DNA of 64,000 nucleotides. It comes from an uncultured Mediterraneibacter sp. (lineage in GTDB: Bacteria; Bacillota; Clostridia; Lachnospirales; Lachnospiraceae). A program made the translations under genes and the position numbers. The stretch lies in NCBI GenBank assembly GCA_944381495.1, contig CALWLJ010000017.1, forward strand, positions 1-64,000. Reading direction: 5' to 3'. The notes under the pieces were generated by a model, which had not been told where the DNA came from, did not search any database, and was given only the letters and a program-made list of their open reading frames with translations. Below are positions 1-64,000 of the stretch, in pieces (position 1 is the first letter of the stretch; each line of letters starts with the position of its first letter).

Positions 1-171
1 TAAGAATTGTCATATCTGTAATTCTTACCAAAAAGGGGCCATTTTTTACCAAAGCCACAAAGTTTTTTACACTACCTTTATGTTCTGCTAGGTGCATCTG
101 GTTCTTTCTTAAGCCTGGGCACCTCAGTTGTCAGTCGTGATCTGGTTGATGCTATTACCGGAGTTAATTCC

Positions 172-1722
172 ATGGAGATCATCCGGGTAGTAGCAACCTA
201 TGTGGGCGTGGGTATATCACAAATTTTCATCAACGCAGTGAAGTCCCGCCTTTCTCTAAAGGTCCGCCTAAAAGTGACCAATGAGATCCGGGCGGATATC
301 TATGAGCAGGTGCTCCGGACAAACTGGGAGTCTCTGGCAAAGTACCGTTCCGGAGATCTTCTCTATCGTGTAAACGGAGATGCAGGCATGGTAGCCAATA
401 CCATCCTCACTTTCCTGCCCAATGTAGTGACAACGCTGATCAGCTTCGGCGGCGCGTTTATCATTGTCATGCAGAATGATCCCTGGATGGCCCTGATTGC
501 CCTGACAGGTGCGCCCATATCGTTCCTTACTTCCCGATATTCCGCCAGGAAGATGCGTGATTTTCAGAGAGACAATCAGAACATGTCCAGCGACCGCACG
601 GTCTTCGACCAGGAGACCTTCCAGAACCTGCAGTTTATCAAAGCCTTCGGCATGGTAGACCGGGTGACGGAGAAGTTTCACAAGATTCAGCAGGAGTCGG
701 TAAATATTGCTCTCAGACAGAACAAGTTTCAGCAGTATATGACCATTACCACCTCCCTTGTGGGGCAGGCGGTGGGCTATGCTTGCTATGGTTTCGCTGC
801 TTTCCGTCTCTGGCAGGGAGAGATCAGCTATGGGACCATGACCATGTTTGTCTCTATGGCTTCTTCTCTCCGGGGATCTTTCAGTGGTATTTTGGGCTTG
901 ATGCCTACAGTCATCCGATCTGGTATCAGCGCAGAGCGTATTATGGAAATCATCCAGCTGCCCCGGGATTCCATGGAGGATAAGGAAGAGGCGGAGGCCA
1001 TTCTTCAGAAGGGCAGAGACTGCGGGATCTACGTACATATGGATGATGTGGACTTTGCCTACGAGGAACGCAAATGGATCTATCAGGACGCTTCCTTCCG
1101 GGCGGAGCCGGGAGAGATCGTGGCGTTGATCGGTCCGTCCGGCCAGGGAAAGACTACCACCCTGAACCTGATCCTGGGACTCTATCATCCGCAGAAGGGA
1201 CGGATCACCGTGGGGAATCCCGGCGGAGACGAGCTGAGAGCATCGTCATCTACCCGGTGTATGTTCAGCTATATTCCCCAGGGAAATACCATGTTTACCG
1301 GAACCATCGCGGATAACCTGCGTATGGTGAAGCCGGAGGCAACGGATGATGAGATCCGCTATGCCTTGGAGGCAGCCTGTGCCTGGGAGTTTGTTGAGAA
1401 GCTGGAGCACGGGATGGACACAGAGGTTCGAGAGCGGGGAACCCGTTTTTCCGAGGGACAGAAGCAGCGGCTGTCCATAGCCAGGGCGATCCTTGCAGAC
1501 GCTCCGGTCATGATACTGGATGAGGCGACCAGCGCCCTTGATGTTGCCACAGAGCGCCGGGTACTGCGCAGCATTATCAAGAAGGAACCCCACCGGACAG
1601 TGATCGTGGCTGCCCACCGGCCAAGTGTGTTTTCCATGTGCAGCAGAGTGTATAAGATCGGGGAACATAAAGTAGAGGAAGTAGACGAGGAAAGCATCCG
1701 GAGATTCCTGGATGAATTCTGA
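172..1722 (+). CDS. ABC transporter, fused permease/ATPase (5' end unresolved)
   Basis: Half-transporter of the ABC exporter type, with a membrane domain followed by a nucleotide-binding domain. The ATPase shows Walker A GPSGQGKTT, a degenerate signature FSEGQKQR, Walker B VMILDEATSALD and an H-loop AAHRPS. The first ATG is at 172, but membrane-domain-like sequence continues upstream in the same frame (YLYVLLGASGSFLSLGTSVV, encoded at about 73-132), and that looks like the missing first transmembrane helix. The frame is open only from position 22, after a TAA at 19-21, and has no ATG, GTG or TTG before 172. The gene is therefore either 5'-truncated or mutated, or starts at an unusual codon. 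The substrate is unknown. It sits 31 bases before the first surface/polysaccharide gene. The ATPase family is certain; whether the protein is functional is not. Confidence 0.8.
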   Translation: MEIIRVVATYVGVGISQIFINAVKSRLSLKVRLKVTNEIRADIYEQVLRTNWESLAKYRSGDLLYRVNGDAGMVANTILTFLPNVVTTLISFGGAFIIVMQNDPWMALIALTGAPISFLTSRYSARKMRDFQRDNQNMSSDRTVFDQETFQNLQFIKAFGMVDRVTEKFHKIQQESVNIALRQNKFQQYMTITTSLVGQAVGYACYGFAAFRLWQGEISYGTMTMFVSMASSLRGSFSGILGLMPTVIRSGISAERIMEIIQLPRDSMEDKEEAEAILQKGRDCGIYVHMDDVDFAYEERKWIYQDASFRAEPGEIVALIGPSGQGKTTTLNLILGLYHPQKGRITVGNPGGDELRASSSTRCMFSYIPQGNTMFTGTIADNLRMVKPEATDDEIRYALEAACAWEFVEKLEHGMDTEVRERGTRFSEGQKQRLSIARAILADAPVMILDEATSALDVATERRVLRSIIKKEPHRTVIVAAHRPSVFSMCSRVYKIGEHKVEEVDEESIRRFLDEF

Positions 1723-1753
1723 GATTATAATGAGATAAACGGAGTAGAAAGGA

Positions 1754-2593
1754 TTGGAATATATGCGGATTGTCAGATTAGGACTGATTATTGTATTTCT
1801 GTTGTCTCTCGGGCTGTTTGGCGTAACGGAAGCGGCTCAGTTTGTCCTTCAGGACCGGACAGAGCCTGAGATCACCAGTGACCGGGATGTCCTTGAGATT
1901 ACATGTGATTATACGGAGGATCAGCTCATGGAAGGGCTGAGCGCCAGTGATGAGAAGGACGGAGATCTGACATCCCAGATCATTGCCGGCTCTTTCTCCC
2001 GGTTTATAGAGGAAGGGGTTTCTAATATTACATATGTGGTGTTTGATTCTTCCAATCATCCGGCTTCCCTGACCAGAAAGGTACATTTTACAGACTATCA
2101 TTCTCCCAGGTTTACACTGACTGAGCCTCTGGTATTTTCAGAGGAGGAAGGCAGCTATACGGAAGCAATGGAACGTCTGGGTGCCACAGATCAGCTGGAC
2201 GGCGATCTGAAGGACTGGATCACCCAGACGGATACGGATGTGAATTATCAGCGGATTGGCGCCTATACCATGAACGTCCAGGTGGAGAGCAGTCTGGGAG
2301 CGGTATCAGAGCTGGCTCTGCCGGTCCATGTAGTGAGCGGGGAGAGCCGGAATGTGGATATTGCTCTGACCGGCGGGATTCTGTATACCCGGACAGGCAG
2401 TGAGATCAATCCTATGGATTATGTGAGGGAAGTTACAGATTCCCGGGGAGATCAGCTGGATACTTCGACGATAGATGTCTCGTCCAATGTGGACACCTCT
2501 CAGCCGGGCGTATATGAGATTCATTATGAAGTGAATGAAGGAAACGGAAGCAGCGGAGAGACATGGCTGACCGTTGTGGTGACAGAGGAGTGA
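1754..2593 (+). CDS. Secreted/membrane-anchored protein with DUF5011-like Ig domains
   Basis: An N-terminal hydrophobic segment (about residues 6-26) acts as signal peptide or anchor. It is followed by beta-rich repeats of the bacterial Ig-like DUF5011 kind: the recurring pattern is D..EPEI, then 'A.D..DGDL', then 'G.Y.I.Y.V' (for example SASDEKDGDLTSQI and GATDQLDGDLKDWI). Such domains are extracellular spacers or adhesion modules. TTG at 1754 (GGAG 9 bases upstream) or ATG at 1763 (AAAGGA upstream) could be the start; the sequence does not decide between them. It lies 10 bases before the first BY-kinase gene, so it is probably in the polysaccharide operon. Its precise role is unknown; it may assist polymer export or cell-surface display. 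Confidence 0.8.
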   Translation: MEYMRIVRLGLIIVFLLSLGLFGVTEAAQFVLQDRTEPEITSDRDVLEITCDYTEDQLMEGLSASDEKDGDLTSQIIAGSFSRFIEEGVSNITYVVFDSSNHPASLTRKVHFTDYHSPRFTLTEPLVFSEEEGSYTEAMERLGATDQLDGDLKDWITQTDTDVNYQRIGAYTMNVQVESSLGAVSELALPVHVVSGESRNVDIALTGGILYTRTGSEINPMDYVREVTDSRGDQLDTSTIDVSSNVDTSQPGVYEIHYEVNEGNGSSGETWLTVVVTEE

Positions 2594-2603
2594 AGGAGGA
2601 TTT

Positions 2604-4019
2604 ATGGAGCGGGAAATATTTAGAATAGATGAAATCAGCTGGCAGGGACTCTGCATGGATCTGATCCGGAATGCATGGATGATCCTTCTTGCCGCAGTTA
2701 CGGTCTGGCTTGCTGCTGGTGGGATCCACAATGTTATATATGAACCCCAGTATTCTGCTTCGGCGACTCTTGTAGTCAGTACAGGAGGATCGGGAAATAC
2801 CTATTCATCTCTTTCTACAGCTTCACAGATGGCGGACGTCTTCGGCCAGGTTTTCCAGAGTGACGCGCTCAGAAATCTGATCGCCGGAGATGCAGGGGAG
2901 GAGATCCAGGGAACGGTCACCTGTCAGTCCGTGGAGGAGACGAATCTGCTCGTCCTTACGGCTGTAAGTCCGGATCCCAGACAGGCATATCTCTATCTCA
3001 ATTCGGCGTTGAAGCACTACGAAGAAGTTGCGGGAGATGTATTTGCCAATTCGGTTCTCCAGGTTGTACAGGAACCGGAAGTGCCGGAACATCCTTCCAA
3101 TACTTCCTGGATCCTGTCTCAGAGGTATCTCCTTGTTTTGTTGGGAGCTTTGGCCATGGCTGCTGTGATCTGTCTGTTTTATGTGCTGCGATTTACGGTG
3201 AAGAATGAGGTGTGTGCTTCCAGACAGCTGGACGGGAAGATCCGGGGCGTTATTCCGTATGAAAAGAAACAGACCGGAGAGTGGAAGAAGAACCCGAAAC
3301 AGTCTCTGCTGCTGAATTCGCCTCTTGTGACAATGGCTTTTGCCGAGGCGGCCCGCAGTACGGCTGCAAAGATAGAGTACCGTATGCGGAAGAAAGGACA
3401 GAAGATCCTTCTTGTTGCCAGTGTTACGGAAAATGAAGGCAAGTCTACGGTTGCGGCAAATATTGCTCTGGCGATGGCCGAAAAACGCCGGAGAGTCCTT
3501 CTTGTGGACGGCGATATGAGAAAGCCGGCTCAGTATAAAGTCTTTGAGATCAAAGGGGAGAAGGAGCATTCTCTTGATCATGTATTGACTGGACAGACTG
3601 GATGGAAAGAGGCATTGTATTACAACAAATCCTGTCACATCATGGAACTCCTGCAGTTCCAGCCTGCGGAGCATCCGGAGGCGGTACTCGGGGAGGGAAG
3701 GATCGAATCGCTTATGGAGGAATGGAAGGAGAACTTTGATTACATTATTGTGGACTGTTCTCCAACGGCCGTGTCTACGGATGCGGAAATCTGGATGGAT
3801 GCGGCGGATACGGTACTGCTTGTAGTCCGTGAGGACTGGGCGGATATCCGGGTCATTAATGACATGGTTGACATTATATGGCAGAGCGGAACAGATTTCG
3901 CGGGATTTATCCTGAATGCATTTCACCGGGAATGGTTCCGGGATATGCCTTCCCGCTATGGAAGAAGCGGGTATTCCGGCTATGAGAGTCCGGAATATGG
4001 AGAGGAGGAGAGAGGATAA
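2604..4019 (+). CDS. Wzz/BY-kinase: chain-length determinant fused to tyrosine kinase (first copy)
   Basis: An N-terminal Wzz-type region has a transmembrane helix near residues 20-40, an extracellular loop and a second helix near 175-195. A cytoplasmic BY-kinase domain follows. Kinase motifs are Walker A ENEGKST (about residue 276), Walker A' LLVDGDMRKP and Walker B YIIVDCSP. The C-terminus carries several tyrosines (SRYGRSGYSGYESPEYG), the usual autophosphorylation cluster. Family members control polymerisation and export of capsular or exopolysaccharide through cycles of tyrosine phosphorylation. The start is set by GGAGG seven bases before the ATG. Five bases separate it from the second, similar gene. 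One protein carrying both adaptor and kinase is typical of Gram-negative Wzc and of some Clostridia; Bacilli usually split the two. Confidence 0.9.
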   Translation: MEREIFRIDEISWQGLCMDLIRNAWMILLAAVTVWLAAGGIHNVIYEPQYSASATLVVSTGGSGNTYSSLSTASQMADVFGQVFQSDALRNLIAGDAGEEIQGTVTCQSVEETNLLVLTAVSPDPRQAYLYLNSALKHYEEVAGDVFANSVLQVVQEPEVPEHPSNTSWILSQRYLLVLLGALAMAAVICLFYVLRFTVKNEVCASRQLDGKIRGVIPYEKKQTGEWKKNPKQSLLLNSPLVTMAFAEAARSTAAKIEYRMRKKGQKILLVASVTENEGKSTVAANIALAMAEKRRRVLLVDGDMRKPAQYKVFEIKGEKEHSLDHVLTGQTGWKEALYYNKSCHIMELLQFQPAEHPEAVLGEGRIESLMEEWKENFDYIIVDCSPTAVSTDAEIWMDAADTVLLVVREDWADIRVINDMVDIIWQSGTDFAGFILNAFHREWFRDMPSRYGRSGYSGYESPEYGEEERG

Positions 4020-4024
4020 CACCT

Positions 4025-5521
4025 ATGGAAGAACGGAAGCGAAATATGACAGAAACCACAGAAGATGAGATGGAGATTGATCTTGTACTGCTTTTTCATA
4101 CCATGTGGAGGAGTTTCCTGAAAATGTGGTGGCTGTTCCTGATCCTGATTGCAGTGTGTGCCGGAGGTTTCCTTGCTTTTCAGTCCATCCGGTATGAACC
4201 GTTGTATGCAAGCACGGCAACCTTTACTGTGGGAACCGGCGATGGAGAAAGCGGAAGCTACAGCTTCTACTATAATGCGAGTACTGCGGATCAGTTGTCA
4301 AAGACTTTTCCTTATATCCTGAACAGCAGTTATTTCCGCAGCGTGCTGCTTGAACGGCTGGGGACGGATACCCTGAATGGGACAATTACCGCACAGACCA
4401 TTGAGAATTCCAACGTGGTTACCATGCGGGTGGAGAGTCCGTCTGCAGAGGACGCCCACAGCATTCTTGTTACTGCACTGGAAATATATCCCGAGACGGC
4501 GCGGTTTGTTCTGGGAGATATTCAGTTCAGTTATCTCAATGAGCCGGAGACGCCTCAGCAGCCGTTTAATCATATCAGTCCGCTGAGATGTCTTGTGATG
4601 GGCGGAGCGGCAGGCGTATTCCTCGGTCTTGCCTTCCTTGGCCTTACAGCGTTGTTCCGCAGGACTGTCCGCAGTACAGAGGAGATGAAGAAGATTACCA
4701 GCCTTCGGTGTCTTGCCTCTGTTCCTTATGTGCGGATGAAAGCAAGAAATGCAAAAAAAGTCCGTCCCCTGTCTGTGACAGACCGGAGGATATCATATGG
4801 ATACAGAGAAAGTATCCGTGCGCTCCAGACCAGGATTGAGAAAGCGATGAAGAAAGAGGACAGCAGGATCCTTCTCGTTACGAGTACGTCTTCCGGAGAA
4901 GGCAAATCGACCCTGGCTGCCAATCTGGCTGAAATGTTCGCTATGCGCGGAAACCGTGTCCTTCTGATCGATGGAGATCTGAGAAAGCAGACAGACGGAC
5001 AGATGCTCGGCGCAAAAAGAGGAGACGGTCTGATCGAGCTTGTCCATGGAAAGAAAACAGAGGAAGAAGTGCTGCGGAAGATGAAGGGGAGCAGTATGTG
5101 GTTCCTGGGAGGAAGCCGGCCGGCAAAGAACCCGGTGTCGGTTTTAAGCAGCGGGAAACTGCCTGCATTTCTGAAAAATATGCGGGAAAAAATGGACTAT
5201 ATCGTCATCGATACCCCGCCCTGCGGTATGTTCCAGGATGCCGGAATCTTTGCCGAGTATGCGGACAGTATTCTGTATGTCGTGAAGTATGACAGCGTGC
5301 CTCAGCGGGAGATACGGGCCGGTTTTTCCTCCCTCGGCGGACGGAATACGTCTTTCCTCGGATATGTATTCAATGAATATCCAGAATCCGCCAGCGAATA
5401 CGGGTACGGAAGATACGGATATGGAAACTATGGATACGGAGGTTACGGGTACCGGAGATACGGTTACGGACACGGATACGGATCCTATGGCGAACGTGAA
5501 AGGAGCGGGGAGACAGAGTAA
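4025..5521 (+). CDS. Wzz/BY-kinase, second copy, with Tyr/Gly-rich tail
   Basis: Same architecture as the preceding gene: a Wzz domain with helices near residues 37-55 and 190-210, then a BY-kinase with Walker A SSGEGKST (about residue 289), Walker A' LLIDGDLRKQ and Walker B YIVIDTPP. The last 40 residues (about 458-498) are a run of YG and YGYG units, encoded by near-tandem TAYGGA hexamers at about 5398-5485. This is a much denser tyrosine cluster than in the first copy. The stop codon TAA overlaps the ATG of the PHP phosphatase gene (TAATG), so the kinase and its likely phosphatase are translationally coupled. The role is regulation of polysaccharide chain length and export. Dividing the work between the two copies is inference. 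Confidence 0.9.
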   Translation: MEERKRNMTETTEDEMEIDLVLLFHTMWRSFLKMWWLFLILIAVCAGGFLAFQSIRYEPLYASTATFTVGTGDGESGSYSFYYNASTADQLSKTFPYILNSSYFRSVLLERLGTDTLNGTITAQTIENSNVVTMRVESPSAEDAHSILVTALEIYPETARFVLGDIQFSYLNEPETPQQPFNHISPLRCLVMGGAAGVFLGLAFLGLTALFRRTVRSTEEMKKITSLRCLASVPYVRMKARNAKKVRPLSVTDRRISYGYRESIRALQTRIEKAMKKEDSRILLVTSTSSGEGKSTLAANLAEMFAMRGNRVLLIDGDLRKQTDGQMLGAKRGDGLIELVHGKKTEEEVLRKMKGSSMWFLGGSRPAKNPVSVLSSGKLPAFLKNMREKMDYIVIDTPPCGMFQDAGIFAEYADSILYVVKYDSVPQREIRAGFSSLGGRNTSFLGYVFNEYPESASEYGYGRYGYGNYGYGGYGYRRYGYGHGYGSYGERERSGETE

Positions 5522-6255
5522 TGTATGATCTTCACATGCACATCCTTCCCGGTCTGGACGACGGAGCCGAGGACATGGAAGAAGCCGTGGAAATGGCGGA
5601 GACGGCCGTCTTCGGCGGCACTGCAGTCTGCGCGGCTACCTCTCATGGAAAGTTGTCAAAGTTCTCACTCCGTGATCTGGAACAGTATCTTGCTGCATAC
5701 CGGAAAAAACTGGAGGAATTCCGCCGGGAGCTGACGAGAAGACAGATCCCCCTGCAGGTGGTCAGCGGCATGGAACTGCTGGCTGACAGCAGGCTGCTTG
5801 AATACGCAGAATCCCATGTCCTTCCTGGATATGGAACAACAAGGACGATTCTGGTGGAGTTTCATTTTGATATTTCTTTCCGGCGGGCGGCAGATACGCT
5901 GGATGAACTTCAGCGGAAAAAGTACCGCGTCATTCTGGCTCATCCGGAGCGATATGACTTCATCAGACAGGAATATCAGCGCGCGCGGACCCTGTTCCGG
6001 GACGGCGTGATCCTGCAGGTAAATTCAGGAAGCATGGAGGGAAGATTTGGAAGAAGTGTGTTCCACGCCGCAGATTATATTCTCGGGGAAGGGCTGGCCG
6101 GACTTGTTGCCTCTGATGCCCACGATTCTGTCCTGCGCACTGCGGATCTGGAAGAAACTGCCAGAATCCTTGATCTTTCCTACGGAAACGGGGCCGCAGA
6201 GGTCCTTCTGGAAGAGAACCCCGCGCGCATCCTCAGCGGCCGTCATATCATATAG
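5521..6255 (+). CDS. CpsB/YwqE-type PHP-domain protein-tyrosine phosphatase
   Basis: 244 residues, opening with the PHP metal-binding signature DLHMHILPGLDDGAED, which is diagnostic of CpsB/YwqE/Wzb-like manganese-dependent tyrosine phosphatases. Further metal-ligand candidates are H of ATSHGK, the HPERY segment and the late SDAH motif. These enzymes dephosphorylate the tyrosine cluster of BY-kinases, and the two genes directly upstream encode such kinases. It shares one base with the upstream stop codon. A strong terminator follows at 6274-6308, which closes this first transcription unit. Confidence 0.92.
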   Translation: MYDLHMHILPGLDDGAEDMEEAVEMAETAVFGGTAVCAATSHGKLSKFSLRDLEQYLAAYRKKLEEFRRELTRRQIPLQVVSGMELLADSRLLEYAESHVLPGYGTTRTILVEFHFDISFRRAADTLDELQRKKYRVILAHPERYDFIRQEYQRARTLFRDGVILQVNSGSMEGRFGRSVFHAADYILGEGLAGLVASDAHDSVLRTADLEETARILDLSYGNGAAEVLLEENPARILSGRHII

Positions 6256-6273
6256 AACTGCAAGTTTAGAAAA

Positions 6274-6308
6274 GGGAGAATCCTGTGCTTCAGGAGTCTC
6301 CTTTTTTA
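6274..6308 (+). terminator. Rho-independent terminator after the PHP phosphatase gene
   Basis: A GGGAGAATCCTG arm pairs with CAGGAGTCTCC across a short loop and is followed at once by TTTTTT. It closes the 2.6-6.3 kb kinase/phosphatase unit and separates it from the regulator that follows. Confidence 0.85.
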
Positions 6309-6448
6309 TTTTCCTTCCTCCCCTGTTTCAGTGAACCTGTCAGGAAGGAGCTGTGGTTGACTACAAGGGAAAGCTTGGCAGCCGCCGCAATATTTCTATA
6401 TACTGACAGGTAATTTTGTTGTAAATTAATGCGAGATCAGGCAAAATA

Positions 6449-6457
6449 TGATATAAT
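6449..6457 (+). promoter_or_regulatory. Extended -10 promoter of the HTH regulator gene
   Basis: TGATATAAT gives a perfect TG-N-TATAAT extended -10. No good -35 lies 16-18 bases upstream, which is acceptable for an extended -10. The predicted transcript start near 6464 favours the ATG at 6499, which has a good ribosome-binding site, over the ATG at 6469. Confidence 0.6.
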
Positions 6458-6498
6458 AATACAAAAAAATGAATTTTATGAGGAAACAGGAGAGGAAA

Positions 6499-7989
6499 AT
6501 GGCAGAAAAAAACAGATTCAGCAGGCTTCTGAAGTATCTGCTGTCAGTTTCAGAAGTGAAGAACTATACTCTGGCACAGGAACTTCAGTACGATGTGTCC
6601 TATATCAGTAAATGGACAAGCGGCCAGATGATTCCGTCTGAAAAAAGTGAAGATAAAATCCTGCGGGGGATCAGCAAATGTATCGTGGATGGATGTAGCA
6701 GTGCGGCACTGGATAAACTGATGAAGGAGTATCAGGTTGATGACAGTGAGGACTTGAAGCTTGCTATTATGGATAATCTGGAGGCAGAGTACAATTATGT
6801 AAAGGAACTCCAGAAGAGTTCGGGTGTTGACGTGGCGCCCCAACTGTTTTTCTTTCCCGAGATGAAACTTTCTGACTATGTGGCCAGAATGCATCATCCG
6901 GTCCTGCGCCGGGTGAACGCTCTTGATATTATTGGTGTACTGGATATATTTTCAATCGGACGGGAATATCGGTTTCAGATCGTGGATACAGACAGGAAAC
7001 ACGTTCCGAAGGGTAAATGGTATCAGGATGTACATTACTCTATGGTCGTGGACGTGAGGCCTGGCAAACTGAATTATACATACGACATCTATTTTCTTGT
7101 AGATCTGCTGGAACGGAACAGCTGTATTGATTTTCAGCTGTATGGAACAACACAGGCAGGAGGCAGAGCAATCTTTGTCGTGAAGAACGACTATGCCATT
7201 TCCGGCATGCTGGCGGGAAGGGACCGCTGTATATCTGTGGTGACCAGTGAGAATCCGGATGACTGCCGTGTTATGTATCGAAACCTGCAGGCAATGTGCA
7301 GCAGAGAAAGTCTTCTTTTCAGAAAGACAAGTATGCGGTCCATGTTGATCCGCAATGAATATGTACATGCACTGTTTGCTCTGAAACAGCAGTGGATCAT
7401 CGGACATATGACAGAGCATTTCCTTCCGGAGGATCTTTTCGAAGAGATCGTACAGCAGCTTGAGAGAGAAGTTCAGATGTCTCAGGAGCTGGGGGAGGAT
7501 AAAGCGTTCCCTGATATCAGCGATCTCAGAAATGTATTCCGGATTATGAAAAATGCGGTTGAAGAGTTCCAGATCAGGCTGTTGATCTACCGCACGGCGC
7601 TTTATAATCTGGTTGTTGACAATGTACTTGACTTTTTTAACTGCAAGGTACATCTCACAGATCAGCAGGTTGTGCGTTACCTGGAGAATTTTCTTGAGCT
7701 GTGCCGGAATCATCCGGGCATGGAGATCAAGATGATACCGGGAAGGCTGATTCCGGATGTGGAATATAATACCAGACCATGTGTATTCCTCAGTGATACC
7801 ATCTCTTATCTGCGCCTGAATACGGAGTTCAATAATATGTATATTATTAACCGGCGGGATATGAGAGAGGCTTTCGGAAACATGTTTGCCGAGTTCTGGG
7901 AGGATGGAGACGGAACACTGATCACAGACAAGGAGAAGATACTTGTCAATATTGAGCATGTGATCTGTGGAGTGACAGGAGATTCCTGA
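6499..7989 (+). CDS. HTH-domain regulator of unknown family, ahead of the polysaccharide operon
   Basis: About 496 residues. The N-terminal 60 residues contain a helix-turn-helix (LAQELQYDVSYISKWTSG), similar to the Cro/XRE type. The remaining 430 residues have no motif I recognise. They are soluble and mixed alpha/beta, without transmembrane segments, and could be a sensor or ligand-binding region. I chose ATG 6499 because AGGAGAGG sits just upstream and the -10 element is at 6452-6457. The gene follows a terminator, has its own promoter and ends 52 bases before the glycosyltransferase gene with no terminator between. It is therefore probably the first gene of the polysaccharide operon and a candidate regulator of it; this role is inference from position. 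Confidence 0.75.
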   Translation: MAEKNRFSRLLKYLLSVSEVKNYTLAQELQYDVSYISKWTSGQMIPSEKSEDKILRGISKCIVDGCSSAALDKLMKEYQVDDSEDLKLAIMDNLEAEYNYVKELQKSSGVDVAPQLFFFPEMKLSDYVARMHHPVLRRVNALDIIGVLDIFSIGREYRFQIVDTDRKHVPKGKWYQDVHYSMVVDVRPGKLNYTYDIYFLVDLLERNSCIDFQLYGTTQAGGRAIFVVKNDYAISGMLAGRDRCISVVTSENPDDCRVMYRNLQAMCSRESLLFRKTSMRSMLIRNEYVHALFALKQQWIIGHMTEHFLPEDLFEEIVQQLEREVQMSQELGEDKAFPDISDLRNVFRIMKNAVEEFQIRLLIYRTALYNLVVDNVLDFFNCKVHLTDQQVVRYLENFLELCRNHPGMEIKMIPGRLIPDVEYNTRPCVFLSDTISYLRLNTEFNNMYIINRRDMREAFGNMFAEFWEDGDGTLITDKEKILVNIEHVICGVTGDS

Positions 7990-8041
7990 GATGATTCAGG
8001 AATTTGATTTGAAAGAATAACAGGCTGGGAGAAGAAACAAA

Positions 8042-9160
8042 TTGAAAATTGCAATGCTTGGACATAAACGGATCCCATCCCGCGAAGGCGGTGTGGAAAT
8101 CGTAGTGAAAGAGCTGAGCACGCGGATGGTTCAGCTCGGACATCAGGTTACATGCTTTAACCGGCGGGGATACCATGTGAGCGGGAAAGAATATGACAGC
8201 GGTAATCTTCATGAATATAAAGGCGTAAGGATCAGGTCCGTACCAACAATCAGAGCCAGGGGACTTGCTGCGGTATCCTCTTCCTTTTTCGCCTCGCTGT
8301 TTGCAGCCTTCGGAAGATTCGATGTGGTACATTTTCACGCAGAAGGACCCTGCGCCATGCTCTGGCTGCCCAGACTGTTTGGAAAGCGCTGTGTCGCAAC
8401 TGTCCATGGCCTGGACTGGAAGAGACAGAAATGGGGTACATTTGCCAGAAATTACATTCGTTTTGGAGAGAAAGTTGCGGTAAAATATGCAGATGAGATC
8501 ATCGTTCTGAGCCGGGAGACAAAGGAATATTTTCTTAGAGAATACGGGAGAAAGACCGTGCTTATTCCAAACGGAGTGACACGGCCCTGTATAAGGAAGG
8601 CTGAGCAGATCACCAGACTGTTTGGTCTGGAGAAGGATGATTATATCCTGTTCCTGGGGCGCATTGTTCCTGAGAAAGGACTCCGGTATCTGATCGAGGC
8701 ATTCAGAACAGTCCATACTGAGAAAAAGCTGATCATTGCAGGAGGAAGTTCGGACTCTCAGGGGTTCATGGAGGAGATGCAGCGGCTTGCCGGAGAGGAC
8801 AGACGGATCCGGTTCACCGGCTTTGTTCAGGGACGCGTACTTGCTGAACTATACAGCAACGCATATGTGTACTGCCTCCCAAGCGATCTGGAAGGAATGC
8901 CGCTCAGTCTGCTGGAAGCTATGAGTTATAACTGCTGCTGTCTTACTTCAGATATTCCGGAATGTGCTGACGTGGTGAAAGACAGAGCGCAGACCTTCCG
9001 GAAGGGCAGTGTTGACGATCTGAGAAAGAAGCTGCAGTTTCTCTGTGATCATCCGGAAGTTGTAGGAAAATACAGGAAAGAGGCTGCGGACGATATCTGC
9101 GGCAGGTTTGACTGGGATACTACAGTGGAGAAGACACTGGAAATATATAGAAGAGGCTGA
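8042..9160 (+). CDS. GT4-family glycosyltransferase
   Basis: 372 residues with a GT-B fold. The N-terminal Rossmann half opens MKIAMLGHKRIPSREGGVE, with the glycine-rich loop after strand 1. The C-terminal GT4 half contains LFLGRIVPEKGLRYLIEAF and the nucleotide-sugar site SDLEGMPLSLLEAMSY, whose ExxxxxxxE pattern is typical of retaining GT4 enzymes. It likely adds a sugar to the lipid-linked repeat unit at the cytoplasmic face. The start codon is TTG, with GGGAG at 8027-8031. The stop codon overlaps the ATG of the next gene, so translation is coupled. The sugar specificity cannot be read from sequence. Confidence 0.88.
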   Translation: MKIAMLGHKRIPSREGGVEIVVKELSTRMVQLGHQVTCFNRRGYHVSGKEYDSGNLHEYKGVRIRSVPTIRARGLAAVSSSFFASLFAAFGRFDVVHFHAEGPCAMLWLPRLFGKRCVATVHGLDWKRQKWGTFARNYIRFGEKVAVKYADEIIVLSRETKEYFLREYGRKTVLIPNGVTRPCIRKAEQITRLFGLEKDDYILFLGRIVPEKGLRYLIEAFRTVHTEKKLIIAGGSSDSQGFMEEMQRLAGEDRRIRFTGFVQGRVLAELYSNAYVYCLPSDLEGMPLSLLEAMSYNCCCLTSDIPECADVVKDRAQTFRKGSVDDLRKKLQFLCDHPEVVGKYRKEAADDICGRFDWDTTVEKTLEIYRRG

Positions 9161-10161
9161 TGATGAAGAAATATTATGGCTCGGTTAACGGGCTGAGGAT
9201 GATTGCGTGTATCGGGATCGTTATGATGCATATCGCGGAGAACAGTGAATATCAGATACAGGGCTTTTTATACGGCACAGTGATTCCGTCCTTTACTGAT
9301 TTTGTTTTTCTGTTTATGACGCTTTCGGCTTTCGGTATGTGCTGCGGGTATTATGATAAGATGATGAAGGGGAAGATCAGTCTTCCGGATTTTTATGGAA
9401 GACGTTTTAAAAAGATCCTTCCCTTTTTTTCGGTTTTAGTGCTGATGGATGTGGCAATGTCTCTGACGCCGGGATCATTCTGCGAGGGGTTCGCAGATCT
9501 GACATTAATGTTCGGATTTCTGCCGGATCCCCGCAGTATTTCTGTTATTGGTGTGGGATGGTTCCTGGGGCTTATATTTGTGTTTTATATTTGCTTCCCG
9601 TTTTTCTGTGTACTGATCGAGAGCAAAAGAAGAGCCTGGTTTGTACTGGGACTCAGCCTGATCTGGCATTTCATTTGCCTGTATTATTTTGGGGCCAATC
9701 GGGCGAACATTCTGTACAGCGCCTGCTTTTTCCTTGCAGGCGGCCTGGTTTATCTTTACAGAGAGCAGATTGAGAGATGGAATCAATGGGCGGCGGCAGG
9801 ACTTGTTCTTGCAGCGGCTGTGGTTTATTATGGGACAGGAAGAAATACGGCGGCCTGTCTGGTACTGTCAGCCTCATTCCTGGTCTATGCTGTTGCAGTT
9901 CAGGGGAAACTGCTGAATAACAGGATCACAAAGTTCTTCGGCGGGATCAGCATGGAGATTTATCTCTCTCATATGGTGATCTTTCGGCTGGCTGAGAAGC
10001 TGAAACTGACTTCCATATTGGGAGACGGCTGGGGGCAGTATATTTTTGCAGTGATCATCGTGCTCTGCGGGGCGGCGATATTCTCTCTCGTACTGCAGAG
10101 GATCCTGAAGGAACTTGCAGCAAAGGCATCCGCCGCGGGGAAAAAGACGAGAGGTATGTGA
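9160..10161 (+). CDS. Acyltransferase-3 family membrane protein (first copy)
   Basis: 333 residues, with about ten hydrophobic segments. The opening YYGSVNGLRMIACIGIVMMH matches the acyltransferase-3 (OafA/WecH-like) start, with an Arg in the first helix and a His at its end. Family members O-acylate sugars of surface polysaccharides, using cytoplasmic acyl donors. It overlaps the glycosyltransferase stop codon and is followed 19 bases later by the GT/radical-SAM gene. It is one of two such acyltransferases in this operon, which also encodes an adenylating ligase and a carrier protein. The transferred group is unknown. Confidence 0.85.
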   Translation: MMKKYYGSVNGLRMIACIGIVMMHIAENSEYQIQGFLYGTVIPSFTDFVFLFMTLSAFGMCCGYYDKMMKGKISLPDFYGRRFKKILPFFSVLVLMDVAMSLTPGSFCEGFADLTLMFGFLPDPRSISVIGVGWFLGLIFVFYICFPFFCVLIESKRRAWFVLGLSLIWHFICLYYFGANRANILYSACFFLAGGLVYLYREQIERWNQWAAAGLVLAAAVVYYGTGRNTAACLVLSASFLVYAVAVQGKLLNNRITKFFGGISMEIYLSHMVIFRLAEKLKLTSILGDGWGQYIFAVIIVLCGAAIFSLVLQRILKELAAKASAAGKKTRGM

Positions 10162-10180
10162 CGAAAGGTTTGAATGAAAA

Positions 10181-12658
10181 ATGAGAATTCTCTTGATCAA
10201 TAAATTTCTCCATCCGAATGGGGGATCGGAAACATATATATTTAAGTTAGGCGCTTTCCTGAAGGAGCAGGGGCATGAAGTTCAGTATTTTGGAATGGAG
10301 CATGAGGGCAGATGCGTGGGAAACCGGGTGAACGCATATACCAGCGACATGGATTTCCATGAAGGTTCCATGTTGTCCAAGCTGACCTATCCGGTCAAAA
10401 CGATCTATTCCTCTGAGGCCAGGAAAAAGCTGCGGCTGGTACTTGAAGATTTTCAGCCTGACGTGTGTCATCTGAATAATTTTAATTATCAGCTGACGCC
10501 GTCAATGATCCTTGAGATCGCGAAATGGCGGAAACAGTCCGGAAGAAAATGCAGAATCGTTTACACGGCTCATGACTATCAGCTCATATGCCCGGATCAT
10601 ATGCTGAATAATCCCAATACGCATGAAAACTGCGAGAAATGTCTGGGAGGCCACTTCCAGAACTGTGTCCGCGGGAAATGTATCCATGGCAGTCTGGCGA
10701 AGTCTGCTGTCGGTGCGGCTGAGGCATTCTTCTGGAACGGCTGCGGCGTGTACCGATACATTGATACCGTGATCTGCTGCAGCAGATTTCTGAAGACGAA
10801 GATGGATACCAATCCGGTCTTTGCCGGGAAAACAGTGGTCATGCATAACTTTGTGGACCGTGTGGAACAGAAGAAAACGGAAAAAAAGGATTACGTCCTT
10901 TATTTCGGCAGATTTTCCGAGGAAAAGGGAATCCGGACTCTGCTCCAGGTGTGCAGGGAACTGCCGGAGATTCCCTTCGTATTTGCCGGTACCGGACCGC
11001 TGGAAAATGAGATAGAGGAAGGAAATAATATCAGAAACGCAGGTTATCAGTCCGGAGAGGCGCTGGAAACGCTGATCCGTGAGGCAAGGTTTACCGTTTA
11101 TCCGTCACAATGGTACGAGAACTGTCCTTTTTCCGTTATGGAAAGCCAGCTCTACGGGACACCCGTCCTGGGAGCGGATATGGGAGGCATCCCGGAGCTG
11201 ATCCGGGACGGAGAAACGGGAGAACTCTTTCAAGCCGGTGACAGAGAAGAACTGAGGGAAAAGATCCGGAAACTCTGGACCGACAGGCAGCTGACAGATC
11301 AGTATGCAGAAAACTGCCTGAATCGTACAGATTTTGATACAGTTGACAGATACTGCGATAAATTAATGCGAATTTATACAGGAAGGCGGAAGTCATCTTC
11401 CAGGCAGGAACATTCAAGAGCCGGGAGAAACTCCGGGCGGAGAACAGAAACATTGAAAAAGGGGAAGAGGATGAAAGAAAAGAAGCTGAATGGAACGGTC
11501 ATTGTTACATATCGCTGCAACGCACGCTGTTCCATGTGCAACCGGTACAAGGCGCCGTCCAGACCGGAAGAAGAAATATCAATCGAGACAATACGGAAGC
11601 TGCCTAAAATGTATTTTACAAATATCACCGGCGGCGAGCCGTTTATCCGGACAGATCTGAAGGATATCGTGAGGGAACTTTACAAGAAAAGCGACCGTAT
11701 CGTGATATCTACCAACGGATTCTTTACAGACCGGATCGTGGATCTCTGCAAAGAGTTCCCGGATATCGGTATCCGGATCTCCATCGAAGGTCTGGAGGAG
11801 ACAAACGATGAGATCCGCGGACTGCCGGAGGGATACCGCCGGGGCTATCATACCCTTCAGCTCCTTCGCAGGATGGGAATGAAGGACGTGGGATTCGGGA
11901 TGACAGTCCAGGACAGAAATGCTCCGGATCTGGTGCCGCTGTACCGGATTTCTGACAGGACGGGGATGGAGTTCGCCACAGCTTCCCTTCATAACAGCTT
12001 TTATTTTGTCGAGACGAAAAATATCATCCATGACCGACCTATGGTGGCGAAGAATTTTGAAAATCTGATCAATGAGCTTCTCCGGAGCAGAAGCCCCAAG
12101 AAGTGGTTCCGGGCATATTTTAATCATGGCCTGATCAATTATATCTATGGTCAGAAACGGCTGCTGCCCTGCGATATGAGCTTCGATACCTTTTTCATTG
12201 ATCCTTATGGCGATGTGATGCCCTGCAACGGCACGAAAGATAAGGAAGTAATGGGAAATCTGAACACCCAGACATGGGAGGAGCTGTGGAACAGTCCGGA
12301 AGCGGACAAGGTCAGAAAAAAGGTGCGCTGCTGTGACAGAAACTGCTGGATGATCGGCTCAGTCTCACCGGCTATGCACAAGTATATATGGGTGCCGGCC
12401 TGGTGGGTATTCAGACACAGACTGAAAGCGTTGTTTACGAAGAAGCCTTATTCCATGTATGAGAATAAGATCTGCAGAGATTACAGGGACGGCAGAGTCA
12501 GCAAAGAGGAACTGGACCGCTGCAGTACCTGTGATATGCAGGCTGCTGCAAGTGACGGACTGAGCGAGGCTAGCCGGGCACAGCTGGCGGGACGCACAGG
12601 AGCGGAGATCGTAGAGGCAGATATTTCCGCTCAGATGCATGATTCATCTGCAGTATAG
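10181..12658 (+). CDS. Fusion of GT4 glycosyltransferase and radical SAM protein
   Basis: 825 residues. Residues 1-405 form a GT-B glycosyltransferase: MRILLINKFLHPNGGSETY at the start, FGRFSEEKGIRTLLQVC, and ENCPFSVMESQLYGTPVLG at the nucleotide-sugar site. Residues about 406-430 are a basic, Ser/Arg-rich linker. From 431 on is a radical SAM enzyme with the CxxxCxxC cluster at C446/C450/C453 (CNARCSMC), a GGEPF motif, and a C-terminal cysteine-rich SPASM/Twitch-like part (MPCNG, CCDRNCW, CSTCD). An internal ATG at 11471 (residue 431) has a purine-rich GGGGAAGAGG just before it, so the radical SAM part may also be made separately. A single ORF spans both. The substrate is unknown; sugar or peptide modification coupled to polymer synthesis is inference. 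Confidence 0.85.
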   Translation: MRILLINKFLHPNGGSETYIFKLGAFLKEQGHEVQYFGMEHEGRCVGNRVNAYTSDMDFHEGSMLSKLTYPVKTIYSSEARKKLRLVLEDFQPDVCHLNNFNYQLTPSMILEIAKWRKQSGRKCRIVYTAHDYQLICPDHMLNNPNTHENCEKCLGGHFQNCVRGKCIHGSLAKSAVGAAEAFFWNGCGVYRYIDTVICCSRFLKTKMDTNPVFAGKTVVMHNFVDRVEQKKTEKKDYVLYFGRFSEEKGIRTLLQVCRELPEIPFVFAGTGPLENEIEEGNNIRNAGYQSGEALETLIREARFTVYPSQWYENCPFSVMESQLYGTPVLGADMGGIPELIRDGETGELFQAGDREELREKIRKLWTDRQLTDQYAENCLNRTDFDTVDRYCDKLMRIYTGRRKSSSRQEHSRAGRNSGRRTETLKKGKRMKEKKLNGTVIVTYRCNARCSMCNRYKAPSRPEEEISIETIRKLPKMYFTNITGGEPFIRTDLKDIVRELYKKSDRIVISTNGFFTDRIVDLCKEFPDIGIRISIEGLEETNDEIRGLPEGYRRGYHTLQLLRRMGMKDVGFGMTVQDRNAPDLVPLYRISDRTGMEFATASLHNSFYFVETKNIIHDRPMVAKNFENLINELLRSRSPKKWFRAYFNHGLINYIYGQKRLLPCDMSFDTFFIDPYGDVMPCNGTKDKEVMGNLNTQTWEELWNSPEADKVRKKVRCCDRNCWMIGSVSPAMHKYIWVPAWWVFRHRLKALFTKKPYSMYENKICRDYRDGRVSKEELDRCSTCDMQAAASDGLSEASRAQLAGRTGAEIVEADISAQMHDSSAV

Positions 12659-12692
12659 TGATTGAAAAATCGGAGCAGATAGAATATAGTAG

Positions 12693-13739
12693 ATGCGTGG
12701 TAACAGAATATATGCAGAAGGATTTGAAGAAGTGACTGAGAAAATTGATTTTGTTATGCTCTGGGTGGATGGGAATGACCCCCAGTGGCAGAGAAGGCGG
12801 GCGTTATATTCCTCAGATGAAAAGGATAACGGCAGTGCAGGGAACAGGTTCCGTGATTGGGGGCTCCTGCGGTATTGGTTCCGGGGCGTGGAACGTTTCG
12901 CCCCGTGGGTCAACCGGATTTTTTTCGTGACTGACGGACAGGTTCCGTCCTGGCTGAACAGGGAACATCCCCGGCTCAGGCTGGTCAGCCATAAGGAATA
13001 CATACCTGAGAAATACCTGCCTACATTTAATTCCAATGTGATCGAGCTCTGGATGCACAGGATTCCGGATCTTGGAGAGCACTTTGTCCTGTTCAATGAC
13101 GATGTATATCTGACAGCACCGGTGCTGCAGAAAGATTTCTTCAGGAATGGCTTACCTGTGGAATCGGCTCTTTTGGATCTTATTACGGCGACAGACCCGG
13201 AAGACTGCTTCCCCTATATTCTGAACAACATTTTTGCTGTGATCAATAGCCATTTTGATAAAAAACAGGTTATCAGAAAGAATGCAGGAAAGTTTTTTAC
13301 TGTTAAATACGGTGCAGATCTTGTTAGAAATCTGCTTTTGTTTCCGTTCCAATATTTTTCTTGTTTTAGAGATCTCCATATTACTTCGTCATACTGTAAG
13401 TCTACTTTTGTCAAGGTATGGGAAGAGGAAGGGGATCTGCTGGAACAGTGCGGCAGGAATCGGTTCCGCTCGAAATCAGATCTGAGCCACTGGCTGATGA
13501 AGTCATGGCAGATCTGTGAAGGAAACTTTTATCCCAGAAGTAGAAGATGGGGACGACATTTTGAACTGGGGGACGATGATCTTGACTTGATTTGTCGGAG
13601 TATAGAAAAAGAAAAATATCGGGCGGTATGCCTCAACGACAGCAGTGAGTGGATTGATTTTGACAGTACAAAGGCGCGGCTGGAGGAGAGCTTTGCCCGT
13701 ACTTTTCCGGCATGCTCTCAGTTTGAGATATACAGATAG
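12693..13739 (+). CDS. Stealth-family sugar-phosphate transferase
   Basis: About 348 residues. The Stealth CR1 signature IDFVMLWVDGNDPQW is followed by the CR2 region containing FRDWGLLRYWFRGVERFAPW, FVTDGQVPSWL and the acidic FNDDVYL. Stealth proteins (such as meningococcal SacB and eukaryotic GNPTAB) transfer hexose-1-phosphate from a nucleotide sugar, which makes phosphodiester-linked polymers. The ATG at 12693 has no good ribosome-binding site. A GTG at 12732 with AAGGA ten bases upstream is a plausible true start and would still include the whole CR1 motif. It lies 34 bases after the GT/radical-SAM gene. This is the best clue that the polymer contains phosphate bridges. Confidence 0.87.
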   Translation: MRGNRIYAEGFEEVTEKIDFVMLWVDGNDPQWQRRRALYSSDEKDNGSAGNRFRDWGLLRYWFRGVERFAPWVNRIFFVTDGQVPSWLNREHPRLRLVSHKEYIPEKYLPTFNSNVIELWMHRIPDLGEHFVLFNDDVYLTAPVLQKDFFRNGLPVESALLDLITATDPEDCFPYILNNIFAVINSHFDKKQVIRKNAGKFFTVKYGADLVRNLLLFPFQYFSCFRDLHITSSYCKSTFVKVWEEEGDLLEQCGRNRFRSKSDLSHWLMKSWQICEGNFYPRSRRWGRHFELGDDDLDLICRSIEKEKYRAVCLNDSSEWIDFDSTKARLEESFARTFPACSQFEIYR

Positions 13740-13758
13740 ATTAAAGGAGTTTGGTATT

Positions 13759-15099
13759 ATGAAGACTGTAACCATTAGGAATACCTTGCTTGCCTGCTTC
13801 CTGATCCTGCTTTTTGTTATGCAGGACCGCCTGCAGCAGTGGTTCGGACCATTTCAGTATCTGGATGAACTGTTTGCTTTGCTGGTCCTTCCGCTTTTAG
13901 CTCTTCGTCTGTTCCAGAAGAAGCTTCATATCGTCTGGAATCGGGAACGGATCCTATGGGCAATGCTTTTACTGATATTCTGGATAAGCGGGTGGTGCGG
14001 ATATTTTGCATACCATTATCAGCCATTTCTGAACACTGCAAAGGATTCCTATGTGAATATTAAGTTTTTCATGGCTGCCGGCGCTTCTTTTTTGATGTTT
14101 GCATATGAGGAAGACGTTGATCGTGAGGAGATGAAGCGAATTGTATGGTATGTTGTCAACGGCATTGCCACGATCCTCTTTATACTTTGTCTGGCGGATC
14201 TGTTTTTCGGGATTTTTGATGCCGAGATGCGGGGGGGACTGAGGGCAGTTAAGCTGTTCTATTCGGTTTATACGGTACTTGTGGGCGTCTGCGTGTTCCT
14301 CTGTGCCATCTGTCTCTGGCTTTACGAAGATAAGAAGAAAAAGGTATTTATCCCTCTTGCAATGCTCGCCTTTGTCATGTTCAGTACCAGGCGCGTGAAG
14401 GCTATGGGGGCTCTGGCCTGTCTTGTACTGATCTTTATTGTAGTATTCAGGAATAGTAAAAAGAAGCTGAGCAGACAGGTTAAGACTTTTGCCGGTGTTA
14501 TTGTTGCCATAGCCGTGGGCGCCGCCATATATCAGGTGATAGGATATTATTTCATTCTGGGAACTGAGTCGGCCAGGGCTGTATTAACCATTGGAGCGCC
14601 TTTTATTGCGGCAGATCACTTTCCCTTTGGGACAGGATGGGGAACATACGGTTCTGCCTTTTCTATTGAGCCCTATTCTCCGGTATATGATATGTACTGG
14701 ATGGGAGGAATATGGGGCATTTCCCGGTCCTATTCCAGCTTTGTGTCGGATACCTTCTGGCCAATGATCCTGGGACAGTGCGGTTATTTTGGGTTCGCTG
14801 CTCTGATCGGTCTGCTTTACCTGCTGATCAGAAAGATATTTCTGCTCAGGGGTCATAGAAGTGATTTTGCGTCAGCCCTCTTTCTGATCCTGTATCTGCT
14901 GATATCCAGTACCAGTGAATCTGCGTTTGCCAATCCGGTGGCAGTACCGATGGCTTTCTGGATCGGTTTCCTGTTGGCACAGTACTGGAATGACGACAGT
15001 CTTCTCCCGGCTGCTGAAGCACGGCGCAGGAAACGGATCCGGACAAGGAGACAAAGGAGAATGAGACGTCGTGAAAATAGATTTGCTAAAAAAATATAG
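13759..15099 (+). CDS. Wzy-like O-antigen/polysaccharide polymerase
   Basis: 446 residues, with roughly ten to twelve transmembrane segments and a large periplasmic-side loop (about residues 270-330) containing FGTGWGTYGSAFSIEPYSP. This is the usual layout of the O-antigen ligase/polymerase superfamily. Sequence identity in the family is low, so the call rests on topology and operon context with flippase and priming transferase. The ATG at 13759 has AAAGGAG correctly spaced. Longer versions would run back into the Stealth gene. The C-terminus is highly basic (RRRKRIRTRRQRRMRRR) and overlaps the start of the flippase gene by 29 bases. Confidence 0.78.
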   Translation: MKTVTIRNTLLACFLILLFVMQDRLQQWFGPFQYLDELFALLVLPLLALRLFQKKLHIVWNRERILWAMLLLIFWISGWCGYFAYHYQPFLNTAKDSYVNIKFFMAAGASFLMFAYEEDVDREEMKRIVWYVVNGIATILFILCLADLFFGIFDAEMRGGLRAVKLFYSVYTVLVGVCVFLCAICLWLYEDKKKKVFIPLAMLAFVMFSTRRVKAMGALACLVLIFIVVFRNSKKKLSRQVKTFAGVIVAIAVGAAIYQVIGYYFILGTESARAVLTIGAPFIAADHFPFGTGWGTYGSAFSIEPYSPVYDMYWMGGIWGISRSYSSFVSDTFWPMILGQCGYFGFAALIGLLYLLIRKIFLLRGHRSDFASALFLILYLLISSTSESAFANPVAVPMAFWIGFLLAQYWNDDSLLPAAEARRRKRIRTRRQRRMRRRENRFAKKI

Positions 15100-16531
15100 A
15101 GAAATGCCTGCTGCGGTACGGACGTCTGTCTGGTTTACCGTCTGTCAGTTCCTTCAGCGAGGAATCTCTTTTATAACTGTTCCGGTTTTTACCAGACTGC
15201 TGACAACAGAGGAATACGGCATCTGCAACATTTACTTTGCGTGGTTTGACGTGTTTATTCTCTTTACATCGCTGAAACTGCCGTATGAGGGACTGAATAA
15301 TGGACTGATTCGTTATGAAGATGATAAGGATGGTTACACGTCTTCCGTAATGGGACTGATCTCGGTCCTGACCCTGATAGCAGCCGGTGTGTATCTTCTG
15401 CTTCATAGATGGATCGACCGGGTTACCGGATTGAGCAGTTTTATCATGCTGCTGATGTTTATCCAGCTTATGTTCAACCCTCCTCTGATGCTGTGGACGA
15501 ACCGGGAGCGGTTTGATTTCCGGTACAGGAAACCTGTGGCAGTTACGGCAGTCAGCACAGTTCTGAATCTGGCGGTTACGGTTGTGGCGGTTCTCTGCAC
15601 AAGCCATAAAGCAGAGGCAAGGATCATAGGAACCGTATTTGTTCAGACCTTATTCGGACTGATCTTTGCCCTGGTGCTCTTTGCAAAGGGCAGGACGTTT
15701 TACAGAAAGCAGTACTGGAGCTTTGCGCTGCGTTTTAATCTGCCGCTGATTTTTTACTATATATCTCAGATAATTCTGAATCAGTCGGACCGCATCATGA
15801 TTAATTATTACCAGGGCAGCGGTAAAGCCGCGGTATACAGTGTCGCATACTCGGCGGCGACCCTGATGCTCCTTGTGCTTTCGTCTGTAAACGGCTCTTT
15901 CAACCCCTGGATGTATAAGAAACTTAAAGCAGGGCAATACAAAGAGATCGGGCGTACCGCGTCAATCTTGTGTATGCTTGTTGGCGTAGCTACCTTTGCA
16001 GTAAGCGCACTGGCGCCTGATCTGGTCCGGATCCTTGCAACAGAAGAATATATGGAGGCTATCTGGATCATCGCACCGGTCTCTGCAAGTGTATTTTTTA
16101 TCTTTATATATATGGTATTTGCGAATGTGGAGATGTATTATGATGAAAACAGTGGTATTTCCGTGATTTCTATTGTATGTTCAGTGCTTAACATTGTTCT
16201 GAATATGATTTTTATCCCCAGGTACGGATATTTTGCCGCTGGCTGGACGACCCTGGTAAGCTATATGGTGCTGACTCTTCTGCATTTTATTTTAATGAAA
16301 CGGGCGTGCAGACGGAGAAAAATCCCGGGCCGGGTCTTTCAGGAGAAAACTCTTCTGGGAATCTGCATAGGTGTTGTTGTCCTGGCTTTCGCAGCCATGG
16401 GACTCTACCGGCTGCAGTATTACCGCTATACTGCTCTGGTGCTTATGCTTGTTATACTGTTTGTCTGCCGGAAGAAGCTGATCCCGGTTGTAAGACAGAT
16501 GGCTAAAGGAGGAACCAGAGATGGGAATTGA
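15071..16531 (+). CDS. Wzx-like polysaccharide flippase
   Basis: 486 residues, with about 14 transmembrane helices and the MOP-superfamily start (VWFTVCQFLQRGISFITVPVFTR) typical of polysaccharide biosynthesis proteins. It would flip the undecaprenyl-diphosphate-linked repeat unit across the membrane for Wzy-type polymerisation. The start is GTG at 15071, with AAGGAGA about ten bases upstream. The gene overlaps the polymerase gene by 29 bases and the following acyltransferase gene by 11 bases, showing tight coupling. Confidence 0.9.
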   Translation: MKIDLLKKYREMPAAVRTSVWFTVCQFLQRGISFITVPVFTRLLTTEEYGICNIYFAWFDVFILFTSLKLPYEGLNNGLIRYEDDKDGYTSSVMGLISVLTLIAAGVYLLLHRWIDRVTGLSSFIMLLMFIQLMFNPPLMLWTNRERFDFRYRKPVAVTAVSTVLNLAVTVVAVLCTSHKAEARIIGTVFVQTLFGLIFALVLFAKGRTFYRKQYWSFALRFNLPLIFYYISQIILNQSDRIMINYYQGSGKAAVYSVAYSAATLMLLVLSSVNGSFNPWMYKKLKAGQYKEIGRTASILCMLVGVATFAVSALAPDLVRILATEEYMEAIWIIAPVSASVFFIFIYMVFANVEMYYDENSGISVISIVCSVLNIVLNMIFIPRYGYFAAGWTTLVSYMVLTLLHFILMKRACRRRKIPGRVFQEKTLLGICIGVVVLAFAAMGLYRLQYYRYTALVLMLVILFVCRKKLIPVVRQMAKGGTRDGN

Positions 16532-17615
16532 ACAGAAAAGACAGAGCGCTACAACAGGTCTGGGCTACTTTAATCTGGCCAGAGGTCTCGGCATGATACT
16601 GGTTGTGCTGGGACATACTATGAATCTGTATTTGGCGCCCTCTTATAACCCAAGTACTGGTTTCTTTGCAGGACTAGGAAGCGTGATGGGAGGAGGGCTG
16701 ATGGCGGCCTTTTTCATGATCAGTGGCTTTGGATTCTATAAGCGGAGTCCCGGAAAATGCTTCTCCATTCAGAGAAAGCTTCTCCTGTTTCCTTATGCGA
16801 TCGTAGCCGCGGCTGCAATTGCGTCTAAGATTCTTCTCGCTGTGATCAGACGCCGCTCCTTCATGGAAAACGGAGGGGAATTGATCCTTACCTACCTGCT
16901 GGGGCTGAACGCAGAAGGAGGCAGAGAGCTGTGGGGTATCCCGGTGGATTCGGTCGGTATTTTCTGGTTTGTTTTGGCTCTTTTCGGGGGATGGATCATC
17001 TACAACAGCATTAAGCAGCTGTCATCAGAAAGGATGCAGCTCATTCTGACAGCAGGGTGCGTGATCCTTGGGTATGTCCTGACACTGATTTCCAGAGTCT
17101 GGCCTTTCTGTCTTCCTATGGTATTTCTGGCGGTTGGTTATCTTCGTGCTGGAGAAGTGATAAAGAAACGGAATCTTCTGGAGAGAAAATTGTCCTGGAA
17201 ATGGTATGCATGTATCCTGGCCTGTATTCTTATATCCGGGTTCTTTGGACAGGTCAACATTGTGGCCTGTATCTGGCGGCTCGGACTGGTAGATGTGCTC
17301 AGTACATTTGCAGCCGGATTTCTTTTTCTGCGTCTGTATGCATTGTTTATGAAGAGAGAACATACCGGAAAGCTTGTGGGAATACTGGAGGAGATTGGAT
17401 TTCATTCTATCTGGATCGTCTGCCTTCATGCCTATGAAAAGGTGATCTTTCCCTGGTATCGGCTGACGAATGCTCTGGCTGCCTGGCCGGTTGCGGGAGT
17501 ACTGATATGCTTTACAGCCAGGTGTGCTGTGATGTATATTCTGTACCGGATGGTAATGTCCCTTCACCGGAAGCTGCCACGGAAGAAAAAAGGGAAATTC
17601 GTTCTGGATCAATAA
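16521..17615 (+). CDS. Acyltransferase-3 family membrane protein (second copy)
   Basis: 364 residues with about ten transmembrane segments. The opening YFNLARGLGMILVVLGHTM is the acyltransferase-3 first helix with the conserved Arg and His, and FFMISGFGFY fits the second conserved helix. It overlaps the flippase gene by 11 bases and is followed 30 bases later by an adenylate-forming ligase and carrier protein gene. That order suggests this acyltransferase could be the final acceptor of the carrier-bound group, in the way Dlt membrane proteins take D-alanine from DltC; the analogy is inference. The enzyme class is well supported; acyl donor and acceptor are not known. Confidence 0.83.
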   Translation: MGIEQKRQSATTGLGYFNLARGLGMILVVLGHTMNLYLAPSYNPSTGFFAGLGSVMGGGLMAAFFMISGFGFYKRSPGKCFSIQRKLLLFPYAIVAAAAIASKILLAVIRRRSFMENGGELILTYLLGLNAEGGRELWGIPVDSVGIFWFVLALFGGWIIYNSIKQLSSERMQLILTAGCVILGYVLTLISRVWPFCLPMVFLAVGYLRAGEVIKKRNLLERKLSWKWYACILACILISGFFGQVNIVACIWRLGLVDVLSTFAAGFLFLRLYALFMKREHTGKLVGILEEIGFHSIWIVCLHAYEKVIFPWYRLTNALAAWPVAGVLICFTARCAVMYILYRMVMSLHRKLPRKKKGKFVLDQ

Positions 17616-17645
17616 TACAGAAATCCAGGGGGAAAGGAGTGAAAG

Positions 17646-19199
17646 ATGACAGTGAAAACAGAACGGCCGGAAACCATGCGTAAAGTACTTGAAATGCTGG
17701 AGAAAAAGCAGAAGGGAAATCGAGTGTTCCGGTATATGGAGGACAGCAGAATCATAGAAATATCTGCAGAGCAGTTTTTCCGTGATATCAGGAGGACAGC
17801 AGAACTGTTGGAAACATACAATTTGGCTGGCAGGCATATCGGGATTATGGGACGCAACAGCTACGGATGGCTTGTTAGTCTGTGCGCGGTATTCTGGACA
17901 GAATCAGCTGCCGTGCTTCTTGACAGGGAGATATCCTCTGATGAACTCAATGGCAGGCTGACAAAAACTGACGTCAGTGGGATCATTTATGATTCGGAAG
18001 TGTCGGATACAGTCCGAAAGGCAGGCCTGTGCGGAGAAATAAGCAGGATTCCCATGGAAAAGCAGACTGCTGACGAGGAAGAAAACAATGATGGCCTGTC
18101 ATTTTACGTATCTTCGCGGCATATCTCTGAAATACAGAAAGGCATGGATAAACGCAAAACAGGACATTCCGGAGACAGTCTTGCCTGCATTTTCTTTACA
18201 TCCGGGACAACAGGGGGAAGCAAGGCTGTCATGATGTCTGAACAGGGACTGACTGCGGGAATCTGCCACAGGATCAATGACAGAGGATTTCATTCGCTTC
18301 TGGCCGTACTCCCTTTCCATCATCTTTCCGGTTTTTCCTCTGCTTTGAATGCTCTGTATCTCGGCGCAGAAGTATGCATTGCTTCTGATATAAAATATTT
18401 TTACCGTTACCTGGAATATATGAAGCCGGATTATGTGTTTGTGGTCCCGTCCATGCTCGGTATGCTTGCCAGAAAACTGAAAAACGGAGGACCCAACGGC
18501 AGAAATCTGGGATGGGATCTTCATCTGATCAACTGTGGCGGAGCGGAGTTCCGTCCAGAGTTCCTGCAGATGCTTCTGGATAGAGATATAACCGTACTCC
18601 AGGGATACGGAGCGTCTGAGGCTGGCGCCATCGGTTTCCTCTGGGAGATGACTCCGGACCGCCCGGATACCATCGGAAAGCCGCCGGCGGAAATGGAGAT
18701 CAAGATCATAGACGGAGAACTGTATGTGAAGAGCGATGCGCTGATGACCGGATATTACGGAGAAAAAGAAGAGACAGAGAAGGTCCTTCGAGATGGCTGG
18801 TATGCCACCGGAGATCTATGCAGGATGGATGAGGATGGATTCCTGTACATTACCGGACGCAGGAAAAACCTGATCATACTTTCCAATGGCGAGAATGTCA
18901 GTCCGGAAGAGATTGAAAGAAAACTGTATCAATATAATGATATCAGCGAAGTGATGGTATGTGCGGAAGGAGAGTTGATCACCGCGCAGATATATCCCGC
19001 ATACCCGGAGGAAAGTACTCCGCAGGAAAGAGAGAGAATACAGGAAAAGATCCGGGAAGAGATCGGACATTATAACCGGAATCAGCCAGTCTATCGGCAG
19101 ATCATGAAGCTCCGCTTCCTGGAAGAACCTGTCGGAAAAACAAGCAGCGGGAAAATACTGCGCCACAGAAGTCAGGAGGAACAGAAAAATGAATGTTAA
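17646..19199 (+). CDS. ANL-superfamily adenylate-forming ligase (acyl or aminoacyl activating)
   Basis: 517 residues. Motifs appear in the standard order: the P-loop FFTSGTTGGSKAVMMS (about residue 182), A5 GYGASEAGAIGF, A7 ATGDLCRMDEDG, A8 GRRKNLIILSNGENVSPEE, and the catalytic lysine in KTSSGKILRH near the C-terminus. It activates a carboxylic acid as the adenylate and loads it on a thiol. An 11-base overlap with the gene for a stand-alone carrier protein points to that protein as acceptor. The substrate pocket cannot be assigned by eye. Its A8/A10 region is strikingly like that of the NRPS-like protein at 48683. Start ATG with AAAGGAG is clear. Confidence 0.9.
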   Translation: MTVKTERPETMRKVLEMLEKKQKGNRVFRYMEDSRIIEISAEQFFRDIRRTAELLETYNLAGRHIGIMGRNSYGWLVSLCAVFWTESAAVLLDREISSDELNGRLTKTDVSGIIYDSEVSDTVRKAGLCGEISRIPMEKQTADEEENNDGLSFYVSSRHISEIQKGMDKRKTGHSGDSLACIFFTSGTTGGSKAVMMSEQGLTAGICHRINDRGFHSLLAVLPFHHLSGFSSALNALYLGAEVCIASDIKYFYRYLEYMKPDYVFVVPSMLGMLARKLKNGGPNGRNLGWDLHLINCGGAEFRPEFLQMLLDRDITVLQGYGASEAGAIGFLWEMTPDRPDTIGKPPAEMEIKIIDGELYVKSDALMTGYYGEKEETEKVLRDGWYATGDLCRMDEDGFLYITGRRKNLIILSNGENVSPEEIERKLYQYNDISEVMVCAEGELITAQIYPAYPEESTPQERERIQEKIREEIGHYNRNQPVYRQIMKLRFLEEPVGKTSSGKILRHRSQEEQKNEC

Positions 19200-19428
19200 A
19201 GAATTAAAACAAAAAATCCTGGAAGTTATTATGGAATCGACTGAGACGGAACTGAAAGTAACAGAAGATACTACATTATATGAAGAAATGGGGCTTGCTT
19301 CTGTAGAAGCCTATGTGCTGCTCAGTGATCTGGAAGAGGCATTTGGAGTCCGGATTCCGGCGTCTGCACTACGAAATGTGAGGACAGCAGGAGATCTGTG
19401 TACACTGGTGATCGGGGAAATGTCATAA
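19189..19428 (+). CDS. Acyl/peptidyl carrier protein partner of the ligase
   Basis: 79 residues, acidic, with the carrier-protein helix pattern and a phosphopantetheine attachment serine at S38 in MGLASVEAYVLL. The motif is LAS rather than the usual DSL, but the Ser and following hydrophobic residue are kept. It is the last gene of the operon and overlaps the ligase gene by 11 bases, with AGGAGG before its ATG. It probably holds the group activated by the ligase until a membrane acyltransferase uses it. It needs a phosphopantetheinyl transferase, and none is encoded in this window. Confidence 0.88.
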   Translation: MNVKELKQKILEVIMESTETELKVTEDTTLYEEMGLASVEAYVLLSDLEEAFGVRIPASALRNVRTAGDLCTLVIGEMS

Positions 19429-19686
19429 ATTCTTTCTGTTCCGAATTATCTGTCAAATTGTGTATAAAATGGGAAACAGTGGCAGGAATGGGACAAAAAT
19501 TACGCACGTATTGCTTGCTATTTTGAAACCTTAGTGGTATCCTTACATTGATATACCTCTTGAAATATGCATAGAGTCATTTGCATCTGTTTTCAGTCAT
19601 CTTGTATATGAGGAGTGGGGTATAAGAACTTTCTGACTGAGATTCACTTATCAGTCAGAGGAAATTCATTGAAGGGAGAAGTGAAG

Positions 19687-22600
19687 ATGAAGAGAAACTC
19701 AAAACGGTTCCTGAGTCTGTTTCTTGCCGTTCCGATGACGTTGAGCCTTGTGGCAACGCCGGTCAGTGCAACTCCGTCTGATTCTGCAGAATCGCAGGCT
19801 CAGGAAGAGACTGCCGCACCGGAGACGTCTGAAGACACACAGGACGCTGCCGATGCAGCGGCCGACACGGCAGGAGAGACACAGGGCGATGCTGCCGGAG
19901 CAGAATCTGGTTCATCTCAGACAGAGACGGACACGGAGAATACAGCGGCAGATAATGCAGGAGAAGATACGACGATCAGTATCAACCTGGAAGACAGCCT
20001 GTCCACATTTACCGTGGATGCTTCCAAGATCGAGGCGCCTGAGATCACTCCGAATGAGATGCAGCTCAGTGAAGAAGAGCTGGATGCAGTTGACGAGAGC
20101 GATCCGGAAATTGCCACGATCAAGGAAGAACTGGAAAATGTCAAGGTACTGAATGCTGACGGCGAATCCGTTGCTCTGACAGATGAGCAGATCCAGACAG
20201 TGCTGGGAATGTACAGTCAGTATCAGACGCAGTGGCAGGAAAATGCAGATGTTCTCGGCGTACAGAGCCCGTTCTACCTGATGTTCAATGACGACGGTGA
20301 GGATGGTCTTGGCGTGCTGGGAGAGATGCTTTGTCTGGCAGGTAAATCCGTAGATGATGTAAGAAACGGAAACTATTCCTATGATGACCTGACCGGTATG
20401 ATCATGAACTTCCTGTATGGCGATCAGTTTGGAGTCGAGTACTACGGCGATACGATCAGAACAAAGAGAAATGAAGCTCTGCAGGCAGTTAAGGATTCCG
20501 GCGCTCAGACAGACGTTCAGAAGATCATGGCGCTGAATACATGGCTTTCACAGAACAGTACGTTTGATATGTCCTATATCATGAACCAGATGGATCCGTC
20601 CAATCCGATCATGACAGCTGAGAATCCGCAGAAGAACGAGCACTATGATGATATCTATGCGGCGATGGAAGGAGTATATCGCCCGCAGATTGAGGCTCAG
20701 TTCCAGTCTCAGTTCAAAGCAGTTGCAGAACAGCAGGTTACACTTGGCGTATATCAGAACGCAATCAAGCAGATATTAACCGGAAGTGGAAAGTCAGAAG
20801 AAGAGGCAGAAGCATATTTACAGGACAACGCGGATGCAATTTCAAAAGATCCCCATGCATTTATTGCGGAAAATCTCGGGGGAGAAGAGGTTGCGAATCA
20901 GGTTGATGAGCAGGTAAATACATATATTCAGTCTGAAGAAGGACAGGCGACCATTGAAGGTGCATATAATCAGATCATGGACACACAGATTCCGGATCTT
21001 GGCAATATGACTCCGAATCAGGCAATCGACGTGTATACACAGCAGGCAGCGAGCGGTCTGACAGACGGTATCCTTGGCTACTGGGAAGGTAACCACATCG
21101 GCGCTCTTGCAGAAGGCAAGGCCGTATGTATGGGATATGCAAAAGCGTTTGCTTATCTGATGCAGTGTATGTATCCGGAATATTACTTAAAAGACGGGGT
21201 TACTGATATTGATGACGCATCCAACTGGAAGGCGGCAAAGGATATTTATTATACGGATGGAAAACTGGATATCAATCAGGATTACAATGTTGACCTTGTA
21301 AGGATTACCTTTGATGCAGCAGTAAGCATGTATGGTATTCCGCAGCCTGATTTTAGTTCCGATCATTTCTGGAACGCAGTAAAAGTAGATGGAAAATGGT
21401 ATTATGTAGACCCCTGCTATACGGATGTATTCTCAGAGGTTATGAACCGTGACCGTGTTGAGACAGACGGTTATATGAATCATACATACTTTATGATCAG
21501 CCATTCTTCTCTTGCTGAGATGTTTGATGGAAACTATTCCGTTATCAAGACGCTTTATGCGGACTGTGACGGCACTACGGTAAAAGAAGATTATACAAGC
21601 TCTGACTATGAAGGCAGCTGGGTAACACGTGTTGTAAGCAATGTATATTCTGATGGCGAGTACATGTACTACATGTATGATTCCACAGATATGCTTGACA
21701 TGCTGAGACAGTTTAACAACAGCGACGGAAACTACCAGAATATGGATATCGAAGATTCCGTTTATAAATTAGTTCGCCATAAGATGGATGCAGACGATAA
21801 GGGTGACGGAGATACAGATTATGAGACACTCATCGATTTTAACTCCGGTGATTCTGTGACAGTCCTGAATCCGGAATCTGGCGAGATGGAAGCCAATGAG
21901 ATGCTGACAGAGCTGTATGCACAGTTTGTAGAAGAGCAGGATATATATCCGGCAATTCATACGACACCGGTTCTGTATGAAGGCAAACTTTATTTCAACG
22001 TTTCCAACTGTATTCTGAGCTATGATCTTAAGACAGGCGATGTTGCCAAAGTAAAGGAATACAATACAGTAAGCGCGACAAGAGATAAAACGGAAGTATT
22101 CGGCGCGATGGCTTTCGATGTAGTTGACAATGCTGAAGGCGCTGATTTCACATTTGAGAATCATCCAATCGCGGGTATGACCCTGAAGAAAGATGGTAAA
22201 CTCTATGTAGATATTGCAACAAACCTTTCTTATATTGCAGGCAAAGCAGATCTTTATGATTATGCGAGTGAGGGTTATGGATATGCATATGAAGAAAGCA
22301 ATTATAACCCGAATTATAATGAGTTCTCATCTAAGATGATGGATGATCAGGGCATCTCCGATGATATGCTTGAGCAGCTGGGCTATAAGCGTGAGACCAA
22401 CGATAACTCAGAATTTATGTGGGTTGCAAATGCAGTTGAAACTCTGGATATGGAGCATTTTGCGGGAACATCCCACAGTTATGAAGAGGTGACGGTAGAT
22501 CCTTACTGTGATCGTGATGGATTTACAGAAAACCGCTGTACAGAGTGCGGCGCAATTGAAGCGGACAGCCGAGTGACAGATGAAGGCACAGCGCATACAC

Positions 22601-24114
22601 ATCACTATCTGCTGTATGAGGAAACGTACTATACGACAGAGGATGACGTGACAAGCGATACGGATCCTTCTACTGTAAACTGGAATACAGGTGAGTCCTA
22701 TGTTTGTGCAGAGTGCGGCTTCTCCATCAGTGAGCCTACAGAGCCGAAGGAAAATTCCTATGTCTCAGATGAGGAATATGAGCAGCAAAAGGCTGAATAT
22801 GAGAAGAATAAAGCTATCTATGATGAAGCAGTTGCAACAGCCGGACATACCTACGAAGCAAAGGATGCAAAGTGGAGTGATGACTGCTCGACAGTAACCT
22901 TCTCTAATCTTGAATGTACTTCTGTATGCCCGGAGAGAAAGAACGCACTGGATCTTCTTCGCGATGATGACACGATTTCCATAACGCTGGATACTCCTGA
23001 AACAGCAGCAGCGAAAGTTACTGCTACGGAAGGCAATTGTGCTGACGGTGCAACTGCAACTTACACGGCAGAAGGCGAAGTTAACGGAATCAAGTATTCA
23101 TTGAGCACAACAAAGACACTTGAGCCTGGACAGCACACTTATACAGGCGACTTTACCTGGACAGAGGTCAAGGATGATGACGGCAATGTCATCGGATATA
23201 CGGCAACAGCGACAGTAACTTGTTCTGTATGCGGTGATAAGCATGAGAATATCACTGCAGAAGTTGTTAAAGATGAGGCCAATAGCAAGCCGGCAACGGA
23301 AGAAGAGGACGGCAAGGATGTTTATATTGCAACAGCGACAGTTACAGATGAGAACGGAGAGGTTCTTGGTACTGTAAGCGATACAAAAGAAGTTGTTCTT
23401 CCTGCAACCGGATCTGGTGAGAAAGACGATTTCACAGGTCTCAGAAAGATGGACGACGGTGTTTGGTATTACTTTGTAAACGGCGAAGTTCAGACAGATT
23501 ATACTGGACTTGTAAAGCATACGACAGGTAGCTGGTTCTATGTTGTGAATGGTGTGATCGATTTCAGCGCAACTGGTCTGTATAAGCACTCCAGCGGCAG
23601 CTGGTATTATGTCGTAGATGGTAAGATGCAGGGGAATTATACCGGTCTTGTAAAGCATACGACAGGCAGCTGGTACTATGTTGAAAAGGGTAAGATCAAC
23701 TATGGAAAGACTGGCCTGATTAAACATGTCAGCGGCAGCTGGTACTATGTGGTAGAAGGCAGAATGCAGGCTAACTATACCGGTCTTGTAAAACATACGA
23801 CAGGCAGTTGGTATTATGTTGAAAAAGGCAAAATCGATTATAGTAAAACAGGTCTGATCAAACATGTCAGCGGCACATGGTACTATGTAGTTGGCGGCAG
23901 AATGCAGAGCAGCTATACTGGACTTGTAAAGCATACATCTGGAAGCTGGTACTATGTAGAGAAAGGCAAAATGATGAGTAATTATACAGGTCTTGCAAAA
24001 CATACAACCGGCACATGGTACTACGTTGTAAAGGGAAGATGGGATTCATCCTATAATGGAACCACAGTTTATAATGGAAAGACTTATACTGTCAGACAGG
24101 GCAGAAAAGTGTAA
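19687..24114 (+). CDS. Large secreted transglutaminase-fold protein with wall-binding repeats
   Basis: About 1475 residues. A signal peptide (MKRNSKRFLSLFLAVPM...) is followed by a low-complexity Ala/Glu/Thr/Asp-rich linker (to about residue 110). A transglutaminase-like core has the triad candidates C481 (GKAVCMGYAKAF), H560 (SSDHFWNAVK) and D575 (WYYVDPCY). Two CxxC-type motifs (CTECG, CAECG) follow, then Thr-rich beta domains. Nine 23-residue repeats (TGLVKHTTGSWYYVEKGK...) run at 23434-24054, with a short terminal unit. The repeats resemble choline/glucan-type cell-wall-binding repeats. The protein is likely surface-attached; peptide crosslinking or protease-like activity is possible but unproven. 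ATG 19687 is preferred because it opens the signal peptide. The next gene encodes a smaller relative. Confidence 0.88.
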   Translation: MKRNSKRFLSLFLAVPMTLSLVATPVSATPSDSAESQAQEETAAPETSEDTQDAADAAADTAGETQGDAAGAESGSSQTETDTENTAADNAGEDTTISINLEDSLSTFTVDASKIEAPEITPNEMQLSEEELDAVDESDPEIATIKEELENVKVLNADGESVALTDEQIQTVLGMYSQYQTQWQENADVLGVQSPFYLMFNDDGEDGLGVLGEMLCLAGKSVDDVRNGNYSYDDLTGMIMNFLYGDQFGVEYYGDTIRTKRNEALQAVKDSGAQTDVQKIMALNTWLSQNSTFDMSYIMNQMDPSNPIMTAENPQKNEHYDDIYAAMEGVYRPQIEAQFQSQFKAVAEQQVTLGVYQNAIKQILTGSGKSEEEAEAYLQDNADAISKDPHAFIAENLGGEEVANQVDEQVNTYIQSEEGQATIEGAYNQIMDTQIPDLGNMTPNQAIDVYTQQAASGLTDGILGYWEGNHIGALAEGKAVCMGYAKAFAYLMQCMYPEYYLKDGVTDIDDASNWKAAKDIYYTDGKLDINQDYNVDLVRITFDAAVSMYGIPQPDFSSDHFWNAVKVDGKWYYVDPCYTDVFSEVMNRDRVETDGYMNHTYFMISHSSLAEMFDGNYSVIKTLYADCDGTTVKEDYTSSDYEGSWVTRVVSNVYSDGEYMYYMYDSTDMLDMLRQFNNSDGNYQNMDIEDSVYKLVRHKMDADDKGDGDTDYETLIDFNSGDSVTVLNPESGEMEANEMLTELYAQFVEEQDIYPAIHTTPVLYEGKLYFNVSNCILSYDLKTGDVAKVKEYNTVSATRDKTEVFGAMAFDVVDNAEGADFTFENHPIAGMTLKKDGKLYVDIATNLSYIAGKADLYDYASEGYGYAYEESNYNPNYNEFSSKMMDDQGISDDMLEQLGYKRETNDNSEFMWVANAVETLDMEHFAGTSHSYEEVTVDPYCDRDGFTENRCTECGAIEADSRVTDEGTAHTHHYLLYEETYYTTEDDVTSDTDPSTVNWNTGESYVCAECGFSISEPTEPKENSYVSDEEYEQQKAEYEKNKAIYDEAVATAGHTYEAKDAKWSDDCSTVTFSNLECTSVCPERKNALDLLRDDDTISITLDTPETAAAKVTATEGNCADGATATYTAEGEVNGIKYSLSTTKTLEPGQHTYTGDFTWTEVKDDDGNVIGYTATATVTCSVCGDKHENITAEVVKDEANSKPATEEEDGKDVYIATATVTDENGEVLGTVSDTKEVVLPATGSGEKDDFTGLRKMDDGVWYYFVNGEVQTDYTGLVKHTTGSWFYVVNGVIDFSATGLYKHSSGSWYYVVDGKMQGNYTGLVKHTTGSWYYVEKGKINYGKTGLIKHVSGSWYYVVEGRMQANYTGLVKHTTGSWYYVEKGKIDYSKTGLIKHVSGTWYYVVGGRMQSSYTGLVKHTSGSWYYVEKGKMMSNYTGLAKHTTGTWYYVVKGRWDSSYNGTTVYNGKTYTVRQGRKV
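23434..24054 (+). repeat. Nine 69-bp repeats encoding 23-residue wall-binding units
   Basis: Nine consecutive in-frame units of 69 bp encode the pattern TGLxKHxxGSWYYVxxGxxxx. Alternate units are more alike than neighbours (KHTTGSWYYVEKGK against KHVSGSWYYVVEGR), which suggests expansion by duplication of 138-bp pairs. The final GRWDSSY unit and the YTVRQGRKV end are shared with the next gene. Confidence 0.9.
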
Positions 24115-24187
24115 ATTATAATAAGGACAATAAAATCAAATTTCAGATTGATTTTATAGACCGATTCCATTTGACTGAAAATTAGTG

Positions 24188-24228
24188 AAAATGGTTAGAT
24201 TGCATGAAAGTGGAATCTAACCATTTTT
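24188..24228 (+). terminator. Terminator between the two wall-binding protein genes
   Basis: AAAATGGTTAGATT pairs with AATCTAACCATTTT across a 12-base loop and runs straight into T residues. It ends only about 18 bases before the next gene's ATG, so it may act as an attenuator for readthrough into that gene as well. Confidence 0.8.
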
Positions 24229-24245
24229 CATAGGAGGAAATAGAG

Positions 24246-25946
24246 ATGAGAAAAAGACTCGGAAAGAATGCTGCATTTCTTCTGGCCGTTTCACTTGCTT
24301 TTACACAAGCTGCCAGCGTCCGGGTTTACGGAGCGGAAGGATTTGATTCGGAAGAAAGCGCTCAAACTATGACAAAGTCTGATGAAACGGGCGAAGTGTA
24401 CATGGAAGAGGAAACATACGTAAATCCTCTTTATGAAGATGTTATAGAGGAATCTGATCTTAATAGATATTCCCCGGAAAATACCGAAAATGGTATTGCA
24501 GCCTATAGCAGCGCAGATGATCGGGATATTAATGAAGAAGAGTATACAGATACGGTGGACGAGGCGGCAGCTGTAATTCGCGAGGGAATGAAACAGCGGG
24601 AAGAGACGATTGTCGTTTATTACAAAACACCGGAGGAACCGACGAAAGCCTTGTTGCGGGAAATTGCTGGTCAGGCGCTGACGTACACAGGAGTCCCGGA
24701 CGAAGGTGACTATCTTCAGTGGCAATATGCAGGATGGGACTGCGATGGACAGGGTCAGGTATTAGAAGATATGTATTATATGACCTTTACATATACATAT
24801 ACTTATTATACGACATATGAACAGGAAAGCATTGTTGACGAACAGGTTCGGGCAGTTCTTGATGAACTGGATGTTTATGAAGACAGTGAATATGAAAAAG
24901 CGGAAGCTGTTTATGATTATGTATGTAGTACAGTTTCTTATGATTACGATAATCTGAACAATAGCGATTATAAGCTAAAATACACGGCATATGCAGCATT
25001 GATAGACCATAAAGCTGTCTGCCAGGGATATGCATTGTTATATTACCGTATGGCTTTGGAGCTGGGACTTAACAGCCGTATCATATCAGGAACTGGAAAT
25101 GGTGATGCACACGGCTGGAATATTGTGTGTATTGACGGACTGTATTACGATCTGGATCCGACATGGGATGCAGGGAGTGAAGAATACAGTTATTTCCTGA
25201 AGTGCGAGGCTGACTTTTCGGGTCATATCCGGGATGAAGAATACACAACTGATGATTTTAATACAGCATACCCCATGTCCCCTGTCAGTTATGTTCCGGG
25301 AAAAACGGATGAAGAGAATCCGGGAACGGGAGACAATCCTGGTGATGAAGAGAATCCAGATACCGGGGATGATTCCGGTACGGATGCGGAGCCAGATGAT
25401 TTTACGGGGCTTCGAAAGATGGAAGATGGGATATGGTATTATTTTGTTAATGGAGTGGTCCAGGATGATTATACAGGTCTTGTGAAATATACGACTGGCA
25501 GCTGGTATTATGTGGAGAACGGTATGATCAATTATAGTACGACCGGCCTGATCAGGCATGTAAGCGGCAGCTGGTATTATGTCGTAAATGGCAAAATGCA
25601 GGGAAATTATAACGGACTGGTAAAGCATACAACAGGCAGCTGGTATTACGTAGAAAATGGAAAAATTAATTATAATGCAAATGGTCTGGTGAAACATGTA
25701 AGCGGTACATGGTACTATGTTTTAGGGGGCAGGATGCAGAGCGGTTATACCGGACTGGTAAAACATACAACAGGCAGCTGGTATTACGTGGAAAAAGGAA
25801 AAATGCAGGGAAATTATACCGGACTTGCAAGGCATACTTCCGGTACATGGTATTATGTGGTAAAAGGAAGATGGGACTCTTCATATAACGGGATTGTAAA
25901 TTATAACGGAAAAAGTTATAATGTCAGACAAGGCAGAAAAGTCTGA
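24246..25946 (+). CDS. Secreted transglutaminase-fold protein with wall-binding repeats (smaller paralogue)
   Basis: 566 residues. The order is a signal peptide (to about residue 29), an acidic linker, a transglutaminase-like core with C259 (KAVCQGYALLYY), H289 (DAHGWNIV) and D304 (YYDLDPTW), a Gly/Asp/Pro/Glu-rich hinge (about 355-380), and seven 23-residue WYYV repeats plus a terminal unit. The triad spacing and the DAHGWN and LDPTWD signatures are stronger than in the larger upstream paralogue. The repeats and C-terminal VRQGRKV are almost identical in the two proteins, so both should bind the same wall or surface polymer. The start has TAGGAGG. It sits between the polysaccharide operon and the priming glycosyltransferase. 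Confidence 0.9.
   Translation: MRKRLGKNAAFLLAVSLAFTQAASVRVYGAEGFDSEESAQTMTKSDETGEVYMEEETYVNPLYEDVIEESDLNRYSPENTENGIAAYSSADDRDINEEEYTDTVDEAAAVIREGMKQREETIVVYYKTPEEPTKALLREIAGQALTYTGVPDEGDYLQWQYAGWDCDGQGQVLEDMYYMTFTYTYTYYTTYEQESIVDEQVRAVLDELDVYEDSEYEKAEAVYDYVCSTVSYDYDNLNNSDYKLKYTAYAALIDHKAVCQGYALLYYRMALELGLNSRIISGTGNGDAHGWNIVCIDGLYYDLDPTWDAGSEEYSYFLKCEADFSGHIRDEEYTTDDFNTAYPMSPVSYVPGKTDEENPGTGDNPGDEENPDTGDDSGTDAEPDDFTGLRKMEDGIWYYFVNGVVQDDYTGLVKYTTGSWYYVENGMINYSTTGLIRHVSGSWYYVVNGKMQGNYNGLVKHTTGSWYYVENGKINYNANGLVKHVSGTWYYVLGGRMQSGYTGLVKHTTGSWYYVEKGKMQGNYTGLARHTSGTWYYVVKGRWDSSYNGIVNYNGKSYNVRQGRKV
25404..25886 (+). repeat. Seven 69-bp repeats encoding wall-binding units
   Basis: Seven in-frame 69-bp units encode (T/N)GLxKHxxGSWYYVxxGxxxxxx and are followed by a short terminal unit from 25887. 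The same unit length and alternating subtypes occur in the upstream paralogue. Confidence 0.9.
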
Positions 25947-26030
25947 TTTCCATTTCATCAGACGAGACTGTACTTTGCGATAAATGTTGGGAAATCGGTA
26001 AAACGGGTTCCCGGTACAGGAGGTAACAGA

Positions 26031-27473
26031 TTGTATAATAAAATTTCAGGCAGCTGGCTGAAACATTGGGATTTCATGATTCTGGATACAGTTATTCTTC
26101 AGGCTGCATTTATTCTGGCTTATATGCTTAGAAATGGATTTGAGAATCCATATGCAAAAGAGCTTTATCTGAATATAGGCGTTATGCTTTTTCTGGTCGG
26201 CATTTGTGCAGGTTTTTTTCTGGAAAATTACAGTGGAATCATGAGAAGAGGATATTTTCAGGAGTTTAAAGCTGTTCTGAAATATGTTTTCTCTATATGT
26301 GTATTTATCATGTTTTACCTGTTTCTGTCGAAAAACAGCAGTGAGTATTCAAGAATATCTTTCATTGTTTTTGCTGTCAGCGCTGTTTTTATGATTTACT
26401 TTGAACGGATTTTCTGGAAGATGTATGTACGGAAACATAGAGATATAAATTATAATCAAACAGCACTGCTAATACTTACGTCTGCCGATATTGCAGAACG
26501 GGTGATCACAACTGTCAAAAAAAATTCTTATAATGAAATCAGAATCGTAGGTATCGTTCTGGCAGATCGGGATGATATTGCGGGAAAGAAAATAGCCGGA
26601 GAAACAGTAGTATGTACCAAAAAAGAGCTTTTTGATTATATCCGGGTGAAATGGGTAGACGGGGTTCTTGTAAATGTTCAGGACAGGTCTCAAATTCCGC
26701 AGGACCTTGAAGAAATATGTGTTCAAATGGGAGTGACTGTTTATCAGAAACTTTCGGAGACAGAGAATGATATTTATAACCAGAAGATAGAGAATTTTGC
26801 CGGTTATGTAGTAATGTCCTCGGGCATCAGTTCTGCCGGCATCGGTGAGCGTTTCCTGAAAAGGTTGATGGATATTGCCGGAGGTCTGATAGGATTGGCA
26901 GTCACAGGAATTCTTTTTCTGTTTATTGCCCCGGCAATCAAGATCCTTTCTCCCGGGCCGGTGATTTTCTCACAGATTCGTATCGGCAAGAACGGAAGGC
27001 AGTTTAAAATATATAAATTCCGCAGTATGTATATGGATGCGGAAGAGAGAAAAAAGGAACTGGAAGCAAGAAATCAGATGCAGGGTAATATGTTTAAGCT
27101 ATATGATGACCCAAGAATTATCGGCAGCGGTCCAGATGGAAAGCGTCATGGTCTGGGATGGTTTCTGAGGAAGACATCGATTGATGAATTCCCACAGTTC
27201 TGGAATGTTTTAAAAGGAGATATGAGTCTGGTGGGAACCAGACCTCCAACAATGGATGAGTGGGAAAAATATCAATATCATCACAGAGGGCGGCTTGCCA
27301 TGAAGCCCGGGATAACAGGTATGTGGCAAGTGAGCGGCAGAAGTAATATTACAGATTTTGAAGAAATAGTAAAGATGGATATGGAATATATTCAGAATTG
27401 GGATATCGGACTGGATATAAAAATATTACTGAAAACATTTGGTGTGGTATTGAAAGGAGAAGGCTCGGGATAA
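26031..27473 (+). CDS. Polyprenyl-phosphate sugar-1-phosphate transferase (priming glycosyltransferase)
   Basis: 480 residues. Four N-terminal transmembrane helices (about 15-125) and a nucleotide-binding-like middle region precede the C-terminal bacterial sugar transferase domain: membrane entry at LKRLMDIAGGLIGL, FKIYKFRSMYMDAEE, RKTSIDEFPQFWNVLKGDMS, LVGTRPP and KPGITGMWQVSGR. This is the WcaJ/CpsE/PglC class, which loads the first sugar phosphate on undecaprenyl phosphate. The start codon is TTG at 26031, with a perfect AGGAGG seven bases before it. It is placed after the two wall-binding protein genes and away from the main operon, next to the LCP ligase gene. Confidence 0.93.
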   Translation: MYNKISGSWLKHWDFMILDTVILQAAFILAYMLRNGFENPYAKELYLNIGVMLFLVGICAGFFLENYSGIMRRGYFQEFKAVLKYVFSICVFIMFYLFLSKNSSEYSRISFIVFAVSAVFMIYFERIFWKMYVRKHRDINYNQTALLILTSADIAERVITTVKKNSYNEIRIVGIVLADRDDIAGKKIAGETVVCTKKELFDYIRVKWVDGVLVNVQDRSQIPQDLEEICVQMGVTVYQKLSETENDIYNQKIENFAGYVVMSSGISSAGIGERFLKRLMDIAGGLIGLAVTGILFLFIAPAIKILSPGPVIFSQIRIGKNGRQFKIYKFRSMYMDAEERKKELEARNQMQGNMFKLYDDPRIIGSGPDGKRHGLGWFLRKTSIDEFPQFWNVLKGDMSLVGTRPPTMDEWEKYQYHHRGRLAMKPGITGMWQVSGRSNITDFEEIVKMDMEYIQNWDIGLDIKILLKTFGVVLKGEGSG

Positions 27474-27532
27474 TAAGATACTGCAGACAATGAAACTGTA
27501 AATTAGAACACATACAAAAGGGAGAACTCTCT

Positions 27533-29023
27533 ATGGAGAACATGAAATACAAAAAGCACACAAAAAAAGGTAAAAGAAAACATAAGGGACTTCCCATATA
27601 CAGAAAAGTCGGATATTCATTTGTTGCTGTTTACGCAGTGACGGCAGTTGTACTGCTCTCGTTTCTTGGAGGAACAGATATGCTTCCCGGGCTGTATCTG
27701 GGAGCATTGGGAATTGTTTTGCTTATTCTAGGCGTTCTGACGGTTGTTATGCAGCAGTGGAAGCTGACTTCCGTGATCGCAGATGTAATCTGTACTGTAC
27801 TTGCGGCAGCATGTATTGCCGGATGTGTATATATTGACAAGATGGATTCAACGATTCGTGATGTCGCAACTGTTTCGGCATCGAAAGATGTGATCGGCGT
27901 TTATGTCATGGATGAAGATCCTGCTCAGAAACTTGCCGATGTGGCGGACTATCAGTTTGGTATCGCCTCTGCGATTGACCGGACAAATACGGACAAGGCA
28001 TTAGATGAAATACAGACGGCTATCGGAAAGGAACCTTCTGTCAGCGAGTATGGAGATGTATTTGCTCTTTTGGATGGGGTGAAAAGCGGGGAGACCGGAG
28101 TTATCGTTGTGAACAGCGCTTATATTTCTACTGCATCAGAAGCTGAGAATTATGCCTGGGCGGAAGAAGGGCTCCGTGAGATTGCATCTTTTACCTATGA
28201 AAGTGCTGATGGAGGCAGTCAGACTGCCACATCTCAGCCGGAGGCGGATTCCAGCTCATTTATCATGTATCTGAGCGGGATTGATACCTATGGAAGTGTT
28301 TCGACACGTTCGAGAAGTGATGTAAATATTCTTGCAGTTGTAAACACAGAAACGAAGAATATTCTGCTGCTCTCCACACCGCGTGACTACTATATCAGCT
28401 ATTCTGTGACAGGAGGAGCAAAAGATAAGCTGACACATGCAGGAATTTATGGAATCGATGCATCTATTGACGCTCTGGAACAGCTGTACGATGTGGATGT
28501 AAACTATTATCTCCGGGTAAACTTCTCAGGATTTATTGATATTATAAACGCACTTGGCGGAGTAGATGTTAATTCTGATTACGATTTTACTGCCGGAGGA
28601 ACAGAGTTCCATAAGGAATTAAATCATCTGAACGGGGAAGAGGCTCTTTCTTTCGCAAGAGAACGGCATAGTTTTAAAGATGGAGATTTTCAGAGAGGCC
28701 GGAATCAGATGGAAGTGATCCGTGCGGTGATCCAGAAGGCGGCATCGTCTTCTCTCCTGACAAACTACATGAGTGTAATGAACGCAGTAGCCGGAAGTTT
28801 TGAGACCAATATGAGTCAGGAAGAAATCGCGGATCTGGTTAAAATGCAGCTTTCGGATATGGCGGGCTGGAATATTACGTCTTATACGGCTGAAGGACAG
28901 GTCTCAAGCGCTGAAACCTACTCTATGCCCGGACAAAGACTTTCAGTAGTTATCCCGAATGAAAGCAGTGTGGAAGAGGCGAAAGGGATGATCAGAGACG
29001 TTCTGGAGGGAACAGCGCAGTAA
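27533..29023 (+). CDS. LytR-CpsA-Psr (LCP) family glycopolymer ligase
   Basis: 496 residues. A basic cytoplasmic N-terminus is followed by three hydrophobic segments (about 28-50, 53-75, 82-102), an accessory domain, and the LCP catalytic domain: SGIDTYGSVSTRSRSDVNIL, LLSTPRDYYISY, GGVDVNSDYDFTA, HLNGEEALSFARERHSFKDGDFQR. The conserved Arg and Asp residues that bind the polyprenyl-pyrophosphate are present. LCP enzymes transfer polymer from the lipid carrier to peptidoglycan, so this gene would complete the polysaccharide pathway encoded upstream. GGGAG before the ATG supports the start. Confidence 0.93.
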   Translation: MENMKYKKHTKKGKRKHKGLPIYRKVGYSFVAVYAVTAVVLLSFLGGTDMLPGLYLGALGIVLLILGVLTVVMQQWKLTSVIADVICTVLAAACIAGCVYIDKMDSTIRDVATVSASKDVIGVYVMDEDPAQKLADVADYQFGIASAIDRTNTDKALDEIQTAIGKEPSVSEYGDVFALLDGVKSGETGVIVVNSAYISTASEAENYAWAEEGLREIASFTYESADGGSQTATSQPEADSSSFIMYLSGIDTYGSVSTRSRSDVNILAVVNTETKNILLLSTPRDYYISYSVTGGAKDKLTHAGIYGIDASIDALEQLYDVDVNYYLRVNFSGFIDIINALGGVDVNSDYDFTAGGTEFHKELNHLNGEEALSFARERHSFKDGDFQRGRNQMEVIRAVIQKAASSSLLTNYMSVMNAVAGSFETNMSQEEIADLVKMQLSDMAGWNITSYTAEGQVSSAETYSMPGQRLSVVIPNESSVEEAKGMIRDVLEGTAQ

Positions 29024-29091
29024 GAGAAATGTTCCTTGAGAGAGTTTTGGACTGAAATTTCTTTATTTTCCGGAATTTCAGGAAAAAACAG

Positions 29092-29119
29092 TTGACGGAA
29101 AAGAAAAATATGCTATAAT
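29092..29119 (+). promoter_or_regulatory. Promoter of rpsU
   Basis: TTGACG at 29092 and TATAAT at 29114, with a 16-base spacer and a TG two bases before the -10, placed about 80 bases before the rpsU ATG. A strong vegetative promoter. Confidence 0.75.
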
Positions 29120-29198
29120 CTTTTGTAGTGCAATAAAAATACCCGAACAGTCGTATGATGCACAATACAAGGCTGGAGGGGAGGTTAGGTGTGAGACT

Positions 29199-29375
29199 AT
29201 GTCAAATGTAATCGTTAAAGAAAACGAGACGTTAGACAGCGCTTTACGCAGATTTAAAAGAAGCTGCGCAAAAGCTGGCATTCAGCAGGAGATCCGCAAA
29301 AGGGAACACTATGAGAAGCCAAGCGTAAGACGTAAGAAGAAATCTGAAGCTGCTAGAAAACGTAAATATAATTAA
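29199..29375 (+). CDS. rpsU: 30S ribosomal protein S21
   Basis: 58 residues: begins [20 protein letters not shown], contains [14 protein letters not shown], and ends in a basic ARKRKYN tail. This is the full length and signature of bacterial S21. The protein binds the small ribosomal subunit near the anti-Shine-Dalgarno region and helps initiation. It is too short for many ORF filters. A consensus-like promoter lies upstream and a strong terminator follows at once, so it appears to be monocistronic; yqeY, its common neighbour, is absent here. Confidence 0.95.
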
Positions 29376-29389
29376 TAAGTGCAGAATGC

Positions 29390-29440
29390 AGGGTGTTACG
29401 AAAGGACTGAGGAACAGGACTTTCGTAACGCCCTCTTTTT
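29390..29440 (+). terminator. Strong terminator after rpsU
   Basis: AGGGTGTTACGAAAG pairs with CTTTCGTAACGCCCT over 15 positions with one G-U pair, followed by CTTTTT. Its presence rules out the in-frame upstream ATG at 29386 as the start of the next gene. Confidence 0.92.
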
Positions 29441-29469
29441 ATGAAATCAGAAAAGATGAGGTGGCCATA

Positions 29470-31239
29470 ATGTGGGGGGAAGGAAGAAATACAGAACAAA
29501 GAAAAACAGAGAAGAAAAGGGAGCGTTTTTTCAGCCGGATGCGGAATAGTTTTCAGCTTCGTGTATTACTGTCCATTCTGCTGCCCATTATTATTTTCTG
29601 TGTACTTACCAATATTGTGATCAGTACTCTTCTGGGACGTCAGCTTATGGAAAAACGTGAGGATGTGGAAAGAGGGTATCTTTCCGTTGTATATTCTTAC
29701 CTCGAGGATGTCAGAGAAAATGTGGATACACTAGCCCTTCTTGCGGAGAACAGTTCCAGTGTCAGATGGACTATGATGAAGAGCGGTCTGGATACTATGG
29801 AAACAAAGAAAACGGCGCTGGCAGCTCAGAGCAGCCTCCTGGCTTCTCTGAACGGCAATCCGGTAAGCAGATATGTGGACAGCATGATTATTGTAAACCG
29901 GCAGGGAATGCAGATTGCCGTGACAGATACGCAGAAGATTATTAGTGCGGAAGAGATATTTTCGAGTCCTCTTTTTCAAGGAGAAATACCTGACGGAAAG
30001 GCAAGAGCCGCACTGGCGCAATCTGTCATTGATGAAGGCAAGACACGGCTTGTCTATGTATATCCATTGGATCTGGAGGAGAACAGCTATGTATATATTG
30101 AGCTGAGTACCCGGCTTTTTACAGATGTACTGGAACCTTATGGTGATTCCTCAAATATTATGATCCGCAGTACAAACGATGAGCTGGCGTGGTATTCTTC
30201 TGAGAATTTTAAGCAGCAGTTTGAAAGCGGAGGCATGAAGAAAGGTTATTTCAGGGATTCTATGAAATTTGCTCCGTTTTCTCTTTCTGCTGAGCTGATG
30301 ATCAAAAATGACATGTATACGCCGGATAATATTTATATCCTTTATGTTCTTCTTGTTATTGTGCTGTTGGTTACGGCCCTGGGAATAACAGTATCTCGTA
30401 TCATATCCAGCAGGATTACAAAGCCGCTGCGGCATCTCAGCGGACATATCAGCCGTCTTTCGGTACAGAATGAACTGACGGCTGAGCCGTCGATCGAGCA
30501 GGGCGGAGATGAGATTGCCGGGATAGGCAGGGCGTTTAATCGTCTGGTAAGGCATATTAACGATCTGATCCGGGAACAGAAGGAGATGCTGGAGCAGAAA
30601 CAACGGCTGGAGATGAATGCCTTGCAGGCCCAGATCAATCCCCATTTTCTTTATAACACGCTGGATTCTATCCGGTGGATGGCGGTGATACGAAAGGCAA
30701 ACAATATATCTGATACGATCATGAGTCTGGAAAATCTTCTGAGAAATATGGCAAAAGGAGCAGGTGATCAGATACCGCTGAGGGAGGAATTGTCTCTTGC
30801 CCGGGATTATGTGAACCTGCAGCAGGTACGCTATATGGGAATCTTTGATTATGAATGTGAAGTGCCGGAGGAACTTATGGACTTTCGGATCGTCAAGATG
30901 ACTCTGCAGCCCATCATAGAAAATGCTATTTTCCATGGGATTGAACCTACAGGCACTTATGGAGTGATACGTGTTCAGGCGGAAGAAAGAGATGGAGAGC
31001 TCTACATTTCTGTTGAGGATAATGGAGCCGGGGCAGAATCTGAAGAACTGCGGGTATCTATGAAGGAAAGGAAAAACAAAAATGCCATGAGCGGCATGGG
31101 GATCGGCAATGTAGATGAACGCCTGAAAATGACATATGGAGAAAAATATGGCCTGATCTGTGAAGGCCAAAAAGGAAAATATACCAGGATCACGATCCAT
31201 GTTCCTGCTGAGAGAGAAGAAAAAGAACAGGAAATATAA
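29470..31239 (+). CDS. YesM-type sensor histidine kinase
   Basis: 589 residues. Two transmembrane helices (about residues 28-50 and 288-310) enclose an extracellular sensor domain. A HAMP segment follows (SRIISSRITKPLRHLSGHI), then a His-kinase domain of the LytS/YesM class with the phosphoacceptor H392 in INPHFLYNTLDSIRWM, and the ATPase region (LQPIIENAIFHG, VEDNGAG, GIGNVDERL). The start is ATG 29470, with GAGGTGG upstream; the longer reading frame begins inside a terminator. It lies 33 bases ahead of its response regulator and beside a sugar importer operon. In Lachnospiraceae such pairs usually sense oligosaccharides for the adjacent transporter. Confidence 0.93.
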   Translation: MWGEGRNTEQRKTEKKRERFFSRMRNSFQLRVLLSILLPIIIFCVLTNIVISTLLGRQLMEKREDVERGYLSVVYSYLEDVRENVDTLALLAENSSSVRWTMMKSGLDTMETKKTALAAQSSLLASLNGNPVSRYVDSMIIVNRQGMQIAVTDTQKIISAEEIFSSPLFQGEIPDGKARAALAQSVIDEGKTRLVYVYPLDLEENSYVYIELSTRLFTDVLEPYGDSSNIMIRSTNDELAWYSSENFKQQFESGGMKKGYFRDSMKFAPFSLSAELMIKNDMYTPDNIYILYVLLVIVLLVTALGITVSRIISSRITKPLRHLSGHISRLSVQNELTAEPSIEQGGDEIAGIGRAFNRLVRHINDLIREQKEMLEQKQRLEMNALQAQINPHFLYNTLDSIRWMAVIRKANNISDTIMSLENLLRNMAKGAGDQIPLREELSLARDYVNLQQVRYMGIFDYECEVPEELMDFRIVKMTLQPIIENAIFHGIEPTGTYGVIRVQAEERDGELYISVEDNGAGAESEELRVSMKERKNKNAMSGMGIGNVDERLKMTYGEKYGLICEGQKGKYTRITIHVPAEREEKEQEI

Positions 31240-31272
31240 AACACATTATTCGGAGAAAAGAGGAAGATACAT

Positions 31273-32865
31273 ATGTATAAAGTAATGATCGTGGACGATG
31301 AGACCATCATCCTGTCCGGCATAAAATTCCTGGTGGACTGGGAGAAGAATGACTGTGTGATCACAGCTACAGCCAGGAATGGGCAGGATGCTTTGGAGCA
31401 GATCAGGCGGATGCAGCCGGATATTGTACTTGCAGATCTGAGTATGCCGGTCATGGACGGAATCACCTTAATGAAAACTGTGAATAAAGAGTATCCCAAT
31501 ATTGTATTTATCGTGCTGACCAATCTGGAAGAGTTTGAGCTTGCAAGACAGGCGCTTCAGTGCAGAGCTGTGGACTATCTGGTAAAGAGCCAGCTGGAGG
31601 CGCCTGTGCTGGAAAAAGTATTGAAGCATGCAAAGGAAGAATGTGCCAACCGGAGCCAGTTGATGGCAGCCAGTGCAGCTGATTACTTTGAAAAGAAACA
31701 TCATGAGGATCTGATCAACAGTGCACTGCAGGAAATCATATTTTTTGCAGGGGACCGGCAGAAGGAAAAATATTTTCCCCTTCTGGATGCTGAAGGGATG
31801 CTGGAGGGATACTGTCTGTTCTATATTCCTTTTGAGTTCCCAAATCCGTCGGAGGAGCCTCTTGAAAAGAAAGATAAGGCGGAAATGATGGAATGGATTC
31901 GGGAATTGACCGGGAAAACTGCGGAAAACATTTTCCGGGAAAGATACATGCTGCTGAATACGGGAGAGAGCAGTTCCCTTGTCTTGTTTGCTTATCCCGG
32001 AAATGATGCATTTAGCGCAGATTTTTTTGAGAGAAAACTCACAGGTACGATTCAATCTATCACGCCGGCAGTGTGCAGTGTCCTTCACACACAGGTACAT
32101 AGAGGCTGGGAGGAGCTGAAAGACTGCGGAGCTGAATACCGGGCACTGATGGAACGATATTATCTGGAAATCACAGAAAAAGATGAGAATCCGGAAAATG
32201 TCTGGGAGTATGAGCCGCTGGGACTGAAAGGAGTGGGATCCCAGCTCAGCCAGGAGATTCGCAGAAAAAATGTAAAAGGGATCCATCAGATCATGGATAA
32301 TGTGGAAGCGAGAGTCCAGACAACCCCTCATCAGAAGAGTCAGGCAATCTGGCTGCTTAATGAGCTGAACCGTGAGGCTTCGGCAGCTCTTGCGGCACTG
32401 TCCGGCCAGGACAATCCGTCCAAAGAGAGAATCAGCAGTATAGCTGTCATAGAGAATATTAATACAAGGAGTCAGGTGATGTCCTGGCTGTCTATGTTCC
32501 GCAATGTAATTACTGATGTGGTGGGAAACAGTGGAATGTCCGGAAATATGATTGCGGAGAAAGCAAGAAAGTATGTGCTGAAAAATATTGAATCGCATAT
32601 CAGCCTCCAGGAAACGGCTGTTGCGGTGGGCGTATCTGTCGGATATCTTTCTACGCTTTTTAAAAAGGAGTATGGACAGAGTTTTGTGGATTTTGTCAAC
32701 AGTACAAAGATTCAGTATGCATGTCGTCTCCTGGATGAAAAAGAGCTGATGGTCATGGAGATTGCCTGCCGCCTGGGATTTGAAAATGCATATTATTTTT
32801 CTAAAGTATTCCGAAAATACATGGGAATGTCACCTACGGATTATCAAAAGCAGGATGAAAAATGA
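31273..32865 (+). CDS. YesN-type response regulator with AraC DNA-binding domain
   Basis: 530 residues. The receiver domain (1-120) has the acidic pair in VDDETI, the phosphoacceptor D55 (LADLSMPVMDG) and a late Lys in YLVKSQ. A long central region with no recognised motif is followed by a C-terminal AraC-type double HTH (about 430-525) with VGVSVGYLSTLFKKEYG and ENAYYFSKVFRKYMGMSPTDY. It is the partner of the YesM-type kinase upstream and the likely activator of the sugar importer, beta-glucuronidase and GH88 genes downstream, which begin 170 bases later with their own promoter. Confidence 0.93.
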   Translation: MYKVMIVDDETIILSGIKFLVDWEKNDCVITATARNGQDALEQIRRMQPDIVLADLSMPVMDGITLMKTVNKEYPNIVFIVLTNLEEFELARQALQCRAVDYLVKSQLEAPVLEKVLKHAKEECANRSQLMAASAADYFEKKHHEDLINSALQEIIFFAGDRQKEKYFPLLDAEGMLEGYCLFYIPFEFPNPSEEPLEKKDKAEMMEWIRELTGKTAENIFRERYMLLNTGESSSLVLFAYPGNDAFSADFFERKLTGTIQSITPAVCSVLHTQVHRGWEELKDCGAEYRALMERYYLEITEKDENPENVWEYEPLGLKGVGSQLSQEIRRKNVKGIHQIMDNVEARVQTTPHQKSQAIWLLNELNREASAALAALSGQDNPSKERISSIAVIENINTRSQVMSWLSMFRNVITDVVGNSGMSGNMIAEKARKYVLKNIESHISLQETAVAVGVSVGYLSTLFKKEYGQSFVDFVNSTKIQYACRLLDEKELMVMEIACRLGFENAYYFSKVFRKYMGMSPTDYQKQDEK

Positions 32866-32946
32866 AAATATTACAGGAATTGAAAAAAATTAACATTATG
32901 GAAAGAATAAAATGAAAAAATTACATCTGCTTCTTGAATTTGTCGA

Positions 32947-32975
32947 TTTCAATCCAGAGACCGGATTTATATAAT
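32947..32975 (+). promoter_or_regulatory. Promoter of the sugar importer operon
   Basis: TATAAT at 32970-32975, with a weak -35 (TTTCAA at 32947, three of six matches) 17 bases upstream. A poor -35 with a perfect -10 fits a promoter needing an activator such as the YesN-type regulator. Confidence 0.6.
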
Positions 32976-32982
32976 CAAAACG

Positions 32983-33000
32983 TGCTTAAGCGATTAAGCA
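32983..33000 (+). promoter_or_regulatory. LacI-type palindromic operator candidate
   Basis: TGCTTAAGCGATTAAGCA: seven-base arms TGCTTAA/TTAAGCA around a central CG. This symmetry is typical of LacI/GalR-family operators. It starts 7 bases after the -10, so it overlaps the predicted transcription start and would block initiation when bound. No LacI-family gene is in the window. Confidence 0.5.
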
Positions 33001-33036
33001 GAACGATTTCATATCAGTATTTCAGGAGGTAGAAAT

Positions 33037-34326
33037 ATGAAGAAAAAGTTTGTGAAAACAATGGCCTTCGGACTTGCTGCCACAATGACTGCCACCACCC
33101 TGCTGGCAGGATGTAGCAACTCCTCCGAGGACAAAGGGAACTCCGGTTCCGGAACTGTAACTCTGACTTTCCCTGTATGGGACCTGGCATCTAATCCGTA
33201 TCTGAATGACATAGTGGATGGATTTGAGGAGACTCACCCGGATATCAAGATCAATGTAGTTGACGTCGCATCATCCGAGTATTCCAATAAACTTTCCGTT
33301 ATGCTCAACGGAGGATCCGCCTGTGATATCGTATATATCAAAGACGGAGACAGTACTCCTTCCTATGCGGAAAAAGGACAGCTGGAAGATCTGACGCCTT
33401 ATATCGAGAAAGACGGCATTGATACTTCAAAGTATGTCTCTTTTGATGAACTCAATATTGATGGAAAGCAGACTGCGATTCCGTTTAAGACCGATTACTA
33501 TGTACTGTATTACAACAAAGATATTTTTGACGCGGCAAATGTGGAGTATCCTTCCAATGATATGACATGGTCTGAGTGGGAAGAGATGTGCTCCAAACTG
33601 ACAAGCGGAGAAGGCGCCAACAAGATTTATGGCGGATATCTGCACACATGGCAGGCATGTGTGGAGAACTGGGCGGTGCAGGATGGAAAGAACACCATCC
33701 TGGGGCCGGACTACAGTTTTATGAAACCTGCTTATGAAATGGCTCTGAGAATGCAGGATGCAGGCACCATTATGGATTACTCCACACTGAAGACAAGCAA
33801 TATCGCGTATGCGTCTCCGTTCCAGCAGGGAACCGTTGCTACACTTCCTATGGGAACATGGTTCTCCTCTATGATGATTGCCAAGAAAGATGCAGGCGAG
33901 ACAAATGTGAACTGGGGAATTGCAACACTTCCGCATCCGGATGGAGTGCCGGCTGGAAGCACAGTAGGTTCCATTACACCGATGGGAATCAACGCAAACT
34001 CTGAATATAAAGACGAGGCATGGGAATTCATCAAATATGCATGCGGCGAAGAAGGCGCCAACAGCCTGATCGCAAGAGGCCAGATGCCTGCTTATCAGGA
34101 CGAAAACACATTGAACGATCTGGCGGCTCTTGAAGGTATGCCGGAAGGTTCTGCAGAAGCAATGAAGACTACATCCATTGTGCTGGACAGACCGATTGAT
34201 TCCGCTTCGGCAGAAGTAAATCAGATGCTTTCTGAAGAACATTCTCTGATCATGATCAAAGAAAAACCGATTGATGATGTTCTCAAAGAAATGAGCGACC
34301 GTTCCAAAGAGATTCAGGGAGAATAA
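33037..34326 (+). CDS. Sugar-binding lipoprotein of a CUT1 ABC importer
   Basis: 429 residues. The lipoprotein signal ends in LLAGC (lipidated Cys26), followed by a Ser/Gly linker and a family-1 extracellular solute-binding fold (TLTFPVWDLASNPYLNDIVDGFEETHPDIKINVVDV). It captures an oligosaccharide outside the membrane and delivers it to the two permeases encoded next. The genes after it (beta-glucuronidase, GH88) suggest that the ligand carries glucuronic or unsaturated uronic acid. AGGAGG lies before the ATG. A hairpin terminator directly after the gene should keep its expression above that of the permeases. No ATPase gene is present, so a shared MsmX-type ATPase is likely. Confidence 0.93.
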   Translation: MKKKFVKTMAFGLAATMTATTLLAGCSNSSEDKGNSGSGTVTLTFPVWDLASNPYLNDIVDGFEETHPDIKINVVDVASSEYSNKLSVMLNGGSACDIVYIKDGDSTPSYAEKGQLEDLTPYIEKDGIDTSKYVSFDELNIDGKQTAIPFKTDYYVLYYNKDIFDAANVEYPSNDMTWSEWEEMCSKLTSGEGANKIYGGYLHTWQACVENWAVQDGKNTILGPDYSFMKPAYEMALRMQDAGTIMDYSTLKTSNIAYASPFQQGTVATLPMGTWFSSMMIAKKDAGETNVNWGIATLPHPDGVPAGSTVGSITPMGINANSEYKDEAWEFIKYACGEEGANSLIARGQMPAYQDENTLNDLAALEGMPEGSAEAMKTTSIVLDRPIDSASAEVNQMLSEEHSLIMIKEKPIDDVLKEMSDRSKEIQGE

Positions 34327-34336
34327 GAGTAGATGC

Positions 34337-34371
34337 AACAGGACGGCAGAACAGATGGCTGCCGTCCTGTT
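34337..34371 (+). terminator. Intra-operon hairpin after the binding-protein gene
   Basis: AACAGGACGGCAG and CTGCCGTCCTGTT form a perfect 13-bp stem with a 9-base loop, then TTGTCT. The T tract is poor, so it is probably a partial terminator and RNA stabiliser that raises binding protein over permease. Confidence 0.75.
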
Positions 34372-34422
34372 TTGTCTCCCGGAGATCAAAATAATCTGCG
34401 GAACGCACAGAAAGGAGCAAAA

Positions 34423-35331
34423 ATGAGCGGTAAAGCAAAAGCAAAAAAAGGGGGGCTTTCCCTCACTGTCCGGCAGAATCTGATTGGCTATTCTTTCATC
34501 CTGCCGAACTTTATCGGATTTTTCATCTTTATATTCATACCGGTGATGTTCTCTCTTGTCCTCAGTTTTTCCAGCTGGGACGGTTTTAATGAGATTAAGT
34601 TCAACGGACTGAACAACTTTATCGATATTTTTCATGATAGTGTTTTTCTTGGCGCTATCTGGAAAACGGCATATTTTTCCTTTTTTACAGTAATCTTTTC
34701 CATGCTGGCTTCCCTTGGACTGGCGCTGCTGTTGAATCAGAAGATCAAAGCGAGAGGATTTTTCCGCTGTGCGCTGTTCTTCCCGTATGTAGCGTCTGTT
34801 GTGGCTGTTTCCGTTGTATTCAACGCTATGCTGCAGCCGGATTATGGCCCTGTAAATGAATTCCTGCGTTTTATCGGAATTTCCAATCCGCCTGGATGGC
34901 TGGCTTCAACGGATAGGGTCATCCCCGGACTGATCATCGTAAATGTGTGGAGAAACATGGGTTACTTTATGATCATTTATCTGGCGGGACTCCAGAATAT
35001 CGATCAGAGTCTGTATGAGGCTGCTGAGATTGATGGAGCGAAAGGATGGGCACGGTTCAGCAAGATTACATGGCCCCTCTTAAGTCCAAGTACATTTTTC
35101 GTTGTAATGATGCTGATCATCAACTCCTTCAAGGTTTTCGACCTGGTATATCTGATGACTCAGGGCGGCCCCGGCACAGCATCGACCATGTTGTCCCAGT
35201 ATATTTACAATCAGGCGTTTATTTCCTGGGATTACGGTAAATCATCTGCGGCGGCAATGATTCTGTTCCTGATCGTGGCACTGCTGACAGTGTTCCAGTT
35301 CAAGGCAGAGAAGAAATTTGTGAATTATTAG
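34423..35331 (+). CDS. CUT1 ABC sugar permease, UgpA/MalF type
   Basis: 302 residues, six transmembrane helices, with the coupling EAA loop EAAEIDGAKGWARFSKITWPL. It is the first of two membrane subunits of the importer. The in-frame ATG at 34333 lies upstream of an intra-operon hairpin and has no ribosome-binding site; ATG 34423 has AAAGGAG and begins the normal N-terminus. The second permease follows within 15 bases. Confidence 0.93.
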   Translation: MSGKAKAKKGGLSLTVRQNLIGYSFILPNFIGFFIFIFIPVMFSLVLSFSSWDGFNEIKFNGLNNFIDIFHDSVFLGAIWKTAYFSFFTVIFSMLASLGLALLLNQKIKARGFFRCALFFPYVASVVAVSVVFNAMLQPDYGPVNEFLRFIGISNPPGWLASTDRVIPGLIIVNVWRNMGYFMIIYLAGLQNIDQSLYEAAEIDGAKGWARFSKITWPLLSPSTFFVVMMLIINSFKVFDLVYLMTQGGPGTASTMLSQYIYNQAFISWDYGKSSAAAMILFLIVALLTVFQFKAEKKFVNY

Positions 35332-35346
35332 AAAGAGGTGGACGTA

Positions 35347-36177
35347 ATGGTAAAAAAGAAAAATCCCCTGACAAGAGCTGTGATCTATATTCTGCTGATC
35401 GGTCTGACTGTGATCACGCTGACGCCTCTGATCTGGATGCTTTCATCCTCTCTGAAGCTGGACAGTGAGGTGTTCTCTATACCGATCAAATGGATCCCGG
35501 ATAATCCTCAATGGAGTAACTATGCAAAGATCTGGGAGAAAATTCCGCTGCTGACATTTACATTTAACTCAGTTAAACTGACAGTGATCATTACGATCAT
35601 ACAGGTTATCACCTCAAGTTTCGCAGCGTATGGATTTGCAAAATGTAAATTTAAAGGAAGAAATATTCTGTTTCTTTTCTATGTGGCGACCATGGCGATC
35701 CCGTGGCAGGTATATATGCTGCCTCAGTATTCTTTGATGAATTCTCTTCATCTTGTGGATACTCATATCGGATATATTCTGATGCAGAGTTTCAATGCAT
35801 TTGGTGTATTTCTGATGCGTCAGGCATTTATCTCTATTCCGGATGAGTTGCTGGAGGCGGCAAGGATTGACGGTCTTTCAGAATATGGAATTTATGCGAA
35901 GATCGCACTTCCCCTTAGCAAGGCATCTATCACAACACTTGTGATTTTCACATTTGTAACAATCTGGAATGATTATATGGGACCGATGATCTACCTGAAC
36001 ACAGAAACGAAAAAAACGCTTCAGCTTGGTATCAAGATGTTTATCGGACAGTATTCTACCGAATATGGTCTGGTGATGGCTGTGTCGGTGCTGGCGCTGG
36101 TTCCCGTGCTTATTATTTTCCTGATCGGACAGAAGCAGTTTGTGCAGGGAATCGCAAGCAGCGGAATCAAGGGCTGA
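35347..36177 (+). CDS. CUT1 ABC sugar permease, UgpE/MalG type
   Basis: 276 residues with six transmembrane helices. The EAA loop reads EAARIDGLSEYGIYAKIALPL, and the N-terminal LTPLIWMLSSSLK is typical of MalG-like subunits. AGAGGTGG lies just before ATG 35347; a GTG at 35338 would overlap that site. It pairs with the upstream permease to form the import channel. The beta-glucuronidase gene begins 15 bases after the stop. Confidence 0.93.
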   Translation: MVKKKNPLTRAVIYILLIGLTVITLTPLIWMLSSSLKLDSEVFSIPIKWIPDNPQWSNYAKIWEKIPLLTFTFNSVKLTVIITIIQVITSSFAAYGFAKCKFKGRNILFLFYVATMAIPWQVYMLPQYSLMNSLHLVDTHIGYILMQSFNAFGVFLMRQAFISIPDELLEAARIDGLSEYGIYAKIALPLSKASITTLVIFTFVTIWNDYMGPMIYLNTETKKTLQLGIKMFIGQYSTEYGLVMAVSVLALVPVLIIFLIGQKQFVQGIASSGIKG

Positions 36178-36192
36178 TGGAGGTCGCGTAAT

Positions 36193-37977
36193 ATGCTTTA
36201 TCCGAAAATGAATGCCGTAAGACAGGTGTTTGATCTGAATGGTATCTGGAATTTTAAGCTGATTTCGGACGAATTAGATCGGAAAGAGCAGGCGGGAAGA
36301 TTATTGAAAAAAAGTCTTCCCATGCCTGTCCCCTCAGCGTATAATGATATTTACCCCAACAGAGAATTTGCAGATCATGTCGGCGAGATGGTCTATCAGA
36401 GGACATTTGACGTAACAGAGTCTATGCTGGAGGGCAGACTGGTGCTCCGATTTGGAAGCGCTGCCCACAGAGCGGAAGTATGGCTCAACGGAAACCGGAT
36501 TGGCGCCCATAAAGGCGGATTCCTTCCCTTTTCCTTTGAGATCGGCGGGAAGGTTCAAGAGGGAGAAAATCTTCTGACAGTTTATGTAAACAATATTGTT
36601 GATTATTCCACGCTTCCCTGCGGAAGAGTAGAAACAGAGTCCTTTCCCGGACTCCCGGACAGGACCGTGGATCTGCCGAATTTTGATTTCTATAATTATA
36701 CAGGTCTGCTTCGTCCGGTATGGCTGTACACCACACCTTTGACCTATATCCGGGATATCACGATAAACGGCCGGTGTGACGGGAGCTTTGAATGGAAAGT
36801 GGAAGCGGACGGCAAAGATCCGGCAGGCTCAGTGGCAGATATTCAGGTGCTGGACGAGAACGGAACGGTTCTTTTTCAGGGAAGCGGTTTCGAAGGCGCC
36901 GGACAGCTGGAAAAGATCCGCCCCTGGTCCTGTGAGGATCCGTGTCTGTACCGGTTCAGAGTGGAACTCAGAAATCGGGACGGAAGCAGGGATGAATATA
37001 CGGAGGAGTTTGGCTTTCGGGATATTTCGATTGAAAAATGCCGGATCTTGCTGAACGGAAAACCGGTTTATCTGAAGGGTTTTGGAAAACACGAGGAGGG
37101 CCCTTTCAGCGGAAGAGGAACGAACCTTCCTCTGATGACAAAGGATCTGGGGCTATTAAAATGGATCGGCGCCAATTCTTTCAGAACCAGCCATTATCCC
37201 AACAGTGAAGAGATGATGCAGTTGTGCGATCGTATGGGAATCCTTGTGATCGATGAGGCTCCTGCCGTAGGTCTGAATACAGGTTTTACAGCAACAGGAC
37301 TTCTTGGAGGCAGCCCGGAGGGAACCTGGGCAGTTTTAAAGACCGGGGAGCATCATCGAAGGGTGATGGAGGAGCTGGTGGACAGAGATAAGAATCATCC
37401 GTGTGTAATCGCCTGGTCGGTGGCAAATGAGCCTGCAAGCCAGGAAGAAGGCGCAAAGGAATACTTTGAGCCCCTTGTGCGTCTGACAAAGGAGAGAGAT
37501 GCTCAGCGCCGGCCCGTGACGATTGTTACTTATGAAGGTTCTACCCCGGAAACATGCAAGGTGGCTGAATTATGTGATTTCCTTATGTTGAACCGATACC
37601 GGGGATGGTATGACACCGAGGGGAATCTTCCGGGTGCAGCGGCAAAACTGGAAGCTGAACTGGAAGGATTCCATAGGAGATGCCCGGATAAACCGATCAT
37701 GCTGGGGGAATATGGAGCAGACACAGTCGCAGGTCTTCATGACGTGAACGCCAGACTGTTCACAGAAGAATATCAGACCCTGTTTATGAAAACCTATGCA
37801 GAGGTGTTTGACCGCCTTCCATATATTACCGGAGAACATGTATGGGTATTTGCCGATTTTGCTACGGCAGAGAATATCAAGCGGGTAGATGGAAATAAGA
37901 AAGGTATTTTTACACGGGACAGAAGACCGAAACAGGCTGCCTATTATCTGCGGGACAGATGGATGAAACGAGATTGA
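36193..37977 (+). CDS. uidA: Beta-glucuronidase (GH2)
   Basis: 594 residues with the full GH2 layout of sugar-binding, Ig-like and TIM-barrel domains. The acid/base is E413 (WSVANEP) and the nucleophile E506 (MLGEYGAD), almost the same numbering as E. coli GusA. The glucuronate-recognising N-x-K motif is N568/K570 in GNKKGIFTRDRRPK, which separates true glucuronidases from galactosidases. There is no signal peptide, so the enzyme is cytoplasmic and acts on imported substrates. It releases terminal glucuronic acid from oligosaccharides or conjugates. It is co-transcribed with the importer and the GH88 enzyme. Gut bacterial enzymes of this type also deconjugate host and drug glucuronides; whether this one does depends on its active-site loop. 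Confidence 0.93.
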   Translation: MLYPKMNAVRQVFDLNGIWNFKLISDELDRKEQAGRLLKKSLPMPVPSAYNDIYPNREFADHVGEMVYQRTFDVTESMLEGRLVLRFGSAAHRAEVWLNGNRIGAHKGGFLPFSFEIGGKVQEGENLLTVYVNNIVDYSTLPCGRVETESFPGLPDRTVDLPNFDFYNYTGLLRPVWLYTTPLTYIRDITINGRCDGSFEWKVEADGKDPAGSVADIQVLDENGTVLFQGSGFEGAGQLEKIRPWSCEDPCLYRFRVELRNRDGSRDEYTEEFGFRDISIEKCRILLNGKPVYLKGFGKHEEGPFSGRGTNLPLMTKDLGLLKWIGANSFRTSHYPNSEEMMQLCDRMGILVIDEAPAVGLNTGFTATGLLGGSPEGTWAVLKTGEHHRRVMEELVDRDKNHPCVIAWSVANEPASQEEGAKEYFEPLVRLTKERDAQRRPVTIVTYEGSTPETCKVAELCDFLMLNRYRGWYDTEGNLPGAAAKLEAELEGFHRRCPDKPIMLGEYGADTVAGLHDVNARLFTEEYQTLFMKTYAEVFDRLPYITGEHVWVFADFATAENIKRVDGNKKGIFTRDRRPKQAAYYLRDRWMKRD

Positions 37978-38012
37978 TCCGTCGGGATCAGAAGAACAAG
38001 GAGAACAGAACA

Positions 38013-39212
38013 ATGAAAAAATGGATCTGTATAGATGATCTGGACAGTTACAAGGAAGCGGAACAAAGCGAGATAGAGAATGCCATGCGCACAGCTGTTG
38101 CACAGGTCGAGCGGAATCTGCCGGAGTTTACGGATCAGTTCCCGGGAGCCAACAGCTTCGGACAGTTTTATAAACCGGGTCCTAACGTGGACTGGACGAC
38201 CGGTTTCTGGACCGGAGAGATCTGGCTTTCCTACGAAAATGCAGGCACAGAAGAAGAAAAAGAAAAGTTCCGGAGAGCGGGAGAGATCCAGGTTCAGTCA
38301 TTTATGAATCGCATCACAGAACGGATAGATGTAGATCATCATGACATGGGGTTCCTGTACAGTCTTTCCTGTGTGGCAGCCTTTAAGCTGACCGGAATGG
38401 AAGAAGCAAAGAGAGCTGCTCTGCTTGCGGCAGACAATCTGATCAGCCGTTTTCAGCCGGTGGGACAGTTTATCCAGGCCTGGGGGGAGATGGGAGCAAA
38501 GGATAACTACAGATTTATCATTGACTGCCTTCTGAACATCCCCCTGCTTTACTGGGCATTTGAAGAGACAGGAGAGGAAAAATACCGTGATATTGCAGAG
38601 CGTCATATTCATACAGCGCTTGCCAATGTGATCCGCGAGGACAATTCTACCTGGCATACATTTTTTATGGACCCTGAGACTGGAAAGCCGGATCACGGAG
38701 CTACCTGTCAGGGGTATAAGGACGGGTCTGCTTGGGCAAGAGGACAGGCATGGGGCGTGTATGGAACTGCTATCGGATATCGCTATACAAAGCGGAAAGA
38801 ATATATCGGGTATTTTAAACGTGTTACAGAATATTTCCTGGAGCATCTGCCGGAAGATCTCTGTCCATACTGGGATCTTACCTTTGGAGACGGGGATGAC
38901 GAGCCGAGAGACTCTTCTTCCGCAGTGATCGCGGTTTGCGGTATGCTGGAGATGAGCAAATATATGGAAGAAGATGACAGGAACTTCTATACATCGGCAG
39001 CGCTGAAGATCATGAAGCAGATGATAGAAAAATACAGCGTTAAGGATCCTGCTGTCAGCAATGGTCAGCTTCTTGCAGGCACTTATTCGAAAAAGACACC
39101 ATACAATACATGTAATGAAGCAGGTGTCGACGAGTGTGTGATCTGGGGAGACTATTTCTATATGGAAGCTCTGAATCGGATCCTGGATCCGGACTGGGAG
39201 ATGTACTGGTAA
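38013..39212 (+). CDS. ugl: Unsaturated glucuronyl hydrolase (GH88)
   Basis: 399 residues, an alpha6/alpha6-barrel enzyme. The two conserved aspartates are D111 (DVDHHDMGFLYSLS) and D171 (FIIDCLLNIPLLYWA), spaced like D88 and D149 of the Bacillus enzyme. GSAWARGQAWGVYG is another family signature. It hydrates and removes the 4,5-unsaturated uronic acid left at oligosaccharide ends by polysaccharide lyases, for example from hyaluronan or chondroitin. There is no signal peptide, so it is cytoplasmic. ATG 38013 has AAGGAG at proper spacing; the in-frame ATG at 37959 would overlap the glucuronidase gene. It is the last gene of the uronate operon. No lyase is in the window. Confidence 0.92.
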   Translation: MKKWICIDDLDSYKEAEQSEIENAMRTAVAQVERNLPEFTDQFPGANSFGQFYKPGPNVDWTTGFWTGEIWLSYENAGTEEEKEKFRRAGEIQVQSFMNRITERIDVDHHDMGFLYSLSCVAAFKLTGMEEAKRAALLAADNLISRFQPVGQFIQAWGEMGAKDNYRFIIDCLLNIPLLYWAFEETGEEKYRDIAERHIHTALANVIREDNSTWHTFFMDPETGKPDHGATCQGYKDGSAWARGQAWGVYGTAIGYRYTKRKEYIGYFKRVTEYFLEHLPEDLCPYWDLTFGDGDDEPRDSSSAVIAVCGMLEMSKYMEEDDRNFYTSAALKIMKQMIEKYSVKDPAVSNGQLLAGTYSKKTPYNTCNEAGVDECVIWGDYFYMEALNRILDPDWEMYW

Positions 39213-39331
39213 GAACACAGAAAGAATAAGCACCTGGATTGAAAGCGGAAGTAAAGGTGAATAGCCGGAATATGATTCCTGCAAATTCATTGAGATAAAG
39301 TGGTAAAACTGTAAAATACTGAAACTTATGA

Positions 39332-39360
39332 TTGACAATATTTCACTTTGCTTTTAAAAT
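39332..39360 (+). promoter_or_regulatory. Promoter of gdhA
   Basis: Perfect -35 TTGACA and -10 TAAAAT with a 17-base spacer, placed 75 bases before the gdhA ATG. It fits the strong, codon-optimised gene downstream. Confidence 0.75.
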
Positions 39361-39386
39361 AGACAAGTAGACAATGATGTCGAAAG

Positions 39387-39420
39387 AGCAGGCAGAATAT
39401 CTACCTGCTTATTTTATTTT
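39387..39420 (+). promoter_or_regulatory. Terminator-like hairpin in the gdhA leader
   Basis: AGCAGGCAG pairs with CTACCTGCT (one mismatch) and is followed by TATTTTATTTT, directly ahead of the AGGAGG of gdhA. Lying between promoter and gene, it could be an attenuator or a 5' stabilising hairpin. Confidence 0.45.
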
Positions 39421-39422
39421 AG

Positions 39423-40769
<1,347 letters not shown>

Positions 40770-40800
40770 GATTTCTGCTAAATTTAGAAAACATAGACAG

Positions 40801-40839
40801 AGAAGGGATCCGCGGGAGAGTATCTTCCGCGGCTCTTCT
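40801..40839 (+). terminator. GC-rich hairpin after gdhA, probable terminator
   Basis: AGAAGGG and CCGCGGGAG pair with CTTCCGCGG and CTCTTCT with a two-base bulge, giving about 16 pairs. The T tract is nearly absent (GTTATAGG), so termination by it is likely but not certain. Between this hairpin and 40970, the rest of the 40770-41176 gap holds nothing I recognise. Confidence 0.5.
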
Positions 40840-40969
40840 GTTATAGGCGTCTGTTTTATCGATGATTTCTCACAGAAGCTTAGAGCGGTATAAATGATTC
40901 CGGGGAAGGAGATACTGAATAAAAATAGAAAAAGAACAGAAAGATTGTGTAAAAAAAGAGTTAAATCCG

Positions 40970-40998
40970 TTGACAGAACCCCGAAAATCGATTATAGT
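40970..40998 (+). promoter_or_regulatory. Promoter of the riboswitch-controlled P-type ATPase
   Basis: Perfect TTGACA at 40970 and TATAGT at 40993, with a 17-base spacer. The predicted start near 41005 falls just before the aptamer. Confidence 0.8.
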
Positions 40999-41005
40999 AA
41001 TTCCT

Positions 41006-41107
41006 GGTAAAAGGGAGTAACTGGCGCTTTCTTCCGGAAGGCGTTTGCGATGTCGTCAATACGATGGACAGCCATCCGTATCGCGATTAAACGGTGAGAC
41101 TTTTATT
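41006..41107 (+). ncRNA. yybP-ykoY manganese riboswitch aptamer
   Basis: The 5' conserved box AAAAGGGAGTAAC and the 3' box ACGGTGAGAC are both present, with a GTCGTCAATACGATGG internal segment between, as expected for the yybP-ykoY (RF00080-like) class. P1 can form between GGTAAAAG (41006-41013) and CTTTTATT (41100-41107). The same CTTTTATT is the 5' arm of the terminator that follows, so ligand-stabilised P1 would prevent termination. Members of this class sense Mn2+ and switch on exporters. Confidence 0.85.
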
Positions 41108-41144
41108 GCATTTAAAGAGCAGTGCAATAAAATGTCTCTTTTTT
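41096..41144 (+). terminator. Expression-platform terminator of the riboswitch
   Basis: GAGACTTTTATTGCA pairs with TGCAATAAAATGTCTC (one bulge), followed by TTTTTT. It is mutually exclusive with aptamer stem P1 and ends 32 bases before the ATPase ATG. Confidence 0.88.
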
Positions 41145-41176
41145 ATTGCACCCACAAAAAAACGGAGGTCAGAGAA

Positions 41177-43798
41177 ATGAAGAACTACTATCAGTTGTCA
41201 GGCGAAGAGACAATGAGAGAAGTCAATGGCACCACTGAGCCGCTTACTGACGAACAGGTGCGGGAGCACCAGGAAAAGTATGGCCGTAATGAGCTGGTGG
41301 AAGGCAAGAAGAAGACTACGCTGCAGATTTTTCTGGAGCAGTACAAGGATTTTCTCGTTATTATCCTTATTATTGCAGCCATTGTTTCTGGATTCCTGGG
41401 AGATATCGAGAGTGCGATCGTCATCCTGATCGTTATTACGATGAACGCGATCCTGGGTACGGTACAGACGATCAAAGCGGAGCAGTCGCTTGAAAGTCTG
41501 AAGAAGCTTTCCGGACCGGAGGCGAAAGTTTTAAGAGGCGGAAATGTGGTACAGATCCCCTCTTCGGAAGTGACAGTGGGAGATATCGTCATGCTGGATG
41601 CGGGTGACTATATTCCGGCAGACGGACGTATCCTGGAGTGTGCCAGCCTGAAGGTAGATGAGAGCGCGCTGACAGGAGAAAGCCTTGGTGTCGAAAAGAG
41701 TGTTGATGTGATCGATCAGGATGAGGTTCCTCTTGGAGACCGTCTTAATATGGTATATTCCGGAAGCTTTGTGACATACGGAAGAGGATCTTTTGTTGTG
41801 ACAGGAATCGGAATGGAGACAGAGGTGGGCAAGATTGCCAGCCTTCTGAAGACGACTTCGGAGAAGAGAACACCGCTGCAGATCAATCTGGATCAGTTTG
41901 GACAGAAGCTTTCCATTCTTATCCTGGTATTCTGTGCAATCCTCTTTGGTATCAGCGTATTCCGCGGGGACAATATCGGTGATGCATTCCTGTTTGCGGT
42001 GGCACTTGCAGTTGCTGCTATCCCGGAGGCGCTGAGCTCTATCGTTACGATCGTGCTTTCCTTCGGTACACAGAAGATGGCGAGAGAACATGCCATCATC
42101 CGTAAGCTGCAGGCAGTGGAAGGACTGGGAAGTGTATCTGTAATCTGCTCTGACAAGACAGGAACACTGACTCAGAACAAGATGACAGTAGAAGACTATT
42201 ATGTGGATGACGTCTGTATTCCGGCGGATGGAGTGGATCTGAATGATCCTTCCCAGAGCAGGCTGCTGATCAGCAGTATCCTCTGCAGTGACGCCAAGAT
42301 CACAGACGGAACGGAAATCGGAGATCCTACTGAGACTGCACTTCTGAATCTCGGCCTGAAGCTGGGCCTGGATCCGGAGGATGTACGTGCCAAGTATCCC
42401 CGTGAGAGCGAGAATCCTTTTGACAGTGACAGAAAGCTGATGTCCACCAAGCATACAATGGAAGGTATCCCCACCATGCTGGTGAAAGGTGCGGTAGATG
42501 TACTCCTTGACAGAATGGTATACATTCAGATCGGCGGAGAAGTAAGACCTATCACACCGGAGGACAGAAAGAAGATTGAGGCTCAGAACCAGGAGTTTTC
42601 CAGATCTGGCCTTCGTGTTCTTGCATTTGCATATAAGGTTGTGTCAGATGAACTTGAATTAAGTATCGAAGATGAGTATGATCTTACATTCCTTGGCTTG
42701 ATCGCTATGATGGATCCGCCGAGAGTTGAATCACAGGCGGCTGTTGCCGAGTGCAAGAGCGCCGGTATCCGTCCGATCATGATCACAGGAGATCACAAAG
42801 TTACTGCTGCAGCCATTGCAAAAAGGATAGGAATCCTGGAAAATGAATCTGAGGCCTGTGAAGGTGCGGTAATCGACAAGATGTCCGATGAGGAGCTGCA
42901 GGATTTCGTAGAAGGCATATCCGTTTACGCACGTGTATCCCCGGAGCATAAGATCCGTATTGTCCGGGCATGGCAGGAAAGGGGCAATATTGTCGCCATG
43001 ACAGGAGACGGTGTTAATGACGCTCCGGCTCTGAAACAGGCTGATATCGGTGTGGCAATGGGAATCACCGGAAGTGAAGTGTCAAAGGACGCAGCGGCGA
43101 TGGTGCTGACAGATGATAACTTTGCAACGATTGTTAAGGCAGTTGAGAACGGGCGAAACCTGTACCGTAATATCAAGAGTGCGATCCAGTTCCTTCTGTC
43201 CGGAAACTTTGGCGCGATCCTGGCGGTGCTTTATGCATCTATCACAAATCTGCCGGTTCCGTTTGCACCGGTACACCTGTTGTTTATCAACCTGCTGACA
43301 GACAGCCTTCCTGCGATCGCTCTTGGTCTGGAACCTCATTCAAAAGATGTTATGAACGAGAAACCCCGTCCGATGAACGAATCCATCCTGACAAAAGATT
43401 TCCTGATCAAGGTTGGAACAGAAGGACTTTCCATCGGCGTGACATCAATGATCGCATTTCTGATCGGTTATCACGGCGAGAATGCTCTGCTTGGAAGTAC
43501 TATGGCGTTTGCCACACTGTGTTCCGCAAGGTTATTCCACGGATTTAACTGTAAGTCAGACCGGCCGGTAGTATTTACAAGAAAAGTGTTTAACAATATT
43601 TACCTGATCGGTGCATTCCTCCTTGGTATCATCCTGATCACATCAGTTGTTATGATTCCGGCACTGCACAATATGTTCCAGGTACAGACACTGACGTTTA
43701 CCCAGCTGCTTATCGTGTATGGACTTGCGGCGGTGAACATTCCGGTGATCCAGCTGCTGAAGGGGATCAGACTGTTATTCAAAAAAAGAAAGAAATAA
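41177..43798 (+). CDS. P2A-type cation ATPase (Ca2+/Mn2+ exporter)
   Basis: 873 residues. Cation-ATPase N-terminal domain, actuator TGES (ALTGESLGVEKS), phosphorylation motif with D326 (CSDKTGTLTQNKM), membrane motif PEAL in M4 (VAAIPEALSSIV), and hinge TGDGVNDAPALKQADIG. PEAL instead of PEGL and the sequence overall match SERCA/PMR1-like P2A pumps, which export Ca2+ and Mn2+. The manganese riboswitch in its leader makes Mn2+ efflux the likely physiological job. The start is ATG 41177 with CGGAGG upstream; the reading frame extends back through the riboswitch but that part is not coding. Confidence 0.94.
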   Translation: MKNYYQLSGEETMREVNGTTEPLTDEQVREHQEKYGRNELVEGKKKTTLQIFLEQYKDFLVIILIIAAIVSGFLGDIESAIVILIVITMNAILGTVQTIKAEQSLESLKKLSGPEAKVLRGGNVVQIPSSEVTVGDIVMLDAGDYIPADGRILECASLKVDESALTGESLGVEKSVDVIDQDEVPLGDRLNMVYSGSFVTYGRGSFVVTGIGMETEVGKIASLLKTTSEKRTPLQINLDQFGQKLSILILVFCAILFGISVFRGDNIGDAFLFAVALAVAAIPEALSSIVTIVLSFGTQKMAREHAIIRKLQAVEGLGSVSVICSDKTGTLTQNKMTVEDYYVDDVCIPADGVDLNDPSQSRLLISSILCSDAKITDGTEIGDPTETALLNLGLKLGLDPEDVRAKYPRESENPFDSDRKLMSTKHTMEGIPTMLVKGAVDVLLDRMVYIQIGGEVRPITPEDRKKIEAQNQEFSRSGLRVLAFAYKVVSDELELSIEDEYDLTFLGLIAMMDPPRVESQAAVAECKSAGIRPIMITGDHKVTAAAIAKRIGILENESEACEGAVIDKMSDEELQDFVEGISVYARVSPEHKIRIVRAWQERGNIVAMTGDGVNDAPALKQADIGVAMGITGSEVSKDAAAMVLTDDNFATIVKAVENGRNLYRNIKSAIQFLLSGNFGAILAVLYASITNLPVPFAPVHLLFINLLTDSLPAIALGLEPHSKDVMNEKPRPMNESILTKDFLIKVGTEGLSIGVTSMIAFLIGYHGENALLGSTMAFATLCSARLFHGFNCKSDRPVVFTRKVFNNIYLIGAFLLGIILITSVVMIPALHNMFQVQTLTFTQLLIVYGLAAVNIPVIQLLKGIRLLFKKRKK

Positions 43799-43904
43799 AG
43801 GATTTTAAGGGAAAGAAAATACGGGGGAGCAGTATCAACGTTGAATTGGCCATCTGAGGTAATTGGCAATTTGCTGCCTGAGGTGGCCAGAAAGGAAGAA
43901 ATGG

Positions 43905-45749
43905 ATGAAAAAGGTAGAGAAACCGAAAAAACCACTGATAATCTATTACCTGATCGCAGCTGTGGTGCTGATCCTGCTCAATATGTTTGTGTTCCCAATG
44001 TTTACGGGAAACCATATCCAAGAGGTGGATTACGGGACATTCCTTACTATGGTCGAGAATAAGGAAGTATCGAAGGTTCAGCTCGAGGGCGACAATATCT
44101 ATTTCATAGATAAGAGCGAGGATCCGCAGCAGTATGTGACCACCACTTTTGATGATCCGGATCTGGTAAACCGTCTGGTAGATTCCGGATGTGAGTTCGG
44201 CAGAGTAGCTCAGGAAGAAATGAATCCTCTCCTCAGCTTTATCATCTCTATCATCGTCCCTGTCGTTATCTTCGTTGTGCTGGGACAGTGGCTGTCCAAG
44301 CAGATGATGAAGAAAATGGGCGGGGGCGCCGGTGGTAATCCGTTTATGTCATTTGGGAAAAGTAATGCCAAGGTTTATGTGGAATCAACAACAGGAATTA
44401 CTTTTGATGATGTGGCCGGTGAAGATGAGGCCAAGGAACTTTTGACAGAAATCGTGGATTTTCTGCACAATCCGGGAAAATATCAGGAGATTGGAGCTGT
44501 ATGCCCCAAAGGAGCGCTTCTGGTAGGACCGCCCGGAACCGGAAAGACACTGCTGGCGAAAGCTGTGGCAGGAGAGGCGGGGGTACCCTTCTTTTCTATA
44601 TCCGGTTCCGAGTTTGTGGAGATGTTCGTCGGTATGGGAGCGTCCAAAGTCCGTGATCTTTTCAAACAGGCAAATGAAAAAGCACCATGTATCGTGTTCA
44701 TCGACGAGATCGATACAATTGGAAAGAAGAGAGACAGCCAGGGATTCAGCGGAAACGATGAGCGCGAGCAGACACTGAACCAGCTGCTCACAGAGATGGA
44801 CGGGTTTGATGCGTCTAAGGGTGTTATCATCCTGGCGGCTACAAACCGTCCGGACAGTCTGGATCCGGCTCTGTTAAGACCAGGCCGTTTTGATCGCCGT
44901 ATCCCGGTGGAACTGCCGGACCTGAAAGGCCGTGAGGAGATCCTGAAGGTACATGCAAAGAAGATCAAGCTGGGAGACGATGTGGATTTCAACGCGATTG
45001 CGAGAGCGGCTTCCGGAGCTTCTGGAGCGGATCTTGCCAATATGATCAATGAGGCGGCGCTGAGAGCCGTGCGTGAGAACCGCAGGTTCGTTACGCAGTC
45101 AGATCTGGAGGAAAGTATTGAGGTTGTTATTGCCGGATATCAGAAGAAGAACAAGGTTCTTTCAACCAAGGAGCGCCTGATCGTTTCTTACCATGAGATC
45201 GGTCATGCTCTTGTAGCGGCTCTGCAGTCGCATTCGGCACCTGTGACCAAGATCACGATCATCCCCAGGACTTCCGGTGCGCTGGGTTATACCATGCAGG
45301 TGGAGGAAGAGGAGCGCAACCTGATGTCAAAGGAGGAGATTGAGAATAAGATTGCTACTCTGACCGGCGGACGCTGCGCGGAGCAGCTGATCTTCGATTC
45401 GGTGACAACAGGTGCATCTAATGACATCGAGCAGGCTACCAAGCTTGCCCGGGCCATGATTACCCGGTTCGGTATGAGCAAGTTCGGTATGGTGGCAATG
45501 GAGACACAGGTGAATCCTTATCTGGGCGGAGACAGTTCATTAAGCTGCTCGCCAGAAACAGCAGCCGAGATCGATGACATGGTTGTCGAGATTGTAAAAC
45601 AGGCATATGACAAAGCAATGAATCTGCTCCGAGAGAATAAGGCGAAACTTCATGAACTTGCCAAATATCTCTATGAAAAAGAGACGATTACCGGTGAAGA
45701 ATTTATGATGATCCTTAATAGAAAAGAACTTCTTGAGGAGAAAAAATAA
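43905..45749 (+). CDS. ftsH: ATP-dependent zinc metalloprotease FtsH
   Basis: 614 residues. N-terminal transmembrane helix (about 13-33), small extracellular domain, second helix (about 118-138), AAA ATPase with Walker A GPPGTGKT, Walker [22 protein letters not shown], then the M41 protease with zinc ligands H430 and H434 (HEIGH). It degrades misfolded membrane and regulatory proteins. ATG 43905 has AAAGGA upstream and starts the basic N-terminus MKKVEKPKK. It lies between two P-type ATPase genes; the common hpt/tilS neighbours are absent, and many Clostridia carry several FtsH copies, so this may be an extra one. Confidence 0.94.
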
Positions 45750-45764
45750 AGATTTCCTTAAGTC

Positions 45765-45834
45765 ACTGGAAAAATATTTCCAGTATGTTAGAATAATGCC
45801 AGAACAGGTCAGCCCCGTGTGAGATCCACGGGGC
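45765..45834 (+). terminator. Two hairpins after ftsH
   Basis: ACTGGAAA/TTTCCAGT (45765-45784) and GCCCCGTG/CACGGGGC (45812-45834) are perfect stems of 8 bp each. Neither has a true T run (ACTGTCATTT after the second), so termination may be partial and the downstream ATPase gene could receive readthrough. Confidence 0.45.
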
Positions 45835-45928
45835 ACTGTCATTTAGGCGAAAACCTGATGAGGAAACAGCGACGCGGATATTATGCCTCCGTTTCGCGGG
45901 AAAGATTGCCAGGAAGGAACGACAGGAT

Positions 45929-48361
45929 ATGTTAAAAAAGAGAAAGGTAATTCCATCTGAAGAGCAAAGAGAGCAAAGGATTCCAACGCCCCGATATGAT
46001 CCTGATTACAGGAAAGGACTGACGGAACAGCAGGTCCGGGAACACCGGCTTCATGGCTGGACAAATCAGGCTGTGGATCCTCCATCCAAGACGACACAGG
46101 AGATTATTCATGAGAACGTGTTCACATATTTCAACCTGATCTTTGTCGTGCTGGCAGTCCTGCTCTGTCTGGTTGGATCTTTTCGCGATCTGACCTTTCT
46201 TCCGGTTATTATTGCCAACACTCTGATCGGTATTATCCAGGAAATCCGGGCAAAGCAGGTCCTGGACAATCTGACCATGCTGAATGCGCCCCAGGTTACG
46301 GTTGTCCGGGAAGGAAGAAAGTCAGTTGTCGATGCTGAGGATCTGGTTTTGGATGATATTGTGATTTTTAAGGCGGGAAGCCAGGTGTGCGCGGATGCGG
46401 TCGTCTGTGCAGGTGAAGTACAGGTGAATGAGTCTCTGCTTACCGGAGAGTCTGATGAAATTACCAAAAGACGGGGAGCAAAACTTATGTCGGGCAGTTT
46501 TATCGTATCCGGACAATGCCATGCACGTCTTGACAAAGTGGGAGAGGATTCCTATATCTCGAAGCTGACGCTTCAGGCCAAGGAAATGCAGGAGGGGGAA
46601 CAGTCGGAGATGATTCGTTCTCTGGACAAACTGGTTAAATATGTCGGCGTGGCTATTATTCCGATTGGTATCGTACTGTTCTGTCAGGCATATTTCCTGC
46701 AGGATGACGGATTCAGGGAAGCAGTTACATCCATGGTCGCAGCGGTTATCGGAATGATCCCGGAAGGACTATATCTTTTGGCAAGTGTGGCACTGGCAGT
46801 CAGTGCAGTCAGACTGGCTCAGAAGAAAGTCCTGCTACATGATATGAAATGCATTGAGACCCTTGCAAGAGTTGATGTACTTTGTGTTGACAAGACGGGA
46901 ACCATTACAGAAAACACGATGAAGGTGCAGGGAATAGTGCCTGCAGACAAATACGATCCGGATACAATGGCTCCACTTGAACAGCTTGTGGGAGATTTTG
47001 CTGCTGCCATGACAAGGGATAATATTACCATGGCTGCCATCAAGGAGCATTTTACAAAGGTTTCGGGGAAGAAACCGGTATCGAAGACAGGTTTCTCTTC
47101 TGCGACGAAATATAGCAGCGTGACTTTTTCGGATGAGGCATATGTCTTGGGAGCGCCGGAGTTTGTACTTAAAGAGCGATATGAGGATTACGCGGAGAAG
47201 ATCACGAAATATGCATCCTCTGGTGCCCGCGTCCTTGTCTTCGGCACATATGACGGAGAGATTGACGGAAAGCCGCTGGAAAAGCCTGCAACGCCGCTGG
47301 CCTTTATTCTTCTTGCCAATCCAATCCGCGAAGCTGCAAAAGAGACATTCCGGTACTTTGCGGAACAGGGGGTAGATGTGAAAGTTATCTCAGGAGATAA
47401 CCCGGTGACCGTTTCCCAGGTGGCAAAGCACGCAGGTATCCGGAATGCGGACAAATATGTGGATGCATCAGAACTGGAGACTCCGGAACAGATCAGGACA
47501 GCAGTACAGGAAAATACGGTCTTCGGCCGCGTTACGCCCAATCAGAAACGGCAGTTTGTGAAGGCACTTAAAGAGGCGGGCCATACTGTTGCCATGACAG
47601 GGGACGGCGTCAACGATGTCCTGGCGTTGAAAGACGCAGACTGCAGTATCGCCATGGCTTCCGGAAGCGAGGCTGCGGCACAGGCATCCCAGCTTGTGCT
47701 GCTGGAGTCTGATTTCTCCTGTATGCCGCAGGTGGTGCTGGAAGGTAGAAGAGTGGTTAATAACATCCAGCGTTCAGCCAGTCTGTTCCTGGTAAAGAAT
47801 ATCTTTTCTTTCTTGTTGAGCCTGTTGTCCGTGGTGTTTATGTTTACTTACCCGCTGGAGCCGTCACAGATCTCGCTGATCAGTATGTTTACGATCGGCA
47901 TTCCGGCGTTCTTCCTGGCTATGGAGCCCAATAAGAACATTATTAAGGGACATTTCCTGACAAATGTATTTCTGAAGGCGCTTCCTGCTGCTATTACAGA
48001 TGCACTGGCTGTCGGAGCTTTGGTAATCTTTGGAAGAACATTCGGTGTGGATTCTACCGATATTTCTACAGCGGCTACTATGCTGCTTGCTATCGTTGGA
48101 TTTATGATCCTGTATAAGATCAGTGCTCCTATGAATAAGCTGAGGGCAGCGATCCTTGGAGGCTGTATCGTCGGACTACTGTTCTGCAGTATTTTCCTGA
48201 ACGATCTGTTTGCCATTACAGGGATGACTACCGAGTGTGTTATGCTCTTCGTGGTATTTGCCATCGCTACGGAGCCGGTGCTCCGCTACCTGACCCTGCT
48301 GGTTGGAAAAGTGAGATTCTATTATATGCGCTTGAGAGGAAGAAATACAGAGGAAGAATAG
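45929..48361 (+). CDS. CtpE-like P-type cation ATPase
   Basis: 810 residues. Actuator LLTGESDEIT, M4 motif MIPEGL, phosphorylation site D321 (CVDKTGTITENTM), hinge TGDGVNDVLALKDADC, and a C-terminal set of about six helices. It is shorter than P2A pumps, and GMIPEGLYLLASVALAVSAVRLA resembles mycobacterial CtpE and related Firmicute pumps, for which Ca2+ uptake has been described. The ion here is not certain. It differs clearly from the P2A pump at 41177. The start is ATG 45929, with a weak AGGAA upstream. A strong terminator follows. Confidence 0.88.
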   Translation: MLKKRKVIPSEEQREQRIPTPRYDPDYRKGLTEQQVREHRLHGWTNQAVDPPSKTTQEIIHENVFTYFNLIFVVLAVLLCLVGSFRDLTFLPVIIANTLIGIIQEIRAKQVLDNLTMLNAPQVTVVREGRKSVVDAEDLVLDDIVIFKAGSQVCADAVVCAGEVQVNESLLTGESDEITKRRGAKLMSGSFIVSGQCHARLDKVGEDSYISKLTLQAKEMQEGEQSEMIRSLDKLVKYVGVAIIPIGIVLFCQAYFLQDDGFREAVTSMVAAVIGMIPEGLYLLASVALAVSAVRLAQKKVLLHDMKCIETLARVDVLCVDKTGTITENTMKVQGIVPADKYDPDTMAPLEQLVGDFAAAMTRDNITMAAIKEHFTKVSGKKPVSKTGFSSATKYSSVTFSDEAYVLGAPEFVLKERYEDYAEKITKYASSGARVLVFGTYDGEIDGKPLEKPATPLAFILLANPIREAAKETFRYFAEQGVDVKVISGDNPVTVSQVAKHAGIRNADKYVDASELETPEQIRTAVQENTVFGRVTPNQKRQFVKALKEAGHTVAMTGDGVNDVLALKDADCSIAMASGSEAAAQASQLVLLESDFSCMPQVVLEGRRVVNNIQRSASLFLVKNIFSFLLSLLSVVFMFTYPLEPSQISLISMFTIGIPAFFLAMEPNKNIIKGHFLTNVFLKALPAAITDALAVGALVIFGRTFGVDSTDISTAATMLLAIVGFMILYKISAPMNKLRAAILGGCIVGLLFCSIFLNDLFAITGMTTECVMLFVVFAIATEPVLRYLTLLVGKVRFYYMRLRGRNTEEE

Positions 48362-48403
48362 TACACGATGCAGGGCAGAGAATATAAGAATAGCATTTAG
48401 TAA

Positions 48404-48450
48404 AAAAACCTTCTTTGGGCAGCTGATACTGTCAAAAGAAGGTTTTTCTT
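48404..48450 (+). terminator. Terminator after the CtpE-like ATPase gene
   Basis: AAAAACCTTCTTT and AAAGAAGGTTTTT form a perfect 13-bp stem around an 18-base loop, with TTTTTCTT at the end. The symmetric A/T flanks could make it bidirectional. Confidence 0.85.
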
Positions 48451-48538
48451 TATGCACGAATTTTTAAATAATTTTCGACCGTTGGTCAATTTGAATAAAA
48501 TATAACCTTTATTTAACGATATCTTGTAGATATGCAAA

Positions 48539-48567
48539 TTGAAATTTTTGCCGGTATTTGGTATATT
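48539..48567 (+). promoter_or_regulatory. Promoter of the NRPS-like gene
   Basis: TTGAAA at 48539 and TATATT at 48562, with a 17-base spacer. It is the only good promoter in the 321-base gap 48362-48682. The remaining leader (about 48574-48682) holds a small perfect hairpin TCGACT-tgc-AGTCGA and no riboswitch that I recognise. Confidence 0.7.
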
Positions 48568-48682
48568 ATCCTCGTAACATATAAACGGCAACAGGATTTT
48601 CATGGAATCGACTTGCAGTCGAAAATGGATTCTGCCCTTATTCTTTCCCTTGGGGAGAGAAGACGGAATATAGGGGGAAAAT

Positions 48683-51600
48683 ATGATTACCTACGAAAAC
48701 ACAAAAACAGTTTATGATCTGGTGGAAAATGCGGGAAAAGAGCATGGAGACAAAGTATTTCTTCGTTATGAGGACAATGATGTTATCTATGATGTTACCT
48801 ATCGGCAGTTCAGAGAGGAATGTGACGCTATTGCAGCATGGACAAAGGAACAGGATGCCAAGACAGGGCACAAGGTCCAGGTGGGGCTTCTTGGCAGCAG
48901 CAGCCATTATTATCTTGCAGTTATGCTTGGGGTTATGTCTAATGGTAATACAGTAGTGCCTCTTGATATCCAGCTGGACGTGGATGGTCTGTCAGACTGT
49001 CTGAACCGGTCAGATGTAGATATCCTTTTCTATGACTGGGAGCATCATTCCCTGACAGAGGGCGCGAAAGAAAAATGCCCCAGAGTCAGATCCTATATAT
49101 CATTTCAGCACGGAAGACATGTGCCATGTTCTGATAATATTCTTAAGGAGTTTAAAGGTCGTACAGTTACGCCCCGTGTTGCGGAGACTGACTGCGCAAT
49201 GATCCTGTTCACATCCGGAACAACAGGCCGGGGAAAAGGCGTTATGCTTTCCAACCGGAATCTGATCGATAATACATTCAGCAGTACAGATAAAAATCAC
49301 CCTGAAAATGAAATTTACTTAAATATACTTCCAATCCATCATGTATTCTGTATTAACAGTGATGTACTTGTGGCTATGCGCTATGGTGTCCTGTTGTGCC
49401 TGAACAGGGATATGAGCAAGCTGGCAGAGCATCTGCTCCTTTTTGAACCAACCTCCTTCCGGGCAGTTCCTATGGTGGCAAAGGCGCTTTATAATCGTTT
49501 CTGCCTGCTCAGGAAACAGAATCCGGATAAAAGTCAGGAGGAGCTGAAGGCGCAGGTGTTTGGCAGCCGCCTGCACAGAGTTGTGTGCGGAGGCGGATAT
49601 CTTACACCGGAACTGGCACAGAATTATATGGATCTTGGCATTTCCATCGGGCAGGGCTATGGCATGTCGGAATGTTCTCCTGTTATTTCCGCTCCGGACT
49701 GGGATCGACCGGATAAAGTAGCATCCGTGGGTAAGATTGTCGACCGTTGCCAGGTACGCATCGTGGACGGTGAGATCCAGGTGAAGAGTCCGTCTGTTAT
49801 GATGGGATATTATAAGGACCCGGAGAATACTGCAGAGGCAATCACAGATGACGGGTGGCTGAGGACTGGAGATCTGGGATATGTTGATGAGGAGAATTTC
49901 CTCTATCTGACCGGCAGGAAGAAAAATCTAATTATATTGAGCAATGGTGAAAATGTGGCTCCTGAGCAGATTGAGAATATGTTTGAGGATGAGACAATCG
50001 TAGAGGATATTCTTGTCTTTGAAGAAAATGATGTTATTACCGCGGAGATCTATCCGAATTTCAAATATGCGGAGTCCTGTGATATCACAGATATCGAGGG
50101 GGCAGTGGGAGAGAGTATTGCAAAGATCAATCAGAAGCTGCCTTCCTTCAAGCGTATCCTGAACTATCGGGTGCGCAAGGATCCATTTGAGAAGACGTCT
50201 TCCAGGAAGATCAAACGGTCCAATTATTTCAGCCAGAAGAAGCAGGAGGAAGAGAACCGGAAGAAGCTTGTCATGCCGGAAAACGGGCTTCAGCAGAAGA
50301 TTTATGATATTGTAGCCGGCATCATGGGCAATCAGGACTTCGGCATTGATACAGATTTTTACAGAGCCGGCATGGATTCTATGGGAAGCGTTCTTCTCCT
50401 GACTGAACTGGCGGATAATATGGATTTCTCCCTTACACTGGATGATCTGATGGCTCATGCTACGGTTGAGAAGCTGGAAGCATATTATATTCAGACTCAG
50501 AGCGAGGAAAAAGTGGATTACAGCGTGCGGCCGGTTTATCCGCTGACCAACCTGCAGATTTATTTTGCATATGTGATGAGGGGCAACACAACAGCCAACC
50601 TGCCGTCGCTGATCCATCTGGATGACAGCGTAGATCTGAATCGACTGAAAACAGCTGTCGAGGACTTGTTTGATGTCCATCCAGGTCTGAAATCCATTAT
50701 CCAGCTGGACGACGGAGCATATAAGAGTTTCCGTCATGATGATATGCGGGTTAATATCCCTATCATCAGCCAGACAGATGAAGAGTTTCAGGAGACCCGG
50801 CAGCACCTTCTTGTGCCTTACATGTATGAAAAGGATGAACCGCTTTACCATGCGGGCATTTATCAGACAGACAGCGCGAACTATCTGTTCCTTGATATCG
50901 CTCATATTGTAGGAGACGGTATGACACTGAAGATCCTTTTCGAGGATCTGAATGACCTGTATGCCGGAAAGCCGGTAGAGAAAGAGAATTATACGCTGTT
51001 CGAATATGTGCTGGATGAAAAGGCAAGGGATGCGAAAGGAAAGAGAGAGCAGGATATCACTTACTACCAGAAGCTGATGAAAGACCTTAAAATCCGCAAG
51101 AGCATCCTGACACTCAGAGATTTCCATGATTTAAACAGAGGTGAAAATGGATCGTTAAAGGGCAGGTTTAACATCAGTCCTAATCAGCTGAACGCCTTCT
51201 GCAGGAAGCACAGAGTATCTGAGAATGTCATGTTCCTGACCGCATATAATTACTGTATCAGTATTTTCAGTAATGAAAAGGATGTAGTCAGCACCAGCAT
51301 CCACAGCGGACGTACAGACAGCCGCTGGACCAGGCTTGCAGGACCGCTGTTCCTGAGCTATCTGTTCCGCTACACCAATGTTCCTCACCAGACGGTCCCG
51401 CAGCTGCTGAACAGTTCGGCGCGCCAGATCATGGAGACGATGCGCTGTCACATTTCTGCGCTCCATGCGGATGAAATGTTTTTCCAGTATCAGGGAGATA
51501 TCCTGAACCTTGATGAAATCGGCGGAGCACCGGCATACAGGGAACCGATCCAGCTGGATTCACTTCCGTTCCACCTACAGGTGATGTCCAACAAGAAAGG

Positions 51601-52288
51601 ATTCTATTTCTACGAGCTGAGATACTGGAAGAACCGTTTTGATGAACAGCAGCTGAAGATATTTATGGAATGTATGGATATCATTATGGAGGCTATGCTT
51701 ACGGAGCCATCAGTGCGCCGTCTGAAAAAGCATCTGCCGGAACGGCTTTTCCCGAAGCACTTCTTCCTGAAAGCAGGAGCGGTAAATGAGGCAGCGGGAT
51801 CAGAGCTGATTCATGATGTGTCAAAGGATACATTGGTAAAGGCATATGTTTTTGACGAGACATGCCGCAAGCAGCCATTTGGAGCATGGGGTACTCTTTA
51901 TATTATGGATCATCCGACGAAAGACTGGACAGACAAGATCACTAATCCGTATGGACCTGGCGTACTGTACCAGACCGGACTCAATGCAAGGATCCTCCCG
52001 GATGGAAGCCTGGATATCCTTGAGAGATGCGGCAGGACGATCATGGTTGAGAATCTGACTGGACGGGATTTCCTGGACCTTGGGAAGCTGGAGGATGTTC
52101 TCGAGGATTATGACGGAATCGAACATGCGGAAGCATATACATGCTGGGGGCCGGATCACCGGCTTATGCTCTGCGCGGATATAACTGGTGAGAAAGAACC
52201 AGATTTGGAAAAGCTGAGCTGCTATATTGCCCAGAAGGTGGAATCGTGTCTGGTGCCGAAGAAGATCAGTTTTACCGCAAAGCTATAA
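48683..52288 (+). CDS. NRPS-like protein: adenylation, carrier, condensation, partial A-domain end
   Basis: 1201 residues. An ANL adenylation domain (1-530) has A3 LFTSGTTGRGKG (about 176), A5 GYGMSE, A7 RTGDLGYVDEE, A8 GRKKNLIILSNGE, and lysine in KTSSRKIKR (G of the usual motif replaced by R). A carrier domain follows with S566 (GMDSMGS). A condensation domain (about 615-1045) has AHIVGDG in place of HHxxxDG; the catalytic second His (H741) and Asp (D745) remain. A final segment (about 1090-1201) resembles the last subdomain of an A domain (LYQTGLNARILPDGSLDILER), with YRTGD changed to YQTGL and no core before it. No thioesterase or reductase is present. The protein has its own promoter and terminator. 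It would join an activated acid to an acceptor; the product is unknown. Confidence 0.88.
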   Translation: MITYENTKTVYDLVENAGKEHGDKVFLRYEDNDVIYDVTYRQFREECDAIAAWTKEQDAKTGHKVQVGLLGSSSHYYLAVMLGVMSNGNTVVPLDIQLDVDGLSDCLNRSDVDILFYDWEHHSLTEGAKEKCPRVRSYISFQHGRHVPCSDNILKEFKGRTVTPRVAETDCAMILFTSGTTGRGKGVMLSNRNLIDNTFSSTDKNHPENEIYLNILPIHHVFCINSDVLVAMRYGVLLCLNRDMSKLAEHLLLFEPTSFRAVPMVAKALYNRFCLLRKQNPDKSQEELKAQVFGSRLHRVVCGGGYLTPELAQNYMDLGISIGQGYGMSECSPVISAPDWDRPDKVASVGKIVDRCQVRIVDGEIQVKSPSVMMGYYKDPENTAEAITDDGWLRTGDLGYVDEENFLYLTGRKKNLIILSNGENVAPEQIENMFEDETIVEDILVFEENDVITAEIYPNFKYAESCDITDIEGAVGESIAKINQKLPSFKRILNYRVRKDPFEKTSSRKIKRSNYFSQKKQEEENRKKLVMPENGLQQKIYDIVAGIMGNQDFGIDTDFYRAGMDSMGSVLLLTELADNMDFSLTLDDLMAHATVEKLEAYYIQTQSEEKVDYSVRPVYPLTNLQIYFAYVMRGNTTANLPSLIHLDDSVDLNRLKTAVEDLFDVHPGLKSIIQLDDGAYKSFRHDDMRVNIPIISQTDEEFQETRQHLLVPYMYEKDEPLYHAGIYQTDSANYLFLDIAHIVGDGMTLKILFEDLNDLYAGKPVEKENYTLFEYVLDEKARDAKGKREQDITYYQKLMKDLKIRKSILTLRDFHDLNRGENGSLKGRFNISPNQLNAFCRKHRVSENVMFLTAYNYCISIFSNEKDVVSTSIHSGRTDSRWTRLAGPLFLSYLFRYTNVPHQTVPQLLNSSARQIMETMRCHISALHADEMFFQYQGDILNLDEIGGAPAYREPIQLDSLPFHLQVMSNKKGFYFYELRYWKNRFDEQQLKIFMECMDIIMEAMLTEPSVRRLKKHLPERLFPKHFFLKAGAVNEAAGSELIHDVSKDTLVKAYVFDETCRKQPFGAWGTLYIMDHPTKDWTDKITNPYGPGVLYQTGLNARILPDGSLDILERCGRTIMVENLTGRDFLDLGKLEDVLEDYDGIEHAEAYTCWGPDHRLMLCADITGEKEPDLEKLSCYIAQKVESCLVPKKISFTAKL

Positions 52289-52334
52289 ATCCATATAAAA
52301 AAACGAAATTACCTATTTACCTTTTGTGAATTGT

Positions 52335-52390
52335 ATGATAGTGTTAGTACAGTAAAGCATGGCTTTGCTGCATTAACACTATCATTTTCT
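52335..52390 (+). terminator. Terminator after the NRPS-like gene
   Basis: ATGATAGTGTTA pairs with TAACACTATCAT over 12 bases. An inner helix CAGTAAAGC/GCTTTGCTG extends it, followed by TTTTCTTAT. Confidence 0.82.
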
Positions 52391-52405
52391 TATCTCGGAA
52401 AGGGA

Positions 52406-52443
52406 GTCTGCGGACCAGGCAGTAACTCTGCCGCAACGCAGAC
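52406..52443 (+). promoter_or_regulatory. Two-helix structured element in the leader of the ABC exporter genes
   Basis: GTCTGCG/CGCAGAC (7 bp) encloses GGCAG/CTGCC (5 bp, loop TAACT). No T run follows, so it is not a terminator. It lies 28 bases before the ATPase start, downstream of a terminator, and could be a cis-regulatory or stabilising structure. The class is not recognised. Confidence 0.4.
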
Positions 52444-52470
52444 CGGAATAAGAGGGAAAGGAAGCAGGAG

Positions 52471-53385
52471 ATGAAATTAGAGGTAATCAATCTGAAAAAG
52501 AGTTTCGGAGATAAAGAAGTACTCCATGGAATCTCTTTTTCCATCGAAAGCGGAAAGGCGCTTGGTCTTCTGGGAAGGAATGGCGCAGGAAAAACGACTA
52601 CCATCCGTATTCTGATGGATGTGTTCCACGCAAATGAAGGATCGATTCTGGTAGATGGGAAACCGTTCCGGACAAAGGATTTCCGAATCGGATATCTGCC
52701 GGAGGAAAGAGGACTGTATCCGAAGAAAGGAGTGCTGGAGCAGCTGATGTACCTTGCTCAGCTGCGGGGAAGCAGCCGCGCTGATGCGAAGGAACAGTCC
52801 ATGCGCTGGCTGAAACGGCTGGAAGTGGACGAATATGCCCAGAGGAAGCTGGAGACGCTGTCAAAAGGAAATCAGCAGAAAGTGCAGCTTGCGCAGACAC
52901 TGGTCTGCAATCCGGATCTTGTGATCCTGGATGAGCCTTTCAGCGGTCTGGATCCGGTAAACTCCCAGATACTTAAGGATGTGATCCGTGAGCAGATACA
53001 GGACGGGAAGCTGGTGATCTTTTCCAGCCATCAGATGAGCTATGTGGAAGAGTTCTGTGAGGATATCGTGCTCATCAACCATGGAGATGTGGTGCTCTCC
53101 GGAGACCTTGCCGAGATTAAGAGAGAATATGGACGCAACCGCCTCGTGATCGGCCTGGGGACAGAGTTCGAAGAGCCGCAGATGACTCTTGAGGACTGTC
53201 TGGGAAGCATGATACGCGTCGTGGGAAGACGAAAGGAAAAGGTGATCGTGGAGCTGAAGGATGGCTGTACCAGAGAACAGCTGCTTGCAGGACTTCTTGA
53301 GACAAGGCTGATCCCGGAAGATTTCGGAAATTACGAACCGTCTCTGACGGAGATATTTGTGGAAAAGGCAGGTGACCAGGCATGA
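52471..53385 (+). CDS. ABC exporter ATP-binding protein, NatA type
   Basis: 304 residues. Walker A GRNGAGKTTTI, Q-loop region GYLPEERGLYPKKGV, signature LSKGNQQKVQ, Walker B LVILDEPFSGLDP and the switch His in SSHQMS. A C-terminal extension of about 90 residues is typical of NatA-like subunits. The PEERGLYP motif and the 4-base overlap with the NatB-like permease gene support an ABC-2 exporter. Family members export Na+, antibiotics or peptides; the substrate here is open. Confidence 0.92.
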   Translation: MKLEVINLKKSFGDKEVLHGISFSIESGKALGLLGRNGAGKTTTIRILMDVFHANEGSILVDGKPFRTKDFRIGYLPEERGLYPKKGVLEQLMYLAQLRGSSRADAKEQSMRWLKRLEVDEYAQRKLETLSKGNQQKVQLAQTLVCNPDLVILDEPFSGLDPVNSQILKDVIREQIQDGKLVIFSSHQMSYVEEFCEDIVLINHGDVVLSGDLAEIKREYGRNRLVIGLGTEFEEPQMTLEDCLGSMIRVVGRRKEKVIVELKDGCTREQLLAGLLETRLIPEDFGNYEPSLTEIFVEKAGDQA

Positions 53386-54656
53386 GACAGTTTCTGACGG
53401 TATTGAAATTTGAGCTGAATAACTATTTTAAAAATAAGAGTTTCCTGCTGACGACCATTGTCTTAATGATCCTTGCCGTCGGCATCATTGCAGTGCCCGG
53501 GGTCATAATGAATATGGACCGGGGCGAATCGGGGAACAGCGCCGTTTCCGGAAGCGTTTCGGCGGGAGAGGAAGCAGATGGAGATGATTCAGAAGAAAGT
53601 CCAGTGTTTTTTGCACTTTGGGATAAAAACGGCAGTATCGTGGATACCGGGGCCTTCGCTGCATCTATGGGGATGAATGTAGAGTGGATCAGCTGTACAG
53701 ATGCGGATCAGGTAGAAAAGGCAGTTAACAGCGGAGAAGCGGAAGCCGGGTTTATCGTAGAGGATCTGCTTCACTATACTTATGTGGTGGAGAATAATTC
53801 CATGTATGATATGAACCAGGAAGCATTTTCTCAGGCTGCAGCCGTGACATACCGTGCGCAGATACTGACAGATCAGGGGATAGATCCGGTACAGATTGAG
53901 ACCTTGTATCAGACCCAGCCGGCAGTAGAGACTCAGATTCTGGGCAAGGACAGTGCGGGAAATTACGCCTATACATATATGCTGATCATGGTGCTGTATT
54001 TCCTTCTGATCTTCTATGGACAGATGATCGCCACATCTGTGACGTCAGAGAAGAGCAACAGAGCCATCGAGATCCTTGTTACCAGTGTGGACAGCAACAG
54101 TCTGATATTTGGAAAGGTGCTGGCAGGAGCCATAGCCGGACTGATCCAGTGCGCGCTGATCCTTGGCAGTGCAGTTGGGGCTTATCAGATCTTCGGCGAG
54201 AGCTGGGGCGGACTGTTGGATAATGTATTCGACATACCGATCCCGGTATGGGCGGCCTTTGCAGTATTTGGGATCATGGGCTATCTGCTGTATGCCTTCT
54301 GTTTCGGAATGCTGGGCGCACTGGTTTCCAAGACAGAGGATATCAGTAAGGCGGCAACACCTATTACTATGATTTATCTTGTGTCCTTTTTTATTGCCAT
54401 CTTCGGAATGACTGACAGTGACGGCATATTAATGAAAGTGGCATCCTTTATTCCGTTTACTTCAAGCAATGGAATGTTGATCCGGATCTCCATGGGCAGT
54501 GTGGAGATATGGGAGATCATCATATCGGGAGTGCTCCTTGCCGCAACATGCGCTGTAACGGGATTCCTTGCGGCGAAGATCTTCCGGTTCGGAACGCTGA
54601 TGTACGGCAATCCTATCAAGTTCACAACAGCGCTGAAGAAGATACGGGAGAAATAG
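53382..54656 (+). CDS. ABC-2 type permease, NatB type
   Basis: 424 residues. One N-terminal helix (about 20-42), a large extracellular domain (about 45-200), then five or six helices with TSVTSEKSNRAIEILVTSV, the ABC-2 coupling motif found in NatB and its relatives. The ATG overlaps the ATPase stop codon by 4 bases (ATGA). Together the two genes form a complete exporter. A promoter/terminator composite follows. Confidence 0.92.
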   Translation: MRQFLTVLKFELNNYFKNKSFLLTTIVLMILAVGIIAVPGVIMNMDRGESGNSAVSGSVSAGEEADGDDSEESPVFFALWDKNGSIVDTGAFAASMGMNVEWISCTDADQVEKAVNSGEAEAGFIVEDLLHYTYVVENNSMYDMNQEAFSQAAAVTYRAQILTDQGIDPVQIETLYQTQPAVETQILGKDSAGNYAYTYMLIMVLYFLLIFYGQMIATSVTSEKSNRAIEILVTSVDSNSLIFGKVLAGAIAGLIQCALILGSAVGAYQIFGESWGGLLDNVFDIPIPVWAAFAVFGIMGYLLYAFCFGMLGALVSKTEDISKAATPITMIYLVSFFIAIFGMTDSDGILMKVASFIPFTSSNGMLIRISMGSVEIWEIIISGVLLAATCAVTGFLAAKIFRFGTLMYGNPIKFTTALKKIREK

Positions 54657-54672
54657 AACCGCAGGCGCAATT

Positions 54673-54701
54673 TTGACAGTGAAACAGGCATACTGTATAA
54701 T
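54673..54701 (+). promoter_or_regulatory. Fully consensus promoter nested in a terminator hairpin
   Basis: TTGACA, 17-base spacer, TATAAT: all twelve bases match the consensus. The -10 lies in the loop of the terminator hairpin at 54682-54726. It drives the P1 peptidase gene, whose ATG is 65 bases downstream of the -10. Confidence 0.85.
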
Positions 54702-54726
54702 GTGAGATACGGTGTGCCTGTTTTTG
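54682..54726 (+). terminator. Terminator of the natAB-like genes, overlapping a promoter
   Basis: AAACAGGCATAC pairs with GTGTGCCTGTTT (one G-U), then TTTTG. RNA read from upstream forms the hairpin; RNA started at the nested promoter (start near 54708) lacks the 5' arm and escapes it. Confidence 0.85.
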
Positions 54727-54766
54727 TACTATTAGGATGCCCGTTTATAAGCAAAAGGAGGAGAAA

Positions 54767-55753
54767 ATGGTAATGAAGAAAGAAATCAGTGTCAGAGACA
54801 TCCAGGGAATCCGGATCGGGCAGACGGAAAACAGTGAGGCGGGAACCGGATGTACTGTCTTTCTCTCGGAAACCGGGATGGCAGCAGGTCTGGATGTGAG
54901 GGGCGGCGGCCCTGCTTCAAGAGAGTCAGAGCTTATGAATCCACTTGCGGCGGCACAGGAGATCTATGCCATTGTGCTGGCGGGAGGGAGCGCATTCGGG
55001 CTGAATGCGGCGGATGGAGTCATGCAGTATCTGGAAGAACATGGAATCGGTTTTGACGTCGGGCTCCCGGTGAAAGTGCCTCTGGTATGTCAGGCAGATC
55101 TGTTTGATCTGACAGTGGGAGACATGTATATCCGGCCGGATAAGGAGATGGGTTACAGGGCATGCAGGAATGCAGAGGACGGCGGAAACTATCGGGATGG
55201 AAATTATGGCGCCGGATGCGGTGCGACCGTCGGAAAATTTGCAGGGATGGATTACTGTATGAAATCTGGCATCGGAAGCTACGCCATACAGATCGGTGAG
55301 CTTCAGGTAGGAGCTGTCGTGGCAGTCAATGCGCTTGGAGACATTTTCGACTGGAAGAATGGAGAGAAGATTGCCGGACTGCTGGCAGAAGATAAAAAAT
55401 CTTTCCGCAGTACGGAAGAACTGATGTATGAACGGACAGAGGTGATTGAAAATAAATTTACAGGAAATACAACCATTGGTGTTGTCATTACAAATGGTAA
55501 GTTTAACAAGACATCTCTGTGCAAAATAGCCGGAATGGCCCATGACGGTTATGCTCGTTCCATACGTCCGGTCCACACGACGGCAGATGGAGACAGTATC
55601 TATGCAGTATCTGTGGGGGATGTGGAGGCGGACCAGGATCTGACAGGTACGCTTGCAGCGGAAGTGATGAGTGAGGCGATCATCCGGGCCGTGATGAACG
55701 CGGAGAGTGCTTATGGATATCCTGCTGCCAGAGACAGGGAACGGAACAGTTAA
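54767..55753 (+). CDS. P1-family (DmpA/NylC-like) N-terminal nucleophile hydrolase
   Basis: 328 residues. Family features are VRDIQGIRIGQTENSEAGTGCTV, DVRGGGPASRE, VLAGGSAFGLNAADGVM, GNYGAGCGATVGK and the self-cleavage site N234/T235 in GNTTIGVVITNG, where Thr would become the N-terminal nucleophile. Such enzymes are aminopeptidases, beta-peptidases or amide hydrolases. It is cytoplasmic, with no signal peptide. ATG 54767 has AAAGGAGGAG; the upstream ATG at 54737 lacks a site. It is transcribed from the consensus promoter at 54673. Confidence 0.9.
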   Translation: MVMKKEISVRDIQGIRIGQTENSEAGTGCTVFLSETGMAAGLDVRGGGPASRESELMNPLAAAQEIYAIVLAGGSAFGLNAADGVMQYLEEHGIGFDVGLPVKVPLVCQADLFDLTVGDMYIRPDKEMGYRACRNAEDGGNYRDGNYGAGCGATVGKFAGMDYCMKSGIGSYAIQIGELQVGAVVAVNALGDIFDWKNGEKIAGLLAEDKKSFRSTEELMYERTEVIENKFTGNTTIGVVITNGKFNKTSLCKIAGMAHDGYARSIRPVHTTADGDSIYAVSVGDVEADQDLTGTLAAEVMSEAIIRAVMNAESAYGYPAARDRERNS

Positions 55754-55762
55754 AAATCTGCA

Positions 55763-56983
55763 ATGGAGTGTGAATTACATAGAATGATGAAACAAAATAA
55801 ACTGGAAGCTCTGAAAACATATTTCGGATATGATGCGTTCCGTCCTGCCCAGGAGCAGATCATCGATCAGATCCTCTCCGGCAGGGATGTACTGGCAGTC
55901 ATGCCCACTGGTGCGGGAAAATCTCTGTGTTATCAGCTGCCGGCACTTCTGATGCCGGGGATCACAGTTGTAGTGTCTCCGCTGATCTCACTGATGATGG
56001 ATCAGGTCAAGGCGCTCAACGAAGCCGGTGTTCATGCTGCATATATCAACAGCTCTCTGACGGAAAATCAGATTGGAAAAGCGCTGGAACTTGCCGCGGC
56101 AGGGCGGTATAAGATCATCTACGTGGCGCCGGAACGGTTGGAAACTCCAAGATTTCTGGATTTCGCCTGTCATACAGAGCTGTCCATGATCACAGTGGAC
56201 GAGGCTCACTGTATTTCGCAATGGGGACAGGATTTCCGCCCCAGTTACACCCGGATCCTGTCTTTCATCCGGCAGCTGCCTGTACGGCCGGTAGTTTCTG
56301 CCTTCACAGCTACGGCGACCGAACGGGTAAGAGAGGATATACTTTTATCTCTGGAGCTTGAAGATCCTTACGAGACTGTGACCGGATTTGACAGGGAGAA
56401 TCTCTATTTCGAGGTGCGCCGGGGGAGAAACAAGAAGGAACAGATCCGAAAATATCTGGAAGAGCACCGGGAGGACAGCGGTATCATCTATTGCGCTACT
56501 CGCAAAGGTGTGGACGAGCTTTATCTGGGTCTGGAAAATGCAGGATTTGCCGTTGGGCGCTACCATGCGGGGATGAGCGCTGAGGCGAGGAAGCGGAGTC
56601 AGGAGGACTTCATTTATGACCGGATCCGGGTAATGATCGCGACCAATGCTTTCGGCATGGGAATCGACAAGTCTAATGTCCGGTATGTGATCCATTACAA
56701 TATGCCTCAGAGTATGGAAAACTATTACCAGGAGGCCGGCAGGGCCGGAAGAGACGGTGAGCCGGCAGAATGTATCCTCTATTACTCGCCACAGGACACA
56801 GTGATCAACCGTATGCTTCTTGAGAGTAAGGAAAGCTACCGGGATTATGAGGCTGAGGAACTGAGAGTGATCCAGGCGCAGGATATGGAACGGCTGCGGA
56901 AGATGGAAGCATACTGTACAACTGTGAAATGCCTTAGAGGTTATATTCTGGAATACTTCGGAGAACGGGCGCCGGAGAAGTGA
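55763..56983 (+). CDS. recQ: RecQ helicase, N-terminal part ending at an in-frame TGA
   Basis: Helicase core with motif 0 FRPAQEQIIDQIL, Walker A MPTGAGKSLCYQLP, DEAH box TVDEAHCISQWGQDFRPSY, motif III SAFTATAT, motif V NAFGMGIDKSNVRYVIHY and motif VI YQEAGRAGRDG. The zinc domain begins with C390 (KCLRGYILEYFGE), but codon 407 is TGA instead of cysteine. C390-x16-407-x2-C410-x2-C413 is exactly the E. coli spacing C380/C397/C400/C403, so only the second ligand is lost. The frame then continues uninterrupted to 57691. It starts 10 bases after the peptidase gene, without a clear ribosome-binding site; ATG 55784 or 55787 is an alternative start. Confidence 0.9.
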   Translation: MECELHRMMKQNKLEALKTYFGYDAFRPAQEQIIDQILSGRDVLAVMPTGAGKSLCYQLPALLMPGITVVVSPLISLMMDQVKALNEAGVHAAYINSSLTENQIGKALELAAAGRYKIIYVAPERLETPRFLDFACHTELSMITVDEAHCISQWGQDFRPSYTRILSFIRQLPVRPVVSAFTATATERVREDILLSLELEDPYETVTGFDRENLYFEVRRGRNKKEQIRKYLEEHREDSGIIYCATRKGVDELYLGLENAGFAVGRYHAGMSAEARKRSQEDFIYDRIRVMIATNAFGMGIDKSNVRYVIHYNMPQSMENYYQEAGRAGRDGEPAECILYYSPQDTVINRMLLESKESYRDYEAEELRVIQAQDMERLRKMEAYCTTVKCLRGYILEYFGERAPEK

Positions 56984-57691
56984 GGTAACTGTTCCAACTG
57001 TCTGACAGAATTTGAAACAATAGATGTGTCGGAAGCAGCAGCGGATGTAATCCGATGCGTGAAGGCTTCCGGACAGCGGTTTGGCGTGAATATGATCGCC
57101 GGAACTCTGTTGGGCGAGAATACGGCCAAAATACGGAATTACCGAATGGAGGAAAATCCTGTTTATGGCAAACAGAAAGGGATGGGACGGGAACGGATCA
57201 AGGATCTGATCCGGATCATGACAGAGCAGGGATACCTCCGTCAGACCCCGGATAAATATTCCCTGATCAGGCTGACAGCACAGTCAGAGCAGCTGCTTGA
57301 CCCGGATAGAGAAGAGCCTTTCCTGATGTTCTGCAAAAAGGATGAAGAAAAAGAAAGCATATCCGGCGGTTCTGGCAGTCACGCCGGCAAGGGATCCGGA
57401 AGAAAAGGATCTAAGAGCATATCCGGATCGGCGGGCATACGTGAGCTGACAGAGAAAGAGCAGGAGATGTTTGAAGAATTACGGAAGCTTAGGACTGAAC
57501 TTGCTAAGGAAAGATCTGTTCCGCCCTATATTGTGGCGTCAGATAAGACGCTGAAAGATATGTGTGTCCGTATGCCTCAGACGGATGAAGAAATGCTGGA
57601 GGTCAACGGTATGGGCGCAAAGAAACTTGCGCAGTACGGCGGACGTTTTCTGGAACGGATAAGGGAATTTACATATGAAAAGCAGATATGA
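56984..57691 (+). pseudogene. recQ: Remainder of recQ after the TGA: zinc ligands 3 and 4, RQC and HRDC domains
   Basis: Same frame as the N-terminal part, with no shift. It reads GNCSNCLTEFETIDVSEAA, then the winged-helix RQC region (ASGQRFGVNMIAGTLLG, GMGRERIKDLIRIM), a Gly/Ser/Lys linker, and an HRDC domain (ELRKLRTELAKERSVPPYIV, MLEVNGMGAKKLAQYG). All domains look intact and unscarred. A GTG at 57026 could start separate synthesis of this part, but has no convincing ribosome-binding site. Either the gene is a recent single-base pseudogene, the base is a sequencing error, or TGA is read through or recoded. Confidence 0.8.
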
Positions 57692-57722
57692 AAAAGATAT
57701 GAAAAATAGAAAGGACGGAACC

Positions 57723-58466
57723 ATGCGGATACGGGTACTGAATCGGGATATGATCAAATATCTGGCTATGTTCACAATGCTTCTGAACCATATTGCCAAT
57801 ATCTTTCTGGAGCCGGGAACAGTCCTTTTTGCCGCACTGGTTGATATCGGCTATTTTACCGCACCGGTCATGTGCTGGTTTCTTGTGGAAGGATATCATT
57901 ATACTCATTCGAAGATAATGTATGCCATCAGGCTGGCAGTGTTTGCTCTGCTGTCTGAAGTCCCGTTCTGCCTTGCTTTTTCAGAAGCATATACGGGAGA
58001 GCGGATAATCTCTTTCTGCGGCTTTAACATGATCTTTACACTGTTTTTGTGCTTTTGTATACTTCTTATCCGGGAGAAGGTTCCGGATTTCTCTGTAAAA
58101 GTTCTTCTCTATATCTGTCTGTTCTTTATATCAGCTTTTTCCGACTGGGCTCTGCTGGCGCCTGCATTTACGCTATTGTTCGCGTGGGGCAGGGGCGATA
58201 TGGGCAGAACGAAGAAAGCCTTCGCTGCCGCAGCAGGTCTTTTTGTATTATCTGATTTTGCATTTGGAGACAGTCTGTATTCTACCGTCTATAATCTTGC
58301 CTGCGCTGTTGCTTCGGCCCTGGGAGTTGCTGCTGCAGGCTTTGTGATCATATATATGTATAATGGTCAAAGGATCAGAAAAGGAGAAAAGTTTTCTAAG
58401 TGGTTTTTCTATCTGTTTTATCCGATACATCTGCTGATCCTTGGAATAATAAGGCTTATTTTGTGA
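57723..58466 (+). CDS. TraX-family integral membrane protein
   Basis: About 247 residues, seven or eight transmembrane helices. MRIRVLNRDMIKYLAMFTML, NHIANIF, VMCWFLVEGYHYTHS and a late FYLFYPIHLLILG are TraX-family signatures. TraX of the F plasmid acetylates pilin; chromosomal homologues in Firmicutes are uncharacterised and resemble acyltransferase-3 proteins. ATG 57723 has AAAGGA eight bases upstream. An ATG at 57675 in the same frame would overlap recQ by 17 bases and has a weaker site. Confidence 0.88.
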   Translation: MRIRVLNRDMIKYLAMFTMLLNHIANIFLEPGTVLFAALVDIGYFTAPVMCWFLVEGYHYTHSKIMYAIRLAVFALLSEVPFCLAFSEAYTGERIISFCGFNMIFTLFLCFCILLIREKVPDFSVKVLLYICLFFISAFSDWALLAPAFTLLFAWGRGDMGRTKKAFAAAAGLFVLSDFAFGDSLYSTVYNLACAVASALGVAAAGFVIIYMYNGQRIRKGEKFSKWFFYLFYPIHLLILGIIRLIL

Positions 58467-58468
58467 TT

Positions 58469-58483
58469 GTATACATGAATACA
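58469..58483 (+). repeat. Operator-like direct repeat, copy 1, ahead of sbcD
   Basis: GTATACATGAATACA; 14 of 15 bases match the second copy at 58542. Each copy is an imperfect palindrome (TGTAT...ATACA). No known regulator consensus fits. Confidence 0.5.
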
Positions 58484-58541
58484 TTTTAAAACGACACATA
58501 TAATAGAACGTGATAAAATAATATATATGTAAGAAAAGATG

Positions 58542-58556
58542 GTATACAAGAATACA
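58542..58556 (+). repeat. Operator-like direct repeat, copy 2, ahead of sbcD
   Basis: GTATACAAGAATACA, 73 bases after copy 1, about seven helical turns, which places both copies on the same face of the DNA. It lies 128 bases before the sbcD ATG. A TATAAT lies between the copies at 58499. Confidence 0.5.
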
Positions 58557-58683
58557 ATTATAGAAACCTTTACATATTAACAAATACGGGCTTATTTTTC
58601 AGTGCTGCTTATGTCTATTTGTGTTACACTGGAAATATATTTGGCAAACTGAGATTGTATTTAGCGAAAGGAGAAAAACCAGA

Positions 58684-59838
58684 ATGAGATTTTTTCATCT
58701 CTCAGACCTTCATATTGGCCTGAAGCTAATCAACCGTGATCTGAAGGAGGATCAGGTATATATTCTGGATCAGATTGTTGATATTGCTGTCAGAGAGCGC
58801 CCGGATGCTGTTCTTGTGGCAGGTGATATATATGATAAAGCAATCCCGTCAGCGGAGGCAGTAGAGGTATTTGACCATTTTATCGGCAGACTTTCTTCGG
58901 AACTGCCGGATGCATCGGTCATGCTGATCAGCGGAAATCATGACAGTGGTCCGCGTGTTAACTGTTTTCGTAGTGTCCTTTCCCGGCAGAATGTTCATAT
59001 GATCGGACTGCCGCCGTTAACGAAAAAAGACGGTATGGAAAAGATCGTTCTTTCCGACAAGTACGGAGATGTGAATTTTTATCTCCTTCCTTTTGTAAAG
59101 CCGTCCATGGTAAAGCAAATCGTGGGTACGGATGAAAATGGCAATAATCTGTCATATAATGAAACAATCCGTCGGCTTGTCGCAAGAGAAGATATCGACC
59201 CCTCTGAAAGGAATGTGATCGTCAGCCACCAATTCTATCTTCCTGCCGGGAAAAGGGCGGATGAAGTGGAACGAATGGATTCGGAGATCCGTACGGTGGG
59301 GAATATCGATGAGGTTTCTGCGGATATCCTCGAGCCCTTCGACTATGCAGCTCTGGGACATATCCACAAGCCCATGCAGCTCGGAAATGAATTCTGCCGC
59401 TACTGCGGTACTCCGCTTGCCTGTTCTGTCAGTGAAGCGGGACAGCAGAAGGGAATCGTTATGGCAGAATTGGGACCAAAAGGGGACCGGAAGACAACCG
59501 TTCTCCCTCTGGAACCTCTTCGCCAGGTACGTGTGATCAGGGGAGTGCTGGAAGAGGTACTGGAGCAGGGATGTGATGACTATGTGACTGTGGTCCTGAC
59601 GGACAGAGTGGATCTTGACGTCCTTGATATGCAGGACCGGATCCGCAATGCTTTTCCCCATCTGCTGGAAATCCGGCGGGAGACTTACCGGAAGGCGGAT
59701 TATGAGAACGAGTATACACCGGAGGAAGAACTGGATCCTTTTGAACTATGCTGCTCTTTCCTGAATGAGGTGAGTGCAGAGGAAAAAGAGATTCTGAAGG
59801 ATGTGATCAATACAGTGCAGGAGGTGGCGGACAGATGA
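58684..59838 (+). CDS. sbcD: SbcD nuclease subunit (Mre11 family)
   Basis: 384 residues. The metallophosphoesterase motifs are complete: DLHIG, GDIYD, GNHDS, VSHQ and GHIHKP. It is the nuclease of the SbcCD complex, which cuts hairpins and protein-blocked DNA ends at forks. ATG 58684 opens the protein with MRFFHLSDLHIG and has AAAGGAGAA upstream; the longer frame from 58621 has no family sequence. It overlaps sbcC by 4 bases. Confidence 0.95.
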   Translation: MRFFHLSDLHIGLKLINRDLKEDQVYILDQIVDIAVRERPDAVLVAGDIYDKAIPSAEAVEVFDHFIGRLSSELPDASVMLISGNHDSGPRVNCFRSVLSRQNVHMIGLPPLTKKDGMEKIVLSDKYGDVNFYLLPFVKPSMVKQIVGTDENGNNLSYNETIRRLVAREDIDPSERNVIVSHQFYLPAGKRADEVERMDSEIRTVGNIDEVSADILEPFDYAALGHIHKPMQLGNEFCRYCGTPLACSVSEAGQQKGIVMAELGPKGDRKTTVLPLEPLRQVRVIRGVLEEVLEQGCDDYVTVVLTDRVDLDVLDMQDRIRNAFPHLLEIRRETYRKADYENEYTPEEELDPFELCCSFLNEVSAEEKEILKDVINTVQEVADR

Positions 59839-62800
59839 GACCGGTCAGACTGACGATGCAGGCGTTTGGTTCATACGGAAAACAGACTGTGATCGACTTT
59901 GAACAGCCGGATCAGAGTCTGTTCCTGATCACTGGAGATACAGGCGCGGGAAAAACTACAATTTTTGATGCCATCGTATTTGCACTTTACGGGGAGACGG
60001 GTTCCGGATCGAATAAAAAGGACGGGACAGAGCTTCAGAGCCAGTATGTGGGATATGATCTGCAACCCTTCGTAGAACTGGTCTTTTCGGAAGGAAACGG
60101 AGAGGACAGAGAAGAATACACGGTCCGGAGAGTCCCAAGACATCTCCGTCCGCTGAAACGGGGAAAAGGCCTGAAAGAAGAAAGCGGATCCGTCTCTCTG
60201 ACCATGCCGGACGGCAATGAATATCCTCAGAAGGAAACGGATGGAAAGCTGGAAGAGATTGTCGGGTTGTCAAAGAATCAGTTTATGCAGGTGGCAATGA
60301 TCGCCCAGGGAGAATTCATGGAATTGCTCCGGGCAAAATCAGACGACAAGAAAGTGATCTTCAGGAAGCTGTTCCATACAGAATTGTATCAGAAGATCGT
60401 GGACGAGCTGGGCAGACGGAGAAAGGAAAAGCTGCAGGATATGGGACAGATCCGTACAGTATGCCAGACAGAGGTCTCCCATATTGTGATCCCGGAAATG
60501 TATGAGAGAGCGGATGAGATGGAACGGCTGAAACGGCAGATCGTGAATTCTGAAAAGCTGTCAGCTGTTCACATGGAACAGATGATGGAAATGCTGAAAC
60601 AGCTGTGTGAAGAACTGGAAGAACAAAAGGAGAAGCTTTCGGCAGAATATAAGGATGCGGACAAGAATTATCTGAAGAAAAGGGATGATTATAACACTGC
60701 TGTCCAGGTAATCCGCAGGTTTGAAGAACTGGAGCAGGCAGAGCAGACACTGACCGAATGTGAAGCCGCTGAATCGGAAATCAGAGAAAAGCGCCGGATG
60801 ATCTCGGAAATCGGATCCGCGTACGAGATCCAGCCATACTATGACAGATTTATGGATTCCGAGAAAATGCTTATGGAATTGAAAAGAAATCTGTCTCTTC
60901 AGCAGGATGTTCTCCCCGGCCTGGATAAATCTTACCGGAATGCTGTAAAACAGGCGGATCTGGCAGCACAGCGCCTCAATGAAGAAAACCAGAAGTATAC
61001 AAAGTTGTCTGAACGAGTGAAACAGGCTCTTGAACTTTTCGAAAAAATCAGAACTATAGAAGCAGAAGTGGAGCGCGCTGCAGATAAATGTGCCGAGACC
61101 GCCAGAGTGCAGAAGTCAGCTGAGAAGAGGGCTGCGGAACTGGAAGAAAAGGAAAGGCAATGGCGGAAAAGATCCGAAGATCTGAAAGACGCCGGTACCA
61201 GCTATGTACGCTGGCAGACCGAAATGGAAAAAGCAAAGCAGGCTGCTGCAGATCTCGTATCAGCGGAACAGATGGAACGGGATTTGGAACAAAAGCAGAA
61301 AAATGCAGAAACATCTGCAAATGTATATGTCAGAGCCAGTGAAATCTATGAGACCAGGAACAGGGAATATGAGTCTCAGAGAAAAATATTTCTGAATGCT
61401 CAGGCAGGTTTTATCGCAAGAGAACAGCTGCGGTCTGGAGAACCCTGTCCTGTATGCGGTTCCCTGGAGCATCCACATCCCTGTGAGATCAGTGAGGAGC
61501 ATCGGGAACTGAGCCGGGACGCTCTGGAGCAGATGGCAGAGGAGGTGGACAGACTCCGGTCAAAGCAGGAGAAAGCTGCCGCTGATTCCAGGACTACGGC
61601 TGCGCTTCTGACGGAGCGGAGATCAGCACTGAGCGGAGAGGTGGAAAAGCTGGGCAAGAGGCTGGAAGATGTGTTTGGAGAAACGGCCATGAGCATCGGG
61701 AAAGCCAGTGAGTCTCTGGCGACTGGAGAGCTTCTTGCAAAGTGGAGAACTGCTCTGGAACAGCAGATCAGGAATCTGGAAGAGGATGGAAAGAAGCGGA
61801 AAGCGGAAGCAGAGATGCTGTCCCGTCTTCAGAAAGCGCTGGAGAATACAGGGCCTGAGAAAGAGGCTGCGCAAAAAGCTGTGGAACAGGCTTCTGAATA
61901 TGCGCAGGAGGCAAAGACAGTCCTTGCCGGAAAGCAGTCCGTTCTGGAAAATCTCCTGAAGTCCAGGGATTATCAGACGGAGCAGGAGGCGAAGACTGCC
62001 CTCAGGAAGGCAGAAGAGATGAAGGGGAAGGCAGAATCGGAATCCCGGCTTGCACAGGATGTGGAGCGGAAAGCCAGATCGGCAAAAGAAAACGCGGAAA
62101 CTCTGATCCGCAGGTATGAAAATGAGATTCCCGGCAATGAAGAAGAATCCAGAAAGAGAAAGTCAGCATATGAAAAGATACTGGAGGAGAAGAAACTGAC
62201 AGAAGATCAGTGGAAGAGTCTGACCGGACAATTCACCCGCCGGCAGGCAGCGCTTCTGCAGGAAGAGGTAGACGCCCATAACCGAAGGAAAGCTTCTGCA
62301 TTGAGCCTGCGGGAATCTTCCGCTGCGGCTGTGAAGGGAATAGAACGCCCTGTACCGGAACAATTGAAGGAGGAGCAGGGGGTGGCCTGGGAATGGCTGG
62401 AGAAATGCCGTGCAGCACTGGATCGTATTAAAGAACTGTCACATACAGATAGTAGAGTGTACAAGTCTCTGAAGCCTGCCCTGGAGGAACGGGGAAGAGT
62501 TGTCTCAGAGTATGCCCATCTTGACGATCTCTATAATCTTCTGGGAGGAAAGGTTACAGGCGCACGCATGGATATTGAGACTTATGTGCAGCGTTATTAT
62601 CTGGAACGTATCCTTCATGCTGCAAACAGGCGCTTCCGGGAAATGTCGGCAGGTCAGTTCGAACTGCGGATGAAAGGAATGGACATGGCAGGCGTGGGGA
62701 AGAACCGGGGACTGGACCTGATGGTTTATTCCGCTGTGACAGGGAAAGAAAGAGAAGTCCGCACTCTTTCCGGCGGCGAATCATTTATGGCTGCATTATC

Positions 62801-63059
62801 TCTTGCGCTTGGAATGGCGGATCAGATCCGGGAGAGTGCGGCATGTGTAAATCTGGACATTATGTTTATTGACGAGGGATTTGGATCCCTGGATGACAAC
62901 TCCAGGGACAAGGCGGTCCGGGTGCTCCAGGACATGGCGGGGGGCTCCAGGCTGATCGGGATCATTTCCCATGTAACGGAACTGAAACAGGAGATTGAAG
63001 ATCAGCTGATCGTCAGCAAAGACGAAGAAGGAAGCCATGTCCGCTGGCAGATCAGTTGA
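59835..63059 (+). CDS. sbcC: SbcC ATPase subunit (Rad50 family)
   Basis: 1074 residues. N-terminal Walker A GDTGAGKTTIFDAI and Q-loop region MIAQGEFMELLRAKSDDK. A long heptad-rich coiled coil (about 190-890) is interrupted by the zinc hook CPVC (C538/C541). At the C-terminus are the signature TLSGGESFMAALSLALG, Walker B LDIMFIDEGFGSLDD and IGIISHV. Together with SbcD it forms the Mre11/Rad50-like complex. It has an ATGA overlap with sbcD. It is followed 33 bases later by a PHP phosphoesterase gene. Confidence 0.95.
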   Translation: MRPVRLTMQAFGSYGKQTVIDFEQPDQSLFLITGDTGAGKTTIFDAIVFALYGETGSGSNKKDGTELQSQYVGYDLQPFVELVFSEGNGEDREEYTVRRVPRHLRPLKRGKGLKEESGSVSLTMPDGNEYPQKETDGKLEEIVGLSKNQFMQVAMIAQGEFMELLRAKSDDKKVIFRKLFHTELYQKIVDELGRRRKEKLQDMGQIRTVCQTEVSHIVIPEMYERADEMERLKRQIVNSEKLSAVHMEQMMEMLKQLCEELEEQKEKLSAEYKDADKNYLKKRDDYNTAVQVIRRFEELEQAEQTLTECEAAESEIREKRRMISEIGSAYEIQPYYDRFMDSEKMLMELKRNLSLQQDVLPGLDKSYRNAVKQADLAAQRLNEENQKYTKLSERVKQALELFEKIRTIEAEVERAADKCAETARVQKSAEKRAAELEEKERQWRKRSEDLKDAGTSYVRWQTEMEKAKQAAADLVSAEQMERDLEQKQKNAETSANVYVRASEIYETRNREYESQRKIFLNAQAGFIAREQLRSGEPCPVCGSLEHPHPCEISEEHRELSRDALEQMAEEVDRLRSKQEKAAADSRTTAALLTERRSALSGEVEKLGKRLEDVFGETAMSIGKASESLATGELLAKWRTALEQQIRNLEEDGKKRKAEAEMLSRLQKALENTGPEKEAAQKAVEQASEYAQEAKTVLAGKQSVLENLLKSRDYQTEQEAKTALRKAEEMKGKAESESRLAQDVERKARSAKENAETLIRRYENEIPGNEEESRKRKSAYEKILEEKKLTEDQWKSLTGQFTRRQAALLQEEVDAHNRRKASALSLRESSAAAVKGIERPVPEQLKEEQGVAWEWLEKCRAALDRIKELSHTDSRVYKSLKPALEERGRVVSEYAHLDDLYNLLGGKVTGARMDIETYVQRYYLERILHAANRRFREMSAGQFELRMKGMDMAGVGKNRGLDLMVYSAVTGKEREVRTLSGGESFMAALSLALGMADQIRESAACVNLDIMFIDEGFGSLDDNSRDKAVRVLQDMAGGSRLIGIISHVTELKQEIEDQLIVSKDEEGSHVRWQIS

Positions 63060-63092
63060 ATCTAACAGATGCTATATCGGAGGTTTTAAAGA

Positions 63093-63914
63093 ATGATCAG
63101 ACAAAATCTGCATACACACAGTATTTATTGTGACGGAAAGGATATCATCGAAGAAATGGTATGTGAGGCTGTCAGGAAAGGTTTTACGATTCTCGGTTTT
63201 TCCGGTCATGGTCCATGTGCGGTTGACGACTGTGCCATGAGTGAAAGCGGACTGGAGAAATATATCCGGGATGTTCATGCCGTACAGGAAAAATACAGAG
63301 ACAAGATCCATATTTTCCTTGGCATTGAGGAGGATATGATGCAGCGGATCCCGTCGAAAGATCCGTATGACTATGTGATAGGAAGCAAGCATTTCGTTAA
63401 ATTGAACGGACAGGTGAAGAGCATTGATTATTCTGAGGCTGTGAGCAGAGAGATCGTTGAGATGTATAATGGAGATTTTCTCAGGTTCGCACAGGACTAT
63501 TATGCAGATATCAGCAGAATGGCAGAATTTGACGAGGTGGATATTATCGGACATTTGGATCTGCTCACAAAATTTAATGAAGACGAGAGCTTTATTTCTT
63601 TCCATGATCCTGCGTATCTGTCCTTTGCAGAAGAATGTATTGACATCCTTACGGGGGCCGGGAAGATTCTGGAGGTCAATACAGGTGCTATTGCACGGGG
63701 GTATCGGCGTATGCCATATCCGGAAAAACAGCTCTTGTCCTATATACATGAGAAAGGCGGGAAGATCCTTTTGAGCAGTGACTGTCATGACCGTATGATG
63801 CTGGACTGTTTTTACCGGGAGTCGCTGGAACTGATCCGCAAGTGCGGATTCACATCCATGATGTATCTTACGGAGGGAGGGTTTCAGGAAGCGCCGCTTG
63901 ATGAGTTCAGATAA
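63093..63914 (+). CDS. PHP-domain phosphoesterase, histidinol-phosphatase-like
   Basis: 273 residues. The PHP metal motifs are NLHTHSIYCDGKD, GFSGHGP, GIEEDM, DIIGHLDLL, EVNTGA and SSDCHD. The length and order match HisK-type histidinol phosphatases and related PHP proteins. No histidine genes are nearby, so the true substrate is uncertain. GGAGG precedes the ATG. It is not similar in detail to the CpsB-type PHP protein at 5521. Confidence 0.85.
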   Translation: MIRQNLHTHSIYCDGKDIIEEMVCEAVRKGFTILGFSGHGPCAVDDCAMSESGLEKYIRDVHAVQEKYRDKIHIFLGIEEDMMQRIPSKDPYDYVIGSKHFVKLNGQVKSIDYSEAVSREIVEMYNGDFLRFAQDYYADISRMAEFDEVDIIGHLDLLTKFNEDESFISFHDPAYLSFAEECIDILTGAGKILEVNTGAIARGYRRMPYPEKQLLSYIHEKGGKILLSSDCHDRMMLDCFYRESLELIRKCGFTSMMYLTEGGFQEAPLDEFR

Positions 63915-63954
63915 AATTTTATTTGATTTAAGAGAGGGAAATCGGGGTACGTAA

Positions 63955-64000
63955 ATGGATATAAAAATTAATAGACCGGAAAGAAAAAAAATAGAACAAA
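63955..64000 (+). CDS. Possible start of a gene cut by the window edge
   Basis: An ATG at 63955 begins MDIKINRPERKKIEQ and is open to the end of the window. The purine-rich GAGAGGGAAA upstream is rather far from the ATG. Too short to identify. Confidence 0.35.
   Translation, partial: MDIKINRPERKKIEQ

Follow-up and report, generated by a model that had tools for sequence, protein, structure and literature searches.

An in-frame TGA at a zinc-ligand cysteine codon of recQ in a Mediterraneibacter genome with selenocysteine genes: probably a recent nonsense mutation

In RecQ helicases, zinc is held by four cysteines in the RQC domain, according to the available part of PMC5490261. For the E. coli enzyme, zinc coordination is reportedly required for folding and dispensable afterwards (PMC4872126, accessible portion), and its stability appears to require the zinc domain (PMC4464074). 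The Cys-to-Sec changes on record, as far as the available text of PMC1794560 covers them, concern catalytic redox cysteines. A literature search by title and abstract opening, with supplements and subscription papers outside its scope, found no RecQ containing selenocysteine (Sec), and among the matches listed for selenocysteine as a zinc ligand or in a zinc finger no title was relevant. The words "helicase" and "RecQ" are absent from the main text of PMC13188914 and PMC12013277.

The zinc site of an interrupted recQ

We analyzed a 64,000-nt stretch of DNA (the window) from an uncultured Mediterraneibacter sp., in which recQ carries a stop codon where these enzymes have a zinc-binding cysteine. 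The features of the locus are as follows.

55763..56983, + strand: first part of recQ, an open reading frame of 406 residues that covers the two helicase domains and the first zinc ligand (C390) and stops at the TGA
56981..56983, + strand: in-frame TGA, codon 407, aligned with the zinc ligand C397 of E. coli RecQ
56984..57691, + strand: recQ frame continuing past the TGA, with the last two zinc ligands, RQC and HRDC, up to the next stop, TGA at 57689-57691
57026..57691, + strand: 221-residue frame with a GTG start, from the mechanical open reading frame list, within the continuing recQ frame

Read through, the whole span including the internal stop (55763..57691) encodes 642 residues up to the TGA at 57689-57691, with codon 407 as the sole internal stop. 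Pfam places DEAD at residues 27-190, Helicase_C at 224-332, RecQ_Zn_bind at 343-414, RQC at 417-516 and HRDC at 567-632, all five above cut-off; this domain set and the Cys4 zinc site do not lie within one open frame and are complete only when the TGA is read through. The read-through protein aligns with E. coli RecQ (1oyw) across residues 14-512, and C390, codon 407, C410 and C413 fall on C380, C397, C400 and C403 (residue numbers counted by hand from this alignment), placing the TGA at the second of the four zinc-ligand cysteines. The preliminary description, made from the sequence alone, had reported a TGA at codon 407 with the same frame open to 57691, complete RQC and HRDC domains beyond it, and the ligand spacing of the E. 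coli enzyme; the open reading frames with the read-through translation, the Pfam matches and the 1oyw alignment bear out these three statements in turn.

Relatives have cysteine at this position. In an alignment of RecQ loci it is found in 94 of 98 relatives' rows, while the other four have T, T, E and D, with a gap or insertion adjoining the site visible in some rows. The row set comprised 104 loci, of which 99, our own included, passed the coverage filter and five were dropped; two of them (L024 and L081) look like one record, so the rows are not fully independent, and for 8 of the 94 Cys rows only the residue was used, the printed codon being wrong (plus strand read for minus-strand matches). 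Within the genus, all 10 aligned copies encode Cys, eight by TGC and two by TGT, as had been expected for codon 407, and these Cys-coding genes occur in species with and without tRNA-Sec. An in-frame TGA aligned with a cysteine conserved in homologs is a hallmark of selenoprotein genes, and recQ shares it.

Another such hallmark, a homolog with the same TGA in a further Sec-decoding organism, was not seen at this site. No TGA at the zinc-ligand position was found in RecQ of 61 near genomes (44 with a match), 397 family genomes (136 with the zinc region) or 398 phylum genomes (112 with the region at E 1e-8), three sets that overlap. For the presence of the stop in further strains, a pattern scan of viral contigs gave 0 matches. 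The TGA-bearing recQ match in genome G170 is a fragment broken by a frameshift, with Cys still at the ligand, and that in G010 has its TGA in a frameshifted N-terminal part, away from the ligand site.

Loss of recQ in the genus and the age of the stop

recQ is deleted or decayed elsewhere in the genus. The nearest sister found, G029, has a deletion corresponding to window positions 54727-57587, which removes the preceding gene and almost the whole of recQ, leaving about 100 bp of recQ in the interior of a contig, and G010 has a recQ with an internal deletion and frameshifts. Orthologous recQ sequence is present in 11 of 36 same-genus genomes, eight of them with long copies without stops, one (G014) cut by a contig end and two (G010 and G029) broken; with our own genome included, recQ is broken in 3 of 12. 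Three of the 36 have a different RecQ at 47-52% identity, and 22 have no RecQ match or weak helicase matches only, absences for which incomplete assemblies account in part. Thus, recQ appears to be dispensable in this lineage. On either side of the deletion, DNA identity to G029 (L206; window 48468-59820) falls from 96.1% over 6.3 kb upstream to 88.5% in the 2.2 kb downstream, as might follow from a recombinational exchange of one side.

We conclude, with a probability of about 70%, that the TGA is a recent nonsense mutation that inactivates the genome's only close RecQ match. This conclusion is drawn because recQ is deleted in G029 and decayed in G010, because no other RecQ searched has TGA at the site, because no SECIS rises above background after the TGA and the hairpin there is common to Cys-coding relatives (see below), and because RecQ needs zinc coordination in order to fold (PMC4872126, accessible portion). 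It takes the base to be real, the TGA to go undecoded and the truncated protein to be inactive. Translation would stop in the middle of the zinc-binding domain, leaving a helicase core of 406 residues that has a single zinc ligand out of four and lacks RQC and HRDC, and such a fragment would be expected to misfold. The lineage would tolerate this loss because recQ is dispensable there. Like a pseudogene, the gene has an interrupted frame with intact orthologs elsewhere.

Several observations count against a nonsense mutation. The first is the position of the stop, since only 4-6% of nonsense changes turn Cys into TGA and about 1.2-1.8% do so at a zinc ligand. Among the 226-241 single-base nonsense changes open to the recQ orthologs of four relatives, 13 are Cys to TGA (5.4-5.8%, or 3.9-4.2% with transitions weighted fourfold), and those at the four zinc ligands account for 1.7-1.8% (1.2-1.3% with this weighting). 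A TGA on a zinc-ligand Cys is notable, yet within reach of chance when many broken genes are inspected; in 504 kb, 182 open stretches joined by a stop came up in a mechanical scan, most of which looked by eye like antisense or adjoining genes, and no rate was taken from them. The cysteine position is real evidence for Sec, but it weighs little against the absence of a distinct SECIS, and the stop was noticed because it falls on a Cys.

The second is that dN past the TGA is not raised, as in a recoded functional gene. The ratio of dN after the TGA to dN before it has a median of 2.64 (1.80-3.19) in the eight pairs that include our recQ and 2.28 (1.45-3.58) in the 28 other pairs, dN being used because dS was saturated in several pairs. 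Likewise, unique changes at otherwise invariant columns past the site number 3 of 73 in our gene, where the other eight species have 0-12 of 70-82. The relaxed constraint past a stop that marks pseudogenes is therefore not observed, and either the stop is young or a product is still made. A young stop and a decoded TGA look alike in dN, and it is the SECIS and distribution results that separate them. The remaining two observations, the SelA, SelB and TGA-containing SelD of this genome and the SECIS-like outline of a hairpin after the TGA, with pairs kept above slid controls, are taken up in the next section.

An intact and constrained frame is also what a working gene would have, and the stop could then be an error of base calling, consensus or binning, or else a minority variant taken into the consensus, with the population's recQ intact. 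The assembly is a draft of 39 contigs, 91.21% complete, and at least 20 kb around selC is apparently missing from it. However, a single consensus error that happens to make Cys into TGA is a priori rare, and a real mutation is plausible given the decay of recQ in near relatives, so we hold an error to be unlikely, though it is the first of the alternatives. The preliminary description had left three options; a very recent nonsense mutation is thus better supported than a sequencing error, and recoding is disfavored by the SECIS results, the distribution, the structural role of the ligand and the decay within the genus.

Selenocysteine genes and the hairpin after the TGA

The genome probably decodes UGA as selenocysteine for another gene, selD. 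Its SelB and SelD matches are above cut-off, its selD has an in-frame TGA, and a SelA-like frame adjoins selB on contig C25. On that contig, the genes run yedF-selD(TGA)-selA-selB at 255-5621 (L047), selA and yedF being named from translation without a family search. selD is the sole other TGA-containing gene confirmed in this genome; formate dehydrogenase, sought as a further selenoprotein control, had no match. Among the 36 same-genus genomes, 10 have selD with TGA, and those 10 and no others have tRNA-Sec above cut-off. Within the genus, selD therefore alternates between TGA and a sense codon, the TGA form accompanying tRNA-Sec in 10 of 10 cases.

The tRNA itself was not found in our assembly, which speaks against Sec in RecQ. 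No RF01852 match for selC lies above cut-off, the best match being tRNA-Ser, and ARAGORN reported ordinary tRNAs only in the eight loci from the RF01852 search, two C25 stretches and the selD locus. hydF has no match above cut-off either. The selD region is 90-96% identical between our genome and G029, and matches in ours to the 20-kb stretch around selC of G029 are confined to weak or repeat ones, which suggests that this region is missing from the assembly. Thus, selC most likely lies in the unassembled part of the genome; as an alternative to an assembly gap, selC and hydF may have been lost together. The preliminary description had held that absence of selB or selC would exclude selenocysteine: selB is present, with selA and the TGA-containing selD, and selC was not found but is likely in an assembly gap with hydF missing too, so this quick refutation does not apply.

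Two side observations concern the surroundings of selC. selC and hydF are immediate neighbors in 9 of the 10 same-genus loci (L160-L174), which links genes for selenocysteine with genes for hydrogenase maturation. A dispersed repeat about 40 bp long, with the palindromic core CAAGACTCGC-NN-GCGAGTCTTG, has a copy beside selC in G029 (L167 1629-1671), which is matched at 13 places in our genome (C1, C3, C4, C5, C6, C8, C11, C20 and C30) and at none in the 64,000-nt window at up to 2 mismatches.

The sequence after the recQ TGA can be folded into a hairpin with a SECIS-like outline.

57001..57033, + strand: predicted hairpin of 11 pairs with loop GAAACAAU, whose G lies at +31 after the TGA (57014)

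A smaller hairpin, CTGT-CTG-ACAG, had been drawn earlier and is present at 56998-57008; the remark that its loop has no early G holds for it but misses the longer hairpin, the loop of which opens with G. The SECIS search that had been proposed for the bases past the TGA, run with a descriptor of our own with limits after bSECISearch, does not set this hairpin above background, and it does set apart the element of selD. The best G-loop hairpin of recQ has -8.1 kcal/mol, and the 57 nt after the TGA fold at -11.6; in selD, the element is a hairpin of 9 bp and -14.3 kcal/mol whose GUU loop has its G at +34, similar in relatives, and the 57 nt past the TGA of selD reach -25.0. Of 828 background Cys codons, taken from frames of at least 250 open codons in all six frames of the window and C25 and hence in part antisense, 131 (15.8%) equal or better the recQ G-loop hairpin and 1.7% that of selD, while a total fold energy as low is found for 38% and 0.1%, respectively. 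A SECIS standing out from background, as selenoprotein genes have, is thus seen in selD and not in recQ.

Moreover, the hairpin did not arise together with the TGA. Three Cys-coding relatives keep 10, 10 and 11 of its 11 pairs, and the other seven keep 7-9. On average, relatives keep 8.4 pairs and slid controls 2.2-5.5, which hints mildly at a shared shape, the structure having been derived from one of the compared sequences.

Decoding of this TGA by SelB, giving a full-length RecQ with Sec in place of the zinc-ligand Cys, would account for the Sec genes, for a stop on a Cys conserved in relatives, for the intact and constrained frame beyond it and for a G-loop hairpin downstream. Yet such a hairpin is common at background Cys codons and predates the TGA, no second TGA-bearing RecQ was found in the genomes searched, and the site aligns with a structural zinc ligand (1oyw; role per the accessible portion of PMC4872126) and not with a redox-active Cys of the kind in the recorded changes (PMC1794560, available text). 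We thus consider Sec in RecQ very improbable. Atypical SECIS elements exist, so the missing distinct SECIS lowers the claim of selenocysteine without deciding it. In a nascent form of the same idea, to which we give hardly any credence, one base change put UGA on the zinc-ligand Cys and the hairpin already there, with its G at +31, lets SelB decode it. If Sec were incorporated, RecQ would, to our knowledge, have no precedent among bacterial selenoproteins, either as a DNA helicase or in using Sec as a structural zinc ligand. Selenium would then occupy a structural metal site of a DNA-repair enzyme, outside the redox role described in the available part of PMC1794560.

A partial product could arise if the TGA were leaky and read as some other amino acid, or if translation re-initiated past the stop and gave two pieces. 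Such a product would fit the intact and constrained downstream frame and the 221-residue GTG frame, but the break lies inside the zinc-binding domain, the GTG frame has 0 of 4 zinc ligands and no matched relative in the three overlapping genome sets (61, 397 and 398) has a stop at the same point, making it scarcely credible.

Comparison with known systems

The locus resembles E. coli RecQ (1oyw) and its orthologs in the helicase and RQC domains and in the Cys4 spacing, C-x16-C-x2-C-x2-C, and differs from them in the codon of the second ligand, which is TGA here. SelD of the same genome is alike in having an in-frame TGA where same-genus homologs have a sense codon. However, selD has a strong 9-bp hairpin with a GUU loop and a TGA that recurs with tRNA-Sec in 10 of 36 genomes, and recQ has neither.

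The closest likeness of the nonsense mutation that we favor is to single-nonsense pseudogenes of dispensable genes, which have one in-frame stop in an otherwise intact gene and orthologs that are deleted or frameshifted in near relatives. The recQ stop differs in that its TGA falls on a conserved Cys in a genome with Sec genes, and for this reason recQ mimics a selenoprotein gene. If the nonsense mutation is real, a DNA-repair helicase has been lost more than once inside one genus, and recQ provides a clean small case in which a TGA on a Cys codon coincidentally imitates a new selenoprotein in a Sec-decoding genome.
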